DNA from: Stenotrophomonas sp. 610A2
GTDB taxonomy: Bacteria > Pseudomonadota > Gammaproteobacteria > Xanthomonadales > Xanthomonadaceae
Length of the DNA: 64,000 bases
NCBI RefSeq assembly: GCF_030549615.1
Contig: NZ_CP130832.1
Coordinates: 4,092,001-4,156,000 of the forward strand
Reading direction: 5' to 3'
The notes under the pieces are model-generated. The model was not told the origin of the DNA, made no database searches, and worked only from the letters and a program-made list of their open reading frames with translations. Position numbers and translations under genes: made by a program. Every line of letters starts with the position of its first letter. Positions within the stretch are counted from its first letter, which is position 1. Below are positions 1 through 64,000 of this stretch, piece by piece.

Positions 1-253
1 GTGCCAAGCTGGCTTGTACCACCGGCAGCACTTGATCGAACGGCAAAGCCACCAGCAGCTCGACCTGCTGCAGCGGGCGCTGGTTCTTTGCCAGCAGCGG
101 CGCCTGCAGGGCCGAAGGCAGGCCTTTCTCTGGCTCCTGCTGCGCGGTCGGCAACATCTGCCAGTTTGCCGGCAAAGGCGCGGCAGAGGCCCACAACGAG
201 GAGGTGATGCCAACCAGGCACAGGATCGCGCCGCAGGCGCTGGTGTTTGTCAT
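1..253 (-). CDS. secreted protein, N-terminal part (runs off the window)
   Basis: The frame is open from an ATG at 253 to the left edge, so only about 84 N-terminal residues are visible. An AAGGA ribosome site lies a few bases upstream of the ATG. The first 27 or so residues form a classic signal peptide: MTNTSACG, then a hydrophobic run, then a SAA-type cleavage site. The mature part begins PLPANWQML and is rich in Pro, Gln and Leu. No family is recognisable from this much. Export is inferred from the signal peptide; the function is unknown. Confidence 0.6.
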   Translation of the reverse strand, partial: MTNTSACGAILCLVGITSSLWASAAPLPANWQMLPTAQQEPEKGLPSALQAPLLAKNQRPLQQVELLVALPFDQVLPVVQASLA

Positions 254-354
254 GGGTCTTCCTTGATGGTGCTGTGACCGGATTCTTGGGGGCTGTATGT
301 ATTTAGGGGGCCCCTGCCCTCACCCCAACCCCTCTCCCGGAGGGAGAGGGGCTT

Positions 355-376
355 GTAGTGCCGAGCCATGCTCGGC
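355..376 (+). repeat. SMAG/REP-like palindrome, copy 1
   Basis: A GTAG tetranucleotide is followed by the palindrome GCCGAGCCATGCTCGGC. This is the layout of the GTAG-headed REP (SMAG) elements known from Stenotrophomonas maltophilia. A second copy lies at 562. Confidence 0.7.
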
Positions 377-561
377 TGGGGCTTCACCGGTAGAGCCTCA
401 AGCGCAGGATCGCTGCGCTCCAAAGCAAAAGCTGCCCTCACCCCAACCCCCGCTCCGCGCCCCGGCCCTTGCGCTGGCGCAAGGGCGTTCGACGGGCAGC
501 GAACCTGTGGTTCGCACCCTGCCCCTCTCACCCCGTGAACGGGAGAGGGGCTTCGAAGCCT

Positions 562-583
562 GTAGTGCCGAGCCATGCTCGGC
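562..583 (+). repeat. SMAG/REP-like palindrome, copy 2
   Basis: The same GTAG head and GCCGAGCCATGCTCGGC core as at 355, in the same orientation. Confidence 0.7.
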
Positions 584-713
584 AGAGGCCTTACTGGTAA
601 CGCCCTAAACGCAGCATGGCTGCGCTCTACTGCAAAAGCTGCCCTCACCCCAACCCCTCTCCCGTGAACGGGAGAGGGGCTTCAAGAGCTTCAAGAGCCT
701 GGAGCATCAAGCT

Positions 714-2363
<1,650 letters not shown>

Positions 2364-2428
2364 GCTGTACTCCAGTGGTAAGGCAACCCCCGGAGTGTAG
2401 CCAGCCCAGCACGCCATTGCGCAGTGTC

Positions 2429-3679
2429 TTATTGCAGGGTTGCCGCGCGGCCCAGCAGCGCCTCGCGTTCGCGCGCATTGCTGCTCAGCGCCGCGGCCTG
2501 TTCGAACGCCTGGCGTGCCTCATCGGCACGCCCCAGCCGCGCCAGCAGGTCACCGCGCACAGCCTGCAACGGCGCGTAGCCTTGCAGCTGCGGGTCATCG
2601 ATCAACGCTTGCAACAAGCTCCAGGCCGGCAACGCGCCGTGGGCCTGCGCCACCGCCACCACCCGATTGAGCTCAACCACAGGTGAGGGCATCACTTCGG
2701 CCAGGCGCGCATACAGCACGGCGATGGCCTGCCAATCGGTCTGCTCGGCCAGTCTGGCGCGCGCATGGCAGGCAGCGATGCTGGCCTGCAGTACGTAGGC
2801 GTCATCGGCACCACCCATTTTCAACGCCTGATCCAATGCAGCCTGGCCGCGCCCGATCTGCAACCAGTCCCAGCGGCTTCGGTCCTGCTCCAGCAGCAAC
2901 ACAGCCGAACCATCGACAGCGGTCCGCGCACGCAGCCGCGAGGCCTGCAGCTCCATCAAAGCCAGCAGGCCAAGCACCGGTACCGTATTGGGCATCAATC
3001 CGGTCAGCACCCTGCACAGCCGCAGCGCCTCTTCGCATAGCGCCGGCCGCATCCAGTCCTCGCCGCTGCTGGCCGCGTAGCCCTCGTTGAACACCAGATA
3101 GACCACGTCCAGCACCGACTGCAAGCGTGCGGACAGCTCCTGCAGGCGCGGCACTTCGAACGGCACCTTGCGTTCGGCCAGCAGACGCTTGGCGCGGACG
3201 ATGCGCTGGGCGATGGTGGGCTCTGGAACCAGATAGGCACGTGCGATCTCGGTGGTGCTCAAGCCGCACAGCAGGCGCAGGGTCAGTGCGACCCGCGCAT
3301 CGGCAGGGAGCTCCGGATGGCAGGCGACGAAAACCAGCCGCAACAGGTCGTCACCGATGTCATCCAGATGATCGGACTGGTCCGCACCCATGGCGTAGTC
3401 CTGTAATTCATCAATGACCTGCGCCTGCCGCTGCGCATGCAGACGCCGTTGCCGCAGCCGGTCGATGGCGCGTCGCTGTGCGGTGGCCATCAGCCAGGCG
3501 GCGGGATTGTCGGGGATTCCTTGTTTTGGCCAATGCTCCAATGCCGCAACCAGGGCGTCCTGGGCAAGTTCCTCGGCGCTGTCGAGATCGCCGAGCATGC
3601 GTGCCAAGCGCGCTACCAAGCGCGGCGATTCCATGCGCCAAAGCGTGTCGAGCAGTCGTTGCAGTTGTGGATCGCTCAT
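2429..3679 (-). CDS. ECF42-type RNA polymerase sigma factor with long C-terminal extension
   Basis: A 416-residue sigma-70-family factor. The N-terminal third has the region-2 signature (DLDSAEELAQDALVAALEHW and the WLMATAQRRAIDRLR stretch) and a region-4 helix-turn-helix (LRLLCGLSTTEIARAYL). About 200 helical residues follow, resembling the tetratricopeptide-like tail of the ECF42 group. ECF42 factors are known to sit beside DGPF (YCII-related) proteins. Here the upstream genes on the same strand are two VOC proteins, a DUF1428 protein and a DGPF protein, so the assignment rests on both sequence and context. No anti-sigma factor is visible, as is usual for this group; the tail may regulate it instead. 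Confidence 0.88.
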   Translation of the reverse strand: MSDPQLQRLLDTLWRMESPRLVARLARMLGDLDSAEELAQDALVAALEHWPKQGIPDNPAAWLMATAQRRAIDRLRQRRLHAQRQAQVIDELQDYAMGADQSDHLDDIGDDLLRLVFVACHPELPADARVALTLRLLCGLSTTEIARAYLVPEPTIAQRIVRAKRLLAERKVPFEVPRLQELSARLQSVLDVVYLVFNEGYAASSGEDWMRPALCEEALRLCRVLTGLMPNTVPVLGLLALMELQASRLRARTAVDGSAVLLLEQDRSRWDWLQIGRGQAALDQALKMGGADDAYVLQASIAACHARARLAEQTDWQAIAVLYARLAEVMPSPVVELNRVVAVAQAHGALPAWSLLQALIDDPQLQGYAPLQAVRGDLLARLGRADEARQAFEQAAALSSNAREREALLGRAATLQ

Positions 3680-3810
3680 AGGGCGCGATCAGAGCATTGC
3701 GGTGCGACTGCCGCAAGTGCGGAGTGCAGCTTTGTAGAAGCAGCGTCTGCCGCGAAGCTGATGATGCATACGATCAAGGAAACTTCCATCACCGGGGCCC
3801 TAAACAAAAA

Positions 3811-3856
3811 CCACCCCCTCCCCAGCCCTCCCCTCCGCCTACGGCGCAAGGGAGGG
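3811..3856. repeat. C-rich inverted repeat between sigma factor and DUF1428 gene
   Basis: CCACCCCCTCCCCAGCCCTC followed by a short spacer and GCAAGGGAGGG. It is the same small family as at 15,022 and 22,741. It lies inside the presumed operon and can fold into a hairpin, so it may reduce or stabilise read-through into the sigma gene. Confidence 0.5.
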
Positions 3857-3865
3857 AGCGGAGCA

Positions 3866-4222
3866 TCACAACTGCACGAACGGCTTGAACCCGCCCCAGA
3901 ACATGCGCTTGCCATCGAAGGGCATGTCCTTCGGTCCCATCCCGGCCAGGCGTGGATCGGCCATAGCCTTGGCATTGACCTTGTCGCGGTGGGCGCGCGA
4001 GCGGAACAGCACATAGGCGAACACCACCACCTCGTCCTCCTTCAGCTTCACCGCCTGCGGAAACGAGGTGCGTTTGCCTGGCTTCACGTCCTCTGCTACC
4101 GCCTCGACGTACGCCAATGCACCGTGTTCTTTCCACACCTTGCCGGCCTTGCGTGCGATGCGCTTGTAGTCATCGAGTTTGGCGCTGGGTACCGGCAACA
4201 CATATCCGTCCACGTAAGCCAT
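3866..4222 (-). CDS. DUF1428 family protein
   Basis: A 118-residue protein starting MAYVDGYVLPVP, with a strong AGGAG site upstream of the ATG at 4222. The MAYVDG opening and the RMFWGGF ending are typical of the small, dimeric-barrel-like DUF1428 family. The biochemical role is unknown. It is the fourth gene of a five-gene run on this strand (DGPF, VOC, VOC, DUF1428, ECF42), with a 13-base gap from the VOC gene, and is probably co-transcribed. Confidence 0.85.
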   Translation of the reverse strand: MAYVDGYVLPVPSAKLDDYKRIARKAGKVWKEHGALAYVEAVAEDVKPGKRTSFPQAVKLKEDEVVVFAYVLFRSRAHRDKVNAKAMADPRLAGMGPKDMPFDGKRMFWGGFKPFVQL

Positions 4223-4235
4223 GATCGTCTCCTGG

Positions 4236-4643
4236 TTATTGGCCCGGCTCGCCATCCATATGGGCGACTTCCCACAGGTGGCCATCGAGGTCCTGGAAGC
4301 CGCGCTGATACATGAAACCGTAGTCGCGCGCCGGCATCGGCTCGCTGCCACCGGCGGCCAGGGCCTTGTCCACAAGCTCATCCACCGCCTGCCGACTCAC
4401 GGCCGACAAGCAGGTGATCACCTCGGTCTGCTTGCGCGCATCAGTCAGCGGTTTGTTGGTGAAGGTCTGGAAGAACGGCTCCACCAGCAGCATCACGAAG
4501 ATGCTGTCGCTGATCACCATGCAGGCCGCGTTGTCATCGCTGAACTGCGGGTTGAAGCTGTAGTCCAGCGCAGCAAAGAACGTCCTGGACGCCTGCAGGT
4601 CACGAACGGCGAGATTGACGAAGATCATCTGCGGGTTGCCCAT
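4236..4643 (-). CDS. VOC superfamily (glyoxalase/bleomycin-resistance-like) protein
   Basis: A 135-residue protein with the beta-alpha-beta-beta-beta pattern of vicinal-oxygen-chelate folds: MIFVNLAVRDLQASRTFFAA at the front and YQRGFQDLDGHLWEVAHMD at the end. The ATG at 4643 has a GGAGGG site. It almost abuts the upstream PhnB-like gene, whose stop is at 4646, so translation is likely coupled. Substrate unknown; belongs to the ECF42-linked operon. Confidence 0.85.
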   Translation of the reverse strand: MGNPQMIFVNLAVRDLQASRTFFAALDYSFNPQFSDDNAACMVISDSIFVMLLVEPFFQTFTNKPLTDARKQTEVITCLSAVSRQAVDELVDKALAAGGSEPMPARDYGFMYQRGFQDLDGHLWEVAHMDGEPGQ

Positions 4644-4645
4644 GC

Positions 4646-5083
4646 TCAGCCCTCCGCCGGCATCGGCTTCATGCAGTTGACCATCCACGGCTTGCCGTAG
4701 CGGTCAAGCAACATGCCCCAGCGGTGCGCCCAGAAGGTCTCAGCCAAGGCCATCTGCACCTGCCCACCTTCGGCAAGGGCTGCGAACACGCGCTCGGCTT
4801 CCTCGATGCTGTCCACGTCGACATTGATGGTGGTGGCACAGCTGCCATCAGCTTGCGGACCATCGGCGGCCATCAACGTTGCGCCGCCGGCTTCAACCTG
4901 GCAGTGCGCAACCTGATCCGCTTGCGGCATGAAGCCGCCGCAGCCCTCCGCATCCATGTCGGGACTGGGCGGCATGTCGCTGTACTTCATTTCCGATACA
5001 ACCGTGCCACCCAAGGCCTTGGCGTAGAACGCCATCGCCTCGTGGGTCTGGCCGTTGAAGCCCAAAAACGGAATCAATTTCAT
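4646..5083 (-). CDS. PhnB-like VOC protein
   Basis: A 145-residue protein beginning MKLIPFLGFNGQTHEAMAFY and ending WGMLLDRYGKPWMVNC, which are hallmarks of the PhnB / 3-demethylubiquinone-methyltransferase-like branch of the VOC superfamily. AGGAG lies upstream of the start. Members commonly sit in ECF-sigma/DGPF operons. The enzymatic role is not established. Confidence 0.85.
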   Translation of the reverse strand: MKLIPFLGFNGQTHEAMAFYAKALGGTVVSEMKYSDMPPSPDMDAEGCGGFMPQADQVAHCQVEAGGATLMAADGPQADGSCATTINVDVDSIEEAERVFAALAEGGQVQMALAETFWAHRWGMLLDRYGKPWMVNCMKPMPAEG

Positions 5084-5112
5084 TGTCCTGCTCCTGCTGC
5101 TCGGGGTTGGGT

Positions 5113-5544
5113 TCAGTTGTTGCGCTCGATCTGCTCGCGTAAACGCTGCTCCTGCGCCTGCAATTCCGGAGTGAAGGCCGCGCCGAAATCTTCAGCTTCG
5201 AAGAACGGGCGGATCTCCACTTCCACCGCACTGCCGTTGGTCGGGGTGAACGGGGCACGCTTGAGCCACTCCACCGCCTCGTCCAGCGAGCGCACCTGCC
5301 ACAGCCAGAAGCCGGCCACCAGCTCACGGGTCTCAGTAAATGGGCCATCGATGACGCTGCGTCCTTCAGCGGCAAAGCGCACGCGCGCGGCCTGCGAAGT
5401 GGGCTTCAAACCCTCGCCAGCCAGCATGATCCCGGCCTTGACCAGTTCTTCATTGAAGGCCCCCATCGCCGCGATCTCCGCCTGCGTGGGCATCACCCCG
5501 GCCTCGGTCTCGGGGGTCGCTTTCACCAGCACCATCACTTTCAT
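5113..5544 (-). CDS. YCII-related DGPF-domain protein
   Basis: A 143-residue protein with the diagnostic DGPFTETRELVAGFWLW segment at about residues 67-83. It is the first gene of the leftward operon and lies just downstream of a candidate ECF42 promoter. DGPF proteins are the known genomic partners of ECF42 sigma factors. They have a ferredoxin-like dimer fold, but their reaction is not known. A charged helix (ELQAQEQRLREQIE) follows the domain. Confidence 0.88.
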   Translation of the reverse strand: MKVMVLVKATPETEAGVMPTQAEIAAMGAFNEELVKAGIMLAGEGLKPTSQAARVRFAAEGRSVIDGPFTETRELVAGFWLWQVRSLDEAVEWLKRAPFTPTNGSAVEVEIRPFFEAEDFGAAFTPELQAQEQRLREQIERNN

Positions 5545-5589
5545 CGCCGTTCTCCGTTGCAGGCGGCATGCCCGCTACACATCAGGTAC

Positions 5590-5616
5590 GACGAAGCACG
5601 GCAGGCAACCTCGACA
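5590..5616 (-). promoter_or_regulatory. candidate ECF42-dependent promoter of the leftward operon
   Basis: Read on the minus strand, TGTCGA (5611-5616) is followed after 17 bases by CGTC (5590-5593), about 45 bases upstream of the DGPF gene start. A TGTCGA -35 with a short CG-rich -10 matches what I recall of the signature reported for ECF42 factors. The spacing is right for an ECF promoter. The assignment is inference. Confidence 0.5.
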
Positions 5617-5711
5617 AGCTCGCGCCCGATTTTTATGAACGGATTAATGCGGCACTGCAGCAGGTTTCATGCGACATGATCTGCGCTTCCCGCGCACGAG
5701 AACGTCCCACC

Positions 5712-6059
5712 ATGAAATTCCTGCTGCTGATCTACATCGACCCGCAACTGCTGCAGACCGTACCTGCCGACGACTACGACGCGCTGATGCGTGGCTGCCT
5801 GCAACATGCCGATGCCCTGCAGACGCAGGGCACACTGTTGATGTCGCAACGCCTGCAGCCACCAACCACCGCTCAGACCCTGCGCAGCCGCAAGGGCCAG
5901 TCACGGATCATCGATGGCCCCTTCGCGGAGACCCGCGAAATCCTGGCCGGCTTCAACCTGATCGAAGCAGCTGACGCCGCCGAGGCCATGCGCATCGCGC
6001 GGCAATTCCCGTGGGCGGCGTACGGCAGCATCGAGGTGCGGGCGGTGGATCAGACGTAG
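5712..6059 (+). CDS. YCII-related DGPF-domain protein, divergent copy
   Basis: A 115-residue protein starting MKFLLLIYIDPQLL with the motif RIIDGPFAETREILAGFNLIEA at residues 66-87. It is shorter than the divergent paralogue at 5113 and matches the compact form of the family. I chose the ATG at 5712 because the conserved MKFLLLIY strand begins there. It is transcribed away from the sigma-factor operon and may answer to the same factor, but I saw no second TGTCGA box on this strand. Confidence 0.87.
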   Translation: MKFLLLIYIDPQLLQTVPADDYDALMRGCLQHADALQTQGTLLMSQRLQPPTTAQTLRSRKGQSRIIDGPFAETREILAGFNLIEAADAAEAMRIARQFPWAAYGSIEVRAVDQT

Positions 6060-6177
6060 CAGCCTAATGGCTTTTACCTCAAATCCCTGCACCTTATGCG
6101 CGAACTCGCTGACTCACAAGCAACAGGACTCGAGCAAAAGCATTGATTCCGTTGAGATGAGTCGAACTGCGAATACT

Positions 6178-6210
6178 GAAGAAGCCGATACGAAGGATAT
6201 CGGCTTCTTC
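6178..6210. terminator. long perfect hairpin between convergent genes
   Basis: GAAGAAGCCGATA, a 7-base loop, then the exact complement TATCGGCTTCTTC. It lies between two convergent genes and could act in both directions, although no long T-run follows. Confidence 0.6.
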
Positions 6211-6280
6211 GCTTAGTGGATGCGTCGGATATAGCAGTACTTCGAATCTTCTGCTTGTGCCCGCGCCCGCCCCAACTTCA

Positions 6281-7006
6281 TCATCTTACCGGCATCGATT
6301 CCGGAGCCCCCAACTCAACATGCTTCTTGCTCCAACCGCCCGAGTAAACTTCGTACCGTTTTTCCAATGCTGCCAAGAAGCGATCATCCGATGCCATGGT
6401 GCAGCCACCATGTCCGTCAACAAACTGATTGAAAGCTGCAGCAACAGGTAGTCCGCCAGCACCTGGAAGACATTGCCCCCTCCCATATACAGGATTGCTG
6501 GTCATTGCACGAAGCGATCGCTCGAACCGGCTTTCAGCCCGTAGGGCTGCGACATCATCCGAATAACGGCTTCCGAGCTCGGCCAAGATCAGTGCGCCAG
6601 CTCGCCGCTCTTCCTCGGTCGATTGATCAAGTGCCGAGTTGTAGAGGGTAGCTGCCTGGGCTTCTTTTCTCTCTGCAGCCAGAGCCAACCACGCCAAACC
6701 GAGCGACTTGTCCCGCGCTAGTCCGTCACCATTGAAGTAAGCCACGCCCAAGGCTCGCTGGGCGGCTTTGTTCCCCCAGCCAGCCGACAACTCCAGCATT
6801 TGGCGGGCAGATTCATAGCGGCCAGAATCCCAGTACTTTTGTGCGAGACAGAAGTTGTAGTCCCCCGGCAAGGCTTTACTGACACCAGTGTTGCAAACCA
6901 GTTGAGTGGGTTGCTGTCCTGATGCTGCCCCCACCTCGTCCGCTTGAGCGGAGAGCATTGGAATGCACACCAGCAGCGCAGATAGAGCAAAAGAATGGTT
7001 GCGCAT
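6281..7006 (-). CDS. secreted Sel1-like repeat protein
   Basis: A 241-residue protein. The ATG at 7006 is preferred because GGAGG lies 8 bases upstream; an alternative ATG at 7012 is too close to it. A signal peptide (MRNHSFALSALLVCIPMLSAQA) leads into helical repeats: FCLAQKYWDSGRYESARQML, then ALGVAYFNGDGLARDKSLGLAWLALAA, which is a Sel1-type repeat. The C-terminal 80 residues (VYGRGQCLPGAG onward, with two Cys) match nothing I recognise. Sel1 repeats usually bind other proteins; a periplasmic scaffold role is inferred. Confidence 0.7.
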   Translation of the reverse strand: MRNHSFALSALLVCIPMLSAQADEVGAASGQQPTQLVCNTGVSKALPGDYNFCLAQKYWDSGRYESARQMLELSAGWGNKAAQRALGVAYFNGDGLARDKSLGLAWLALAAERKEAQAATLYNSALDQSTEEERRAGALILAELGSRYSDDVAALRAESRFERSLRAMTSNPVYGRGQCLPGAGGLPVAAAFNQFVDGHGGCTMASDDRFLAALEKRYEVYSGGWSKKHVELGAPESMPVR

Positions 7007-7021
7007 TGCCATAACCTCCAT

Positions 7022-8202
7022 TTTTCAGCTGGAAGGGATGTACTTGCAGCCTCTCTATATTTCTTTCAAATGAAGAGCGCAAGCAGAATTTCTATCACGA
7101 ATATGAACCATTAATCGTTGACGGACTTCCGAGATTTTCTTGATAAACGAGACCCTCATCTGCAGCGCTCGTACCGGCTCGAACGCTGCCCATCTTGACA
7201 GCAGTTCCGCTACGCCAATGCTGACTCAGCAAGTGCCTGCTTCCCTGCAGAAGATGGCTTGCAGATCGGCAAATGCAAGATCTCAAATTGCAAGCGCTGA
7301 CTCGGCCGGGAAATGGCGAGTTTGTAGTGCCAGCTCGCAGTGAACGCTGTCGAGGCAAGCAAGACTCACACTCTTCCCACTTGGCGGCGTGCTTGTACCA
7401 GAGCGTGGGGCGATCACGCTGCAGATGGCATGGGGCTTCGCTGGAGTATCACTGACAGCAGGGGGACCTCAGCCCAACTCCCCGCCTCGGCGCCCCTCCT
7501 GAAGCGACTACTCTGATCCTTGACAAAGCGTCGCTCGCATCCGGCCTGTTCGCACGACAAGGATCCTAGTTGGCGCCGCTGCATCGCGAAGACCAGATTG
7601 CGTTTACGGATCCGATCGGCGCGAATGCTCATGCGAGTGGATAAGGGACATCAACTCTCATGGCCCTGCATAGTCGGCAAATGTAGTCGAGGATCTTCAG
7701 CGGATTGCCAGCGCACCTTTCGATGAAGGTCCGCACATCACCTGATTCTGCCCAAGCCCGCTGACAACTGCTTGGCCATGTGGCCGACGGCTTTCCCTTC
7801 GACGCATACAGACAGCGTGCCGCTGCAAAGGCCCACTTCGCCAGGCCCCTCTTGCCTGACGCCCCATATCGACCACTTTTCCTAAATTCAGTCAACTAAA
7901 GAAGGAAAAGTGTGCAGACGGCTTGATACGGCATATTTCCAAATAAAAACAACAGGTTATGTTGAACAAGGCTCTCCCATCCTGTCATGCTCGAGAAGAA
8001 ACCAAAAGAAGTCGCTTTGCAAGGAAAAAATTATTAATATATAAATCAAATACTTAGATCAAAAATAAGGATTACAGAACTTTAAAAAGTTAACCTTCTG
8101 TTTAGATTGCCCCAGGATATGGTTAGTATTCGTTCACCTTGGCTTTGCATTCGACCAACTTTCAGATGCAACCAAGCCCAAATGACTGACTGTTTTGTTC
8201 CA
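7022..8202. other. long intergenic region without a convincing gene
   Basis: About 1.2 kb. The short open frames here (for example 7095-7358 and 7629-7895 on the minus strand) lack ribosome sites and recognisable protein character. The last 300 bases (7,900-8,200) become strongly AT-rich, with runs such as AAAAATTATTAATATATAAA, and probably hold the promoter of the TonB receptor that follows. Confidence 0.5.
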
Positions 8203-8216
8203 GGAGAGAAAACGCA

Positions 8217-11200
8217 ATGATCAAAACCAAGACCATTCGCCGAGCATCGCTGTGCGTCGCTCTGGGCTTGTGCCTCGCCTCTACGGCGAACGCCCAGTCC
8301 AATGCGTCAGGCTCCATCTACGGCGCTGGCGGCGAGCCGGGTTCTACTGTGACTATCCGCAACACGGAGACCGGCCTGACCCGCGAGCTTCGCGTGGATG
8401 CCAATGGCCGTTACAACGCATCGGCGCTTCCAGTTGGCAAGTACCAGGTCGAGCTGAAGCGCGACGGCCAGGTGATCGCTTCCAAACCTGACGTGATCGT
8501 TCAGCTTGGTTCGGGCAGCGAAGTCTCCTTTGCCGCTGCAGCCGGCGCTTCAGGCTCCGCCACTGACATGGATCGCATTGAGGTCCGCGGCAGCGCAGCT
8601 GTGAAGATCGACGTGTCCTCCACCGACACGCGTTCGGTGTTCACCGCTGAGCAGATCGCCAAGATGCCGATCGGGCGCAACATCAATGCCCTTGCCTTGT
8701 TGACTCCAGGCGTTGTCGCCGCTGACTCCCGATACGGCAATGTTGCCTCCTTCGGTGGTTCTGCTGCTTCCGAGAACGCCTTCTACATCAACGGTTACGC
8801 CGTTACCAATCCGCTTACCAACCTAGGGTCGACCTCGCTGCCGTTCGATGGCATCAGCCAGTACCAGGCAATCACCGGTGGTTATGGCGCTGAATTCGGC
8901 CGTGCTACCGGCGGTGTGGTCAACATCATCACCAAGAGCGGCACCAACGACTTCAAGGCTGGTGCTCAGGTACTTTGGAGCCCGGACAACCTCCGCTCAA
9001 AGCAGCGCAACATCTACTACCCGAAGAACGGCACGCCAAACGATGGCCTGCTTTACCAGAACCTCAGCGCTCAGGAAACTGATTCGCTGACCTACGGTGC
9101 GTACGTCAGCGGCCCAATTATCAAGGATCGACTGTTCTTCTACGCGTCGGGTGAATTCGAGGATCAGGATCGCGTTACCGTCGCAACCCGCTCCAACACG
9201 GACTCCGGCTTCCATAAGCGCAACTATGAAGTTCCGCGCTGGCTGGCCAAGTTGGACTGGTACATCACCGACAATCACTTGCTCGAGTTCACCGGTATTG
9301 GTGACACCACCAAGCAGACCTTGTCCCAGTATGAGTACAACTACACCGGCACCAACCCGTTGACCGGCGGCAACACCAAGAATGCTGGCTACTACTATGA
9401 AGATGGCGGTGAGTTGTACATCGGCAAGTACACCGGCTATCTGACCGACAACCTGACGCTGACCGCCCTTTATGGCAAGCAGGAACAGGATCATATTGCT
9501 ACCCCGTGGGGCTACGATCCTTCTGTCGTTTACGTCAGCGATTCCCGCAACAACCCGAATCCGGTTCGTTTCGGCGCTTACGACCAGCTCGACTTCCCTG
9601 ATGCATACGACAAGACCGATGGCGGCCGTATCGACCTGGAATGGCGAATCGGAGACCACACACTGCGTGCGGGCTATGACGAACAGAACTCCGAGTCGCG
9701 CGCTGGTGAAGTGACGTCGGGTCCTGGCTATCGCTGGAGCTACAACTCGGTTGGCGCTGCCAATGCCAATCAGAACATCCCAGGCAGCGGTGGCGCGAGC
9801 GGCCCTGGTGGCAATGGTGACTACGTCATCAAGTACGTCTATGCCAACGGTGGCACCTTCAAGGTTGAACAGAAGGCTTTCTATCTGGAAGACCGCTGGC
9901 AGATCAACGATCGCTGGTTGCTTTCGGTTGGCGTCCGCAATGAGCAGTTCCAGAACTTCAACGCAGACGGCATCGTCTACGTGGAACAGAAGGATCAGTG
10001 GGCTCCGCGTCTGGGTGTGAGCTGGGACGTTTACGGCGATTCAACGCTTAAGCTCTTCGCAAATGCAGGCCGCTACCACCTGGCAATGCCGAACAACGTA
10101 GCACTCCGTGGCGCTGCAGGCTCGACGTACACGATGGAGTACTTCTCCTTCACCGGAATCGATCCGAACAACGGTACTCCGTTGGGCCTCACCGCGTTGG
10201 GCGACGGCCCGTACTCATCCAACAATGAGTACGGCCAGGCTCCAGACCCCGCATCGGTAGCAGCAAAGGGCTTGAAGTCCCACTTCCAGGATGAATTTGT
10301 CCTCGGTATGGAGAAGCAGCTGAGCGATTCGCTGGTGTTCGGCGCACGCTATGTCTATCGAGACCTGAAGAGCGCCATTGACGATGTCTGCGACTGGCGT
10401 CCCGCGTACAACTGGGCGATTGACAACGGTTATTCGGAGGATGTCGCGGAAGCACTTGGCGACGGCCTGAACCACTGCCGTTTGTTCAACCCGGGCGAAG
10501 CAAATACCTTCCAGTTGGACGATGGCAATGGCAACCTGATCACGGTTCCGCTGTCCGCCAAACAGATGGGCTTCCCGAAGCTCAAGCGTCGCTATCAGGG
10601 CATCGACCTGTTCCTGGAACACCCGTTCGACGGCAAGTTCTACGGCAAGGTGGACTACACCTGGTCGCACAACTACGGCAATGCCGAAGGCCAGTTGAAG
10701 TCTGACGTTGCGCAAGGTGACGTCTCTCAGACGATGGATTGGGACCATCCGGAGATCATGTTCCATGCAAATGGCAACCTTCCGAATGATCGTCGCCACT
10801 ACCTGAAGGCGTTTGGCTTCTATCAGTTCAACCCGGAGTGGCGCGTCTCGGCCACCTTCACGATGATGTCGGGTCGTCCCAAGAACTGCACCGGTATCTA
10901 TGCCGGTCCGGATCCGGACGGCGAGTTCAGCAATACTGTTGAGTACTCCGGCCCGTACTACCGTTACTGCAACGGAGAGGTTTCGTCGCGTGGCTCCGCC
11001 GGCACCACTCCGTGGATCGGCCGCCTGGATCTCGGCGCAGCTTACCGTCCGGCTTTCCTCAAGGATAAGCTGGAGCTGACTGTAGACGTGTTCAATGTAA
11101 CCAACTCGCAGACTGCTCAGAACTTCATTGAGTACGGTGAAATTGGCTCTGTCGGCAATCCCTATGCTCAGACCGACCGCGTGGTCAGCTACTCGACCCC

Positions 11201-11237
11201 GCGCTACGTCCGCTTCGGGCTGCGCTACGACTTCTGA
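8217..11237 (+). CDS. Oar-type TonB-dependent outer-membrane receptor
   Basis: A 1006-residue receptor. A signal peptide (residues 1-26, ending ANAQ) is followed by a carboxypeptidase-regulatory-like beta-sandwich (about 27-100, GSIYGAGGEPGSTVTIRN), then a plug domain (about 115-230: DTRSVFTAEQIAKMPIGRNI through GGVVNIITKSG) and a 22-strand barrel ending RYVRFGLRYDF with the usual terminal Phe. Xanthomonads carry many such receptors for large or complex ligands; the ligand here is unknown. AGGAG precedes the ATG. An AT-rich promoter region lies upstream and a strong terminator downstream. Confidence 0.93.
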   Translation: MIKTKTIRRASLCVALGLCLASTANAQSNASGSIYGAGGEPGSTVTIRNTETGLTRELRVDANGRYNASALPVGKYQVELKRDGQVIASKPDVIVQLGSGSEVSFAAAAGASGSATDMDRIEVRGSAAVKIDVSSTDTRSVFTAEQIAKMPIGRNINALALLTPGVVAADSRYGNVASFGGSAASENAFYINGYAVTNPLTNLGSTSLPFDGISQYQAITGGYGAEFGRATGGVVNIITKSGTNDFKAGAQVLWSPDNLRSKQRNIYYPKNGTPNDGLLYQNLSAQETDSLTYGAYVSGPIIKDRLFFYASGEFEDQDRVTVATRSNTDSGFHKRNYEVPRWLAKLDWYITDNHLLEFTGIGDTTKQTLSQYEYNYTGTNPLTGGNTKNAGYYYEDGGELYIGKYTGYLTDNLTLTALYGKQEQDHIATPWGYDPSVVYVSDSRNNPNPVRFGAYDQLDFPDAYDKTDGGRIDLEWRIGDHTLRAGYDEQNSESRAGEVTSGPGYRWSYNSVGAANANQNIPGSGGASGPGGNGDYVIKYVYANGGTFKVEQKAFYLEDRWQINDRWLLSVGVRNEQFQNFNADGIVYVEQKDQWAPRLGVSWDVYGDSTLKLFANAGRYHLAMPNNVALRGAAGSTYTMEYFSFTGIDPNNGTPLGLTALGDGPYSSNNEYGQAPDPASVAAKGLKSHFQDEFVLGMEKQLSDSLVFGARYVYRDLKSAIDDVCDWRPAYNWAIDNGYSEDVAEALGDGLNHCRLFNPGEANTFQLDDGNGNLITVPLSAKQMGFPKLKRRYQGIDLFLEHPFDGKFYGKVDYTWSHNYGNAEGQLKSDVAQGDVSQTMDWDHPEIMFHANGNLPNDRRHYLKAFGFYQFNPEWRVSATFTMMSGRPKNCTGIYAGPDPDGEFSNTVEYSGPYYRYCNGEVSSRGSAGTTPWIGRLDLGAAYRPAFLKDKLELTVDVFNVTNSQTAQNFIEYGEIGSVGNPYAQTDRVVSYSTPRYVRFGLRYDF

Positions 11238-11281
11238 TCGGAGAAAAGCAGCTAGCTCTCTCGAGCAAGTTTGATCCTATT

Positions 11282-11312
11282 GACCCCGACGCTCGCGTCG
11301 GGGTCTTTTTTT
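11282..11312 (+). terminator. rho-independent terminator
   Basis: GACCCCGACGC, loop TC, GCGTCGGGGTC, then seven T. It closes the TonB receptor gene. Confidence 0.92.
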
Positions 11313-11514
11313 CTTGTGTACCCAGCCTGGCGAAAAGCCGCTTAGCAGTTAAAGATTTGCCATTCTCAAGGAATCCGCAAATAGCGTGCCTGATGACCTT
11401 GATCCTGCTCTTTCCCCCTCGACCAGACTTGTCCTGAAAGCTGCCCCGTCAAGCCGTTGGTGCGACAAAGACAAAGCTTTTTTGGGTTGTCATCAAGCCG
11501 ATAGGTGGTGGTAA

Positions 11515-12243
11515 GGCTTGCAATTGACCCGACGTGGCGGCGACGGCACCACCGCCCCCCTTAACGTCTTTTCCGACAAAATGGGCCCCGAGGCCCAACG
11601 TGACTACAAGGCACTGTAGTTGGCAGCGGAGAAGCACACCGACAAGTGGTATGCCAGCTTCAACTACACCTGGGTCAAGCTCAGCGGCAACTACGAAGGT
11701 CTGGTGAAGAGCACCAATGGTCAGAGCGATACCGGTACCACCTCGGATTTCGATTTCGCCGAGATCATGTACGGCCCCGATGGCTATCTTTTCAACGACC
11801 ATCGACTTACCTTCAAGCTATACGGCGGCTACAACTTCAACGATGAGTGGCAGGTGGGCGCCAACATCCAGGTACAGTCGGGCGCACCGATCAGCTGCCT
11901 GGGTGGTGGCACCGGCACGTTCGGCACCGAGTACGGCTACGCTGGCGTATTCCATACCTGCAACGTTGGCGAGGACGACATTTCCAAGCTGGGCAGCTCC
12001 GGCCGCACGCCATGGACGCTGAGCTTCAGCCCCAACGTGGTCTACAAGCCGAAGTGGGCCGAAGGCCTGAGCATGCAGCTGTCGGTGCTCAATGCCTTCA
12101 ATTCGATCAAGCCGTTGCAGGTGTATGAGACCAAGTACTCGTACAACTCGGCGGGTACGGTCACTGACTTCTACAGCTACCGTGCCGGCAAGTACTACAC
12201 CTCGCCACGCTATGTCCGCATGCAGCTTCAGTACGACTGGTAA
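11515..12243 (+). pseudogene. C-terminal remnant of a second Oar-type TonB receptor
   Basis: The frame encodes only the last strands of a receptor barrel, ending YVRMQLQYDW, and is paralogous in style to the intact receptor just upstream. Reading back from 11,620, the frame continues as LNVFSDKMGPEAQRDYKAL, then meets TAG at 11617-11619, then continues LAAEKHTDKWYASFNYTW. The normal family sequence has Glu at this point (YKALEL), so GAG to TAG is the simplest change. Above 11,512 the frame is lost (TAA), and no plug or signal peptide is present. It is a 5'-truncated copy carrying an amber codon. Confidence 0.8.
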
Positions 12244-12345
12244 ACATCGGAAGATGCACGTAAAGGTGGGCACGGATCAAATGATCCGTGCCCACTTCCT
12301 GCATCCGCGATCTGAAGCATGAGCACAGCGCTCGTGCTCAAACGC

Positions 12346-14430
12346 TCACTGCTTGACGCTGATTTCCAGCGTGTTTCCTACCAAGGCCTGGTTGCCGCTG
12401 AAATCCTTGGCACTTATTCGGATGGTGTAGTTGCCCGGTTGCAGTTCCAGCAGCTGCAGCTCACCTTTCCCCAACAAACCATCGCGCACGGTATTGGTCA
12501 GCACATAGCGGAAGCGTGTGCTGCTGCTGCCATGCACGGTGATGCCGCTGTCGGCTGCGTACGCCAGCTTCACCGCTTCGCGCTGCGGCGGCATGCGATT
12601 GAAGATGATGTTGGTGCGTGGTTGTTCGTAGCCTGGCAGTGGCCTGCCACTGGCATCCAGGATCTGGTAGCCAAGACTGTACAAACCCAGCCGACGACGC
12701 GGCAGGTTGTTGTCGACCTGGTCCCAGGCCTCCACCACCAGTTGCAGACCAGCACCATTGCGTGGCACCAGCAGGCGGCCGTCGAGCTTCTCGGTCAGGC
12801 GTTGGTCGTTGCTGTCGAGCAGAGCGATGTCGTCGATCTTCGGGGCAACGTGGTCGGCGTAGTTGGAGAAGCCAAGACGTACCGCGTTGCGCTCGTAGCC
12901 AGATGGACCGATTGCGAGATGCACATGTGCCTGGTTGTTGATGCTGCCCAGTGCGTCACCGGGCTGGAAGCGGGTGCCGCGACGTACGCGCACGCGATCC
13001 AGTTGGCCGGCTTCGTCGTAGACAAGCTGCATGCGCGTCGGATCCAGCGGGCGGTTGGCTGCGTCGCGACCAACCTTCATGTGGATGTAATCGAGCTTGT
13101 CCAGCGACAGGCCTTCGGCCTGCCCACCCAGCGTCCAGGTCGATGCCGGGCTGCTGACCTTGGCGCTGGCAACCGCCAGCACGGTCTGGCCAACATCACC
13201 GCGCACATCGAAGCCGCTGTGCAGGTGGTGCCGGCTTTCGCCACTGAAGTTGCCGCGCACCTCGCCCAGCGTACCGGTGACTTCATGCCAACCCAGCTGC
13301 GGCGCCAACGGCCAGCGGCCTTGGTTGCCAGGCAGCGGATTGTCCGGCGATGGCCCGAGTTGCGGAGGCAGATCAGCCGCCGTCGCTGTGCGCGGCACGA
13401 GGTGGTGAATGCGATACGCATCGGCATCGCTCAGCAGCAGGCTGCCGTCCGGCGCCAGCGCCAATCCTGCAGGCCGCGCGAAGCGCTGCGCGTCGTTGCC
13501 CGCGACGGCCACCAGATGGCCATGCGGTGACAACTGCACCACACGGCCGCTCAGCCGCTCGCCCACATAGACCACGTCGTCATGGGTGATGGCCAGGCTC
13601 ATCGGCCCCCACAGCACGCGATCGGCGTTGGGCATGCCAACCCGGGTGCTGACCATGCCGGTGCTGCTGACCGTGCGCAGCGCGTTGTTCTGCAGGTCGG
13701 CAACCCACAGGTTGCCGTGGCTGTCGAATTTCAGATCGGTGGGTGTATCAAAGCGTGCCTGCGCACCCTGCCCGTCTTCCCAGCCCGGCAGTGCACCGCC
13801 AGCGAGGGTGCTGACCGTGCCATCGGCGGCAATCACCCGGATGCGATCGTTCCAGGTATCGGCAACATAGATCCGGCCGTCCGCGCCCACCGCCACGCCC
13901 ATCGGCCCATTGAAGCGCGCCTGTGGACCGTTGCCGTCGGCGAAGCCTGGCGTACCGTCGCCGGCCACGGTCGTGACCTGCCCCTGCGTGGTGATCCTGC
14001 GGATGGCGTGGTTACCGGTGTCGGCCACGTACAGGTTGCCCTGCGCATCCAGCGCGATGCCAGACGGCGTATTGAACCTCGCCGCAGTGCCCTGCCCGTC
14101 GGCGAAGCCTTCCACACCACCGGCCAGCGGTTGGAAGACACCGTCCAGGCTGCGGTAGAGAATGCGGTTGTTCTCGCCGGCATCGGCCACAAACAGCAGG
14201 CCGCCGCCCATCGTCACACCCCAGGGATCACTGAAGCGGGTTTGGTCGCCCTTGCCAGCGCTATTGCCTGCGATTCCGTCGCCGCCCAACAAGTCGATCT
14301 GCGCCTGCCAGCCCAAGGGTGTCGGTGCTGGGCCAAGCGGCTCAGGCGCCTGCGGTGCCCACAGGAAGCTGGCGCCCAAGGCGACAGCGGTGACGGCGAC
14401 GACGGCAATTACCCAATGTTTGCGATCCAT
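12346..14430 (-). CDS. membrane-anchored NHL-repeat protein with M23-like domain
   Basis: A 694-residue protein starting MDRKHWVIAVV, with a transmembrane or signal anchor at residues 6-24. Residues about 45-345 are NHL/SMP-30-type propeller repeats (GIALDAQGNLYVADTGNHAI, GVAVGADGRIYVADTWNDRI and others). The second half carries lysostaphin/M23 features: H404 and D408 in HSGFD, a DYIHM segment at 447-451, and HVH at 502-504. These are the zinc and catalytic positions of M23 peptidases. The last 170 residues look like a beta-sandwich ending in ISVKQ. The likely site is the periplasm or cell surface. Whether it cleaves peptidoglycan is not shown. The ribosome site is weak. Confidence 0.75.
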   Translation of the reverse strand: MDRKHWVIAVVAVTAVALGASFLWAPQAPEPLGPAPTPLGWQAQIDLLGGDGIAGNSAGKGDQTRFSDPWGVTMGGGLLFVADAGENNRILYRSLDGVFQPLAGGVEGFADGQGTAARFNTPSGIALDAQGNLYVADTGNHAIRRITTQGQVTTVAGDGTPGFADGNGPQARFNGPMGVAVGADGRIYVADTWNDRIRVIAADGTVSTLAGGALPGWEDGQGAQARFDTPTDLKFDSHGNLWVADLQNNALRTVSSTGMVSTRVGMPNADRVLWGPMSLAITHDDVVYVGERLSGRVVQLSPHGHLVAVAGNDAQRFARPAGLALAPDGSLLLSDADAYRIHHLVPRTATAADLPPQLGPSPDNPLPGNQGRWPLAPQLGWHEVTGTLGEVRGNFSGESRHHLHSGFDVRGDVGQTVLAVASAKVSSPASTWTLGGQAEGLSLDKLDYIHMKVGRDAANRPLDPTRMQLVYDEAGQLDRVRVRRGTRFQPGDALGSINNQAHVHLAIGPSGYERNAVRLGFSNYADHVAPKIDDIALLDSNDQRLTEKLDGRLLVPRNGAGLQLVVEAWDQVDNNLPRRRLGLYSLGYQILDASGRPLPGYEQPRTNIIFNRMPPQREAVKLAYAADSGITVHGSSSTRFRYVLTNTVRDGLLGKGELQLLELQPGNYTIRISAKDFSGNQALVGNTLEISVKQ

Positions 14431-14517
14431 GTACACCCAACCAACGACGGACCCGGCACGATAGACGCTCACGGCCCGCGGCGAAACCGCCGAAAGCCCT
14501 GCCCGTTGGAGAACCGC

Positions 14518-14991
14518 GTGCATCTATATCTACAAGAAGACCTGATCCGCCTGCAGGCCGGGCAGACCACCGACATCAGCCTGCCGCTGTCGTTGTCCTC
14601 GCTGCTGGAGGCCGGCCTGCGGCACTTTCCACCGTCGGAGCAGGCATTGGAGCAGGCCATCGCCGCCACCGAAGACGCCTTGATGCCATGGATACCCGCC
14701 CTGCGCATGGATCCACTGGACCTGCTGGAGAGCTCGGATCCCGTGCTGGCGCTGTTGCCGGGCGTATTGGCTTACCCGCATCAGGCCATCTGCGAATTGG
14801 ATATCGAGGAAGTGGAGCGGGCATTCAACCAGCTGGCGCAGGTAGCGGCAGGCATGCCGGCAAAAAACCTGGATATTCCGGAACGGCCGGATTTCGTCGC
14901 CGCGCTGGTGGTGGTGCGTGAGCTGATGCATCACGTGGGATGGCAGCAGTTGCGGTTGATGGAGGTTGGGACGGTTGGGGCTGAGAGCTGA
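14518..14991 (+). CDS. conserved hypothetical protein
   Basis: A 157-residue protein starting at a GTG (14518) with GGAG six bases upstream, divergent from the NHL/M23 gene. The sequence is acidic and mostly helical (LEQAIAATEDALMPWIPAL, ICELDIEEVERAFNQLAQVA), with no signal peptide or membrane segment. I do not recognise the family. The frame stays open far upstream, but that part lies antisense to the NHL gene and is not expected to be translated. Confidence 0.6.
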   Translation: MHLYLQEDLIRLQAGQTTDISLPLSLSSLLEAGLRHFPPSEQALEQAIAATEDALMPWIPALRMDPLDLLESSDPVLALLPGVLAYPHQAICELDIEEVERAFNQLAQVAAGMPAKNLDIPERPDFVAALVVVRELMHHVGWQQLRLMEVGTVGAES

Positions 14992-15021
14992 AGCCAAGGT
15001 CCAAACCAAAGCCAAAGCACC

Positions 15022-15135
15022 CCTCCCTAACCCTCCCCTGCTGCGCAAGGGAGGGGACTGAAGCAAAAGCTGCAGTGCCGCTCGATCCGCCCCCTCCCTT
15101 TGCCGCAGGCAAGGGGAGGGTTGGGGAGGGGTGCT
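15022..15135. repeat. C-rich inverted repeat pair
   Basis: CCCCTCCCTAACCCTCCCCT with a complementary arm, then CCCCCTCCCTTTGCCGCAGG running into GGGGAGGG. Same family as at 3,811 and 22,741. It sits between convergent genes and could form a long stem, possibly serving as their shared terminator. Confidence 0.55.
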
Positions 15136-15164
15136 TTCGCTCTGCTCGCTTTCCTACCAAAAAA

Positions 15165-15938
15165 CTACAACGCCGGCCGCTCCGGCCCAGTCCCCATCGC
15201 CTCGCGATAACGCCCGTACAACGCCAGCACCTTGTCCACGTACTGACGCGTCTCGGCATACGGCGGCACGCCGCCATAGCGGGCAACCACCCCGATCCCG
15301 GCGTTGTATGCGGCAGCCGCAAGAGTTCGATCACCGTTGTAACGACGCAGCAGCGATTTCATATATCGCGCGCCACCATTGATGGACTGCGCAGGTGACA
15401 AGGGATCACTCACGCCATATTCGCTTGCCGTCTCCGGCATCAACTGCATCACGCCCTGTGCGCCCTTGGGCGATATCGCCTTCTCGTCGAACGCACTCTC
15501 GGCATGCGCAACGGCACGCAGCCAGGCGTCATCCACGCCGGTAGCCTTTGCCGCAGCGCGGAACTGAGGTGCGTGACGGTTCAACTGTGGTGTGCCGACC
15601 TGCCCCAGCCCTTCATGGGCCGGTTCACCCGGCGGCGTGGCCACGGTAAAGCGCAGGTAAGGCCTTGAGCCGGGCAAGTTGCGAGTGGAGTAGACCAGCT
15701 TGCCGTCCTGCTCACGCTCGTACAGGGTGCCACTGAAGACGCCGAAGTTGCCCCACAGATTGGGCGTCTGCACGGCGTTGTCGTCGAGCTCGATGGCCTT
15801 GCAGCTGGAACCCGGCTCCGGCGCCGTAGCCATGCTGACCGTCCCTTTCTGCACGCAGCGGTACACCGTGCGTGCCTGCAACGGCGCGCACAGCCCGTAC
15901 AACAGCAGCAACAGCACAAGCGCGGCCGCGCGCGGCAT
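15165..15938 (-). CDS. lytic transglycosylase, SLT (family 1) domain
   Basis: A 257-residue exported enzyme that cuts the glycan strands of peptidoglycan. It has a signal peptide (PRAAALVLLLLLYGL, cleaved near residue 22), a two-Cys N-terminal region of about 80 residues (TVYRCVQKG to SSCKAIE), and the SLT domain at about 125-240. The catalytic Glu is E147 in HAESAFD. The supporting motifs SPKGAQGVMQLMP and AAAAYNAG are intact. The ATG at 15938 has a poor ribosome site; a GTG at 15968 is an alternative start. The stop is followed by repeat DNA. Confidence 0.9.
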   Translation of the reverse strand: MPRAAALVLLLLLYGLCAPLQARTVYRCVQKGTVSMATAPEPGSSCKAIELDDNAVQTPNLWGNFGVFSGTLYEREQDGKLVYSTRNLPGSRPYLRFTVATPPGEPAHEGLGQVGTPQLNRHAPQFRAAAKATGVDDAWLRAVAHAESAFDEKAISPKGAQGVMQLMPETASEYGVSDPLSPAQSINGGARYMKSLLRRYNGDRTLAAAAYNAGIGVVARYGGVPPYAETRQYVDKVLALYGRYREAMGTGPERPAL

Positions 15939-16062
15939 GGGGCCAGGTCCAATCTTCAGGAAGGACACGATGCTGAGCCTGCATGTTTGAACGGCAGGTG
16001 ATGAAAAACCCGCCAATCGCGCCCAGAATGAATACCCGCTTTCCACGCCCCGGCCCGCCCTC

Positions 16063-16371
16063 ATGTCCGTGCCCCTGCTCGGCTTCGACAACCCGCAATT
16101 CCATACCGGACGCAACACCAGCGTACGGCGCGGAGCACGCTGGCACGGGGTCGCGCAGGCCTGGGTTGAGCTGGGTGAAGGCCGCCAGCTTGGCCCCCTG
16201 CCACTGCAGACAGAACTGCGGGCGTTTGATGCATTGGACCAGGCTGATCTGCGTGATGAGCATGACCCAGCCTGCCGGACGCCTGCGGGGTTATTGGCGG
16301 TGATGCAGCGCCTCTATCCCGGTTTTCGCAGCGACGAGCTGGTGACCTTGGTGCATTTCTGGATCGAATGA
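16063..16371 (+). CDS. hypothetical protein, ASCH-like N-terminus
   Basis: A 102-residue protein. The segment FDNPQFHTGRNTSVRRGARW is loosely reminiscent of ASCH/PUA-like RNA-binding proteins, in which a G-(K/N)-(T/S)-x-x-R motif precedes RW. The C-terminus, LVTLVHFWIE, is hydrophobic. No clear ribosome site precedes the ATG. It runs opposite to the lytic transglycosylase. Function unknown. Confidence 0.5.
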   Translation: MSVPLLGFDNPQFHTGRNTSVRRGARWHGVAQAWVELGEGRQLGPLPLQTELRAFDALDQADLRDEHDPACRTPAGLLAVMQRLYPGFRSDELVTLVHFWIE

Positions 16372-16418
16372 GAGCACTGGCTTGGATGGCAACGGATAGG
16401 CTGGTTGCGTAGCAACCC

Positions 16419-16517
16419 CTAGCCCGGGTAAGCGCAGCGCACGCGGGAAGCAAAGATGTAGTGCCAATTCGGATGGTCCGCAAACAGCCCCGGGTGCGCT
16501 GCGCTTACCCGGGCTAC
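16419..16517. repeat. inverted pair of GTAGCCCGGGTAAGCGCAGC-type repeats
   Basis: TAGCCCGGGTAAGCGCAGCG at 16420 is mirrored by CGCTGCGCTTACCCGGGCTA at 16497-16516. The two arms flank about 60 bases. This is another small dispersed repeat of the kind common in xanthomonads, and it lies in a gene-free gap between 16,372 and 16,698. Confidence 0.65.
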
Positions 16518-16551
16518 CGTGCACCTACGGCTGCGGCCCTTGCTGCGGCTT

Positions 16552-16590
16552 TTTGCTGTTGCTGTGGCTGTTGCTGTTGCTGTGGCTGTC
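16552..16590. repeat. TGCTGT/TGGCTG hexanucleotide tract
   Basis: An imperfect run of GCTGTTGCTGTGGCTGTTGC-type hexamers between repeat elements. It is non-coding here and may be length-variable. Confidence 0.5.
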
Positions 16591-16698
16591 GCCCTTCCCT
16601 TCTCCCGTTCACGGGAGAAGGTGGTGCGAAGCACCGGATGAGGGGTAGCTTTTGCTTTTGCTTCACCCAGCAAAAACAACAAAAACCCCCAACCACGC

Positions 16699-17775
16699 TC
16701 AACGCCGCTGCGCAGCCCGCAGATGCGTACCAACAGGCACCGAGAACGCACGCCCATCGGCCAGATCCCAGTTGATCGACCAGGTCATCACGCCACGGAA
16801 ATCCGGATGCGGCTGGCTCGGCTTCACCTCGTCGCATTGCTTCGCCGTGGTCAGGCAATCAAAGGCGCGATTGATATCAGCTGGCGTTGCATAACCATTT
16901 CCTGCGGCACGCAGACCCGACGGCAACGCCAACGCAACCTGGTCCGCACGCAAACCCACAAAACGGCCCTTGCCACCAGCCAGGTCAAAGCCTTCGATCA
17001 GCATCCTGGCCGAGCCCACCATCATGTCCACGCTGCCGCCCGGATACTTCTCGGCACGATACGGTGTTGGCAAACCACCGTTGTTGTAGAGCTGCACGTG
17101 CAGCAGGTCCAATTCCTCGCGCAGGCCATCGATCAGTGGCAGGTATGCACCCCAGATGCCCTCCATCGATACCATGCCGCCCTGCACATACGGGTGCTCC
17201 GGTGCCATCGAGACATACAGGTTCGGGTACATGCCATGCAGGCGCTTCACCGCCGAGATCAGGTGCGGCGTAACCGGCGCACCGTGCACCACACCTGCGA
17301 TCTTTTCCAGATCGACATCGATGCCATCGAAGCCATAGGTATTGATCGCATCGGCGGTGGTGCGCACGAAATTGTCTTCGTCGCGCTGCGTGTTCAAGGT
17401 CACCGTGCCCAGCTCGCCACCGAACGACAGCACCACGATCTTGCCCTGCGCACGCTTGGCGGCGATGTCGGCAATCAGCTGCGTGCGGTCCAGCGCGGGA
17501 TCCGGGTTGAACGCCACCTTGCCCTCGCCCATGTCATCGGCGAAGGCCAGCACGATCACGTCCCAACTCTCGTCCACCTTGCCGACGGGCAGCAAGCCCT
17601 GGCCGTTGTCGAAGTTGTGCAGATAGCCCACCAGCGCGTGCCTGGGCAGCGCATGGCTATGGCCGGGCGCGACGCCAACGCCTGCCGCCGGCACCGGCAC
17701 CGGCGCCGGCGTTGCCTGACAGCCGAATGTGGAAACAAGCGCCAGCACGGAGAACAACAGACCGATCGACTTCAT
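16699..17775 (-). CDS. GH18 family chitinase-like lipoprotein
   Basis: A 358-residue glycoside hydrolase. The N-terminus has a lipoprotein-like signal with Cys19 (LVSTFGC), followed by a Pro/Ala-rich linker. The TIM-barrel motif DGIDVDLE is at 150-157, with D150, D153, D155 and the acid E157 all present. A second GH18 feature, LSFGG, is at 116-120. The length fits single-domain enzymes without a chitin-binding module. The likely substrates are chitin or other N-acetylglucosamine polymers. Membrane attachment is inferred from the lipobox, which is not perfect. Confidence 0.88.
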   Translation of the reverse strand: MKSIGLLFSVLALVSTFGCQATPAPVPVPAAGVGVAPGHSHALPRHALVGYLHNFDNGQGLLPVGKVDESWDVIVLAFADDMGEGKVAFNPDPALDRTQLIADIAAKRAQGKIVVLSFGGELGTVTLNTQRDEDNFVRTTADAINTYGFDGIDVDLEKIAGVVHGAPVTPHLISAVKRLHGMYPNLYVSMAPEHPYVQGGMVSMEGIWGAYLPLIDGLREELDLLHVQLYNNGGLPTPYRAEKYPGGSVDMMVGSARMLIEGFDLAGGKGRFVGLRADQVALALPSGLRAAGNGYATPADINRAFDCLTTAKQCDEVKPSQPHPDFRGVMTWSINWDLADGRAFSVPVGTHLRAAQRR

Positions 17776-17963
17776 TGCAGCACCAGAATAGGAAGACGCC
17801 CGATTCTAGGCATGCGAAACCGGCAAAAAACCATTCAAAGACAATAACTTAGAAAAGTCGTCCTGTTTTGTCCCGGTTTGTCTGGCAGCTGTCGCGCAGG
17901 TCGATCAGCAGGAACCGGCAATGGCAACAGCCAGGCCCGCTGCTGGCCCAGGATGACCGCCGC

Positions 17964-18935
17964 TCAAGTGCACATTTTCATGCGCCGCTCGGCATCCCAC
18001 AGTGCGCGCCGGGCCATGTCATAGGCGCTGTCGGCCGCGCTGAGCAGGCTGTGCTCGGCCTCCACCGGATCGGCGCCATTGTTGAAGCGGTACTCGGCGC
18101 GTTGCAGCGCATCCAGGTGCGTCATCGCCGGGGCAAGCCATTGCCGGCGCTGCTGCCCATTGCATCGCGGGTAGCGCTGCTCCAGCGCCCCCAGTGCGAC
18201 GCGGATACGGCGGCTGGCTTCGCCTTTCATGTCCGGCGCCTTTTCGTAGCGGATGGGCGCCGCCTTATAGGCATCCCCGGTGGCCTCGCTGCCCAGATCG
18301 GACTTGCGCTCGTGCAGGTTGGGATTGAACGCAACCTCGGGCGGGCGCCGTGCCTGCGCCGGTTGGATATCCGGACCATGGATCAAGCGCGCGCCCATCT
18401 GCCCAAGCGTTGGCGGCTTTTCCTTGTCCTCGAACATGCCGGAAACCATTTTCTCCAGCGGTCGATCACCAACCCCGGTCGCCAACTCGTCGCGGTGCTC
18501 GAACACCCGCTCGGTCGCGCTCTTCTGCCGCGTGGCGTTGCCGTCCGTGGGCACCGCCAATGTGCCGTCCTTGCCATACAGGCGTTGCGACCAGCCAGCC
18601 TGCGCTGCCGATGGCTTCGCTGCAGGCACTGCAGTCACCGCAAGCTGCGGAGTTGCAGGCGGTGCATCGACGGTAGGCGCGTTGTTGGTGGCTGCTGTCG
18701 GCGCACGCTGTGGACTATCCGGCAGCGCTGAAGCTGCGCGTTGCTGCGGCGGTGCAAGTGCGGCCGCCTGCGGTGAGGTCAGCAACCAACGCAGCTGGAT
18801 CCGCGTTTCTTCCCGTGCAAGGTTCAGCTCCGGCAACTGCAGCAACAAGCGCACCAGCCCGGACATGAATGCAAGGGCAATCATGCCGGCAGTCAGTCGG
18901 GTCCATAGCGGTTCGGCAGCAGATTCGGAACGCAT
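17964..18935 (-). CDS. hypothetical protein with one N-terminal membrane segment
   Basis: A 323-residue protein. A single transmembrane helix (LTAGMIALAFMSGLVRLLLQL, residues 14-34) leads into a Pro/Ala-rich low-complexity region (50-125) and then a charged C-terminal domain with helices near GEASRRIRVALGALEQRY and AEHSLLSAADSAYDMARRAL. Two Cys occur near the end (PRCNG, KMCT). The likely topology places the large domain in the periplasm. I recognise no family. Confidence 0.6.
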   Translation of the reverse strand: MRSESAAEPLWTRLTAGMIALAFMSGLVRLLLQLPELNLAREETRIQLRWLLTSPQAAALAPPQQRAASALPDSPQRAPTAATNNAPTVDAPPATPQLAVTAVPAAKPSAAQAGWSQRLYGKDGTLAVPTDGNATRQKSATERVFEHRDELATGVGDRPLEKMVSGMFEDKEKPPTLGQMGARLIHGPDIQPAQARRPPEVAFNPNLHERKSDLGSEATGDAYKAAPIRYEKAPDMKGEASRRIRVALGALEQRYPRCNGQQRRQWLAPAMTHLDALQRAEYRFNNGADPVEAEHSLLSAADSAYDMARRALWDAERRMKMCT

Positions 18936-19118
18936 GCAACTCCATCAAGAACACGACGCAGGGGAACAACCGCCCTGTCACGGTACATCGGCACACTGCA
19001 AAGACCGATAAGAGCACAACGAGTTCCACGATTGTGCCCATTGAATGTGTGAACCTGTGGCAAGAGTGGGTCATCATCGGGCAAACGCCGTCACCGTTCG
19101 CAGCACAAGGAGCCGTAC

Positions 19119-20867
19119 GTGAATACCGTTGCAGCACAGAACCTGGATGAAAGCATCGCCAAGCAGCTGTTCTTTGGCCATATCGCCGAAGATGTGTTGT
19201 TCCCCTACCCGCAGATCCGTGAGCGCGACCGCGAGATGCTGGGCGCGATGACCGACGCCATCGACCAGTTCCTGGCCGACAAGACCGCCGACCTGCGCCA
19301 GTACGACCGCGACGCCGAGCAGCCACCGGAGTTCATCCAGGCGTTGCGCGACATGGGCCTGTTCGGACTGATCATTCCCGAGGAATACGGCGGACTGGAG
19401 CTCTCCAACGGCGCCTATGCGCGCGTGCTGGGCCAAACCAGCAGCCATGACAGCTCGGTATCGCTGACCATCGGCGCGCACAGCTCGATCGGCATGAAGG
19501 GCCTGCTGTTGTTCGGCAACGACGAGCAGAAGCAGCGCTACCTGCCCAAACTGGCCAGCGGCGAGATGATCGCCGCGTTCTGCCTGACCGAATCCGGCGC
19601 TGGCTCCGACGCGGCAGCCATCCGTACCAAGGCGCATCGCAACGATGACGGCAGCTGGACGCTGAGCGGTGAGAAGATCTGGATCACCAATGGCGGCATC
19701 GCCGATTTCTACACCGTGTTCGCACGCACCGACACGCCGGAAGGCAAGGTCACCGCCTTCATTGTCGAAGCCGGCTGGGAAGGCGTGAGCCACGGCCCGC
19801 ACGAAGACAAGATGGGCATCCGCGCCTCGTCCACCACCACCGTCGCCTTCAGCGATGTACGTGTGCCCGCAGCCAATGTGCTGGGTCCGGTTGGCAAGGG
19901 CTTCAAGGTTGCAATGAACATCCTCAACAGCGGCCGCACCGGTCTTGGCGGCGGCGCTGTCGGCGGCATGCGCGCATTGATACGCATGACCTGCGCCCAA
20001 GCCAGCGAGCGCAAGCAGTTCGGCCAGCCGATTGCCGAGTTCGGCCTCGTGCGCGAGAAGATCGCGCAGATGACTGCCGATTGCTTCGCCGCCGAAAGCA
20101 CGGTGTGGATGGTGGCGCACCTGATCGACAGCGGCCGCACCGACTACTCGGTGGAAGCTGCAATGAGCAAGATCTTCGCCAGCGAGGCGGTTCAGCGCAG
20201 CTGCTACGAAGCACTGCAGATTGCTGCCGGCAATGGCTTCATGCGCGAACTGCCCTACGAGCAGATGACCCGCGACACCCGCATCCTGTCGATCTTCGAA
20301 GGCACCAACGAGATCCTGCGCCTGTATGTGGCACTGAATGGCCTGAAGGGCGTGGGCGCAACCCTGAGCGAACTGCAGAGCGCGGTCGGCGGCATCTTCA
20401 ACGACCCGATCAAGGGCTTCGGCGTGCTCAGCGACTATGCCGGACGCCGCGTACGTGAAGCCACGGGCTATGGCACCGGCCGCATCCGCGCGCCACTCAA
20501 CGATGCGCTGCGACCGCTGGCGCGCTTGTGCGAGAAGTACACGGTGGAGCTGTCCAAGGCCTCGGACCGGCTGCTGCGCAAGCACGGCAAGAAGATCGCA
20601 GACCAGCAGCACGCGCAGAAGCGCGTGGCGGATATCGCCATCGACCTGTTTGTCGGGCTGTGTGTTCTTTCACGCGTTGAGAGCCTGCTGCAAGCGGGTC
20701 ACCCTGCTGCGGACGACGCGGTGAAGATCGCCCGTCTATTCGCCCGCCAGGCACGCCGGCGCATGGCGCGTAACGTACGCGGACTTGAGCGCAACGAAGA
20801 TGAGATCGTCGAATCGCTGGCCGCATCGGTACTGGAGCGCGGCGGCTACGCCTGGGACGTGATGTAA
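19119..20867 (+). CDS. acyl-CoA dehydrogenase
   Basis: A 582-residue flavoenzyme of fatty-acid beta-oxidation, which oxidises acyl-CoA to trans-2-enoyl-CoA and passes electrons to ETF. It begins at a GTG with AAGGAG upstream. The N-terminal domain carries LPKLASGEMIAAFCLTESGAGSD and EKIWITNGG, and the C-terminal helical domain has RILSIFEGTNEILRLYVALN with the catalytic Glu. The length and the extra C-terminal domain (about 440-582) match the VLCAD/ACAD9-like long-chain branch rather than 380-residue short-chain enzymes. It appears monocistronic. Confidence 0.93.
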   Translation: MNTVAAQNLDESIAKQLFFGHIAEDVLFPYPQIRERDREMLGAMTDAIDQFLADKTADLRQYDRDAEQPPEFIQALRDMGLFGLIIPEEYGGLELSNGAYARVLGQTSSHDSSVSLTIGAHSSIGMKGLLLFGNDEQKQRYLPKLASGEMIAAFCLTESGAGSDAAAIRTKAHRNDDGSWTLSGEKIWITNGGIADFYTVFARTDTPEGKVTAFIVEAGWEGVSHGPHEDKMGIRASSTTTVAFSDVRVPAANVLGPVGKGFKVAMNILNSGRTGLGGGAVGGMRALIRMTCAQASERKQFGQPIAEFGLVREKIAQMTADCFAAESTVWMVAHLIDSGRTDYSVEAAMSKIFASEAVQRSCYEALQIAAGNGFMRELPYEQMTRDTRILSIFEGTNEILRLYVALNGLKGVGATLSELQSAVGGIFNDPIKGFGVLSDYAGRRVREATGYGTGRIRAPLNDALRPLARLCEKYTVELSKASDRLLRKHGKKIADQQHAQKRVADIAIDLFVGLCVLSRVESLLQAGHPAADDAVKIARLFARQARRRMARNVRGLERNEDEIVESLAASVLERGGYAWDVM

Positions 20868-20879
20868 GCCCCCGGATGT

Positions 20880-21141
20880 TTGCAGGAGCGGCGTAAGCCG
20901 CGAAGCTGGCGCGCCATCCGCCAAGGGAGTTCTTGCAATTGCAAACTCCCAGGCAACCGGCAAGTGCATCAGCTTCGCGGCGGATGCCGCTCCCACAACA
21001 GCAACACGCGCGGCCAACGCTTGTGGGAGCGGTGTAAACCGCGAAGCAACCGAGCTATCCGCCGAAGAAGATTCTGCAATTGCAATCAACCCGGTAATCG
21101 GCAGCTCCACCGGCTTCGCGGCTTACGCCGCTCCTACAAAG
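20880..21141. repeat. two tandem ~120-bp repeat units with terminal inverted repeats
   Basis: Each unit opens with GGAGCGGCGTAAGCCGCGAA or a variant and closes with its complement, TTCGCGGCTTACGCCGCTCC or a variant (arms near 20,881, 20,970, 21,021 and 21,110). Each unit carries an internal GCAATTGCAA palindrome. The two units are diverged copies of one another, and a third relative lies at 23,759. They occupy the gap between convergent genes. Confidence 0.75.
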
Positions 21142-22627
21142 CTGGGTCATCCGCCGCCAACTCACCGTCACGCAGTACCCGCCGCAGCAGTGCCCGACCC
21201 TGTCGGTCCAGCCCCAGCACGCGCGGCTTCACGCCATGATGGCGATAGCGACTGACCACTTTTTCCAAAGCCGCCACCGCAGTGATATCCCACAGCTGTG
21301 CGCCGGACAGATCAATCACCACAGCGCGTCCTTCAGCAACACGCGGATCGAACGCATCAATGAAGGCGTCGGCAGACGCAAAGAACACCTGCCCGCGCAC
21401 CACATAGCGAAGGCTGCCATCGGCCTGATCCTGTGCTTCCACGCGCAGCAGGCGCGCCACCTTCAGCGCGAAGAACACCCCGCTCAGCAGCACGCCTACG
21501 CCAACACCGGCCGCCAGATTGTGCGTACCCAAGGTCACCGCCACCGTCGCCAGCATCACCACACCGGACAGGCGTGGATGCCTCACCAATGCACCCAGGC
21601 TGCGCCAGTCAAACGTGGACACGCTGACCATCACCATGATCGCGACCAGCGCGATCACCGGCACCTGGCCAACACAGGGCTTGAGCAACACCATCAGCAC
21701 CAGCAGGAACACGCCAGCAAACAAGGTCGAAAGCCGGCCTCGGCCACCGTACTTCACGTTGCCGACGGTCTGCCCGATCATGCCGCAGCCGGCAATGCCA
21801 CCGAACAGGCTGGCGGCGATATTGGCCACGCCCAGACCCGTGCACTCCCGGTCCTTGGAACTGGGCGTATCAGTGAGCTCATCGACCACCCGCGCCGTCA
21901 TCATCGATTCCAGCAAACCCACCATCGCGATCGCCAACGCCGGCATCGCGATGATACGCAGTGTGTCCAGATCGAACGGCAGCGAGGGCAGGCCCAACCA
22001 CTGCGGCAGCGCATCCGGCAACTTGCCAAGATCGGCAACCGTAGGCAGATCCAGCTTCAGCCAGGATGCCAGCAGGCTCAGCACAACGATGCAGATCAGC
22101 GGCGAGGGAATCGCACGGACGCCGGGCAAAGGCAGCCGTGGCAGCCCATAGATCACCAGCAAGCCCAAGGCCAGCATCGCCCAGGTAGCAGCGGTGGCAC
22201 CGTGCAGCTGCGGTAGCTGGGCAGCAAAGATAAGAATGGCCAGCGCATTGACGAAGCCGGTACGCACCGAGCTGCTGACAAAGCGCATCAGCACGCCCAG
22301 GCGCAACACGCCGAACACGATCTGGATGACGCCCGCCAGCAGGCCGGCGGCAAACAGATACGGCAGACCATGCGCGCTGATCAGCGGCGCCGCCACCAAG
22401 GCCACCGAACCGGCAGCCGCCGTGATCATCGCCGGCCGCCCGCCGAACACCGCAATGACGATGCTCAGCACGAAGGAAGCGAACAGGCCAACCTGCGGGT
22501 CCACCCCGGCCACGAATGAGAACGCGATGACCTCGGGGATCAGCGCAAACGTGGCCACGGCTCCGGCCAACATTTCACGCAGGGGATTGGCGCGCCATTG
22601 CGCCAGTTCAGAATGCAGGGAGGACAT
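21134..22627 (-). CDS. SulP family anion transporter with STAS domain
   Basis: A 497-residue inner-membrane transporter. About 10-12 hydrophobic segments cover residues 20-390, with the family marks SFVAGVDPQVGLFASF near the start and the GVANIAASLFGGIAGCGMIGQTVGN segment in the middle. A STAS domain closes it (about 395-490: VVIDLSGAQLWDITAVAALE). SulP proteins carry sulfate, bicarbonate or dicarboxylates; the substrate cannot be read here. It is a little shorter than the usual 550-600 residues. Confidence 0.9.
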   Translation of the reverse strand: MSSLHSELAQWRANPLREMLAGAVATFALIPEVIAFSFVAGVDPQVGLFASFVLSIVIAVFGGRPAMITAAAGSVALVAAPLISAHGLPYLFAAGLLAGVIQIVFGVLRLGVLMRFVSSSVRTGFVNALAILIFAAQLPQLHGATAATWAMLALGLLVIYGLPRLPLPGVRAIPSPLICIVVLSLLASWLKLDLPTVADLGKLPDALPQWLGLPSLPFDLDTLRIIAMPALAIAMVGLLESMMTARVVDELTDTPSSKDRECTGLGVANIAASLFGGIAGCGMIGQTVGNVKYGGRGRLSTLFAGVFLLVLMVLLKPCVGQVPVIALVAIMVMVSVSTFDWRSLGALVRHPRLSGVVMLATVAVTLGTHNLAAGVGVGVLLSGVFFALKVARLLRVEAQDQADGSLRYVVRGQVFFASADAFIDAFDPRVAEGRAVVIDLSGAQLWDITAVAALEKVVSRYRHHGVKPRVLGLDRQGRALLRRVLRDGELAADDPAL

Positions 22628-22740
22628 ACGGGCTGGCCGCCGGTGCTGGCAAAGCAGGCGGAATCAAAGTAAGGGGCGCGAATTATGCCTGCTTGGGTTG
22701 CTGGGCGCTGGTTAGGGCAGCTTCCGTGAACGTCCAAAGC

Positions 22741-22834
22741 TACCCCTCCCCAGCCCTCCCCTTTTCTACGCAAAAGGGAGGGGGCAGAAGCTCCCTCCCT
22801 TTGCCGCAGGCAAGGGGAGGGCTGGGGAGGGGTG
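22741..22834. repeat. C-rich inverted repeat pair
   Basis: TACCCCTCCCCAGCCCTCCC, then a complementary GGGAGGG arm, followed by a second unit with CTCCCTTTGCCGCAGGCAAG and GGGGAGGG. It is nearly the same arrangement as at 15,022, and lies between divergent genes. Confidence 0.6.
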
Positions 22835-22909
22835 TTCTTCGAGCAGAACCAAAGCCCCAAATTTCCCCCTGCGGTAGCATTCCCTCCCCCGCATCACCTT
22901 CGCCCCCCC

Positions 22910-23752
22910 ATGCCCCACTACACCGGCCCCCTGCTCACCCGCCCGCTGCTCGAGCAGCTGCAAAACGCCCTGAAGAAGGGCAACAGCGAGCTCGGCACCT
23001 CACTCGACCTGGGCCGCAGCCAGGAAAGCATCAGCGTCAGCGCCGACAGCTGGCAATACAAGGGTCAGCACTACCCGTGGCCGGCCAAGCTCAAGGACCG
23101 CACCATCTACTACTGGGACGGCGAGGAGTTCAGCGCTGCCTCGCGCTTCGGCAGCGGCTTGTACAAATTGGTACCCACTGATTGGGGCATCCCCACCTTC
23201 GAGATCGACGGCATCAAGATGCTGGTCAGCGCGCAGATCTCGCCGCTGGACGACGCCCGCCGCAAGGTGGCGCTGGTGCAGCCACGCGGCAAGCAGCTGC
23301 TCGATACCTGCGGAGGCATGGGGTATTTCGCCGCCTGCTGCCTGGACGAAGGTGTGGCCAGCATCCGCTCGTTCGAGAAGAGCCCGGAGGTGCTGTGGCT
23401 GCGCACCCTCAACCCATGGTCGCCGGATCCCGATGCTGAACACGCAGGCGGCCGGCTGCAGTTGAACCACGGTGATGTCTCCAAGGAAATCGAAGGCATC
23501 GCTGACGCCTCGATGGATGCGGTGCTGCATGACCCGCCGCGCTTCGGCATCGCCGGCGAACTGTATTCACAGGTGTTCTACGATCACCTTGCCCGCGTGC
23601 TGCGCAAGGGCGGCCGTCTGTTCCATTACACCGGCGCCCCCAACAAGCTGACCAGCGGCCGCGACGTGCCGCGCGAAGTCGCCACCCGCCTGCAGAAAGC
23701 CGGCTTCAAGGCCGAACTGGCGCTGGATGGCGTGCTGGCGATACGTAAATAG
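22910..23752 (+). CDS. class I SAM-dependent methyltransferase
   Basis: A 280-residue protein starting MPHYTGPLL. A Rossmann methyltransferase motif I-like segment, LLDTCGGMGYFAACCLDEG, is at about residues 130-148, and the acidic loop after strand 2 reads SIRSFEKSPEV. Strand 4 reads MDAVLHDPPRFG, where DPPR resembles the (N/D)PP(Y/F) signature of N-methyltransferases. The substrate is unknown. The ATG at 22910 has no obvious ribosome site; I chose it because upstream sequence is repeat-derived and proline-rich. Confidence 0.8.
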   Translation: MPHYTGPLLTRPLLEQLQNALKKGNSELGTSLDLGRSQESISVSADSWQYKGQHYPWPAKLKDRTIYYWDGEEFSAASRFGSGLYKLVPTDWGIPTFEIDGIKMLVSAQISPLDDARRKVALVQPRGKQLLDTCGGMGYFAACCLDEGVASIRSFEKSPEVLWLRTLNPWSPDPDAEHAGGRLQLNHGDVSKEIEGIADASMDAVLHDPPRFGIAGELYSQVFYDHLARVLRKGGRLFHYTGAPNKLTSGRDVPREVATRLQKAGFKAELALDGVLAIRK

Positions 23753-23758
23753 CCGACC

Positions 23759-23872
23759 TTTGTAGGAGCGGCGTAAGCCGCGAAGCTCGTACCCCTTCAT
23801 GCCCCAGCCCAATGGCTGTCTCATTGGCACCAGCTTCGCGGCTTACGCCGCTCCTACAAAAAGACGCCAAGC
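23759..23872. repeat. ~110-bp inverted-repeat element
   Basis: Starts TGTAGGAGCGGCGTAAGCCG and ends with the complement CGGCTTACGCCGCTCCTACA, with perfectly matched ends of about 28 bases. It is the third member of the family seen twice at 20,880-21,141, and resembles a miniature element or paired REP. Confidence 0.75.
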
Positions 23873-23933
23873 TGTATACGCAAGCCTTCACCTCGCCTGC
23901 GCGACACTGCGCATTCCGAAGCGGAGGCAGCCC

Positions 23934-24575
23934 ATGGCAACCGAAACCGTACGCGGCAAAACCGTCACCATCCATTTCGACAGCGAGCGTTGCATCCACT
24001 CACGCAACTGCGTGTTAAGCCATCCGGATGTGTTCGTACCCAACGTGGTGGGGGAATGGATCCACCCCGACGCGGTCGCCCCGGAAGAGGTGGAGCTGAT
24101 CGCCCGCAACTGCCCCTCAGGCGCCATCCGCTACGAATACAACGACGGCACGCACAGCGAACCGGCACCGGTGGTGAACCTGGTGCATATCCGTGAGAAC
24201 GGCCCCCTCGCCTTCAACGCGCCCCTGCTGATCGCCGGCAAGGATGAAGGCATGCGCGCGACGCTATGCCGCTGTGGCGAATCGCATAACAAACCGTTCT
24301 GCGATCACCGCCATGTAGAGTGCGGTTTCGTCGCTACTGGCGAACCCGCTGAAAAGAAGTCAGAGGCACTATCGCAGCGCGATGGTCCACTGCAGATCAA
24401 GCCGACCACGAACGGTCCCTTGCACGTGATTGGCAACCTCGAAGTCGTCAGCGGCACCGGCCGCACCATCGACCGCCTCAGCGAGACCTGGCTATGCCGC
24501 TGCGGTCACTCCAACAACAAGCCCTTTTGCGATGGCAGCCATAAGAAAGTTGGGTTTCAGGCTGAGGGTGAGTAA
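23934..24575 (+). CDS. YjdI-like 4Fe-4S protein fused to two CDGSH iron-sulfur domains
   Basis: A 213-residue protein. Residues 1-70 form a divergent mono-cluster ferredoxin (YjdI type): Cys in RCIHSRNC and in ARNCPSGAIRYEYNDG. Two CDGSH-type 2Fe-2S motifs follow: CRCGESHNKPFCDHRH (about 122-137) and CRCGHSNNKPFCDGSH (about 190-205). Both keep the three Cys and one His that bind the cluster; the first replaces DGS with DHR. The ATG at 23934 has a GGAGG site. The role is probably electron transfer or redox sensing in the cytoplasm. Confidence 0.9.
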   Translation: MATETVRGKTVTIHFDSERCIHSRNCVLSHPDVFVPNVVGEWIHPDAVAPEEVELIARNCPSGAIRYEYNDGTHSEPAPVVNLVHIRENGPLAFNAPLLIAGKDEGMRATLCRCGESHNKPFCDHRHVECGFVATGEPAEKKSEALSQRDGPLQIKPTTNGPLHVIGNLEVVSGTGRTIDRLSETWLCRCGHSNNKPFCDGSHKKVGFQAEGE

Positions 24576-24713
24576 GTCGCTGCATTGCCCGACTCGATCC
24601 GAGCCGAGCCAGTGGCTTCAATTAGAACGCTGCAATTTCAACAACCGGACCGACAATATTTCTGTCCGCGTCTCCTGAAGATACTGAAAGCCACTGATAC
24701 GAAAGCAGATCGA

Positions 24714-25979
24714 CTAGAGATCGTAAGACAGCAGGTCATACCCTGTAACCGAACGCACCACCCGTTGGTGCACCAGCGAACCGCTGCCGCCGTTGGTCAG
24801 GACCACGATGCCGCGCCGTCGCTGCGCATCACCTATCGCGAAATTCTTGAAGATGCCGCTGTTGCTGCCTGAGTGGTAGAACACCGGTCCGTCACGGGTC
24901 TGCTCGGTGTTCCAGCCCAGGCATTTCTCGGTCCATCGACCGGGCAAGCTGATCTGTGGCGTCAACATTGCCTGTCGTGAGGCTTCGCTTATTTCCCATG
25001 TCGCACACTTGCGGCCGGCCATCATCAAACTGAGGAAGGTCGCGTAGTCCTGCACTGTCGTACGCAGGCTTGCAGCGGCATTGGCGAGGATATCGCCAGG
25101 CCATGCCACCAGACCGGCAGGGGCCAGCGCCAGCACTTCGGGCATTGCACGTTCGGCATCGGCGTACTTCCATGCGGACAATGGCTTACCCCAGCGGTCC
25201 GCGACCTGCTGAGCGACGCTCCACTGCTCGCGGATCACCTGTCGTGGCGCGCCGCCATCGGTACGATCATGCGCTGGATATCCAAAGACAGAGCGCGCAG
25301 CCAGGTCCGCATTCCACGTGTAACTGCTGTCCTTCATCCCGGCCGGGCCAAACAGATACATCTGCATAGCCTCATCCAGACTCTGCCCGGTGATGCCCTC
25401 AACCACAAGTTGCAGCCAGACGAACGCCTCGCCGGAGTAGTTGATGCGCGTACCAGGCTTGACCATCGGCACCAGCTTCTCGGTCGCTGGCGATTTGCGC
25501 CAATCCGGAAGACCCGTCGTATGCCGCAATACATCGCGTGCGGTGATCAGCGCAAGCCACGGGTGATCACCGAGGTAATCAGGCCTGCGATAAGCCACCA
25601 GCGGCGCATCCAGATCAATCTTCCCCTGCTCCACCAACTGCATCACCAGATAGGCAAACACCGGCTTGCTGAGTGATGCATCCTCGAACACCGTGCGTGC
25701 ATCCACAGGTATTTTCGCCTGCACATTTGCCAGGCCGAAGCCTCGACTCCACGCCACTTCGCCGTCCTCGACAACGGCGATGCCAACACCTGGAACCGCG
25801 AAGGCCTGCATGATTCGCGGGAGCTCGGCGAGGAGTGTTTCATCAGGAATCCACGAACTGCTGCTGGTGTCCTTGCGCGGCGCGGCCAGCGCTCGCACCG
25901 ACGGCAGTGCGGCGAGCATGCCCATCGTGGCAGATTGCATAATGAAGCGACGGCGGCTTGGAACTGTGCGAGTAGGCAT
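24714..25979 (-). CDS. beta-lactamase-fold serine hydrolase (class C / esterase-like), exported
   Basis: A 421-residue protein. The N-terminus has a Tat-like signal (SRRRFIMQSATMGMLAAL), suggesting export in folded form. The active-site pieces of the serine beta-lactamase/penicillin-binding fold are visible: S102-L-S-K105, Y181-S-G, and HSGSNSG near the C-terminus in the KTG position. This pattern covers class C beta-lactamases, D-alanyl-D-alanine peptidases and esterases; the sequence alone does not show antibiotic hydrolysis. The start is supported by AGGGAGA upstream. Confidence 0.85.
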   Translation of the reverse strand: MPTRTVPSRRRFIMQSATMGMLAALPSVRALAAPRKDTSSSSWIPDETLLAELPRIMQAFAVPGVGIAVVEDGEVAWSRGFGLANVQAKIPVDARTVFEDASLSKPVFAYLVMQLVEQGKIDLDAPLVAYRRPDYLGDHPWLALITARDVLRHTTGLPDWRKSPATEKLVPMVKPGTRINYSGEAFVWLQLVVEGITGQSLDEAMQMYLFGPAGMKDSSYTWNADLAARSVFGYPAHDRTDGGAPRQVIREQWSVAQQVADRWGKPLSAWKYADAERAMPEVLALAPAGLVAWPGDILANAAASLRTTVQDYATFLSLMMAGRKCATWEISEASRQAMLTPQISLPGRWTEKCLGWNTEQTRDGPVFYHSGSNSGIFKNFAIGDAQRRRGIVVLTNGGSGSLVHQRVVRSVTGYDLLSYDL

Positions 25980-26013
25980 TGCCAGCGGTCTCCCTGGTGA
26001 TTGCTGAGCTTAG

Positions 26014-26048
26014 CCGGTGTTCCGCCAGTGTTGGCGGACAAACACCGC
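26014..26048. promoter_or_regulatory. inverted repeat upstream of the serine hydrolase gene
   Basis: CCGGTGTTCCGCCA, loop GTGT, then TGGCGGACAAACACCG, an almost perfect dyad 35 bases upstream of the ATG at 25979. It could be an operator or a hairpin in the leader. No matching regulator gene is adjacent. Confidence 0.4.
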
Positions 26049-26287
26049 GATAAATGCCCGAACCCGCCGGGGATGGCCCCGAGGCCGTCGCCTCTGGCGT
26101 CCCATAGGAACCAGAAACGCACGCGAGCAACATCAATTGCTGCGAGGTGAGCCATTGTTTACCACCGCCGCCAGCGAACGCTAGCGCGCCGTAGTTTTAC
26201 CTAGACCGCATCAGCAATCTTGCGCATGAAGTCCCCGCGAGCGGCGCTCAGCATTGGCGTGGTCGAATCACGACGCTTGATACTCTG

Positions 26288-27820
26288 GTGAATGACGTGG
26301 CCCCTACCGCATCGACTGCCTCCAAAGGCAAACCCAATATCCTGGTGATCTTCGGCGACGATATCGGCATTCCACAGATCAGCGCGTATACGCGCGGGCT
26401 GATGGGTTACCAGACGCCAAACATCGATCGCATTGCCAATGAAGGCGCTTTTTGTACCGACTCGTATGGGCAGCAAAGCTGCACCGCCGGGCGCGCCTCA
26501 TTCATTCTTGGCCAGGAGCCGTTTCGAACCGGCTTGTTGACCATCGGCATGCCCGGCGATCCGCACGGCATCGCCGAATGGATGCCGACGATTGCCGACG
26601 TGCTAAAGAGCGAAGGCTATGCAACCGGCCAGTTCGGCAAGAATCACCTGGGCGACCAGGATCAGCATCTGCCGACCAACCATGGATTCGATGAGTTCTT
26701 CGGAAATCTCTATCACCTCAACGCCGAGGAAGAGCCGGAAAGCTACTTCTATCCCAAGGATCCCGCGTTCAAGAAGAAGTACGGGCCGCGCGGCGTGATC
26801 CACTCCTATGGCGATGGCAAGGTCGAGGACACCGGCCCGCTCAACAAGGCGCGCATGCCAACCGTGGATGAAGAATTCCTCGGTGCGGCGCAGACCTTCA
26901 TCAAGAAGAGCGTCAAGGACAAGTCACCGTTCTTCGTCTGGTTCAACACCACGCGCATGCACGTGTTCACCCACCTCAAAGAGGAGTCGCTGGGCAAGAC
27001 CGGCAAGGGCATGCATGCAGACGGCATGGTCGAGCACGACGGCCACGTCGGCCAGCTACTCGACCTGCTGGACAAGCTTGGCGTCGACGACAACACCATT
27101 GTGGTCTACACCACCGACAACGGCGCAGAAATCGCATTGTGGCCCGACGGCGCAATGACCATGTTCCGTGGCGAGAAGGGCTCGACCTGGGAAGGCGGCT
27201 TCCGCATTCCGATGGCGATCCGTTGGCCTGGCGTGATCAAACCTGGCACGGTAGTCAACGAGCCAATTTCCCTGATCGATATGTTCCCAACGCTATGTGC
27301 GGCGGCTGGGGTACCGGACATCAAGGAGAAGCTGGCCAAGGGTGTCACGCTCGGCAAGAAGAAGTTCAAGGTGAAGCTGGACGGCTACAACTTCATGCCC
27401 TTCCTGCAAGGGAAGGAAAAGGAAGGCCCACGCAAATCGATCTTCTACTTCGACCAGGGCGGAAACCTCAACGCCGTGCGTTACCAAGACTGGAAGCTGA
27501 GCTTCGCCGTGCAGGCGCACGGCAATATCGCCACCGGCTCAAGAACGGTGACCAACTGGGCCACGATCACCAACCTGCGCATGGACCCGTACGAACGCGG
27601 CCTGGAGGACGGCGGCGGCGCGGTGGATTTCCTGGCCCGGCAGATGTGGTTGATCGTGCCGGTGATGGGTGCCATCAAGTCCTTCTTCTCGGACTTCAAG
27701 GACTTCCCCTATCAGCCCGGCAGTTCACTCAATGCAGGCAGCATCAACTACGACCTGATCCGGCAGACTGAAGCGCTGACTCGGCTGAAGGATTTGGAAT
27801 CGCTGCATCCGAGCAGTTGA
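26288..27820 (+). CDS. type I sulfatase (arylsulfatase-like)
   Basis: A 510-residue enzyme predicted to cleave sulfate esters. The metal-binding opening NILVIFGDDIG has D24 and D25. The maturation motif C65-T-A-G-R69 matches C-x-(P/A)-x-R, in which the Cys is converted to formylglycine. The central segment DNTIVVYTTDNGAE holds the DN pair of the family. No signal peptide is seen with the GTG at 26288, and no better start with a ribosome site was found, so the location is uncertain. No formylglycine-generating enzyme gene is in the window. Confidence 0.9.
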   Translation: MNDVAPTASTASKGKPNILVIFGDDIGIPQISAYTRGLMGYQTPNIDRIANEGAFCTDSYGQQSCTAGRASFILGQEPFRTGLLTIGMPGDPHGIAEWMPTIADVLKSEGYATGQFGKNHLGDQDQHLPTNHGFDEFFGNLYHLNAEEEPESYFYPKDPAFKKKYGPRGVIHSYGDGKVEDTGPLNKARMPTVDEEFLGAAQTFIKKSVKDKSPFFVWFNTTRMHVFTHLKEESLGKTGKGMHADGMVEHDGHVGQLLDLLDKLGVDDNTIVVYTTDNGAEIALWPDGAMTMFRGEKGSTWEGGFRIPMAIRWPGVIKPGTVVNEPISLIDMFPTLCAAAGVPDIKEKLAKGVTLGKKKFKVKLDGYNFMPFLQGKEKEGPRKSIFYFDQGGNLNAVRYQDWKLSFAVQAHGNIATGSRTVTNWATITNLRMDPYERGLEDGGGAVDFLARQMWLIVPVMGAIKSFFSDFKDFPYQPGSSLNAGSINYDLIRQTEALTRLKDLESLHPSS

Positions 27821-27918
27821 GCGCTACGGGAACAATCCCCCGTGAAAGAAAGCAGCGCAGAGCTCACGCTCTGCGCTGCTGCCATTGCCCCGGAGGCAAT
27901 GAACTCAGCCCCCGCGAC

Positions 27919-30216
27919 TCAAAACGAGTACGCGACGGTGACCCGGGCATTGCGGCCCGGCTCGCTGTAACGCCCGATGCCGTCATCGTTGACGTAGCCG
28001 TACAGGGTGTTGGTGCCCTTGTTGATCACCCGTACGCGCTGCCACAGGTAGTATTCGCGATCGGTCAGGTTGTAGATGCCTGCCGTCACCCGCAGCTGCG
28101 GAGTGATGTTCCAGCTGCCGGTCAGGTCCAGCACCGTGTAGCCATCGGCCTTGCCTGTCCATGCCGGCACCACCTGCGTGCCATTGGCCGACGTGGTGTA
28201 GGCGTCGCTGGCACTCTTGCCCCAGGCGTGGGTCAGGTTGGCGCTGACGTTCCACAGCGGCGAAGGTGCATAGCGCACGCCCAGCACCGCGCTGGCCGGC
28301 ACGATGCTCTCCAGCGGATCACCATTGTGCTTCTCGCCCTTGCTGTACGCCGCCGCCACTCGCGACGACCACGCGTCGGCGATCTGCCAGCGCCCTTCCA
28401 GCTCGGCGCCCTTCACCGTCACCTTGCCTGCATTGACCGGCATCGTGCTGTTGTAGCTGTACTGCACGGGGCCGGTTGCCGTTGTGCGGTAGCCATTAGC
28501 ATACGGCACCGCCGTGGTCACCGTCTCGATGAAGTTGTCGTACTGGTCGCGGAACACCGAGAACCCCAACTGCGCGCGATCGGTGGTCCAACGGTAGCCC
28601 AGTTCGATGTTCAGGCTCTTCTCCGCATCCAGATCAGGATTGGACATGGAAGTGTCGAGTTGGATCGGTGCACCGCTCACTGCATCAAACGCGGCGCTGG
28701 CGCTGGTCGGCGAGTACAGATCTGCCACGCTCGGTGCACGGAAGCCACGGCCCAGCTGCGCCCACAGTGCATGGTCGGGCAGGAAGCGGAACTCCGCCCC
28801 CACCTGCCAGCTCGGCGCCGAGAAGCGAAGGTCGCGCACGCTGCCGGTCTTGTCGACGAACGTACTGTCTACCTGCGGCGAGTAATCGTAGCGGTCATAG
28901 CGCAGGCCACCGCTGAGCTGCAGGCGCTCGTCGAACAGGCTCAGGCTGTCGCGCAGGTACAGGTTCCAGGAGCGGGCATCGGTCTTGGGCACCTGGCGCG
29001 GATCATGCTCCACGCTTGCGATGTCACCGGCCGCATTCCAACGGGTATCCACCGCGGTGTAGTCGATGTCGCGCTGCTGCCAGGCCAGGCCGTAGCCGAT
29101 GTCATGCCGCACCGGACCTTCCACCACCTTGCTGAAATCCAGCGCTGCGCGGTCCAGGGTCTGCTCGGTCGCGCGGTCTTCACTGCGCTTGCAGGGAGCA
29201 CCACCACCCGGGCAGCCGCTGCCGGCCAGAATTCGGGTAACGCCGCGGCTGTCGGTGATCTGGCGGTCCAGCTGCGCATCAAGGGTGTCGAACAGAGCAT
29301 TGCCTGCACGCCACTGCCAGGTCACGCCATAGCGATCACGGTCATTGCGATCGTCGCCCTTGCGCTCCAGGTAGCCCGGCGCGTACACGCGTGAAAGATT
29401 GTCGACCTCGTTGTGGGCGCGGCCGCGCTCGTACATGAAGCCCAGCGTGTGCGCGTCCGACAACTGCAGATCAACCTTGCCCAGCAGGTTGTCGCGCGTG
29501 CTGTCGACCGGATCCGGCGTGCGCCGACCGACACCGATGCGGTCCACCGTACTGTCGTACCAGCTTTCACTTTCATGGCCTTCGCGGCGGGTGTAGACCA
29601 GCATCGACTCGACGATGCCAGTGCGGTTGGCCAAGCTCAGCGTGCCCATGCTCTCGTCGTTGGAGCCGCTGTAACCGAACTTCACCCCGACATGGGTGTC
29701 GTTGCCTTCGGGCTTGAGGTAGTCCGCCGGGTCCTTGGTGGTGAACACCACCGCACCGCCGAGCGCACCGCTGCCGGAGGTGATCGAATCGGCGCCCTTG
29801 ACCACCTGCAGGCTCTTCAGCGTATCGATATCCACATCGCCGCGACCGCTGCGGAAGAACTCGTAGGAACGCGCCGTCTCCACCGATTCGGCCAGGCTCA
29901 GGCCATCGACGGTGATTGCCACGCGATCGCTTTCCAGGCCACGGATGTTGAAGCCGTTGTCACCGAAGCGGCCCATGTCCACGACGCTCACGCCCGGTAT
30001 GTAGCGGATGGCCTCTTCCATGTTGTTGGCCATCTCGGCATCGAGATCGGCGGCGCTTAGAACGGTCACGTTCTGGTTGCGCGACTTGCTCTTCTTTGCC
30101 CGTTCGGCCTCGACCCGGACGGTGTCCAGGTTCGACGCGTCCGGCGCCTCGGCACGGGCGACGCCGGACAGGCTGGCCAGCACGGCCAGCGCAAGCACGG
30201 ATACAGCTGCATTCAT
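27919..30216 (-). CDS. TonB-dependent receptor of the hemoglobin/heme-siderophore type
   Basis: A 765-residue outer-membrane receptor. The ATG at 30216 has GGAG upstream and opens into a signal peptide (MNAAVSVLALAVLASLSGVARA). The plug domain runs from LDTVRVEAERAKK through RYIPGVSVVDMGRFGDNGFN and VVKGADSITSGSGALGGAV to FTTKDP. The barrel ends RNARVTVAYSF. This plug type resembles heme and transferrin receptors. It is the last gene of a three-gene run (DUF4198, EF-hand, receptor) behind a Fur-like palindrome, so iron or heme uptake is likely, although the ligand is inferred. Confidence 0.9.
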   Translation of the reverse strand: MNAAVSVLALAVLASLSGVARAEAPDASNLDTVRVEAERAKKSKSRNQNVTVLSAADLDAEMANNMEEAIRYIPGVSVVDMGRFGDNGFNIRGLESDRVAITVDGLSLAESVETARSYEFFRSGRGDVDIDTLKSLQVVKGADSITSGSGALGGAVVFTTKDPADYLKPEGNDTHVGVKFGYSGSNDESMGTLSLANRTGIVESMLVYTRREGHESESWYDSTVDRIGVGRRTPDPVDSTRDNLLGKVDLQLSDAHTLGFMYERGRAHNEVDNLSRVYAPGYLERKGDDRNDRDRYGVTWQWRAGNALFDTLDAQLDRQITDSRGVTRILAGSGCPGGGAPCKRSEDRATEQTLDRAALDFSKVVEGPVRHDIGYGLAWQQRDIDYTAVDTRWNAAGDIASVEHDPRQVPKTDARSWNLYLRDSLSLFDERLQLSGGLRYDRYDYSPQVDSTFVDKTGSVRDLRFSAPSWQVGAEFRFLPDHALWAQLGRGFRAPSVADLYSPTSASAAFDAVSGAPIQLDTSMSNPDLDAEKSLNIELGYRWTTDRAQLGFSVFRDQYDNFIETVTTAVPYANGYRTTATGPVQYSYNSTMPVNAGKVTVKGAELEGRWQIADAWSSRVAAAYSKGEKHNGDPLESIVPASAVLGVRYAPSPLWNVSANLTHAWGKSASDAYTTSANGTQVVPAWTGKADGYTVLDLTGSWNITPQLRVTAGIYNLTDREYYLWQRVRVINKGTNTLYGYVNDDGIGRYSEPGRNARVTVAYSF

Positions 30217-30374
30217 CAGAGATCTCCACAGAAAGGTAATGGCGGGGACTACGCCGTTCCTGGCTGCTCGATCACGTGGACCATGCCGGCTGGGGGGGCA
30301 ACGGCGCCACACCGGCGCCGTGTCATTGCAGAAACTGGGGTGACCGGTCGCAGGCAGCGACCGGTACGCGGGGC

Positions 30375-31223
30375 TCAACGGTTGCCGTTGGCCGAATGGG
30401 CACCGGCAACCGGCTCCGGATCGCGTGCGTCAACGATGCCGTCGCGATTGCTGTCAGCACGGTCAAACAGGCGCTTGCCGGAAACCTGATACTCGGCAAA
30501 GGTCATGCGACCATCTTTATCGGCATCCAGCGAATCGAAACGTACGCCGGCCTGGCGGCTTGCCGCGTCGCGAACCTTGCTGCGTTGTGCATCCAGCCGA
30601 CCTTCGAACTCGGCGGTGTATTCGGCCAGGTCCAGCACGCCATCGCCGTTGGTATCGGCAGCAGCAAAAGTCGCACTGCGTGCGGCGTCGAACTCGGCGC
30701 GCTCCACCAGTCCGTCGCCATTGCGGTCGTACAGCTCGATCATGCCGTTGGCGGTATGCGAGGTAGGCATCTTCAGCGGATCACGGTTGTCGCTGGCGGC
30801 GGTCTCCTGCGTCGCGTCCTGACTCTTCTCGTAGCCGGCCCAGGTACGCTCACCGGCGGCATCGAACTCGGCCCGGCTGATGCTGCCGTTCTTGTCGCGG
30901 TCCAGCGCCTTGAAACGGGTATCGGTCTGACGCAGATGGCCGGCACGCGCGTCGGCCAGCCGAACATCAAAGCGCTGCAGGTATTCGTCTACGTACTCCT
31001 GGCGATCGACGTGCCCGTCATTGTTCGCATCGGTGGCGTCATAACGCTGCCGACGGAACTGCTCGAAGGCTTCCCAGCTCACTGCGCCGGTCTTGTCCGG
31101 ATCGAACTGGGCCAGGAAGGCGGTAACTGTCGGCGATACCACGGGCGGCGCGGCGGCCTGCGCCGAGGCAAGCGGGGCCAGCACCGCTGCCAGCATCGTG
31201 GCAACAGCAAAGGAGGTTTTCAT
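30375..31223 (-). CDS. exported multi-EF-hand protein
   Basis: A 282-residue protein with a signal peptide (MKTSFAVATMLAAVLAPLASAQA) and seven EF-hand-like loops: DPDKTGAVSWEAF, DANNDGHVDRQEY, DRDKNGSISRAEF, DRNGDGLVERAEF, DTNGDGVLDLAEY, DADKDGRMTFAEY and the partial DSNRDGIVD. Each keeps the D-x-(D/N)-x-(D/N)-G pattern that binds calcium. It is periplasmic by inference and lies between the DUF4198 gene (26-base gap) and the TonB receptor. Its link to metal uptake is positional only; calcium sensing or buffering is the simplest role. Confidence 0.87.
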   Translation of the reverse strand: MKTSFAVATMLAAVLAPLASAQAAAPPVVSPTVTAFLAQFDPDKTGAVSWEAFEQFRRQRYDATDANNDGHVDRQEYVDEYLQRFDVRLADARAGHLRQTDTRFKALDRDKNGSISRAEFDAAGERTWAGYEKSQDATQETAASDNRDPLKMPTSHTANGMIELYDRNGDGLVERAEFDAARSATFAAADTNGDGVLDLAEYTAEFEGRLDAQRSKVRDAASRQAGVRFDSLDADKDGRMTFAEYQVSGKRLFDRADSNRDGIVDARDPEPVAGAHSANGNR

Positions 31224-31249
31224 CGGGGATATCCCTGTTGGAAAGCGGC

Positions 31250-32044
31250 TTAGGGTTCGAGCACGCGGAAGCTGAGCGTGTAGTTGTTGCCGTGCTCCGG
31301 CGCTGCGGCCCCGGCCGGTGCCGGTCCGCGGTGGCGGATCAGGGCCAGGTAGGTGCCCGCTTGCTGCAAGGCGAACGAGGTCTTGCCGGCAGCGTCGGTG
31401 GTCAGCTCGACCGGAGCCGGCTGGATTTCGTCATCACCGCGTGCGGCGTGGATTTCCACCTTCTGTGCCGGCAACGGCTTGCCGTCGTAATGCACCTCGA
31501 AGACGAATTGCTCACCGACATACAGGTCCGATGGATGGGTCACCGGCACCAGTTCCAGACCCTTGCCGTAGGGCGTCAAGGCCTGCCGGGTCGGTGCACC
31601 GGCCGTCAGGTAAACCTCGGAGCGCGACAGGCTCTGGTAATGCGAGAGCACGGTGGCACCAGCCGGCAGCGGCTTGGCCGGATCGCGGCTGGTTTCCTTG
31701 CGGCCATCCACTTCCCAGGTGCGGAACACCGCGCCAAGGCGGTTGCCGGTAGAGAAGCGGTACGTGCCCTTCTTGCCCGGCAGGGTCTGTTCGACCACGG
31801 CACGGGTCTTCAGTCGCTGCACCACATCGGGCGCATGCTGCACGCCATCAGGATCGGTGACGACGAACTCGCTGTTGTCGAACACCACTTCGGGCACGAA
31901 GAAATGCTCGGCGAAGCTGGCATCCAAGGTAACCGTGCTGGTCGGCTGCACCTTGAAGGTGGCCGGGGCGAGGTACGGCGTATGCGCCTGGGCAGGCAGT
32001 ACCGCAGCGGCCAGCAGCAGGCAGGCCAAAGGACGGAAGTTCAT
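31250..32044 (-). CDS. DUF4198 family periplasmic protein
   Basis: A 264-residue exported protein (signal peptide MNFRPLACLLLAAAVLPAQA, mature start HTPYLAPATF). The body carries DUF4198 features: LDASFAEHFFVPE, the YLTAGAPTR region, and the C-terminal immunoglobulin-like part KTSFALQQAGTYLALIRHRG. DUF4198 proteins often neighbour TonB receptors and metal transporters and are thought to handle metals or metal complexes in the periplasm. It is the first gene of the operon, 55 bases downstream of a Fur-like palindrome. Confidence 0.85.
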   Translation of the reverse strand: MNFRPLACLLLAAAVLPAQAHTPYLAPATFKVQPTSTVTLDASFAEHFFVPEVVFDNSEFVVTDPDGVQHAPDVVQRLKTRAVVEQTLPGKKGTYRFSTGNRLGAVFRTWEVDGRKETSRDPAKPLPAGATVLSHYQSLSRSEVYLTAGAPTRQALTPYGKGLELVPVTHPSDLYVGEQFVFEVHYDGKPLPAQKVEIHAARGDDEIQPAPVELTTDAAGKTSFALQQAGTYLALIRHRGPAPAGAAAPEHGNNYTLSFRVLEP

Positions 32045-32099
32045 CGAAGGGTCTCATGGAGGTGACCGGCGCGATGCCGGCGGCCGATACGTTAAGTCA

Positions 32100-32118
32100 A
32101 TTGCGAATGATTCGCAAT
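32100..32118 (-). promoter_or_regulatory. Fur-box-like palindrome
   Basis: ATTGCGAATGATTCGCAAT is a perfect 9-1-9 palindrome with the GAATGATTC core seen in many Fur boxes. It sits 55 bases upstream of the DUF4198 start, where it would overlap the operon promoter. Iron repression of the three downstream genes is inferred. Confidence 0.75.
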
Positions 32119-32303
32119 CCCGTTTATCCATGAGCGGCAGGGAATGGCCGGCCTCTGATGGCTGGCCGTAGTGCGGAGCCGGACCAATGGCAACGGCTGC
32201 AACAACCGATTCGCACTGGTCGACCGACGCCCTCCCAACCTTCCTCGCGCCATACCGCAATTTGACCGCACGGTGGACGCGGCAAGATGCCCTACGTCAG
32301 GCA

Positions 32304-33173
32304 TTACTGCAGTGAGGACCGCGGAAGCAGCAGCTTGGCATCTCCTTGCAAGGATCTCAGCGGCTCAGCGAAAAATGCCCGGCGGAGCAACGCGTGGAAT
32401 TCGGGCGCCTCAGGCATGGGGACGGTGCCGAGCTGATGGACAGCGACGCAAGGCGTCCAGGAATTCATCACTGCTGCACCTTTCAGGCCTGGCAGGCTAT
32501 CGATCCCGATCTCCATGTTCCGCTGGGGAATTCCCATGGCTTCCAACTGCCGCTTAACGATGGACATCGTCGTACCGAGCAACATACGGGCTTGGGGCCA
32601 CACCACGCTTTGACCATCCCAGAACACGATGTTCCAGATGGTCCCCTCGCTGATGTGTCCCTGCCTATTGAGGAAAACAGCGTCATCAAAGCCCCGCGCC
32701 ACCGCTTGGCGCAGCAGATACTTTTTGGCGATCTCACCCACATGTTTGAGGTGCGGTAGCATCCGCTCGTGCACTACCAAGGCCATCCTCATCGGCCCAA
32801 CTGGACCATTCGAAGGCGCACTTACTCGCACCAACACATCCGGTACATGCCGATCCACCGCCGCTGTGAACTCGCCAGCGGGGGAGTACACGGTAGCGGT
32901 CAAGGAAACATCAGCATCTTCACTTGGCAGCGCAGCGCTGAGATGGCCCAGAATCGTTTCATTGGGCAGCGTGTGGTCAAACATCGCCTGCGATGCCGCT
33001 CGCAAGCGCGCCAGATGCAGATCGAGGCCACGCACCTGACCGCCGCGAACCTGCATGGCGGTGAAGTGCGCATAACCGGCGAAGGCCAGTGGCGCGAGGT
33101 CGCTGGCGCTGGCGAGATGCCCGTTACGCTGGGCTGGATTCAATGTGGACGGTTGTGGATCTTCGATGGACAT
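32304..33173 (-). CDS. class IV aminotransferase family protein
   Basis: A 289-residue PLP-fold protein related to branched-chain aminotransferase and aminodeoxychorismate lyase. The region HLKHVGEIAKKYLLRQAVARGFDDAVFLN contains the likely PLP lysine, and GHISEGTIWNIVFWDG matches the (S/T)-E-G-x-x-x-N-(I/V)-F signature. AAAGGAGA precedes the ATG. The gene is divergent from a MerR regulator with an operator-like dyad between them, which suggests an inducible function. The substrate is not identifiable. Confidence 0.85.
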   Translation of the reverse strand: MSIEDPQPSTLNPAQRNGHLASASDLAPLAFAGYAHFTAMQVRGGQVRGLDLHLARLRAASQAMFDHTLPNETILGHLSAALPSEDADVSLTATVYSPAGEFTAAVDRHVPDVLVRVSAPSNGPVGPMRMALVVHERMLPHLKHVGEIAKKYLLRQAVARGFDDAVFLNRQGHISEGTIWNIVFWDGQSVVWPQARMLLGTTMSIVKRQLEAMGIPQRNMEIGIDSLPGLKGAAVMNSWTPCVAVHQLGTVPMPEAPEFHALLRRAFFAEPLRSLQGDAKLLLPRSSLQ

Positions 33174-33200
33174 GCGCGTCTCCTTTCAAAGGCAGCATCC

Positions 33201-33233
33201 AGCCTAAACCTTGACAGCGCTGTTAAAGTCAAG
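33201..33233 (-). promoter_or_regulatory. MerR-type promoter with long spacer and dyad
   Basis: On the minus strand TTGACT (33227-33232) and TAGGCT (33201-33206) are 20 bases apart. A long -35 to -10 spacing is typical of MerR-controlled promoters. The dyad CTTGAC (33210-33215) / GTCAAG (33228-33233) lies largely in the spacer. It would drive the aminotransferase gene and be bound by the divergently encoded MerR protein. Confidence 0.6.
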
Positions 33234-33254
33234 CGCCGATGGAAGGAGTGTGAG

Positions 33255-33626
33255 ATGCGTATTGGAGAACTGGCCCGACGCAGTGGGGTGAGCGAAAGGA
33301 TGCTGCGCTACTACGAACAGCAGGGACTCCTGCGACCAGCACGCACCGAAGCGCGCTACCGTGACTACGGGCAGGCCGAGCTACAAGCTGTCCAGCGCAT
33401 CAAGCTCCTGAGCGAATCTGGAATCAAGCTCGACGCCGTCAAAGTATTGCTGCCCTGCATGGTTGACGGACCAGAAGTCTTCGATCTGTGCGACGACATC
33501 GTCGCCACCCTTCGCGAGGAAGTAAGAAGGCTGGACGAGAAACTGGATGCACTGACCGAAAGCAGGCGGATCGTTGCCAACTTTCTAGCAGGCCTTGATG
33601 GCGCCGCACTGGATCCTCGGGCCTGA
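33255..33626 (+). CDS. MerR family transcriptional regulator
   Basis: A 123-residue regulator with GGAAGGAG upstream of the ATG. The N-terminal winged helix is clear: MRIGELARRSGVSERMLRYY, then EQQGLLRPARTEARYRDYG. A coiled-coil dimerisation helix follows (ATLREEVRRLDEKLDALTES). The C-terminal tail is short and has no Cys pair of the metal-sensing kind, so a small organic ligand or stress signal is more likely than metal. It probably controls the divergent aminotransferase gene and itself. Confidence 0.9.
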   Translation: MRIGELARRSGVSERMLRYYEQQGLLRPARTEARYRDYGQAELQAVQRIKLLSESGIKLDAVKVLLPCMVDGPEVFDLCDDIVATLREEVRRLDEKLDALTESRRIVANFLAGLDGAALDPRA

Positions 33627-33860
33627 GCAGCGCCCCATCTTCATCGCCGAGAGCGGCAACCAGCTGACGAATACGGTTTGGATACGGCGTGGCAGAAGAT
33701 GATTACATCTGCGATGGCCGACGGCGTCATTGCACAAACCGAGCGATTCAACCTGCACGGACTCAAGCACCGCGGCTTCACTGACACGCCTGTCTACGGA
33801 GCCGATAGACAGCAGGGTAGCGGGTACAAGTGCGAGAGCATGCTCGACACCATCTCTTGA
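33627..33860 (+). pseudogene. remnant of a phage-type tyrosine integrase (C-terminal part)
   Basis: The frame 33678-33860 reads DTAWQKMITSAMADGVIAQT, then RFNLHGLKHRGFTDT, then a diverged ADRQQGSGYKCESMLD stretch. This resembles the C-terminal catalytic region of phage integrases (LHDLKRRGITDTAGT..KQEASGH.S..MLDVYD). The expected H-x-x-R is blurred and the final Tyr is missing. Upstream, FIAESGNQLTNT lies in another frame, which suggests a frameshift near 33,675. It has no start and no N-terminal domain. Confidence 0.45.
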
Positions 33861-33949
33861 GTCGGATGTGCGCCGTATTGTCGACACGCTCCCTGCGTCA
33901 CTAAGATCAAACTGTATCAAGGGAAGATTCCATCGGGCATGAGTAGTGT

Positions 33950-33976
33950 AACCGCCCCTCGGGGCCGTCTTTTAAG
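33950..33976 (+). terminator. short GC hairpin with T-rich tail
   Basis: CGCCCCTCGGGGCCGTCTTTTA: a small GCCCC/GGGGC stem followed by a T-run, just before the small gene at 33,989. Confidence 0.5.
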
Positions 33977-33988
33977 TAGGTTGGCAAT

Positions 33989-34240
33989 ATGAGATATGCA
34001 CCCGAGTTCCATGAGGCGATGGCACGAATGTATCGCTCCATCGATGTTTCACCAAAGAACGAAGCGGCGCTAAAGCGTGCCAAGCAACTTATGTTTGCCA
34101 GGAGCATGGATGCTCTCTTGGAGAAGCTCGAAGGGAAGCCTGTCATTGAGTTCATTGGCAAAGAATTTGTCACATCAAATGTGAAAGTCAGATTCTCCGT
34201 TGCCAAACTTCAAGAATTACTGGACAGCTATGCTGCCTGA
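33989..34240 (+). CDS. small hypothetical protein
   Basis: An 83-residue protein (MRYAPEFHEAMARMYRSIDV, then a basic helix, ending KLQELLDSYAA). An AGG lies near the start and a hairpin follows the stop (34,253). It is mostly helical and positively charged in the middle (KRAKQLMFARSMDALLEKLEGK). I do not recognise the family. Its placement beside an integrase remnant and orphan DNA suggests acquired DNA. Confidence 0.55.
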   Translation: MRYAPEFHEAMARMYRSIDVSPKNEAALKRAKQLMFARSMDALLEKLEGKPVIEFIGKEFVTSNVKVRFSVAKLQELLDSYAA

Positions 34241-34252
34241 AAATTCTTTCCA

Positions 34253-34276
34253 GCCGGACCTGCTGCGCAGGTCGGC
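34253..34276 (+). terminator. hairpin after the small gene
   Basis: GCCGGACCTG, 5-base loop, CAGGTCGGC, with one bulged G. It lies 12 bases past the stop codon. The T-run is weak. Confidence 0.5.
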
Positions 34277-34964
34277 TTGATTCCAGAGTTATACGTCTGC
34301 TCCTGCTCGGCACAGAACCAGAGCAGCTCTGAAATTATCCTGTTGGCGCAGCCATGAGATGGTCTGCGCCCGCGCGCTCCAATGCATCAGTCAAGATCAG
34401 CGATGGGATTTTCCGAAAAAAAGCATCCCTGCATCTGCTTCAAGCAGAGAAAAGCAGTGCTAAGCAATTGATTCCACGCTATCCGCATTGGACGGAGCTG
34501 ATGTATCAACCGCAGAATTCTTCCACGAATTTTTCCAAAAAACCTTGTTCTAACTCGATAAGAGCAGAGCTAAGCGACTGATTTCATGGTGGGCCCACCA
34601 CCAATCAAAAAGACGACCTATCCAACTGAATTTAAACGATATTAAGCCAGAGAACTATAAGCGTTACTCACTCAGTTACTCACACCGGAAAAACCAAACC
34701 AACTTCGAATCCAGCACACAGTAGAAGCTCTTTTCGGCGCGGGAAGCAGTGTTCCGTTAGGGCACTTTCGCGGCGACCAGCAACGAGGGCTCGAGCGTCA
34801 CCACTGTTGATGGAAAGGCGGCACAGCTAGCGGGTCGCGGACGGCCGTGGGACCATCTTGCCAGCAGGAAAAGAGGTCGCTGTTTACGAGGTTTTTGTCA
34901 AATCCTACCGGAGCATTCTTGGGGGAACCGGACACGTAGAGACTCTGGTTCCGCCCAAGGCCTA
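34277..34964. other. degenerate intergenic region with an imperfect duplication
   Basis: About 690 bases with no convincing gene. Two diverged copies of a block (about 34,405-34,476 and 34,526-34,587) share a TTTTCC-A-run start and an AGCAG.GCTAAGC..TGATT.CA end. The second copy runs into the palindrome GGTGGGCCCACC. The plus frame 34831-35019 has protein-like composition (ILPAGKEVAVYEVFVKSYRS) but no start, and its 3' end overlaps the gene on the other strand. Confidence 0.4.
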
Positions 34965-35724
34965 CTACTTCGAGGAGCGAGCCTCTGAAGCGGCCGACTT
35001 TGCTCCGTCATCCGGCTGACCGCCAAAAGCGATACCTCTCCCGCCAACGAGACTTGGCCTGCATGGAGCCACACTAGTATTCTCCATTGGGATCAACCGA
35101 GTTGTCTCGGAGATCTGCCCTGTCTTCGGGTCAAATGGTTTCAGAATCCACTGGTCAGATCGGACTCCTGCAACCAGCTGGTCCGCCAGAGCACAATCGA
35201 ACATCGAGCGTCCGCTCACTGAAGTAGCCGAAGCCCGACACCAGCCACGCTCCCATGAGCGACATGAAGGCCAGCCAAAGCACATTGGGAACCCAAGGTG
35301 GCAATTTAGGCCGATCTGCCGGCTCTGCTTTTTCGGTCGCGTCAGGGTCCATGCCAAGCGCCAGGAAGAAGGGGAACAGCAACGAAGCTACAACGGTGGA
35401 CCACGTTGTCGAATGGAACAACGAGGGAAGTCCAAAGACGATGAAGGCAGAAAGGTAGATCGGCAGCGATCTCCCAAATCTAGTTTTCGAGGTCATCCAG
35501 CGGCTCATGAATGCCACCAGCGCGAGCAATGCCGTAAGCAATACAGCAAGGCCGACTCCCCCCATCAGCAGGCGATTTACGGGTAGATCTATTAGCTCAG
35601 TCGGCACCATAAGGAACCGATAACGGCCAGATTCGTAGGCGTAGACGCCGATCAGCCCGATGCCAGGAGCAATAGCGGCCACGTACGTCTCTTTCTTCCA
35701 AATGCTCAATGCCCTTCCCTCCAT
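34965..35724 (-). pseudogene. frameshifted membrane protein
   Basis: Two minus-strand frames look like one gene. The first (from an ATG at 35724, MEGRALSIWKKETYVAAIAP) has about four hydrophobic segments, including LLMGGVGLAVLLTALLALVA and NVLWLAFMSLMGAWLVSGFG. Near 35,205 the meaningful sequence moves to another frame (FDCALADQLVAGVRSDQW to the stop at 34965). The first frame beyond this point gives only a short arbitrary tail. The combined product would be about 253 residues. Alternatively the second part is a separate small gene starting at an overlapping ATG. No family is recognised. Confidence 0.5.
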
Positions 35725-35883
35725 GGTGTTTAAGAAGCTGATATCCACCCACGCAGACCGCGAAGACAAGCATCTTGAAGCGGAACGTGCGCTTTTTTTA
35801 CAAAGAGCAAATGGCAGGGGCCTTGTGCCCCGCATATACGCCCCCAATTGGATAAAATCCTGACCGCTTCTGAGAGAGCCGCT

Positions 35884-36075
35884 ATGCCCGAGTACACCAT
35901 TCCCTGCCCCGATGGTACCGACCGCAAGTGCTGGGGTGAAGTCACCATTGAGATCGATAAGAAGCTCCACCCAAGCGAAGTTGAGCAGTACATCGAGGAC
36001 AACAGCATCATTGTCGATTCGTGCGGAGCTTGCGGCTCCGACTCAAATCACGAGGACGAAGATGACGAATATTGA
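35884..36075 (+). CDS. small acidic Cys-containing protein
   Basis: A 63-residue protein (MPEYTIPCPDGTDRKCWGEV to a tail of Asp, Glu and His). It has four Cys, two in SCGACGSD near the end. A GAGAGAG ribosome site and a strong terminator frame it as a real transcription unit. It starts divergently from the frameshifted membrane protein. Metal binding is possible from the composition but not shown. Confidence 0.6.
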   Translation: MPEYTIPCPDGTDRKCWGEVTIEIDKKLHPSEVEQYIEDNSIIVDSCGACGSDSNHEDEDDEY

Positions 36076-36100
36076 GCCTGCTTGAACTAGCAGCCCCCAC

Positions 36101-36126
36101 AGCCCCGCCAAGTGCGGGGCTTTTTC
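36101..36126 (+). terminator. rho-independent terminator
   Basis: AGCCCCGC, loop CAAGT, GCGGGGCT, then TTTT. It lies 26 bases after the small acidic gene. Confidence 0.85.
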
Positions 36127-36289
36127 AAAGCTATACGGTCTAGCTCTTCACGCATATGCGCGTTTTTTCCCAAGTACATCTTCGAAAGCCTTCGGGGCCC
36201 CTAACCCTCGAGATCCCTGCAACCCTAGCGCAGCCTATCAACCGCGCAGAGCTACCGGTAGCAGATCTTTCAAAGGAATGCCCCTATCC

Positions 36290-36600
36290 CGTTTCCACAA
36301 GAATCTGCACACGCTCGTTCGATGAGATCCAGTGCGACGTTTTTGCGATCGGCCCATTCCGCCAACGCCAAGGCGATTAACTCAGGGCCATTGTCCAGGC
36401 GAAGCTTTGCGCGGTACCGGCAGGCACCGACACATCAGCCGAACCGGAAACGCATCGCGGCAACGTTCGATCACCTGATACCTCAGGATGATCCCTTAGC
36501 AAAGAACGTGGCCGCTTCTCGCAAAAAATCCCGTTCCTTCTTCACCCATGCCAGCTCGCGTTTGAGCTGGGCCAGTTTCTCGTCCCACGGTGTGCCTGCA
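36290..36600 (-). pseudogene. decayed IS3-family transposase genes
   Basis: On the minus strand the end of an OrfA is readable (DEKLAQLKRELAWVKKERDF, then LREAATFFAKGSS and a stop at 36483). The first residues of OrfB follow (YQVIERCRDAFPVRLMCR), and then, after a break, a DDE-core piece (LRLDNGPELIALALAEWADR). In an intact element well over 300 bases should separate the last two pieces, so the middle of OrfB is deleted. This copy differs from the intact IS at 37,721. Confidence 0.75.
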
Positions 36601-36840
36601 CCTCAAAGGCCACTTGGCCCTGGCTCAGGACCTCACGCCTCTAGCGGGTCAACAGTGTGTCCCGAATCCCCAATTCCGTGCTATTTGTGCACAACTGACC
36701 CCGGGATGGTTTGCCTGTTCAACTGCGCAACGTTTGAACTCTGCACTGAACTTCCTTCGCTTCGACATGAACACTCATCAAGGCCTCGGTTGGACCGTCT
36801 CGTAAGTGTCCGTGATAAAGGGGATGAACCCGCAATAGCA

Positions 36841-37320
36841 TCATCCACCAAGTATCGGCGGGCAGCTCCTTGCACAATCTTTGGTCTCGCAGACCGCAAA
36901 CTCATACACCCAGCCTGCTAGCGCTGACATCGCCTGCGTGATCCTGGTTCTAGCCGTGAATTGCTGATGCTTGTTCTTCAGGAATACATGCAAGACCTGC
37001 CCTGACCATGCGGCCAGGTCATTCTCTATCGTTGGGAATGGCTCATGGGCAAGTCTATTGCGCAATTTATTCAAGCCCGCCAGGAAATCAAGCGCCTCCA
37101 TCAGGCCATGATCATCCTCAGCCAGCATCGCAAGCTCATTGATTTTCTGGCGAAATGACAACTTTCTGATCTGCGGATCAGTTAGTGAAAGACGTGTCCG
37201 TAGAACCTCAGAAAGCATGACCTCCAGCAGCAGGTGACCTTTTAGCAAGATCAGCTCAATGTCTCGATAACGATCAAGTTTTGACCAGACTGCCCAATCG
37301 ATAAGTGGTGTTGGAATCAC
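36841..37320 (-). CDS. HEPN-like hypothetical protein
   Basis: A 159-residue all-helical protein. LNKLRNRLAHEPFP contains R87-N-R-L-A-H92, the R-x4-H pattern of HEPN domains, which are often RNases in toxin-antitoxin, abortive-infection and CRISPR systems. The preceding helix (LLKGHLLLEVMLSEVLRTRL) also fits a HEPN/DUF4145-like bundle. No antitoxin-like or nucleotidyltransferase partner lies next to it; the neighbours are an IS remnant and a gene fragment. Function is inferred from the motif only. Confidence 0.5.
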   Translation of the reverse strand: MIPTPLIDWAVWSKLDRYRDIELILLKGHLLLEVMLSEVLRTRLSLTDPQIRKLSFRQKINELAMLAEDDHGLMEALDFLAGLNKLRNRLAHEPFPTIENDLAAWSGQVLHVFLKNKHQQFTARTRITQAMSALAGWVYEFAVCETKDCARSCPPILGG

Positions 37321-37345
37321 AAACAGAGTCCTTTTGACTACCCTG

Positions 37346-37735
37346 TCAGGCAGGTGGCAATGGAGAGATTATTGACCACCTTCTAGCTTTACGGTAGCGC
37401 CATACCTTCCTCAACTCCCTTCCGAGTCGATCCAAACCTAATGGCCCTAGGCCAAGTGCGCTTGCATGCCACTCCCGCCGATTGAATGCAGCCCCCTTAC
37501 GAGCAATCGTCTCGGCGCGCACCTCTAGCCAGGTCCCTTCACCAAGCTTGTAGGAAGGAGCCTGAGCAGGCCACGCCAAGTAGCGTGAGACCTCCATGGT
37601 AGCCGAGCCCCTATCAAAACCCGAGGCTCGCATGATTACCTTAACCGCACGCTCATAAGTCCAAGCGGTGCCGGCACCATCGAGCCCCTTGGGAATAGGC
37701 CGACCGGTATGCAAACCGATGTAATGACCCACTGA
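37346..37735 (-). pseudogene. C-terminal stub of a DUF885 protein cut by an IS
   Basis: About 128 residues, with GHYIGLHTGRP at the IS edge, then RYLAWPAQAPSYKLGEGTWL and RREWHASALGLGPLGLDRLG. These are the closing helices of the DUF885 family (usually about 550-600 residues). The frame begins exactly at the inverted repeat of the IS element, so the N-terminal 400-plus residues are missing. They are not found on the far side of the IS. Confidence 0.75.
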
Positions 37736-37774
37736 TTTCCTGCTCAGGTGTTACTTTCCCCGAAGGAGACACCG

Positions 37775-38089
37775 ATGAGCGAAGTGATGGGAGAAGAGAT
37801 CAAGCGTTGGACGGCCCGTCGCAAGTCGGCACTGGTCCTTGAGATCATCCAGGGCAAGACCACCGTGGCTGCGGCCAGTCGCCAGTTCGACCTGACGCCG
37901 GCGGAGATCGAGAGCTGGGTGGACGATGGCAAGCGCGGCATGGAGAACGCGCTGCGGGCCAAGCCGGAGGACGTGCGCGAGCAGTATGAGCGCCAGCTCA
38001 AAGACCTGCAGGAAGCCTACGGCGAGGCCATGCTGGAGATCCGCGCCCGAAAAAAGCTGGCGTCCCTGTTGGGAAAGGACGAGAGCTGA
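37775..38089 (+). CDS. IS3-family transposase OrfA
   Basis: A 104-residue DNA-binding subunit starting MSEVMGEEIKRWTARRKSAL, with GAAGGAG upstream. The helix-turn-helix reads TTVAAASRQFDLTPAEIESW, followed by a coiled-coil (EQYERQLKDLQEAYGEAMLE). It ends in TGATG, overlapping the OrfB start by one base, so OrfB can be made by re-initiation. Confidence 0.9.
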   Translation: MSEVMGEEIKRWTARRKSALVLEIIQGKTTVAAASRQFDLTPAEIESWVDDGKRGMENALRAKPEDVREQYERQLKDLQEAYGEAMLEIRARKKLASLLGKDES

Positions 38090-38913
38090 TGCTCTCGGTC
38101 CAGCAGGGGCTGAAGGACGAAGGTGTAGCGATACCGATGACCAAGCTGTGCCAGTGGTTCGGCGTGGCGCGGCGGACGACGTACTACAAGCCGACCCGTT
38201 CGCCTGCAAAGGTCAAAGCGGAGCTTGCCGAGCCGATCAGGGAGATGATCGAGGCGGAGCCGTCGTTCGGCTACCGCACGGTGGCTGCATTGCTGGGCAT
38301 GAACAAGAACACCGTCCAGCGGATCTTCCAGCTCAAGGGCTGGCAGGTGCGCAAGCGCGCACTTGGGCAACGGCCCAGGATCCAGGCAAAGGTCTCTCGT
38401 GCCGAACGACCCGACCAGCGATGGGCCACGGACCTGTGCCGTGTATGGGGCGGCAAGGACGGCTGGCTGAGTCTGGCGCTGGTGATCGACTGCAGCACGC
38501 GGCAGCTGCTGGGCTGGCACCTGTCACGCACCGGCAAGGCGAGCACTGCCTCAGCCGCTCTGGAGCAGGCCTTGATCACCCGCTTTGGCACGCTGGGACG
38601 TGTGCCGGAGCCTTTCCTGCTGCGCTCGGATAACGGTCTGGTCTTCACCAGCCGTGACTACACGCGCCTGGTGCGCAGCTACGGCCTGAAACAGGAATTC
38701 ATCACACCGCACTGCCCGCAGCAGAACGGGATGGTGGAGCGCGTAATCCGGACACTCAAGGAGCAGTGCGTGCATCGCCACCGCTTTGAGAGCCAAGTCC
38801 ATGCCCTGCGGATCATTGGCGACTGGATTGGCTTCTACAACCAACAGCGCCCACATCAGGCGCTGAAGATGATGACCCCGGACGCGGCTTATGCCGCTAC
38901 ATTAACCGCATGA
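38089..38913 (+). CDS. IS3-family transposase OrfB (DDE recombinase)
   Basis: A 274-residue DDE transposase. The N-terminal HTH_21-like part contains FGYRTVAALLGMNKNTVQRI. The integrase core has D in RWATDLCRVWGG, D in LLRSDNGLVFTS and E in GMVERVIRTLKEQ, then YNQQRPHQAL, as expected for the family. It appears full length, so the element may be active. Confidence 0.92.
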   Translation: MLSVQQGLKDEGVAIPMTKLCQWFGVARRTTYYKPTRSPAKVKAELAEPIREMIEAEPSFGYRTVAALLGMNKNTVQRIFQLKGWQVRKRALGQRPRIQAKVSRAERPDQRWATDLCRVWGGKDGWLSLALVIDCSTRQLLGWHLSRTGKASTASAALEQALITRFGTLGRVPEPFLLRSDNGLVFTSRDYTRLVRSYGLKQEFITPHCPQQNGMVERVIRTLKEQCVHRHRFESQVHALRIIGDWIGFYNQQRPHQALKMMTPDAAYAATLTA

Positions 38914-40224
38914 CCTGAGCAGAAACCGGTGGGTCATTACACCAGTGAAGTCGCTGAAAAAGTGGCTCATTGCCAGCAACAGATCACCCGCCAAACCAGT
39001 CGTACCATCTGCGCGGGTGAACGTTCCGCGGTTATCGACCACATTCCCATTGCCTAGGTCTAGATCGACCGTTGTGGAGGGAGTCAAGTTAATGGACGCG
39101 ATGCCTAGTTGGTCAAGCGTGAATAGCTCTCCCGCTTGAGAAATGCCGTCCTGATTCAGATCCCTCCAAACCCGGACGTCAGCGAACTCAGAGTCGCCAG
39201 CGTCAAAGACGCCGTCTTCGTTACTGTCCAAGTCCGCCAGCGCAGCAAAACCTGAAGCGGCCTTACTATCGTCAGACAAAACGGTGTCTGCACCGAACAA
39301 CTCACCACCGTTGTCTATCAATCCATTGCCGTTGCGATCGAGCACTAACATTCCGTCATCGCGAGCGATCCAACCCGTGCCGCTTCTTATTCCATCACCA
39401 TCATGATCGAAGAGAACAGCCCCTGTTGCAGCTACGGTTTCGATGCCGTCCCCGTCCAGGTCCAGCACAAGCGGATCTCTGCGCGGAATGAACTTTTTTG
39501 CATTGTCGAACAAATCGCGAACCGAGTCGTATACGTCCTCGATGGTATCTCTTATCGAATCAGTTAACTCCCTAAGCTTTTCTAGTGCAGCTCGACGCAC
39601 ATCATCCAGCAAATCCAAAACTGCATCCGTGGCATACTTAATAACCTCTTGGGCCCACTCCCACCCTCGCTTCACGAATTCGGCAATCGTGTCATATATC
39701 GTCTCGGCCAGTGTCTGTGATGCCTCAACGAATCCAATGTCATCAAAAACATCGGAAGGAACGATTCTATCCGGATCCATATCTAGCGCATGTGGCCAAT
39801 CATAATCCCCACCCGTTACTGTGCCGACAGATTGTGTAAAAACACCATCAAAAGCGGTCGAAGGTGGTAGCCCGTAAAATTCGACGGATTGTCGATAGCT
39901 ACCTTCAATTTGTTCCGACGTGGGCCATCCACCAGTATTTTCCATTACCGTCAGGTAATTATTGAGATGCATCGACGCAACGCTATCGAAGTATTGGCTG
40001 TAAGCCGATTCGCCAGCGGTATTTTCCCAGTGCTGGCGGACCATCTCATTCATGAATTCCCCATAAAAATCAGAGGGCGCCCCAGTCACATTGGCTGCGT
40101 CGTCAGCGTATGTATCACCCCACTTCGACAGCTGCCGCCAAGCCTCCGCATAGTTTCCTTGCTGCTGAAGCGACCTCAAGGTACTCAGTTGCGCACTATT
40201 CAGATTATGAGCCGGAATCGCCAT
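38902..40224 (-). pseudogene. RTX-like secreted calcium-binding protein, C-terminus removed by the IS
   Basis: The frame gives 440 residues. Residues 1-230 are helical and unlike known toxins. From about 250 it has the RTX-adjacent module DPLVLDLDGDGIETV, FDHDGDGIRSGTGW, LDRNGNGLIDNGGELFG and LDSNEDGVFDAGD, seen in many large type I-secreted proteins. The last residues (MTHRFLLRSCG) are translated from the IS inverted repeat, so the natural C-terminus, including the expected secretion signal, is gone. It lies just downstream of a lipoprotein gene and a type I secretion pair. Expression would yield a protein unlikely to be exported. Confidence 0.8.
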
Positions 40225-40260
40225 GATCCATCCCCTATATGCAATGATTACTTTATGTGA

Positions 40261-40947
40261 TCACTTGACCATAAAACTTTCAATTGACTTAGCGACATCA
40301 TCATCTATCTCCCTCCACGACCTCAGATGAGAAATGGAAAAAACATACTCGACCTGCAAACCGCTATTGGTTACCGTCATGACGGTGCATGAAGGAGAGG
40401 GACCCCCTACCCGCGGACATTGCAACCTGAAATACTCGCCATCGCCCTCCTTGATATAGAGGTCAGCGCCCTTACTTTTGTCGCTCGCTCCTTGGTTATC
40501 CCAGTAGTGCGCAAGTCCATTCAGATCACTGGGAAGAAGGTCTAACCTATTCATACCCCTCATGCGCTGAACATACTCATCGCTTGGGTATAAGCTAATT
40601 CTTGGGCTTATTATTATTGATATCTTGTTGCCGTGCCCAAGCCGCTCAAACTCCGCCCGAACCGACTCATCATACGGCCTTACCCCCGGGATCAAACCAG
40701 TTATGGATATACCCCCCGCCTCAGTGAATTCATCCTTTGGATTTGGCCACCTATTTTTCCTCTTCAAGAAATCATCATAGTGATATCCGAGAGGAACCTC
40801 ATATTTCTTTCCCGCAAGCATATACCTAACGGGCTCATTAAGGTTTACTTCTTCACTCATACGCCCCCCGCAACCAGAAAGAAAAATTGAAATAGCGGCA
40901 ACACTCTGCCACCAGATCGCTATGTTTAAGTAAGGAAATTTCACCAA
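40261..40947 (-). CDS. lipoprotein of unknown function, linked to the RTX gene
   Basis: A 228-residue protein with a lipoprotein signal (SVAAISIFLSGCGG). It lies 36 bases upstream of the RTX-like gene on the same strand. Base composition is visibly richer in A and T than the flanking genes, suggesting acquisition with the RTX protein. Small lipoproteins next to secreted toxins can be immunity or adaptor proteins; that is inference. I recognise no domain. Confidence 0.65.
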   Translation of the reverse strand: MVKFPYLNIAIWWQSVAAISIFLSGCGGRMSEEVNLNEPVRYMLAGKKYEVPLGYHYDDFLKRKNRWPNPKDEFTEAGGISITGLIPGVRPYDESVRAEFERLGHGNKISIIISPRISLYPSDEYVQRMRGMNRLDLLPSDLNGLAHYWDNQGASDKSKGADLYIKEGDGEYFRLQCPRVGGPSPSCTVMTVTNSGLQVEYVFSISHLRSWREIDDDVAKSIESFMVK

Positions 40948-41047
40948 CTCTCCCGATTAGCAATATTAGAAATACTAGATTTCGCCAATCCCACAGCTAA
41001 GCGGCAAGGAATTAGCTTGTAGCGAATAGCGCCTGCAACCGTTTCGC

Positions 41048-42469
41048 TCATCGTTCTCGCATTGCCTCAACACCATGCCGTTTTAGAGGACTAAGCAGGT
41101 AATCGATCACCCGCCGCTTGCCGGTCTTGATCTCCGCGCTCAGCGTCATGCCCGGCGTCAGCGTTGCTTCGACACCGTCAATCACCAGACCCGCATCTGC
41201 CAGCTTGATCCGTGCCGGAAAGACTAGTCCAAGGTTTTCGTCCTGCGCGGCATCGTGTGAGACCGTTTCCACGATGCCTTCTAGATAGCCATAGCGGGTG
41301 TAGGGGAAGCTTTCCACCTTGAGTGTCACCGGTTGCCCCCGCTTGATGAAGCCAATGTCCTTATTCAATATCGTTGCCTCCACTTCCAGCGATTCCTGAT
41401 TCGGTACTACCGCCATCAGAGCCTGAGCTGGCGTCACAACACCGCCATTGGTATGAATCACCAACTGTTGCACCGTGCCGTCTACAGGCGCCCGTAGCAG
41501 CATGAGTTGATCGCGCTGCTTGGCCTTCGTTACCTGCGGCGCATACTGCCCAACCTGCTCGCGGGCCTGGCGCAAACCATCTAGGGTTTGCTGGCGGGTA
41601 TCAGCCTCGAGCACGCGCAACTCTTCGCGTGCACCGACCAAAGCAGAGCGAGTTTCCAGCAAAGCAGCCCTTTGGGCAGCCAGTGCTCGCTCTAACTCGA
41701 CCATTTCCTGCTGACGGGCGAGGTATTCATGACGGCTGACGTATTGCCCACCCAGTAGTCGCTTCAAGTCGGCTACCCGCTCGCGCGAGATAGCCAGACT
41801 CTGCTCCATCGGTCCGATCTGTGAGCGTACGGTGTTGGCTTGTGCTTCACGCTGGGCTATGGCCGCAAGCAAGTTCTGGCGCCTTGCCTGATATTCAGCA
41901 AACTCACTGTTGGCCAAGTCCCCCGCTGCTCGCAAGCGCGGAGAAGGTACAGACGGGTCATCCGGTAAAACCGGCAGCATGCCGGTGTCCAGCGATTGCA
42001 TCATGGCGGTTTGGCGCAATTCGGCCAGCTTTGCCGCAACCAGTGCATCGCCTGCCTGCTGGGCATCCGCACCGGTGGCCGTGGCATCTAGCTCGACCAG
42101 AACTTCCCCCCGTTTCACGACTTGGCCGTCGCGGACCAAGATGCGGCGGACCACGGCTGTTTCCATCGACTGGATCACCTTGGTTCGCCCCCCCACGACA
42201 GTCTTGCCGGGGGCGACGGCCACCACGTCCACCTTGCCGATACATGCCCACAGCAGCGCAATACAAAAGAAGCTGACAATGATGCGCAGAGTCCAGCGTG
42301 CCGCAGGGGAAACTGGGGTTTCCGTCAGTTCCAGGTGTGCTGGCAGAAAGGCGATTTCGTCCTGTGTGCGTGACGGTGAATCCAGTGACTTCCGCTCCGA
42401 CCATACGGCACGAAAGATCGCGGTGTAACGTCGTAGGAAGTCCCCCACGCCTTGCAAGACATGCCTCAT
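41048..42469 (-). CDS. HlyD-type membrane fusion protein of a type I secretion system
   Basis: A 473-residue adaptor that bridges the inner-membrane ABC exporter to an outer-membrane channel. It has a cytoplasmic N-terminus of about 60 residues, one membrane helix ([19 protein letters not shown]), a biotinyl-lipoyl-like half ([20 protein letters not shown]), long coiled-coils (residues about 150-310) and the C-terminal beta-barrel ending [17 protein letters not shown]. The start overlaps the stop of the ABC gene by four bases, so the two are translationally coupled. No TolC-like gene is in the window. Confidence 0.92.
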
Positions 42470-44643
42470 GAAGCCGTACCTCCTTGTTGCAGGCGGTGCA
42501 GATGTGCGTAATAGCCATCGGGTCGCGCCAACAGGGCTTCATGGTTGCCGGCTTCGACGATCTCCCCCTTCTCCACCACCACGATGCGGTTGGCATGACG
42601 CACGGTGGAGAGGCGATGAGCAATGATGAGCACCGTGCGTCCCTTGCAGATGGCGCGCATGTTGGACATGACCGCGTGTTCGGACTCGTAGTCCAACGCA
42701 CTGGTCGCCTCATCGAAGATCAGAATACGGGGATCGGCGATAAGCGCACGGGCGATGGCGACACGTTGACGTTGGCCGCCGGAAAGCCCCGCACCATGCT
42801 CGCCCACCTTGGTGTCGTAGCCCTCGGGCAGTTCCATGATGAAATCGTGCGCACCGGCCAGCTTAGCGGCGCGAATAACCCGTTCCAACGGCATGCCCGG
42901 CTCGGCCAGCGCAATGTTCTCACGGACGGATCGGTTGAACAGGAAGTTCTCCTGCAACACCACGCCCAACTGGCGGCGCAGCCAGGCCGGATCGGCCACG
43001 GCTAGGTCCTGCCCGTCTACTAATACCCGGCCGCGCTCGGGGGCGTACAGCCGCTGCACCAACTTGGTTAGGGTGCTCTTACCGGATCCGGAGCGACCAA
43101 CGATGCCGATGACCTCACCCGCCTGAATGTCCAGATCAATGCTACGCAGAATCTCGGGAGCATCGGGTCGGTACCGAAAAGTAACCCGCTCGAAAGTTAC
43201 CCGCCCGTGGATGGGCGGCAATGCCAAACGACTCCCTGGAACTTCGGTCTTGGTGTTGAGGATGTCACCAAGGCGTTCTACCGAGATTCCCACTTGCTGA
43301 AAGTCCTGCCAGAGCTGTGCCAGCCGGATAATCGGTGCGGCGACTTGCCCTGACAGCATGTTGAAAGCGATCAACTGGCCAAGTGTTAGTTTGTTCTCGA
43401 TGACCAGCTTGGCACCGAAGTACAGGATGGCGACACTGACCACCTTCTGGGTCAACTGCACGCCTTGCTGACCCAGTGTTGCGATCTTGGTGACGCGGAA
43501 GCTGGCGCCCACGTACCCGGCCAGTTGGTTGTCCCAGGTACGGATCATGCGCGGCGAAACCGCCGTGGCCTTGACCGTGCCGATACCACTGACCGTTTCC
43601 ACCAGGAAAGCTTGGTTGTCGGCACCGCGTGCGAACTTCTCGTCCAGGCGCTTACGCAGTACTGGCGTGATGCCGCCGGAGATTAGTGCATAGACGGGGA
43701 GAGACAGCACCACGACCAAGGTCAGCCAGCCGCTGTACCAGAACATCACCGCAAGGAAGACCACAGTGAACAGCAGGTCAAGCACCGAGGTCAGTGCCTG
43801 CCCGGTCAAGAACTGGCGGATGTTCTCCAACTCGCGCACGCGGGCGATGGTGTCGCCTACACGCCGCGATTCGAAGTAGGCCAACGGTAGGTTGAGCACA
43901 TGGCGGAACAAACGCGCGCCCAATTCCACATCGATCTTGCTGGTGGTGTGGGCGAACACATAAGTACGCAGGCCATTCATCACCACGTCGAACACTGCCA
44001 TTGCGATCAGACCGATGGCGATAACGTGCAAGGTAGTCATCGCGTGATGCACCAGCACCTTGTCCATCACAACCTGGTAGAACAACGGCGTGACCAGCGC
44101 GAAAAGCTGTATGAACAGTGAGACGACGAAAACCTCGGTCAACAGCTTGCGGTACTTGACCACAGCCGGGACGAACCAAGTGAAATCGAACTTGGCCAGC
44201 TCCCCGAGCACTGACGCGCGCGAGGCAACCTGCAACAGACGCCCGGCATAGCGAGCTTCGAACTCGTCACGCGTCAACGCTTTTGGACGGCGTTCGACCA
44301 GATCGTGGATCAGTATCTGCGTGCCATCGTGCGAGACTTTGGCCACCACGAAGGGCGGTTCTTCCTCCATGCCCCACGCGAGTGCCGGGAGGTTGGTGCT
44401 CCCGATACGGGAAGCCGGGTGAAGATGGAATTTGGCCTTTAAGCCAAGCTGTTTGGCCGCCAGCAGCAGGGTGCTCTCGTCGAACGCCTCACCGCCACGA
44501 CCAAAATCATGGGTTAACTGCTGCTCGTCGGCTGCTATACCGTGGAACTGTGCCAGCAGCACCAGTCCACGCAGACCATAGTCAGGCTGTGGCCCATGCA
44601 GCGGCAAAGGCACGACCACATTGGGCGAACCATCGACATCCAT
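42466..44643 (-). CDS. HlyB-type ABC exporter with C39-like domain
   Basis: A 725-residue exporter. Residues 1-140 form a C39-like domain in which the catalytic Cys is replaced ([16 protein letters not shown]), as in HlyB, so it should bind substrate rather than cleave a leader. Six membrane helices lie at about 160-440. The nucleotide-binding domain has Walker [10 protein letters not shown], signature [15 protein letters not shown] and Walker [13 protein letters not shown], all intact. GGAAG precedes the ATG. Its likely cargo is the RTX-like protein downstream, now truncated. Confidence 0.94.
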
Positions 44644-44649
44644 GTCTTG

Positions 44650-45433
44650 CTTCCCAGCCCAATCAGGACAATGAAGATGTCGAATCTATACGCTTGAGGA
44701 AAGACAAGCGCAAGTCGAAGAATTGACAAGCACATCATCGGTAGCGCGAGGCAACTGTGTAACCCCATGAAATATAAATAGAATATTCCTATCCGTGATG
44801 AGTATCACGCATGAAAGACGCGCCACTGTGGCTCGCCGCCGATTACCGGTGCATTTCAAATGGGAGAACCTGATGCTGTACGGTTCCGAGGAATTCACTT
44901 GAGGCCCGTGTTTCAGGGCGAATTCCGGCAAAGACCAATGCTCATTTAGGTAGGGTTTGAACCATCCGCTCAGCGCTCGATCTCTTCATCCATAACTTCG
45001 CTCATCGGAGTCCTCTGCAGGGTTGTAACACCCGAACGGTTTTCAGTTGGTCATTCCTCCGAGCCTGACCTCAGGGCATTGGTGCTCGGCTAACGCCAGC
45101 TACGACGAAGTCCTGCGCAGCACCTGACGGTTTGCACCGCACCCCTCCTGAAACCTTCCCCCACGGCCCGCTTACGCACCTCAAACCTCGCCTCTTCGGC
45201 GGTTGGCAGAGCGCCGACTAGCAACTCGGACGTCTTTGGATCTCGTCAAATTAACCCCGTAGACCGCCTCACAGCGCTCCGCTTACACGGCATCTACATC
45301 GTGGTTGTCCCGATCTGAAACACTTCTCTCAAGTGGGTGGCGAGTCCGAAGTCTTCGGAAGTTTCGGCAAAAACTTCGCAAGAAATCGGCGTAGGTGGCA
45401 GCCTTACCTCCGACCTCACTGGACGCTTTATCC
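44650..45433. other. intergenic region between the secretion locus and the mobile segment
   Basis: About 780 bases. A 34-codon frame at 44,798-44,902 (MSITHERRATVARRRLPVHF) has some protein character but no ribosome site. Short direct repeats of AGTCTTCGGAAGTTTCGG/AAAACTTCG type occur near 45,350-45,385, just ahead of the AlpA-like gene. Nothing else is identified; this may hold the left boundary of the element. Confidence 0.35.
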
Positions 45434-45784
45434 ATGAACTACCGTGAACCCTGCCATTCATCGAACGACTGCGATTCGGCTCCGACCGCCAAGTCCGAGC
45501 TGTGGGCTGCCGTCCCAGCTATCCGTGACACCGGCCCCCTGCGTCTGGCCACGACGTCGCTGGCAAGCAGTCAGCGATATGCCGAGGCGAACCATGCGTT
45601 TGATGCTGACTCCTTCCTGCGCATGAAAGTCGTGATTGAGCTGAGCGGCTTGAGCCGCTCCACGATCTACAGTTTCATCAAGGACGGCAAGTTCCCCGCG
45701 CAGTGCAAGATTGGTGAGCGTGCAGTCGGCTGGCGTGCAAGCGAAATCTTCGAATGGATCTCCACGCGCGCACGTGGCGTGTAG
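45434..45784 (+). CDS. AlpA family phage/satellite regulatory protein
   Basis: A 116-residue protein. The last 60 residues are a MerR-like AlpA helix-turn-helix: LRMKVVIELSGLSRSTIYSF, then IKDGKFPAQCKIGERAVGWR and ASEIFEWISTRARG. The N-terminal half is low-complexity; the start chosen (ATG at 45434) is uncertain, and an internal start near 45,624 would give only the domain. AlpA proteins switch on excision or replication genes of prophages and satellites. It precedes the replication-like genes. Confidence 0.8.
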   Translation: MNYREPCHSSNDCDSAPTAKSELWAAVPAIRDTGPLRLATTSLASSQRYAEANHAFDADSFLRMKVVIELSGLSRSTIYSFIKDGKFPAQCKIGERAVGWRASEIFEWISTRARGV

Positions 45785-46198
45785 TGAAAAAGCGTTAATT
45801 TAACGAGCACACGCTCGAGTGTTACACAGGCACCGCGCCATCGTCACAACTTCCCCGCGGGGAAAACCCATTGATTCCGGCCTGAATCAATTCCGGTATT
45901 TATTTAATAGCAATGGCACTGGCACTGGCACTGGCAATTAGTAGCAGCTAGAAATAAGTAGCCGCAGCTTGCAGCCATAGCCAGTTAACGATGCATCTAC
46001 TTATGCCAACCCGCCACACCCACACGTGAGCGGAGAGATTGGCAACACCTTGCACTCAGCTTCACCGGTGCAACCGCTAGTAGCGAGCCGTCCTAGTTCA
46101 GGCATGACCTTTACCGAGGTCACACCCGATGCCGGAAGTCCTGGTACGTCAACGCTCTCGCTTCGCCACTAAATTCATTTACTACGGAACGCCTGTTA
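45785..46198. other. intergenic region with short TGGCAC repeat
   Basis: About 410 bases between the AlpA-like gene and the Gp2-like gene. It contains four copies of TGGCAC (45,914-45,937) and several short palindromic stretches. No gene is visible. It could hold the origin used by the Gp2-like protein, but I saw no clear iterons. Confidence 0.35.
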
Positions 46199-47506
46199 AT
46201 GAACAAGCTCAATGATGACTGTTGCATTTACCCCGGTATGCCCGACCGCGAACCAGCTGAACTCTCGGAAAAAAACAAACGCGCCGTGCGCCACCCTGCT
46301 CAGCCGATGCTGCAGATGGCTGCGCGACGGGCTGCGCAGGTTGAAGCGCTGCACAATCGCTTCTCGGATGGCTACATGGTCCAGGAAGGCCCCAACCATG
46401 CGACTTTCCGCGGTGAGACAGCGGATACCAAGTTGAATCACCTGTTCCGCCTATTGGAGCTCTCCCATGAATACGTCATGGGTAGCACTACGACGGCATG
46501 CCGACGGATACGGACGAGAGCTATCAGCAGTCGCACGCTGCACTACTGCTACCGGCTCAGCACGGTTGGCAAGGAAGTTCTCGCATGCTGCAAGATCTAC
46601 GTTCTGCGCACAGATGAGCTGAAGGACTGGACCACCAAGCACAGCAACGACCTCTTTAGCCCGACCATGACCGTAATGCTGCGCGCGATGGGCCGCTGGG
46701 CCAAGGACGCCTGCCACTGGCTGAACAAGAACGACGATGTGATCGAGGGCAGCTTAGATATGGATGCCGTCACCGCTCTCGAGCGCATTCTCGCCTTCGT
46801 GCGTCGGGCTTGCGGCACTTGGCGCTTCAAGAACGCCCGAGCCGAGTACGAGCGCCAAGCTGGCAGTAACTTTGCCAGCGCTTGCAAACTGATCCTCGAC
46901 TGCTTCGCCCGTCCCACAACACGTTTACTGATCTTGCGTGTGGACCTGTATCTGCGCAAGGGCGAGCACCTTTGGGATATGGCCAAGGAGGGTGATCGAG
47001 CAGCAGCTCGCTTCCGCCGCCTACTGTATGACGGCAAGCGCTTCCCCAAAGCCATGAGCTGGATCTGCAAGTGCGTGCACGGCATTGACCGAGGCCTTCA
47101 CTGGCATTGGATGGTGATTCTGGACGGCAGCCCGCACCGCAACGCCATGGACCTGACGAAGCAGCTGGGCCTCTTGTGGCAGCAGATCGTTGGCCCGGAC
47201 CGAGGTAGCTACTTCAACTGTTACGTGCGCCGAAACCATCACAAGTTCAACGGCCTGGGTCTGGTGCATGCCACGGAAGCCCATAAGCTCTTGGACATAC
47301 GTCATGCCATCTATTACATGACCAAGCGCGATTGCGTGCTCAGAACCACGACGGACAAGCACCAGGACTTCCGGCGCAGCAAACCGCGCTGGAAGCCCGT
47401 CTCCACGCGCGGTGCGCCCCGCAAGAACGAGGATGACCTCGACTTGGCTCGACGCCTTTTAGGGGGGCAGCGTAGTGAGTACCCGAAAGACTATGTTTTG
47501 CCTTGA
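46199..47506 (+). CDS. inovirus Gp2 / YagK-YfjJ-like replication protein
   Basis: A 435-residue protein. The core LLILRVDLYLRKG, GIDRGLHWHWMVILDG and LLDIRHAIYYMTKRDCVLRT matches the inovirus-type Gp2 (YagK/YfjJ) family found in filamentous phages, satellites and integrated elements. HWHW resembles the metal-binding HUH of rolling-circle initiators. The likely role is replication initiation for the element. Its stop lies just ahead of the next start, so the two genes are coupled. Confidence 0.75.
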   Translation: MNKLNDDCCIYPGMPDREPAELSEKNKRAVRHPAQPMLQMAARRAAQVEALHNRFSDGYMVQEGPNHATFRGETADTKLNHLFRLLELSHEYVMGSTTTACRRIRTRAISSRTLHYCYRLSTVGKEVLACCKIYVLRTDELKDWTTKHSNDLFSPTMTVMLRAMGRWAKDACHWLNKNDDVIEGSLDMDAVTALERILAFVRRACGTWRFKNARAEYERQAGSNFASACKLILDCFARPTTRLLILRVDLYLRKGEHLWDMAKEGDRAAARFRRLLYDGKRFPKAMSWICKCVHGIDRGLHWHWMVILDGSPHRNAMDLTKQLGLLWQQIVGPDRGSYFNCYVRRNHHKFNGLGLVHATEAHKLLDIRHAIYYMTKRDCVLRTTTDKHQDFRRSKPRWKPVSTRGAPRKNEDDLDLARRLLGGQRSEYPKDYVLP

Positions 47507-47511
47507 GCCCC

Positions 47512-48831
47512 ATGCCCACCATGCTGCCCTACCCGAATACCTCAACCCACTGCCCCATTGATGCACTGCCGGATCTGCTTTACGACGCAGCCTTTGCAGT
47601 GCACGCAATGGATGACGAAATTCCCGCCCCGATTCTCTTGCTTGAAGCAGTTGCAGCCAGCGCTGCGGCGGTACACCTGAGCTACGACGTGCGTGGCTTA
47701 GACGAAAGAACCATGCCGACGACCATCAATACATTGCTACTGGCCCCGAGCGGCCATGGCAAGGGCTCGTCGTATCAGGCCTTTTTTATGCCCTTTATGC
47801 AGTTTGAAGGGCATTCTGACCTTGACCCTATGCAGCAGGACGTGACGTACCGAGCACTGATGGAAACGCTCAACGGCCGTCTCCGAGGCACCAACATCCA
47901 ACATGAAGACGGAGTCGACTTCCTGCAGAGCGACCTGTTCAAGAAGCACCTCGGGAAACTGACGCAGCTGTACAGCGGAATCATTCAGCTTAGCCACAAA
48001 GTGCACCGAACTGAGTTGATTGCCATGTACGCACGTTGCTCTCTTGGATTTCGTTCACAGCAGGACATCTTCTACCCAACCCTTAGGAAGCCCTTGGACG
48101 TCAGCTACGCTCAGGGACTCTGGCCGCGAACGATTGCTGTTCAGTGGCTTCCCGGAGACGGCATCTGGAGGCCTGCATATCTCCCAACTTCGGAGGACGG
48201 CCTGATCCGCCTCCGTGGCCGAATCGTGGAACTTCTGGAGCGCGCAGCTGAGCTAAGCACTGACACCAACGGCGCTCGACAGTGCATACAGTTGGACCGC
48301 CGGGCCGACGCCTTTATGAGAGAGCTCAAGTACCGCCTGAAGGACTGGAGGGAACATGACTACCAGGATGTCCGCGAGGCGGCGTCCCGAGCTTGGGAAA
48401 ACACTCTGCGGCTTGCCGCTGTGTTTCATGTCATCTGCAACCAAGATGGGGATATCAGCTTGGATTTCGCACAACGCGCCTGGGAGATAGTGCAATGGTC
48501 CCTGACTCAGCATCGCATTATCTTGACCGAGATCAGATACGTTCCAACGAAAACCCAAATCGTTCAGACGAAGCTCCTGCTGAAGAAGACTAAGGTACCG
48601 CGCCCCGCGCAGAACGCACGTGAACTGATCCAATGCTTGGAGCATCTCTGCCGCAGCCGCTGCATCTCTTGGGTCAACAGAGATGAGGTCGAGTTTCTCG
48701 CCAACTTGACCCCAAAGCAGGTCCCAGCGGCATGGAAATGGCTGACGGTTGAGGGGGCAGTCGAGTTCCGTGGTAGTGGCGGCCGGACACTTGTTCGCAA
48801 GTTATGGACTTCCAATTCTGGAGCGCTCTGA
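47512..48831 (+). CDS. DUF3987-like ATPase/primase-associated protein
   Basis: A 439-residue protein following the Gp2-like gene almost without a gap. A Walker A-like loop (LLLAPSGHGKGSS) lies near residue 75. The later part (REAASRAWENTLRLAAVFHVICN, FAQRAWEIVQWSLTQH) matches the closing helices of DUF3987 proteins, which accompany replication genes of phages and satellites. The final GK(S/T) residue of the P-loop is G-S here, so nucleotide binding is uncertain. I preferred the ATG at 47512 to an overlapping TTG. Confidence 0.7.
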   Translation: MPTMLPYPNTSTHCPIDALPDLLYDAAFAVHAMDDEIPAPILLLEAVAASAAAVHLSYDVRGLDERTMPTTINTLLLAPSGHGKGSSYQAFFMPFMQFEGHSDLDPMQQDVTYRALMETLNGRLRGTNIQHEDGVDFLQSDLFKKHLGKLTQLYSGIIQLSHKVHRTELIAMYARCSLGFRSQQDIFYPTLRKPLDVSYAQGLWPRTIAVQWLPGDGIWRPAYLPTSEDGLIRLRGRIVELLERAAELSTDTNGARQCIQLDRRADAFMRELKYRLKDWREHDYQDVREAASRAWENTLRLAAVFHVICNQDGDISLDFAQRAWEIVQWSLTQHRIILTEIRYVPTKTQIVQTKLLLKKTKVPRPAQNARELIQCLEHLCRSRCISWVNRDEVEFLANLTPKQVPAAWKWLTVEGAVEFRGSGGRTLVRKLWTSNSGAL

Positions 48832-48881
48832 TTCGCCTCACGCTCTCGACGAAAGTCGATCATCATGACCTGAAGTATTCA

Positions 48882-48912
48882 GGGGCTGGCCTTCCAAAAG
48901 AAGGCCAGCCCC
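48882..48912. terminator. bidirectional terminator
   Basis: GGGGCTGGCCTT, loop CCAAAAG, AAGGCCAGCCCC. It separates convergent genes. Confidence 0.85.
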
Positions 48913-48937
48913 TAAGTTTACTCCGAAATTCTGGTGT

Positions 48938-50128
48938 CTACGAAGGCTGTTTTTTGAAAAACCTGACACTTCTGGGCTCCCTACCCGTCTCCTCCATCCA
49001 TTTTCGCAACATGTTGTTCTGCTCTTCCGTAACTACAGACCCACTAATCAGCCGAACTAGATCACCAATCTCTAGGCCGGCAAATCCGTTCAACACAAAG
49101 TTCTTGGCAAGGTCGATGATCATGAAATCGCTACCTTTCCTCCGCCCGGACCACCAGTCGGCGATGGCCAAAGTCATGGAGAGCCCCTCGCTCGCAAATG
49201 GAAAATCATAATCCTCCCTATGCGCTCGAAATCCTTTTATATCATCAAGATCCATCGGATCCCTCTGAGGACCACCCTGAGAACGATTCACCTCCTTCCT
49301 AATAAACTTGAAAGTAGTCTCCAGCGTAGAATGCGTGAAAACCCCCCTCTTATTACACCGCCGCTTTAGCCACCCGCAAACCTGATCTCTATTCAACTCA
49401 AAATTTGAACCAGAGCCATTGAATCGATGTGCAGCCTGAAACATCCAGTAAATCCCAGGCATTCTTAATCCAAATTCATAAGGAAAATCTGCAAGGTCAT
49501 CTACAGGCTTTAGGAACTGATCAAGACCTGAGACATCCTTAACATCCAGAAAGAGATCTTCCTTGTGGACCTTCATTTCCTTCGCAACATAGTACCGCCG
49601 ATACGCGGGATCCTTCAGTAAGCCGAGAGCATTACCACTGCCCCATGCCTCGCGATCAATGAGAAATGCCTCATAAAACCCCTCACGCTTCAAGCCATGA
49701 ATGCGATCTATGACCCGTGAAGATTTCCTTTGCCCCCGCGCCTTGGGGCGATTGTCCTGATCGATAGACAGGCCGAATTCGCAGAACTGTGGAGACTCGC
49801 ACAAACCAGAATGCCCTAACTCCTCCAGTGAGCTATCGTCCAACCGGAGGTACATCAAATCATCACTAAACCCATGCATATCAAAGCTCAGAGCGTTAGC
49901 CGAGCGGTTCTCAAGATCGTCCAACGCACCGTCGCCCGGGCTCCCAGGGGGTGACAGCAGATACCCATTGAAAGATCGATAGACCTTGTAGCGAACTTGA
50001 TCGACCTTGAGGTAGATCGGAATTTTCCTACTGAGGAGAAGGGAGAGTGGCTGGTCCTCATCAGGAAAGTAGCGCTTCCGCGCTTCATCAAAAGGGAGCA
50101 TTCGCCCTTCACCGCTAATTGCCTCCAT
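48938..50128 (-). CDS. large hypothetical protein of the mobile segment
   Basis: A 396-residue protein from an ATG at 50128 with GGAGG upstream. It opens LPFDEARKRYFPDEDQPLSL, then LLSRKIPIYLKVDQVRYKVY. Charged alpha/beta sequence follows, and a C-terminal helical part (FTHSTLETTFKFIRKEVNRS). It has no signal peptide, no membrane segment and no clear catalytic motif. Base composition is lower in GC than the flanking chromosome. It faces the replication genes and may be a cargo or regulatory gene of the element. Confidence 0.6.
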   Translation of the reverse strand: MEAISGEGRMLPFDEARKRYFPDEDQPLSLLLSRKIPIYLKVDQVRYKVYRSFNGYLLSPPGSPGDGALDDLENRSANALSFDMHGFSDDLMYLRLDDSSLEELGHSGLCESPQFCEFGLSIDQDNRPKARGQRKSSRVIDRIHGLKREGFYEAFLIDREAWGSGNALGLLKDPAYRRYYVAKEMKVHKEDLFLDVKDVSGLDQFLKPVDDLADFPYEFGLRMPGIYWMFQAAHRFNGSGSNFELNRDQVCGWLKRRCNKRGVFTHSTLETTFKFIRKEVNRSQGGPQRDPMDLDDIKGFRAHREDYDFPFASEGLSMTLAIADWWSGRRKGSDFMIIDLAKNFVLNGFAGLEIGDLVRLISGSVVTEEQNNMLRKWMEETGREPRSVRFFKKQPS

Positions 50129-50676
50129 CACCGAACATCCTCCAAGCCCACACATCCGAGCTGGTGAGTATCAAAGATATCTGGTGTTTTCGGAACACGA
50201 AAAGCGCAGGCCTCCGCGCACCAAGCCTGCGAGCAAGGCGAGAGTTTCGCATGGGGAGGGCGGATCAAGCGGGCTCGCTACGACCGGCACGCTGCCGGCA
50301 AAGCCATCCGGGCTTTCCCGCTCGATCCCCCCATGAAGTCGTATATCGATAGGCAGGCGTTGAAACCTACCTGCATGCCTAGAGAACGTCAAAGTTCGCC
50401 TGCCTACTACTCACCTGTGTCCAGAACACCGCCACAGCCGCGCAGCCAAACGCTTGATTGAGTTCAACCCCGCCTTCGTTGATCGCTCCGGGGCGCTCTG
50501 ACCTCAGTTGTCCGCACAATAAAGGCCGCCCCCTGAGGGGCGGCCTTTCTCTATTCTGGCGACCACCAGGGCGGAGCGGCATCGGACTTTCACACAGAAC
50601 GAGCATGCACACGATGCGACAATGCCCCCGTTGGGGCAGAATCGCTCGGTTTTCCAGGTTCCTGGTCCATCCCTAG
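50129..50676. other. intergenic region with one terminator
   Basis: About 550 bases between the hypothetical protein and the relaxase. Apart from the terminator at 50,521 and short GC-rich direct repeats, nothing is identified. Confidence 0.4.
50521..50550. terminator. strong hairpin terminator
   Basis: AAAGGCCGCCCC, loop CTGA, GGGGCGGCCTTT, then CTCTATT. It lies downstream of the relaxase gene and can also act for rightward transcription. Confidence 0.85.
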
Positions 50677-51402
50677 TCAAAGCTCGCCTCGCCCGCGCAT
50701 GACTTGCCTGGCGATCACGTAGGCTAGCCGCTCGTCGCCGGACATCCCCTGAATCCGGAATGCTCCCAAGTGACGCTCAGCCTGACGTTCGATGCCCTGC
50801 TCTTTCAGTGTCCGGTGATCAACACGCTCCGCAATGCCATTGCGTTCCAAGTGCTCGTTGATGATCTTCGCAACCATGTAACGGCTTTCAATCACGCTCT
50901 CACTGACCTGCACGTTGGTTCTTCCGCACGCATCCTTCCTGCGTCCGCCCGCTTCGGGTCTGTCAGGGTTGTACCTGCGGAACATCTGCGACGCCGGTCG
51001 ATCGATCCCATCCGGCATGCGATCTGAAATCATCAAGTGCAGGTGCAAGTTGATCCCCCCTTCGAGGGATGCCTCGGGTGCATGGACCGCGAACTGATAG
51101 GGCTTCGTACCTGCCAGGTAACAAATGAGATCCTGCACTAGGTCCCTCGACCCGCTGCCGACAAGCTCATTTGGGAGCGCAATGATGAACTCCCTGTACG
51201 CGACACCATTCATGCGCTCGTGTGCATCCGCTGCGGCCCAGAACGCTCGAGCATTACCCTCTGCCCAAGAAGGTAGGTTCCCGCACCCAACGTCGATCAA
51301 GTCTTCCCGTGACCGATACCTTCCTTCGCGGCGTATGTAGTCACTATGCCCTACGGCTTTACCCTTGGCGCCAGTCTTTAGCTGTAAATGGAAGATCTTC
51401 AT
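50677..51402 (-). CDS. MobA/MobL-type relaxase (RSF1010-like)
   Basis: A 241-residue relaxase domain. The candidate catalytic Tyr22 lies in HSDYIRREGRY. The metal-binding His lie in FAVHAPEASLEGGINLHLHL (H107, H120, H122). The line DRMPDGIDRPASQMFRRYNP and the ending VDHRTLKEQGIERQAERHLG also match MobA of IncQ plasmids such as RSF1010, where the corresponding motif is ADYIQREGKY. The MobA primase part is absent, so this is the relaxase domain alone. It would nick at the oriT-like site about 95 bases upstream and lead transfer with a helper conjugation system. Confidence 0.9.
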   Translation of the reverse strand: MKIFHLQLKTGAKGKAVGHSDYIRREGRYRSREDLIDVGCGNLPSWAEGNARAFWAAADAHERMNGVAYREFIIALPNELVGSGSRDLVQDLICYLAGTKPYQFAVHAPEASLEGGINLHLHLMISDRMPDGIDRPASQMFRRYNPDRPEAGGRRKDACGRTNVQVSESVIESRYMVAKIINEHLERNGIAERVDHRTLKEQGIERQAERHLGAFRIQGMSGDERLAYVIARQVMRGRGEL

Positions 51403-51429
51403 GGTTAACCTCTATGTCGGGAATGAAAA

Positions 51430-51455
51430 AGGCCAGTGACGTTGGTCACTGGCCT
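51430..51455. promoter_or_regulatory. perfect 11-base inverted repeat upstream of the relaxase
   Basis: AGGCCAGTGAC, loop GTTG, GTCACTGGCCT, lying 28 bases upstream of the relaxase start and 40 bases from the nic-like core. It may be part of oriT (protein binding) or an attenuating hairpin. Confidence 0.6.
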
Positions 51456-51494
51456 CTGTGGGGTGGCTTGAAAGCTACTTAGCCTGATGGTTTT

Positions 51495-51517
51495 GGAGAA
51501 ACGGTAAGTGCGCGCTC
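51495..51517. other. oriT nic region, RSF1010/IncQ-like
   Basis: GAGAAACGGTAAGTGCGCGC followed by TC. The RSF1010/R1162 nic region reads GAGAAACCGGTAAGTGCGCC-CTC as I recall it, so the match is almost base for base, with one deletion and one change. It lies just upstream of a relaxase of the same family. The long inverted repeat that normally precedes the core in RSF1010 is not obvious here. Confidence 0.7.
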
Positions 51518-51654
51518 TGCATTCCCCCCTCCCTTCTATTGCATGTAGTGCACGTCATTGGGGGTAGTCATGTAAGTACCAGTAGCCGGCTTCTCTCATA
51601 CCTTATGCACCTAGGAGTAAGAAACTACTCACCCTGCTCCGAGCAGTAGTTCAA

Positions 51655-52278
51655 TCAGTACGCCGCACTGACAGGCTTAGCCTCAATCAACTTCCCGTTA
51701 TGAATAACGTAGTTCACATTCTTCTCCACAGAGGGACAGCAGGTAGCATCACCCGGTCCTTGGACCAGTATCTTCATGACAACCATTCCGCCCTGCACTG
51801 CGAACTCCTGAACTCCCTCCCCATACCCCGACACAGGCAATGAGTCTGCATACGTCAAACCATTACCTTCTTTGAGGAAGACCGCCAGGTGCGTGGCGTA
51901 AGCGTTACCGCCATCAGTGGCCTGCAGTACGAACAGCACGGCCTTGTCACTGACACCGTCGCCATTGAGGTCACCCTCTGCGAAGCGCCTAGCTTCGACG
52001 TCTTCCTCTGACTGATTGAAGATGAAAGCATCTCGAGCCAGTGCTTCATTGATGACACTCTCCACCGGAGCAGCTGCAGAGGGCTCTGCTATGATCTGCG
52101 GCTCTGCTTGCGCAGGTGCGCAGCTAACCGCTTCTGCCTGCACGGGCGTCAAACCCGCCGGCACTTCGCATCCAGCAAGGTTGATGTCACCTGCCTGGGT
52201 GAGGGTCGATTCCTTCTTGCAGCCCACCAGCGCCAGGACGGCCCACATGGCGCCTACCAACATACCTACCTTCTTCAT
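51655..52278 (-). CDS. lipoprotein with a DxNxDG calcium-loop-like motif
   Basis: A 207-residue protein with a lipoprotein signal (MLVGAMWAVLALVGCKK). It has an Ala/Pro/Glu-rich linker and then a domain with FAEGDLNGDGVSDKAVLFVL, resembling FG-GAP/VCBS or EF-like calcium loops. The end is beta-rich, with a CC pair in DATCCPSVEK. AGGAG lies near the start. It is part of a same-strand run of five genes. Function unknown. Confidence 0.7.
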   Translation of the reverse strand: MKKVGMLVGAMWAVLALVGCKKESTLTQAGDINLAGCEVPAGLTPVQAEAVSCAPAQAEPQIIAEPSAAAPVESVINEALARDAFIFNQSEEDVEARRFAEGDLNGDGVSDKAVLFVLQATDGGNAYATHLAVFLKEGNGLTYADSLPVSGYGEGVQEFAVQGGMVVMKILVQGPGDATCCPSVEKNVNYVIHNGKLIEAKPVSAAY

Positions 52279-52323
52279 CGTCTCTCCTGAGATTCTTTGG
52301 CAAAAATCAAAACACGCGCACGC

Positions 52324-52349
52324 AGCGGGCGTGCATCGGCACGCCCGCT
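52324..52349. terminator. hairpin between lipoprotein genes
   Basis: AGCGGGCGTGC, loop ATCG, GCACGCCCGCT. It lies between the 207-residue and 317-residue lipoprotein genes and has only a modest T tail, so it may attenuate rather than end transcription. Confidence 0.6.
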
Positions 52350-52368
52350 ATGTACCCTCTTTACCCCG

Positions 52369-53322
52369 TCAGTTCCTTTTGTCCGATCCGTCACAGACCC
52401 AGCAGTCCGGATCGAGTCCGCGAGCGATCTTGTCGGCCCGGATGCTCTCCTGCTCCGCCTGGTACTTCGCTTCGCGCTGGGCTGGCGTCAGCAGGCGTAC
52501 TGCGTTGTATCGTTTCTCCGCCTCTGTAAGCAGAACTTCCTGCTTGGGCGTCAGAGTGAAATCATTACTTTCCGAGATCGAACGATGGAGCGCCCACATC
52601 TCCGGTTCCGTCAGGTATTCAGTACCGTCTTGCAGATAGTGGGTCTGTGAGACCAGCTTTCCACCCTCGTACAGGCCCCGCTCCGAGACGGCTCCGTTCT
52701 CCTCCCAGTAGGCTTCCCACAGCCCTACAGGCACGCTGCCTTTGAAGTTGGCCTTTACCTTGACCTGACCATTCAGGTAGTAGCTGATCGCTTCTCCTTC
52801 CAGACCGTTGTTCACAGCCGTGGCCTGGTAGGAGAGTTGTCCAGGCTTCTCGGCGAAGTAGATCTTGATCGGCCCTTCCACGCGCCCGTTCTGCATCGTC
52901 AGGATGACGCCAGGACTGCCCGTTTTTGTGTGGAACACGGTCTCCCCATCCAGACCGCCGTCGGTCCGCTTACCTTCGTAGGCGACAACCTGTGACTGCG
53001 GATAGCGGCAGGTGTACTTGCCGCCTACCAATCCTTCTTCCACATCCACATCGCAGACATAGTTCAAGTTACCCAGCAGTGCGGTCATGCTGGTGGCCTG
53101 ATTGGTGTTCAGGTTCTGAAGGATGGTCCTTAGAGAGCCCAGGAGCGGTTCGAGCTGCTTGTGCGGCACACCGGTAACCCGTCCATCAAAGGGTTCATTG
53201 GAGCCGGCTTCGTAGATTTTGCCGTTACTCAGCTCTGCGTTGCGCCAGTCCAGGACTGGCTTGCTGCAACCCCCAAGAAGAAGCGCAGCCAGCATGGCTG
53301 CAACGTAGTTGATGCGTTTCAT
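52369..53322 (-). CDS. lipoprotein with MORN/YwqK-like repeats
   Basis: A 317-residue protein. The ATG at 53322 has AAGGA upstream and gives a clean lipoprotein signal (MKRINYVAAMLAALLLGGCS). The middle has repeated turn-forming units (GLDGETVFHTKTGS, GRVEGPIKIYF, GLEGEAISYYLNGQVKVKA, VGLWEAYWEENG) typical of YwqK/MORN-like proteins. A charged helix and a final CWVCDGSDKRN follow. YwqK-like proteins occur as antitoxins or immunity proteins, but no cognate toxin is recognised next to it. Confidence 0.7.
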   Translation of the reverse strand: MKRINYVAAMLAALLLGGCSKPVLDWRNAELSNGKIYEAGSNEPFDGRVTGVPHKQLEPLLGSLRTILQNLNTNQATSMTALLGNLNYVCDVDVEEGLVGGKYTCRYPQSQVVAYEGKRTDGGLDGETVFHTKTGSPGVILTMQNGRVEGPIKIYFAEKPGQLSYQATAVNNGLEGEAISYYLNGQVKVKANFKGSVPVGLWEAYWEENGAVSERGLYEGGKLVSQTHYLQDGTEYLTEPEMWALHRSISESNDFTLTPKQEVLLTEAEKRYNAVRLLTPAQREAKYQAEQESIRADKIARGLDPDCWVCDGSDKRN

Positions 53323-53425
53323 GAAATTCCTTGTATGTATTGGTTGAACGGCCAACGTTAGGCCACCAGGGTTAACCAGCGTCCTTGTCGGCACGCTATT
53401 TCTTGAACATGGCGCCATGGGTGCG

Positions 53426-53695
53426 TCAGCGGTTTCGACACTGACCCGCTGCTACAAAGAGCCGGTCGGAAAGATCAGGTGGCGGGGTGCTCTGCTTCTC
53501 GATAGCCAGCAACCCCTGTTCCCCGTAGTGTTCCTGCAACTTGTCAAAGGCACATTTACAGCTGGATTTCGGTGCCCCACCGGCCACACAGTTATCGACG
53601 AATTGACCACGCAACTTGTCCAGCTCGCTGCTGCAGGCACTGAGTGCCAGCACGACGATCACCATTGGGAGAAGTGCTCGTTTCCGAAGAGTCAT
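53426..53695 (-). CDS. small Cys-rich lipoprotein
   Basis: An 89-residue protein with a lipoprotein signal (ALLPMVIVVLALSACSS). The mature part holds three further Cys in VDNCVAGGAPKSSCKCAFDK and one near the C-terminus (AGQCRNR). The pattern resembles small periplasmic proteins with two disulfides. An AGAGG site precedes the ATG. The start is 2 bases past the stop of the upstream membrane-protein gene, so translation is coupled. Confidence 0.7.
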   Translation of the reverse strand: MTLRKRALLPMVIVVLALSACSSELDKLRGQFVDNCVAGGAPKSSCKCAFDKLQEHYGEQGLLAIEKQSTPPPDLSDRLFVAAGQCRNR

Positions 53696-53697
53696 GT

Positions 53698-53913
53698 CTA
53701 TCGCCTCTTCACCAGGACAAGCAGGGCGAAGATCACCACGATCCAGACCACACCGCCGATCAGCTTTCCGAATGACGGGAAGACCACTACGGGCCAGACC
53801 AGGCCCTGCCCGAGGTTGTAGAAGAACCCCTTGTAGGCATAACGTCCCCAGATATCGAAACATATGGCCGCGATCAGCACGGTCACGCCGTATAGGCCTA
53901 TCAGGTACTTCAT
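53698..53913 (-). CDS. small membrane protein
   Basis: A 71-residue protein with two membrane helices (KYLIGLYGVTVLIAAICF and LIGGVVWIVVIFALLVLV) joined by an aromatic loop (RYAYKGFFYNLGQGLVW). AGGGG precedes the ATG at 53913. It ends in KRR, suggesting a cytoplasmic C-terminus. It lies between the DnaJ-like gene (22-base gap) and the small lipoprotein gene. Function unknown. Confidence 0.7.
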   Translation of the reverse strand: MKYLIGLYGVTVLIAAICFDIWGRYAYKGFFYNLGQGLVWPVVVFPSFGKLIGGVVWIVVIFALLVLVKRR

Positions 53914-53935
53914 GTAATTCCCCTGTTGGTTGAGA

Positions 53936-54622
53936 TCAGTTGGCTTCTTGCAAGTAATGGCTGACGGCGCTGAACAGCCGTCGCAGGTCATCGGCGTTGG
54001 GAACACTCAATGTGATGAAGGGCTCGCCATGGATCCGGATGTGCGCCCCCTGGGCGGTGATCTCCGTCAGACAACCCAGTAACCGGATCTCAGCCTGCTC
54101 GAACTTGGCCTTGCGCCGAATCTGGGTTTCGGTAATCAGTACGCCCTCGCTGGCACCGCCGAACACGGTGTCGTCGATGAGCACGACAACGTCCTGGGCC
54201 CGCAGCCTCTCTCCGTAGCTGTCCAGAGCGCCCAGGAGCTTCTTCCTGGGGATGTGCGGAGCCACGAACACGCGTTCGAAGGGCTCGTTACTGAACTCCA
54301 GCCCTTCTAGTGCTTCTCGGAGTGAGCGGAGCGGTGGAGGCTCTGGGGCCGTGGCTCGCTCCGTCCGGGGGCCTGGATCAGCCGGCTTCGCCGACGCTTG
54401 CGTACGGTCGAAGCGCTCGCGTTGGTCCGGGTCCTTGAGGACCGAATATGCCCTGTTGACCGCCTGCATCTTGGCCGTCGCCCATGCGACGGCGGCCTCG
54501 TCCCCTGCCTCATATCGGTCCGGGTGGTACTGGCTCCGTCGGCCTTTGTAGGCCAGCTCAATTTCCCAGAGCGGCGCCTCGGGGCGGACCCCGAGGACTT
54601 CGTAGTGGTTTTCATCCGCCAT
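53936..54622 (-). CDS. J-domain protein with C-terminal PH/YokE-like domain
   Basis: A 228-residue DnaJ-like protein. Residues 5-72 are a J domain with the HPD motif at 33-35 (YHPDRYEAG) and YSVLKDPDQRERFD. There is no Gly/Phe region or zinc finger. After a Pro-rich linker, the last 110 residues (VVVLIDDTVFGGASEGVLIT, then ALIR-type strands) resemble the YokE/PH-like modules of stress proteins. It probably recruits DnaK to a specialised client. It is the first gene of the five-gene leftward run. Confidence 0.8.
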   Translation of the reverse strand: MADENHYEVLGVRPEAPLWEIELAYKGRRSQYHPDRYEAGDEAAVAWATAKMQAVNRAYSVLKDPDQRERFDRTQASAKPADPGPRTERATAPEPPPLRSLREALEGLEFSNEPFERVFVAPHIPRKKLLGALDSYGERLRAQDVVVLIDDTVFGGASEGVLITETQIRRKAKFEQAEIRLLGCLTEITAQGAHIRIHGEPFITLSVPNADDLRRLFSAVSHYLQEAN

Positions 54623-54784
54623 CAGGCCCTCTCCTGAGGATGAGCCATCGATGTGCCTCCATTCGTTGTGCCGGCTATTTCCATGGCCATAGCTCTCCCA
54701 CTTCTTCCTTCCTCAACATGACCGCTCGATTCCCCCACAACGCAGTAGCGAACACAGAGCTAAGTTCAAGGCTTGCAATAAACT

Positions 54785-54797
54785 TACGTGATACGTA
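54785..54797. promoter_or_regulatory. candidate XRE operator
   Basis: TACGTGATACGTA is a perfect 5-3-5 palindrome located between the divergent J-domain and XRE genes, 67 bases upstream of the XRE start. Autoregulation is inferred. Confidence 0.5.
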
Positions 54798-54863
54798 GAG
54801 TCTACCCGGGGCGTAGATCATCCGTCATCCTGTTGGTATGACTACATCGGTCACCTCCTGCTA

Positions 54864-55247
54864 ATGGCCGGCCCTGCCCTCGAACCCCGGGGCGTAGTGG
54901 CTGCGCGCCTGCGCCAAGCCCGACTGCTTCGAGGGCTTAGCCAACGCGAAGTCGGAGTTCGAATGGGACTTGATAAGGACACTGCCTCGGCACGCATAAG
55001 CCGCTACGAGAGCGAGTCCATGGCCATAAGCTTGGAATCACTATTTTCGTTGGCTGACGCTCTTCAAGTGCCGGCCGCGTATTTGCTGGCGTCATCGGCA
55101 GCTATGGCAGACGCTATCCTTTTGATAGGTGATGAAAGCGAAGTACAGCAGGCTCGTCTCGCTCAGGCCTTGGCCGCTCTTGCTAGCCTTCCAGCAGTAC
55201 GCCGGAAGGCACTACTCGAAGAGATCTTGGGTAAGCCGGGCATCTAG
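54864..55247 (+). CDS. XRE family transcriptional regulator
   Basis: A 127-residue protein. The helix-turn-helix covers residues 12-70: ARLRQARLLRGLSQREVGVR, then MGLDKDTASARISRYESES and ISLESLFSLADALQVPAAYL. A C-terminal helical part (EVQQARLAQALAALASLPAV) probably dimerises. It is divergent from the lipoprotein/J-domain run and is a good candidate for its regulator. Its 3' end overlaps the convergent gene below by 36 bases. Confidence 0.88.
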   Translation: MAGPALEPRGVVAARLRQARLLRGLSQREVGVRMGLDKDTASARISRYESESMAISLESLFSLADALQVPAAYLLASSAAMADAILLIGDESEVQQARLAQALAALASLPAVRRKALLEEILGKPGI

Positions 55248-55454
55248 CCCTTCTTCTAGTTTCAGGGCCTTCACCAAGTATCGGCCTGCCATTCGCCGTA
55301 GACGTTCCGCAGCCTCTCTAGCCCGCGCCTTCGTGCGCCAGTTTCCGTCGGTAGCTGAGCGCTCTACCTCCCGTGCCTGTCGGTCTAGATCAGCCGCTTT
55401 GGCACGAGCTATTGCCGCCCTGGTCGATGCCCAGGACGTCTCCGTTTCCTTCAT
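55212..55454 (-). CDS. small basic/charged helical protein
   Basis: An 80-residue protein (MKETETSWASTRAAIARAKA onward) with a strong AGGAG site. Composition is Ala, Arg and Glu, giving long amphipathic helices (WRTKARAREAAERLRRMAGR). It overlaps the 3' end of the XRE gene on the other strand. It is 23 bases downstream of the RadC-like gene, so it is probably co-transcribed. No family recognised. Confidence 0.6.
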   Translation of the reverse strand: MKETETSWASTRAAIARAKAADLDRQAREVERSATDGNWRTKARAREAAERLRRMAGRYLVKALKLEEGLDARLTQDLFE

Positions 55455-55477
55455 GCTGTTCTCCTGGTATCCGGGCC

Positions 55478-55972
55478 TTATATCTGCCCGAGCTGAGCCA
55501 TCGAGGTACCTTGGCTTGCCGAAACCACAAGGTGATCGACGACCCTCACTTCCACCATCGCCAGGACCTCCTTCAACCGCTTGGTGATGGCTCGATCCGC
55601 TGCTGACGGCTCGCAATGCCCGCTAGGGTGGTTGTGAGCCAGTAGGACCGCTGCTGCGTTCAGGGCCAAGGCACGTTGGACGACAATCCGGGGATGGATC
55701 TCAGCACCATCTATCGAGCCTGAGAACAACCTTTCTACGGCGATCAGGCGGTTGCGGGCATCGAGGAACGCCACCTCGAAGTGCTCGCGGATCTCATTCC
55801 CAAGACGCAGGCGGAAGAACCTGCCGGCAACATCGGGATCTCCCAATAGAAGGCCACTGACCATTGCTCTGCTCTCAAGAATTTCCAATGCTTGAGCGAG
55901 GACGGAGCTGTCACGTTCGTTCAAACCGCGAGGTAGCTCTTCCAGGCGTTGCTTCTGCAGCGAGACATTCAT
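55478..55972 (-). CDS. RadC-like JAB domain protein
   Basis: A 164-residue protein carrying the RadC/JAMM metal-binding motif AHNHPSGHCEPSAAD. The N-terminal helical part is short compared with chromosomal RadC (about 220 residues), which fits the mobile-element type. The start ATG overlaps the stop of the DUF932 gene by four bases. RadC-like proteins on plasmids and islands are thought to be metalloproteases or nuclease-like, but the reaction is unproven. Confidence 0.88.
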   Translation of the reverse strand: MNVSLQKQRLEELPRGLNERDSSVLAQALEILESRAMVSGLLLGDPDVAGRFFRLRLGNEIREHFEVAFLDARNRLIAVERLFSGSIDGAEIHPRIVVQRALALNAAAVLLAHNHPSGHCEPSAADRAITKRLKEVLAMVEVRVVDHLVVSASQGTSMAQLGQI

Positions 55973-56925
55973 GCGGCTTCCCCTAGCAGTTCCTTCCAAG
56001 CCTTCTGCTTTACCAATGCCCCTTGGCCGAACCACGCAGCATCCAAGCGGTTCTCCGTACTCTGCGCCCGCCGATGATGGTCTACGAACTCGGTAATGCT
56101 GTTGAGCAAACCAAAAGCCGTGCCCTTGCTGGTCTTCAAGCTAGCTCCCCTACCCTGCCCGTCATACAGCGCCCGTACCTTGGCAACAGCCTGCTCATTC
56201 ACGACTGCCCTCCCATTCTGAGCAGCCGGATACGTGAGCAAATTCCGCAGCACCCCATCAACCGAATCAGGGTTCACAGGTGTCTCACAGAGAATCCGCA
56301 TCCGCTCCACGAAGCCGTGCCAACCCTCAACAGCAATACCTAACTGACTTTTGACCCTGTCAGCATCGAAGGCACTGCGGTGCGGGACCTTGATGGCTCC
56401 AGTTCGATCCCCAACAGCGATCTGCAGCGTGTTGTTACACACCACGCGAACTGAGGTGAACTGAGCGGTGGTAGCCAGCGTTCCGTCACAGGCCGTAGCC
56501 AGAAGAAGATAGCCATTTACCTGATCTTGGCCCTTTAAGGCCACACCCTGCCCAGTACGGGCCAACGCCCAGAACTTCCGCCCGCCGCGAAGCACGCCTG
56601 CCGTTTCCAGCTCGAAACCACTGTACCGCGTCAGGTCGCGGTAGAACTCAAGAATCTCCTGCGGCTGGACTACTTGATAGCGCTTGGACACCACGGCCAG
56701 CGGTCGCTTGGTGTCAGAGCGATAAAGCACCTTCTGCCCGGGGAATGCCCGAACCGGATACTGATCTTCAGCATCGGCGGCGAATCGCACTTCGGCTTCC
56801 TCCAAGGACCAGTTCATGCCGGCGCGCTCGCGCCATACTTCAATGGACTGCCCTGGATCCAGCTGGCTTCCGATGCCATGCCATGGGACTTGGCCTGCAT
56901 AGGCCATGGTTTCAACGTGATGCAT
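55969..56925 (-). CDS. DUF932 (phage/plasmid-like) protein
   Basis: A 318-residue protein of the DUF932 family common on plasmids, phages and islands. It starts MHHVETMAYAGQVPWHGIGS, and the central segment FTSVRVVCNNTLQIAVGD is characteristic. Its biochemical role is unknown. It is the first gene of a tight trio (DUF932, RadC-like, 80-residue protein). Confidence 0.9.
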   Translation of the reverse strand: MHHVETMAYAGQVPWHGIGSQLDPGQSIEVWRERAGMNWSLEEAEVRFAADAEDQYPVRAFPGQKVLYRSDTKRPLAVVSKRYQVVQPQEILEFYRDLTRYSGFELETAGVLRGGRKFWALARTGQGVALKGQDQVNGYLLLATACDGTLATTAQFTSVRVVCNNTLQIAVGDRTGAIKVPHRSAFDADRVKSQLGIAVEGWHGFVERMRILCETPVNPDSVDGVLRNLLTYPAAQNGRAVVNEQAVAKVRALYDGQGRGASLKTSKGTAFGLLNSITEFVDHHRRAQSTENRLDAAWFGQGALVKQKAWKELLGEAA

Positions 56926-56955
56926 CTCGGTCTCCTTTCTTAGACGGCATAACGC

Positions 56956-56983
56956 GCAAGGCCCGGACAGTGCCGGGCCTTGC
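56956..56983. terminator. 11-base perfect hairpin
   Basis: GCAAGGCCCGG, 6-base loop, CCGGGCCTTGC. It lies 31 bases upstream of the DUF932 gene and 22 bases downstream of the 39-residue gene, and could end transcription of the latter. Confidence 0.7.
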
Positions 56984-57004
56984 GGGTCTATCTAGATAGT
57001 TGGT

Positions 57005-57124
57005 TTAGTCGTAGGAATCCCGGCCGAATTGGTCGGGGCGGGTGAACGAACAACGGGCCACGGCCGACAAGATGGCCGCAGCCACAATGAAGACGCAGTA
57101 GAGGAACTCGGATTTATCTTTCAT
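57005..57124 (-). CDS. 39-residue small membrane protein
   Basis: A short frame with ATG at 57124 and TAA at 57005. It encodes MKDKSEFLYCVFIVAAAILS followed by AVARCSFTRPDQFGRD and a short tail: one hydrophobic helix and a polar C-terminus. The ribosome site is only GAG-like. It lies between the terminator at 56,956 and the resistance block, on the same strand as the DUF932 group. Real by composition and topology, but unproven. Confidence 0.45.
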   Translation of the reverse strand: MKDKSEFLYCVFIVAAAILSAVARCSFTRPDQFGRDSYD

Positions 57125-57338
57125 GCTTAGTACTCGAAGCGATACGCCAATGCGCGGCGCACACGCAAAGCAGGGGGATCCTGCTTCACTGTGGTACTAA
57201 GGGTCTGAAACAAGTTTCAATCAAAGACAGCATCTCGATGAGGCACAACATTCAAGCTCGACACGCCGAACGGCAACTCCCGGCCAGAAGCAGACGTTAG
57301 GTTGCGCTGCCAAAACGCGCCTCACCGAACTGGCGGCG

Positions 57339-58541
57339 TTACCACGTCATCGCCCAACCCGCCATGGCAGCCAGTAACACGACCAGGACCGGCGGAGCAC
57401 GCGCAACGACCAGCAGCCCGAATGCGACCAGTGCCATCGCGATATCCCATCGGTCATGGATCGCGCTCGTCCACACCGGGTCATACAACGCCGCCAGCAG
57501 GATGCCGACTATCCCGGCATTGACGCCTGCAATCGAAGCTTGGAGATCCTTGCGGTGGCGCAGGGACTCCCAGAACGGCAGCACCCCCACGAGCACAAGA
57601 AGGGCTGGCAGGAAAATGACCACCAGCAGTGCAAGGCCGCCTGCCCAGCCACCCAGCGGCCCCTCGGCCATAGCCCCCAGATACGCTGCAAAGGAGAAGA
57701 GAGGGCCCGGCACCGCCTGCGCCGCACCGTACCCGGCGAGGAGATCCGCCGTGCTCACGGTGCCGCTCTGGACGACCGCGGTCTGCAGCAACGGCAGCAC
57801 GACATGGCCGCCGCCGAAGACCAGGGCGCCAGCGCGGTACACACCCTCCAACAGCACGGCCAAGGGGGAGCCGCTAACCACCGCCCACACGGGCAGCAGA
57901 ACAAGCGGCAGCACCAGTAGCACCAGTGCCACTGTGCCGGTTCTTCGCGAGACGGGATAGCCGCCGTCTGATTGGCCGGAAGCAGGTTCGATCTTCAGCA
58001 TCCAGCGACCGAGCAGTCCGCTGAAGATGATCACCACGATCTGGCCGACGACCGAGGGTATGGACAAAGTCAACACAGCGGCAAAAAGCGCCATCCCTGC
58101 CCTCAGACGGTCCGGGCACAGGGATCGGGCCATTCCCCATACTGCTTGAGCCACCACAGCAACTGCCACGATCTTCAGGCCATGCAGCCAGCCGGATTCA
58201 ACGATGCCCTGGTATTTGGCAACCCCCAAAGCGAACAGGATCATCAGCACGGCCGAAGGCAGCGTAAAGCCAGCCCAAGCAGCCAACAGGCCAGACCAGC
58301 CAGCGCGGCGCAAGCCCAACGCCATCCCAACCTGGCTGCTGGCCGGGCCTGGCAGTAACTGGCACAGGGCCGCCAAATCAGAGTAGCTACGGTCCGTCAG
58401 CCAACGGCGGCGTTCGACGAACTCGAGGCGGAAGTAGCCCAGATGGGCGATCGGACCGCCGAACGACGTCAGCCCCAGCCGCAGGAATACCAGGAAGACG
58501 CGCCACGCGCTGTCGCTTGTTGTGGGATCGAGCGCCGACAT
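57339..58541 (-). CDS. chrA: chromate efflux transporter ChrA
   Basis: A 400-residue inner-membrane protein built of two homologous CHR halves. The first has FLRLGLTSFGGPIAHLGYFR and LCQLLPGPASSQVGMALGLR; the second has VYRAGALVFGGGHVVLPLLQ and GAAQAVPGPLFSFAAYLGAM. These paired F-G-G and P-G-P motifs define the CHR family that exports chromate. The length matches the long-chain form. No chrB regulator is present. It lies downstream of the glutaredoxin-type arsC with a 54-base gap and may share its transcript. Confidence 0.92.
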   Translation of the reverse strand: MSALDPTTSDSAWRVFLVFLRLGLTSFGGPIAHLGYFRLEFVERRRWLTDRSYSDLAALCQLLPGPASSQVGMALGLRRAGWSGLLAAWAGFTLPSAVLMILFALGVAKYQGIVESGWLHGLKIVAVAVVAQAVWGMARSLCPDRLRAGMALFAAVLTLSIPSVVGQIVVIIFSGLLGRWMLKIEPASGQSDGGYPVSRRTGTVALVLLVLPLVLLPVWAVVSGSPLAVLLEGVYRAGALVFGGGHVVLPLLQTAVVQSGTVSTADLLAGYGAAQAVPGPLFSFAAYLGAMAEGPLGGWAGGLALLVVIFLPALLVLVGVLPFWESLRHRKDLQASIAGVNAGIVGILLAALYDPVWTSAIHDRWDIAMALVAFGLLVVARAPPVLVVLLAAMAGWAMTW

Positions 58542-58595
58542 GGACCATGACCTCCTGTGGTTCTCAGCGGCGGCAAGCCCAGCCAGGCACTGGGA

Positions 58596-59015
58596 TCACG
58601 GCGTGGAGCTTCCGGCGTGCCCGGTCACCAGCTCTCCATCTTCCTTTCGGAACGGCCCGGGCAGCGGCGACAGGATCTCCAGCACCACTTCCGAAGGCCG
58701 GCACAGACGAGTACCCCTATCGGTTTGTACGAGAGGACGATTGATGAGTATCGGGTGCGCCAGCATCGCATCAAGCAGCGCGTCGTCGCTCAGTCCTGCG
58801 TCGCCTAGCCCGAGCGCTTCATACGGCGTCCCCTTCTGCCGGATGGCATCGCGCATGCTCAACCCCGCCGCCGTAATGAGCTCGACTAGGCGCGCACGGC
58901 TGGGTGGGTTGGCCAGGTAGTCGATCACTTCCGGCTCGATGCCGACGAAGCGAATCAGTGCCAAAGTATTGCGCGAAGTGCCGCAGTTGGGGTTGTGATA
59001 GATGACAGCGTTCAC
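58596..59015 (-). CDS. arsC: arsenate reductase, glutaredoxin-linked type
   Basis: A 139-residue enzyme of the ArsC/Spx fold that reduces arsenate to arsenite with glutathione and glutaredoxin. Active-site Cys11 lies in [12 protein letters not shown]. The R-P pair in [13 protein letters not shown], which binds the oxyanion, is intact. Its start overlaps the arsH stop by four bases, so the two are coupled. Confidence 0.93.
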
Positions 59016-59752
59016 GCACTTTCCTCTTTGTTCAAAACGGTCTCCACCACGCCTGCGGCAGCGGCCAGCGCCGTCGCCTCAACGGCCCCCTTGCGCTCGC
59101 TGTATCGGTCCACCAGGTAGTCGCTACGCCCGCGCACCAGAAGGGTGAACTTGATCAGTTCCTCCATCACGTCCACGACGCGATCGTAGTACGCCGAAGG
59201 CTTCATTCGACCGTCGTCATCGAACTCCTGCCAGGCCTTGGCCACCGAGGATTGGTTCGGGATCGTGACCATGCGCATCCAACGGCCGAGCACGCGCAGC
59301 GCGTTGACCACGTTGAACGACTGAGAACCGCCGCAGACCTGCATCACAGCCAGCGTCCGGCCCTGAGTGGGTCGCACGCTGCCCTCTTCTAGTGGCAGCC
59401 AGTCGATCTGATTCTTGAATACTGCAGTAAGGGTGCCGTGGCGTTCCGGGCTGATCCACACGTGTCCTTCTGACCACAGCGAGGCCCTACGCAGCTCCTG
59501 CACCTTCGAGTGAGTGGCCGGCACCGAGTCAAGCATCGGTAGCTCATGTGGATCAAAGAGGCGGGTTTCCGCCCCAAGCTGCTCCAGCAGCCGCTGCGAC
59601 TCAAGCGCCAGCTTGCGGCTGAACGACTGCGGGCGCAGCGACCCATACAGGATCAGGATGCGTGGTCGGTGTGGCTGGGCGACCGGATCGCTGAGCTTGG
59701 CGGCCGTGGGGATGTCCAAGGCACCCGAGACCACGTTAGGGATCTGCTGCAC
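59012..59752 (-). CDS. arsH: ArsH, NADPH-dependent FMN reductase family
   Basis: A 246-residue flavoprotein. The FMN-binding loop [20 protein letters not shown] and the segment [20 protein letters not shown] are diagnostic of ArsH. ArsH oxidises trivalent organoarsenicals and helps resistance. It starts at GTG (59752) with AGGA upstream and is divergent from arsR across a 40-base region with an operator-like palindrome. Confidence 0.93.
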
Positions 59753-59776
59753 GGGGGTTGTCCTGTCATTTTAATT

Positions 59777-59793
59777 TGATTATTCTAGAATCA
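59777..59793. promoter_or_regulatory. candidate ArsR operator
   Basis: TGATTATTCTAGAATCA contains an outer TGATT/AATCA dyad and an inner ATTCTAGAAT palindrome. It ends on the first base of the arsR start codon and lies 25 bases from the arsH start, so ArsR bound here could block both directions. Confidence 0.6.
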
Positions 59794-60107
59794 TGGAACA
59801 CAAAAAAGCAACCCACGCCTTGGCTGCCCTGGGTCATGCCACCCGCCTGTCGATCTTCCGCCTCCTGGTTCAGGCGGGGAGCGTCGGCAAGCTGGCTGGC
59901 GATATTGCGCATGCGCTCTCTTTGCCTGGCGCCACACTCTCTTTCCACCTGAAGGAACTGCTTGCTGCGGGACTGATCAGCGCCGAGCAACGTGGCCGGA
60001 CCATCTGCTACCGAGCCGAGTTCGTGGCGATGAACGAGCTGGTGGCCTACCTGACTGAAAACTGCTGTGCAGAGGAACAGGCCTGTGAACGCCCCGCAGG
60101 ATGCTGA
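59793..60107 (+). CDS. arsR: ArsR family arsenic-responsive repressor
   Basis: A 104-residue winged-helix repressor. The recognition helix region reads LSLPGATLSFHLKELLAAGL. The arsenite sensor is probably formed by Cys91, Cys92 and Cys98 (ENCCAEEQAC), a C-terminal arrangement that differs from the E. coli C-V-C site in helix 3 and resembles the later-evolved ArsR types. It begins the rightward group arsR, arsC-like, acr3 with 24- and 20-base gaps. Confidence 0.92.
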   Translation: MEHKKATHALAALGHATRLSIFRLLVQAGSVGKLAGDIAHALSLPGATLSFHLKELLAAGLISAEQRGRTICYRAEFVAMNELVAYLTENCCAEEQACERPAGC

Positions 60108-60131
60108 CCCCATATCCCAGAGTTCGCCAAA

Positions 60132-60623
60132 ATGACCCGTCGTGTTCTCTTTCTTTGTACCGGCAATTACGCGCGCAGCGTGTTGGCCGAATCGACCCTG
60201 ACAAAGTGGGGCGAAGGCCGCTATCGGTCCTTCAGTGCAGGCAGCCAGCCGGCCGGTCGGGTCAATCCGTTCGCCATTGCTCAGTTGCAGCGCGAGGGCT
60301 TCCCGGTGGAGGGCCTGCGTAGCAAGTCCTGGGATGAATTTGCCGAAGCGGATGCTGCTGCCATGGACCTGATAGTCACCGTGTGCGACAGCGCGGCTGC
60401 CGAAGCGTGCCCGGTCGTGTTTGGCGATTTCGTGCGCGTGCACTGGGGCTTGTCCGATCCGGCCGGCGTAGAAGGCTCGGATGCACAGAAGGCTGAAGCA
60501 TTCGATCGGGCACATCAGATCATCAAGGCCCGCCTGAAGGCCTTCCTGGAGATTCCTGACGGGGCATGGGATGACCGTAAAGCTCTCAAGGCACAGCTCG
60601 ATCAGATTGCGCAGATCAACTGA
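60132..60623 (+). CDS. arsC: arsenate reductase, low-molecular-weight phosphatase type
   Basis: A 163-residue protein. The phosphatase loop is C9-T-G-N-Y-A-R15-S16, matching C-x-x-N-x-x-R-S of LMW phosphatase/ArsC; most relatives have Ser where Tyr13 stands. Further Cys at [14 protein letters not shown] fit the relay Cys of thioredoxin-linked ArsC. The acid loop is [11 protein letters not shown]. It is the second, unrelated arsenate reductase in this block. Confidence 0.9.
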
Positions 60624-60643
60624 CCGTCCTCCCGGAAACTCCC

Positions 60644-61702
60644 ATGACTACTGAAACCTCCCGCCTGTCCTTCCTGGACCGGTATCTCACGCTCTGGATC
60701 TTCGCCGCCATGGCGCTCGGCGTCGGCCTGGGCGCGTTGTTCGAGGGCGTGCCCAACGCGTTGAACAGCCTTTCGATAGGGTCGACCAACATTCCGATCG
60801 CGATCGGCTTGATTCTGATGATGTATCCGCCGCTGGCCAAGGTGAAGTACGAGGAACTGCCCACGGTCTTTGCCGACAAGTGCGTGCTGATGCTCTCGCT
60901 GCTGCAGAACTGGATCGTGGGCCCGTTCCTGATGTTCGGCCTGGCGGTGCTGTTCCTGCGCGACTACCCCGAGTACATGACCGGCCTGATCCTGATCGGC
61001 CTGGCGCGCTGCATTGCCATGGTGCTGGTGTGGAACCAGCTGGCACGCGGCGACGGCCAGTACGTGGCCGGCCTGGTGGCATTCAATTCGATCTTCCAGA
61101 TAGGGCTGTTCAGCGTTTACGCATGGTTCTTCCTTTCCTGGTTGCCGCCAGTGTTCGGCCTGCAGAGCAGCGTCATCGATGTCAGTGTCTGGACCATCGC
61201 CGAGGCGGTGCTGATCTACCTGGGCATCCCATTCCTGGCCGGCTTCCTCACCCGTCGATGGCTGAAGGCTCGCAAGGGCGTGCAGTGGTATGAAGAGAAG
61301 TTCCTACCTGCCATCAGCCCGATAACGCTCGCCGCACTGCTGTTCACCATCGTGGCGATGTTCAGCCTGAAAGGCGGTGACGTGCTGCGGATTCCCATGG
61401 ACGCGGTGCGCATCGCGATCCCGCTGACGCTTTACTTCATCATCCAGTTCGTCATCAGCTTCTTCATGGGCAAGCTGATCGCCAAGGACTATCCGCGCAC
61501 CACTGCGATCGCGTTCACCGCGGCAGGCAACAACTTCGAACTGGCCATCGCGGTAGCCATCGCGGCATTCGGTCTGGCCTCGCCGGTCGCCTTCGCCGCC
61601 GTCATCGGCCCGCTGGTGGAAGTGCCGGTATTGATCCTGCTGGTCCATGTTGCCTTGCGACTGGGCAAGCGTCACTTTCCTGCTGATGCACGGAGCCGCT
61701 GA
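60644..61702 (+). CDS. acr3: Acr3 arsenite efflux transporter
   Basis: A 352-residue transporter with ten membrane helices. The conserved Cys123 lies in [13 protein letters not shown], the residue needed for arsenite binding in the family, and the [20 protein letters not shown] segment near the end is also characteristic. It exports the arsenite made by the two reductases. It is the last gene of the arsR group. Confidence 0.95.
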
Positions 61703-62104
61703 TCTACAGTAACTCTTGGTATGTTCATACCGTTAAACCTTCCGTTCCAGTACAAGGAGCGACCGGGATGTATTGCACCAAGCGTCCATTTCTGCACATC
61801 GGCTAGCTGACGTTTCTCTCGTCACGATCACAATCGCCGCATCGGCACAGGCACCGGAGTTTGATCACATCAACACTTGATTCTGAACGAGACGTCTACT
61901 GCGAAACGGGAAGACCGCTCAAGTACGAGAAGCTGGGAACCAACGCAAAAAACGCGCTAGCGGCCACTTTGATTACCAGGTAACCCGCATTCCTGTCGCC
62001 TAAAGGCAACCTCACTGCCTGGCGCCACCCAACTTCGTCACACACGGACGCTAGAAAGGGCCTATGGTGGTTGCTCAAACGCGCACTTCGCGCACGGATC
62101 AGCC
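61703..62104. other. intergenic region
   Basis: About 400 bases after acr3. A 75-codon minus frame (61,896-62,123) shows no ribosome site or family likeness. No clear terminator was seen after acr3. Confidence 0.35.
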
Positions 62105-62365
62105 ATGAACCATGACGATGCACGGGCCGACTTAGATGATTTCGCGGCCGATATGATGGCGTCTACCCATTCTTGGAGCTATTCCAAACGGCTGGACACC
62201 TTACGCTCTCTGGAAATCCTCTCAAAGAAGGCTCTGCGCTCGATAGTGGGTCTACCCAATGAAGCTGAGTGCCGAAATGGCATTGAAGCAGTGCTGGATA
62301 GGATCAAAAGCATGCTGACAGCCACCGAGCAGCTCGAGTTGCTGAGAAGCAAGTATCGGCATTGA
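62105..62365 (+). CDS. small hypothetical protein
   Basis: An 86-residue acidic helical protein (MNHDDARADLDDFAADMMAS, then LRSLEILSKKALRSIVGLP and a final AATEQLELLRSKYRH-like helix). The ribosome site is not obvious. No family recognised. A gap of about 400 bases follows in which no gene was found. Confidence 0.5.
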   Translation: MNHDDARADLDDFAADMMASTHSWSYSKRLDTLRSLEILSKKALRSIVGLPNEAECRNGIEAVLDRIKSMLTATEQLELLRSKYRH

Positions 62366-62771
62366 GCCATCAATCTGGTTCCAGGGAAGAATTCGCTGCA
62401 TTCATTGGCTCGTGAAGCGTATTCAGCAGCCAACCCTCTTTTCTCCCAAAGTAGTGGTACATCGGCGTATCTCTCAACTTGCATCCTCTCGCGTGAAGCG
62501 GTCGCGCCCTTTGCGAACCCGAACTGCCCACATCATTCAGTCTGCAGCCGGGTGATCGTCACAAAAAACACAGAGTTATCTGCGGCACACGGGTACTGAA
62601 TTCGGCTTTGCCATACGTGGAGCTAAGGATCAATCCTGAGACGTGCTAGCATCAGATCACAGGTCTAGCCTGCTTCGCGTTCGGTGCAGCTGTTTTGATA
62701 GTTGCGCATATCGCTCCTTTTCATGCGTTACCTGCCCAGATCCTTGGGTGGTCGCTCGACGGGAGTGCGCA
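62366..62771. other. intergenic region
   Basis: About 400 bases. Only short frames without ribosome sites are present. The methyltransferase frame stays open back to 62,643, but the Cys- and Ser-rich translation there is not protein-like. Confidence 0.35.
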
Positions 62772-63443
62772 ATGCCCGCTTTTAAGACACGAAACGTGAA
62801 AGTCACCATCGGTGGCGACTCCTACTTGCTACGCATCCTCAGCGATAAGCAGCAGGTCAGCGACTTGGAGGGGCATAGGAAGCGTCTTCATATTTCCTCG
62901 GCGCAATGGGGCTTGTTTGGTCAGCTGTGGCCATCAGGTCAATTACTTGCCCAGGCCATGTGCCGCTTCGAAATTTCGGGCAAGCGAGTACTTCAGCTTT
63001 CTTGTGGAATCGGGCTCGCTAGCATTGTGCTGATGCGACGCGGCGTCGAGGTAATTGCCTGCGATGAGCATCCATTGGCCGAGCCTTTTCTAGCTCACAA
63101 CGCTGCTCTGAACGGATTGCCACCCGTACAATTCCATCACTTTCGTCACGGGCGGGAACCAACCGCGCTAGGTGCCTTTGACTTGATCATAGCCAGTGAC
63201 GCTCTACATGATCGATCACAAGCTGAAGTCATAGCGAATGTCGTGCTCCACCATGCCAAACCTAGAGCCGAGGTCGTGATAACGGATCCTGGCTTGAGTA
63301 GCAGCGAAGAATTCTCCCAGATGTTGATCAAGCAAAGGTTCGCTCTCAAATCGACAAGATGTCGAATGGATGACTCCGACCAAGAGCCATATCGCGGCCA
63401 GCTGTTGCACTACTCGCGCAACATGATCACGGCTACGACATGA
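62772..63443 (+). CDS. class I SAM-dependent methyltransferase (METTL/Methyltransf_16-like)
   Basis: A 223-residue protein from the ATG at 62772 (MPAFKTRNVKVTIGGDSYLL). The SSAQWGLFGQLWPSGQLLAQ segment, SAM loop LQLSCGIGLASIVLMRRGVE, the acid after strand 2 in IACDEH, and FDLIIASDALHD all resemble the lysine/protein N-methyltransferase (METTL21-like) branch. The usual G-x-G-x-G is S-C-G-I-G here. Its stop overlaps the next start by four bases. The substrate is unknown. Confidence 0.82.
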   Translation: MPAFKTRNVKVTIGGDSYLLRILSDKQQVSDLEGHRKRLHISSAQWGLFGQLWPSGQLLAQAMCRFEISGKRVLQLSCGIGLASIVLMRRGVEVIACDEHPLAEPFLAHNAALNGLPPVQFHHFRHGREPTALGAFDLIIASDALHDRSQAEVIANVVLHHAKPRAEVVITDPGLSSSEEFSQMLIKQRFALKSTRCRMDDSDQEPYRGQLLHYSRNMITATT

Positions 63444-63796
63444 ACCGTGCTAAGCGGGAAAGCAACGCCAGTATCACGTGCGCTACTTGTGATTCATTGT
63501 GCTGCAAACTCACAGTCATTTTGGGCAAAGATGATTCAGTGCCTGCCCATCTAACAACCCATCAGGTAGGAGGCTTGCATGTCATGGCCAAGGACCAAGA
63601 TGGGTGGTGCGCAGCACTAGATGGGAAACAGATGAAGTGTCGCATTTATTCCAGCAGACCTATCGTCTGCAAATCCTTTGCCATGGGCGGCCCCTACTGC
63701 CGCGCTGAACGCGAAGAACATGCCAAGCAGAGTGCTCGCCTCATCGCAATGAAACTCATAGGAGAAACAAGTCATGATGGCAACAAAGCGCACTAA
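63440..63796 (+). CDS. YkgJ-type Cys-cluster protein
   Basis: A 118-residue protein with conserved Cys in TCATCDSLCCKL, GWCAALDGKQMKCRIY and RPIVCKSF, plus a late Cys in GPYCRAE. This matches the YkgJ/CxxCxxCC family, thought to bind zinc or an iron-sulfur cluster. The start overlaps the methyltransferase stop by four bases and the stop lies inside the next gene, so three genes are closely coupled. Confidence 0.85.
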   Translation: MNRAKRESNASITCATCDSLCCKLTVILGKDDSVPAHLTTHQVGGLHVMAKDQDGWCAALDGKQMKCRIYSSRPIVCKSFAMGGPYCRAEREEHAKQSARLIAMKLIGETSHDGNKAH

Positions 63797-64000
63797 AGGT
63801 CGATACCCGGCTACAAAATCGGACTCGGTCTACGCCCCGAAGGCCCATACCAATGATCTAAGTCACGACCGCATCGCCGAAGATGTCGCAGAATTTCAAA
63901 CATCGGGAGGGAAGATTGAAGTGCTCGGCAACACACCATTCCGGTGGAAGCCTCCTGTTACCAAAGCTACGACTAATGGCCGAATGCCCTACCGCGCAAC
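63774..64000 (+). CDS. hypothetical protein, N-terminal part (runs off the window)
   Basis: An ATG at 63774 with AGGAG upstream opens a frame to the right edge (MMATKRTKGRYPATKSDSVY, later GGKIEVLGNTPFRWKPPVTK). The start overlaps the YkgJ-type gene by 23 bases. The visible part is basic with no signal peptide. No family recognised. Confidence 0.6.
   Translation, partial: MMATKRTKGRYPATKSDSVYAPKAHTNDLSHDRIAEDVAEFQTSGGKIEVLGNTPFRWKPPVTKATTNGRMPYRA

Follow-up and report, generated by a model that had tools for sequence, protein, structure and literature searches.

Chromosomal islands that carry a relaxase but no transfer channel are common, and their movement is mostly guessed. In known mobilization systems, circle closure by the relaxase in the recipient cell depends on a hairpin beside the nick site (nic). 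The plasmid systems compared here are IncQ1, with RSF1010 and R1162, for which the RSF1010-like pSRC15 (L077) served as the comparison plasmid, and the small Col-type plasmids with a MOBQ relaxase, to which pSC101 belongs. The RSF1010 substrate is published as CAGTTTCTCGAAGAGAAACCGGTAAGTGCG/CCCTCCC (PMC4814116). Canonical integrative and mobilizable elements (IMEs), which have a relaxase and an oriT and no type IV secretion system (T4SS), had no representative among the proteobacterial IMEs described until then, according to a 2017 review (PMC5704250). For 14 S. maltophilia genomes, 21 predicted IMEs are given in a 2025 paper (PMC12607529), and in 2026 a MOBQ IME was called by ICEberg beside a tRNA-Ser in an S. 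maltophilia complex isolate, with no oriT described in the main text (PMC13310844). This IME-like region, GI_4 of isolate NG-SM01, resembles our locus in its published features: it has a MOBQ relaxase, phage-type integrases, a tRNA-Ser, att repeats and no T4SS. MOBQ IMEs in Stenotrophomonas are already published and the kind is known; our searches of the open-licence PMC literature turned up no account of an IncQ-like oriT in such islands, of the paired IncQ-type core, of the hairpin-less oriT or of the short-relaxase clade.

The DNA analysed here, hereafter the window, is a stretch of 64 kb (G000:C1:4092001-4156000) from the 4.68-Mb single-contig genome of Stenotrophomonas sp. 610A2. It contains part of an island that, judging from its sequence, we read as an IME with a probability of about 0.8; its architecture and inferred life cycle are shared with the canonical IMEs as far as these are described in PMC5704250, and it is probably able to move to other cells by means of the conjugation machine of another element. 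With RSF1010 and R1162, compared via pSRC15, the window shares an HUH relaxase with a Tyr and three His, an AGAAAC-(C)GG-TAAGTGCG core whose end is some 112 nt away from the start of the relaxase (111 nt in the window, 112 nt in L077), and a nicked strand opposite to the relaxase strand, the orientation being the same in L077. It differs from the RSF1010 type in that its relaxase is only 41% identical to that of L077 and has no primase domain, no MobC was found, the distal arm of the inverted repeat is missing, and the element is integrated, with a tyrosine integrase. The Col-type plasmids (L073, typed ColE10, L075 and L078; MobA of 361-371 aa) have some of the closest plasmid relaxases (43-46% identity), belong to the plasmid group nearest the islands in the relaxase tree and share the TAAGTGCG core, but their core ends 64-65 nt from mobA and has a perfect inverted repeat; all are replicative plasmids, with a divergent gene annotated TraD in L075 and L078 and an unnamed gene with a TraD domain in L073.

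The original prediction compared the relaxase of the window with the relaxase domain of IncQ MobA, which agrees with its match to MobA_MobL (PF03389, E 9e-20, Pfam scan) and with its sole match at E <=0.001 among PDB sequences, R1162 MobA (2ns6, E 6.1e-30, residues 3-159). In the alignment, Tyr22 and His107/120/122 correspond to Tyr25 and His112/120/122 of the RSF1010-like MobA, residue roles being taken from PMC6856555, and a MobA_MobL domain with the catalytic Tyr and His triad of a MOBQ relaxase is present. These four residues are aligned in 34/34 island loci, Glu74 is retained in 31/34 and Glu76 in 11/34, the window relaxase having Ile at the latter position. The NCBIfam MobQ equivalog model gave 57 of 200 bits, under the model cut-off. 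The enzyme stops at 241 aa, without the MobA-primase fusion. That the primase half of MobA is missing was also predicted; there is indeed no primase domain, but this is not a local loss because all 34 relaxases of the clade have 230-265 aa. Twelve of the 14 sampled plasmid relaxases have 293-450 aa and that of L077 has 709 aa; L083 is cut by its fetched stretch, and its annotated gene has about 996 aa.

Identity to the window relaxase is 84% for a second copy in the same genome (own copy 2), 95% for the copy in genome G052 and up to 46-49% for plasmid relaxases, and every one of the 1963 matching plasmid records is below 60%. In a tree of 34 island relaxases and 14 plasmid relaxases, the latter a sample of those 1963 records, the island enzymes lie on one side of a branch (99/99), and the deep order of the plasmid branches is unsure, with long branches for L086, L085, L083, L084 and L077. 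By sequence, the island relaxases are one clade of short enzymes with 34 loci.

A nic core close to that of RSF1010 had been predicted about 95 bases upstream of the relaxase, and 94 nt separate the 17-nt core (51497-51513) from the relaxase ATG. By alignment to RSF1010, the predicted nick lies on the + strand between 51512 and 51513. Compared with the RSF1010 substrate, one C of CCGG is missing and CGCT replaces CCCT 3' of nic; the RSF1010-type nic core that characterises IncQ1/MOBQ1 mobilization is present. When C or G is allowed at one position, a 16-nt form of the core matches the 4.68-Mb genome exactly at only two sites, each upstream of a relaxase copy. At <=2 mismatches it has seven matches and a reversed control pattern also has seven, so only exact matches carry weight. 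The window scores 17/17, with 0/200 base shuffles as good. The core reaches >=14/17 in 15/15 loci (L005, from Coralloluteibacterium, and 14 loci from the Stenotrophomonas genus group) and >=13/17 in 19/20 further loci from the family search, 0/200 shuffles being as good in each case, and L097 has no core in the 211 nt available upstream. It is thus kept at 34/35 loci though the relaxases diverge down to 42% identity.

Alignment with the nic regions of IncQ plasmids, proposed as a check on the prediction, succeeds for the window and for the RSF1010-like L077 (0/200 shuffles as good) but does not extend to plasmids in general: only L086 (10/200) also stands out, and for the whole 17-nt core of the islands 22 to 188 of 200 shuffles score at least as well in 12/14 plasmid loci. 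Most of these loci, the Col-type ones included, have only the TAAGTGCGC part in common with the island core, and the distance from core end to relaxase start is 62-65 nt in six small plasmids (L073, L075, L076, L078, L079 and L081). Searching plasmids with the oriT-region DNA returned merely two weak Komagataeibacter matches. The sequence comparisons support the view that the window nic core matches the relaxase of its own element, as an IncQ/MOBQ1-like pair. Such a core might also have arisen by chance or be an operator with no role in nicking, since its function is read from sequence comparison; we regard this as scarcely credible, because the core lies 96-122 nt from the relaxase start in 34/35 related loci, other genera included, and has no further exact copy in the genome. 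Sequence-based pairing of enzyme and nick site is possible across 12 genera within a single family; it makes transfer directly testable and supplies a pattern with which the oriT of such islands can be searched for.

The relaxase and oriT sit in a chromosomal island, as predicted, but the island is larger than had been noted: the att repeat at its left end had been missed, and the integrase and tRNA-Met lie past the window. In the 19 kb fetched beyond it, a tyrosine integrase of 409 aa with Arm, central and catalytic domains adjoins tRNA-Met. The empty site occurs naturally in L044 (genome G076) and L046 (G052), in which the sequence left of 34586 continues directly into tRNA-Met. From the att repeats and the empty sites it follows that the island spans 34586 to about 79247. 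Its GC content is 58.2%, that of the left flank 61.5% and that of the right flank 63.3% (3.8 kb seen on the right). The integrase gene with site-specific integration between att repeats, and the element's own relaxase with an oriT assigned by homology and conservation, are features of an IME. Rfam and tRNA scans of the 64-kb window returned nothing, the phage collection gave no match, and the distal att of own copy 2, at tRNA-Thr, was not found. Just outside the left island end, at about 34230-34305, lies a repeat of 57-70 nt that looks like integron attC sites and recurs many times in this genome (for example in G000 at 4.028 and 4.388 Mb) and in others of the genus. The features are compiled in Table 1.

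Table 1. Features of the island and its mobilization module, in window positions.
Feature	Position	Strand	Remarks
att repeat ATGGTGGGCCCACCA, left island end	34586-34600	+	15 bp; partner is the tRNA-Met 3' end, 79233-79247 (L031, past the window)
Island part inside the window	34586-64000		island runs to ~79247, 44.7 kb, G000:C1:4126586-4171247
Cargo: type I secretion ABC transporter with C39 domain, HlyD, two ORFs without Pfam match	38902-44643	-	
AlpA-like regulator	45395-45784	+	PF05930; PHROG excisionase and transcriptional regulator
"Gp2", 435 aa	46199-47506	+	weak match to a PHROG of unknown function; no family in Pfam or NCBIfam
DUF3987 protein, 442 aa, shorter and divergent	47503-48831	+	other than the module's tail-to-tail copy
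405-aa protein	48938-50155	-	no family match in Pfam, NCBIfam, PHROGs and PADLOC searches
Conserved mobilization/backbone module	50434-57292 (start 50434-50447)		common to L018, L020 (G052) and L004; L004 from 50743
Remnant of the module's own DUF3987 gene, ~50 bp	50447-50501	+	intact in L018, L020
MOBQ relaxase, 241 aa	50677-51402	-	PF03389, PDB 2ns6 match, aligned catalytic residues
Terminator-like hairpin	51429-51456		lies between oriT and relaxase; 12 bp stem, followed by a T run on the strand of the relaxase
oriT nic core GAGAAACGGTAAGTGCGCGC	51496-51515	+	single copy; homology to RSF1010 and conservation
Lipoprotein-like ORF (by eye)	51655-52278	-	no Pfam match; module part in this clade
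MORN_2-like ORF	52369-53418	-	under Pfam cut-off
DnaJ-domain protein	53936-54622	-	partial PADLOC BnzA match
HTH regulator	54864-55247	+	Pfam scan
RadC-family protein	55478-56035	-	NCBIfam, under curated cut-offs
DUF932 protein	55969-56925	-	Pfam scan
Cargo: chromate transporter, FMN reductase (read as ArsH-like), SBF-family transporter (read as ArsB/Acr3-like)	57339-61702		

The conserved module, of about 6.9 kb, contains the relaxase, oriT, lipoprotein-like, MORN-like, DnaJ-like, RadC and DUF932 genes, and around the HTH gene it differs in L018 and L004. In L018 and L020 a DUF3987 gene of 488 and 487 aa (L020 E 4e-86) stands tail-to-tail with the relaxase. The Gp2 and DUF3987 replication genes of the window had been taken as part of a mosaic mobilisable element; this was not supported in that form, since the module starts at 50434-50447 with the remnant of its own DUF3987 gene, which places the AlpA/"Gp2"/DUF3987 block outside the relaxase module. 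Neither Pfam, NCBIfam nor PHROGs assigned "Gp2" to a named family. The window copy neighbours tRNA-Met, own copy 2 tRNA-Thr and the G052 copy tRNA-Arg, and the integrases of the three islands are 43-58% alike. With different tRNAs and such integrases beside relaxases that are 84% and 95% identical to that of the window, the mobilization module has been swapped between islands.

With regard to the cargo, the ORFs without Pfam match at 38902-40947 adjoin the type I secretion genes, and one has Asp/Gly-rich calcium-binding-like repeats (by eye); their sequence makes it possible that they are secreted cargo. In some relatives, the cargo by the relaxase includes type I restriction-modification genes, which lie on the oriT side of the relaxase in L005 (5-2392) and L021 (1941-9452), called by PADLOC in L021 and by clustering with L021 in L005. 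In the backbone of another related island (L025, 5205-7081), YqaJ exonuclease and Gp3-like genes are a possible recombination module.

The relaxase occurs in 13/91 genus genomes (E <=1e-40), in 20/297 family genomes and 12/54 genera (E <=1e-30), and in 2/369 class genomes with its own genome counted (E <=1e-40). Locus counts do not represent independent events because several loci are close kin; L007 (G076), whose upstream region is identical to that of L004, was left out of the later ones. The close relatives with names come from Stenotrophomonas. Names were listed for 120 of the 144 proteins; they include Stenotrophomonas and, as possible members of the same clade, Hylemonella, Paraburkholderia, Solimonas, Herbaspirillum and Variovorax. 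An integrase match (411-475 aa open frame, same contig, <=32 kb) accompanies the relaxase at 10/13 loci in the 12 genomes searched, with fragments alone in G089 and none on the contig in G061 and G021.

Mobilization by a helper had been predicted, and the genome, searched for VirB4 (PF03135), gave no match, together with a weak coupling-protein match at 1.608 Mb; judged by VirB4 alone, the element has no mating-pair formation genes of its own, as befits an IME, and with no transfer channel found a helper would be needed. VirB4 matches are present in 11/13 carrier genomes, a count that covers carriers alone and so indicates no association. No MobC or TraD gene was found near the relaxase, PF06412 matching in 3/13 carrier genomes, away from these relaxases, and PF05713 in 0/13; in the window's own genome PF06412 matches solely at 2.726 Mb and PF05713 nowhere. 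As neither model recognises the RSF1010-type MobC of L077, this absence rests mainly on the gene layout, with no divergent gene at oriT. A third, distant MOBQ-like relaxase of the same genome (L019, G000:C1:2725169-2726327; 34%, 722-aa open frame) has an adjoining TraD (PF06412) gene and is probably another mobile element.

From the observed parts, their order and homology, the conservation of the core, the att repeats and the empty sites, we infer the following route of movement. Acting on the 15-bp repeats, the tyrosine integrase would release the 44.7-kb island from its tRNA-Met site in circular form. The relaxase would bind the AGAAAC arm, cut the + strand at the predicted nick (TAAGTGCG/CGCT) and stay on the 5' end through Tyr22. 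The type IV secretion channel of a helper would draw the strand out, with the module backbone and the metal-resistance cargo first and the relaxase gene last, after which the relaxase would rejoin the ends and the integrase would insert the circle at a tRNA.

With its module truncated on the left, the window copy might be a decayed one: a former working IME would now be fixed in the chromosome, its relaxase and oriT readable but immobile. The DUF3987 gene truncated at 50447-50501 with the foreign AlpA/DUF3987 block adjoining, an ORF within the island (38089-38913) that resembles a transposase, of IS3 type by eye, and the lack of a VirB4 match all point in this direction, whereas the relaxase and integrase frames are open, the element has both att sites as well as the oriT core, and the module is 92% identical to that of G052 over 6.9 kb, the chromosomal flank at the tRNA-Met site being 88% identical; decay is therefore unlikely, although it deserves some weight. 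A working relaxase could also serve mainly as a rolling-circle initiator that sustains the excised circle instead of transferring it between cells. A single-domain HUH enzyme with no MobC found, in a clade where the helicase/primase-like DUF3987 gene is tail-to-tail with the relaxase in 11/13 loci (~16-20 kb in view; the two without it are the window and L022, and L025 is almost a copy of L027), would suit such a role. But membership of the sequence in the MobA/MobL family of relaxases, its alignment with R1162 MobA and a nic core of the kind found at conjugative MOBQ origins make this improbable.

Finally, the resemblance of the nic core to that of RSF1010 could mean that an IncQ-type plasmid has recombined into the chromosome. 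We consider this very improbable given that no primase is fused to the relaxase, the Pfam scan showed no plasmid initiator among 18 window proteins, the island relaxases branch apart from the 14 sampled plasmid ones, no plasmid record reaches 60% identity, and the element has tRNA att sites with an integrase. The IME reading is thus the one we prefer.

The oriT of the probable IME differs from that of the plasmids in one respect that the original prediction overlooked, its missing inverted repeat. Directly 5' of nic, the best inverted repeat of the window has 4/6 pairs, and 284/300 shuffles are as good. A 6/6 arm pair beside nic occurs in 10/11 plasmid loci versus 1/34 island loci (L099), the latter including the core-less L097 and the former omitting L080 (65 nt upstream) and L083 and L085 (no core recognised). 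Between oriT and the relaxase ATG, a hairpin with a T run, whose energy is below the lowest of 68 shuffles (-14.7), occurs in 31/34 loci, with 25 distinct stems among the 34; it is weaker at L022 and L100, and for L096 another helix was picked by the script, although a terminator-like one is readable by eye. From the folding, this hairpin may be a terminator or an attenuator.

A pre-start motif as a copy of the oriT core was rejected, 88-100% of control leaders scoring as high in the window clade. The tree, catalytic-residue, inverted-repeat, leader-motif, hairpin and pairing counts leave out L027, a near copy of L025, and the local and long-range pairing sets also L089 (relaxase identical to that of L005) and L097 (no core). 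In folding predictions the oriT arm pairs with a region some 90 nt distant, just before the relaxase start, 12/32 loci being at <=0.05 against 100 leaders of other genes (L024, L025, L026, L029, L030, L087, L091-L093, L095, L098 and L102, several of them close kin). This long-range pairing fails in the window clade (window fraction 0.78). A tentative and rather doubtful proposal from these folding models is that the clade of short MOBQ relaxases, best sampled in the Stenotrophomonas family, has lost the nic hairpin and may use another signal, namely pairing of the AGAAAC arm with the ribosome-binding region of the relaxase around the conserved hairpin, which would also shield the relaxase from cargo transcription. 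If a hairpin-less oriT works, one could learn from it how MOBQ relaxases terminate transfer when the usual inverted repeat is absent. Locally, the AGAAAC arm is paired with a probability >0.5 in 11/11 plasmid versus 7/32 island loci. The window is among these seven, its nic arm forming a weak 4-bp local hairpin (probability of pairing 0.64) that is retained in 3/4 members of its subclade.
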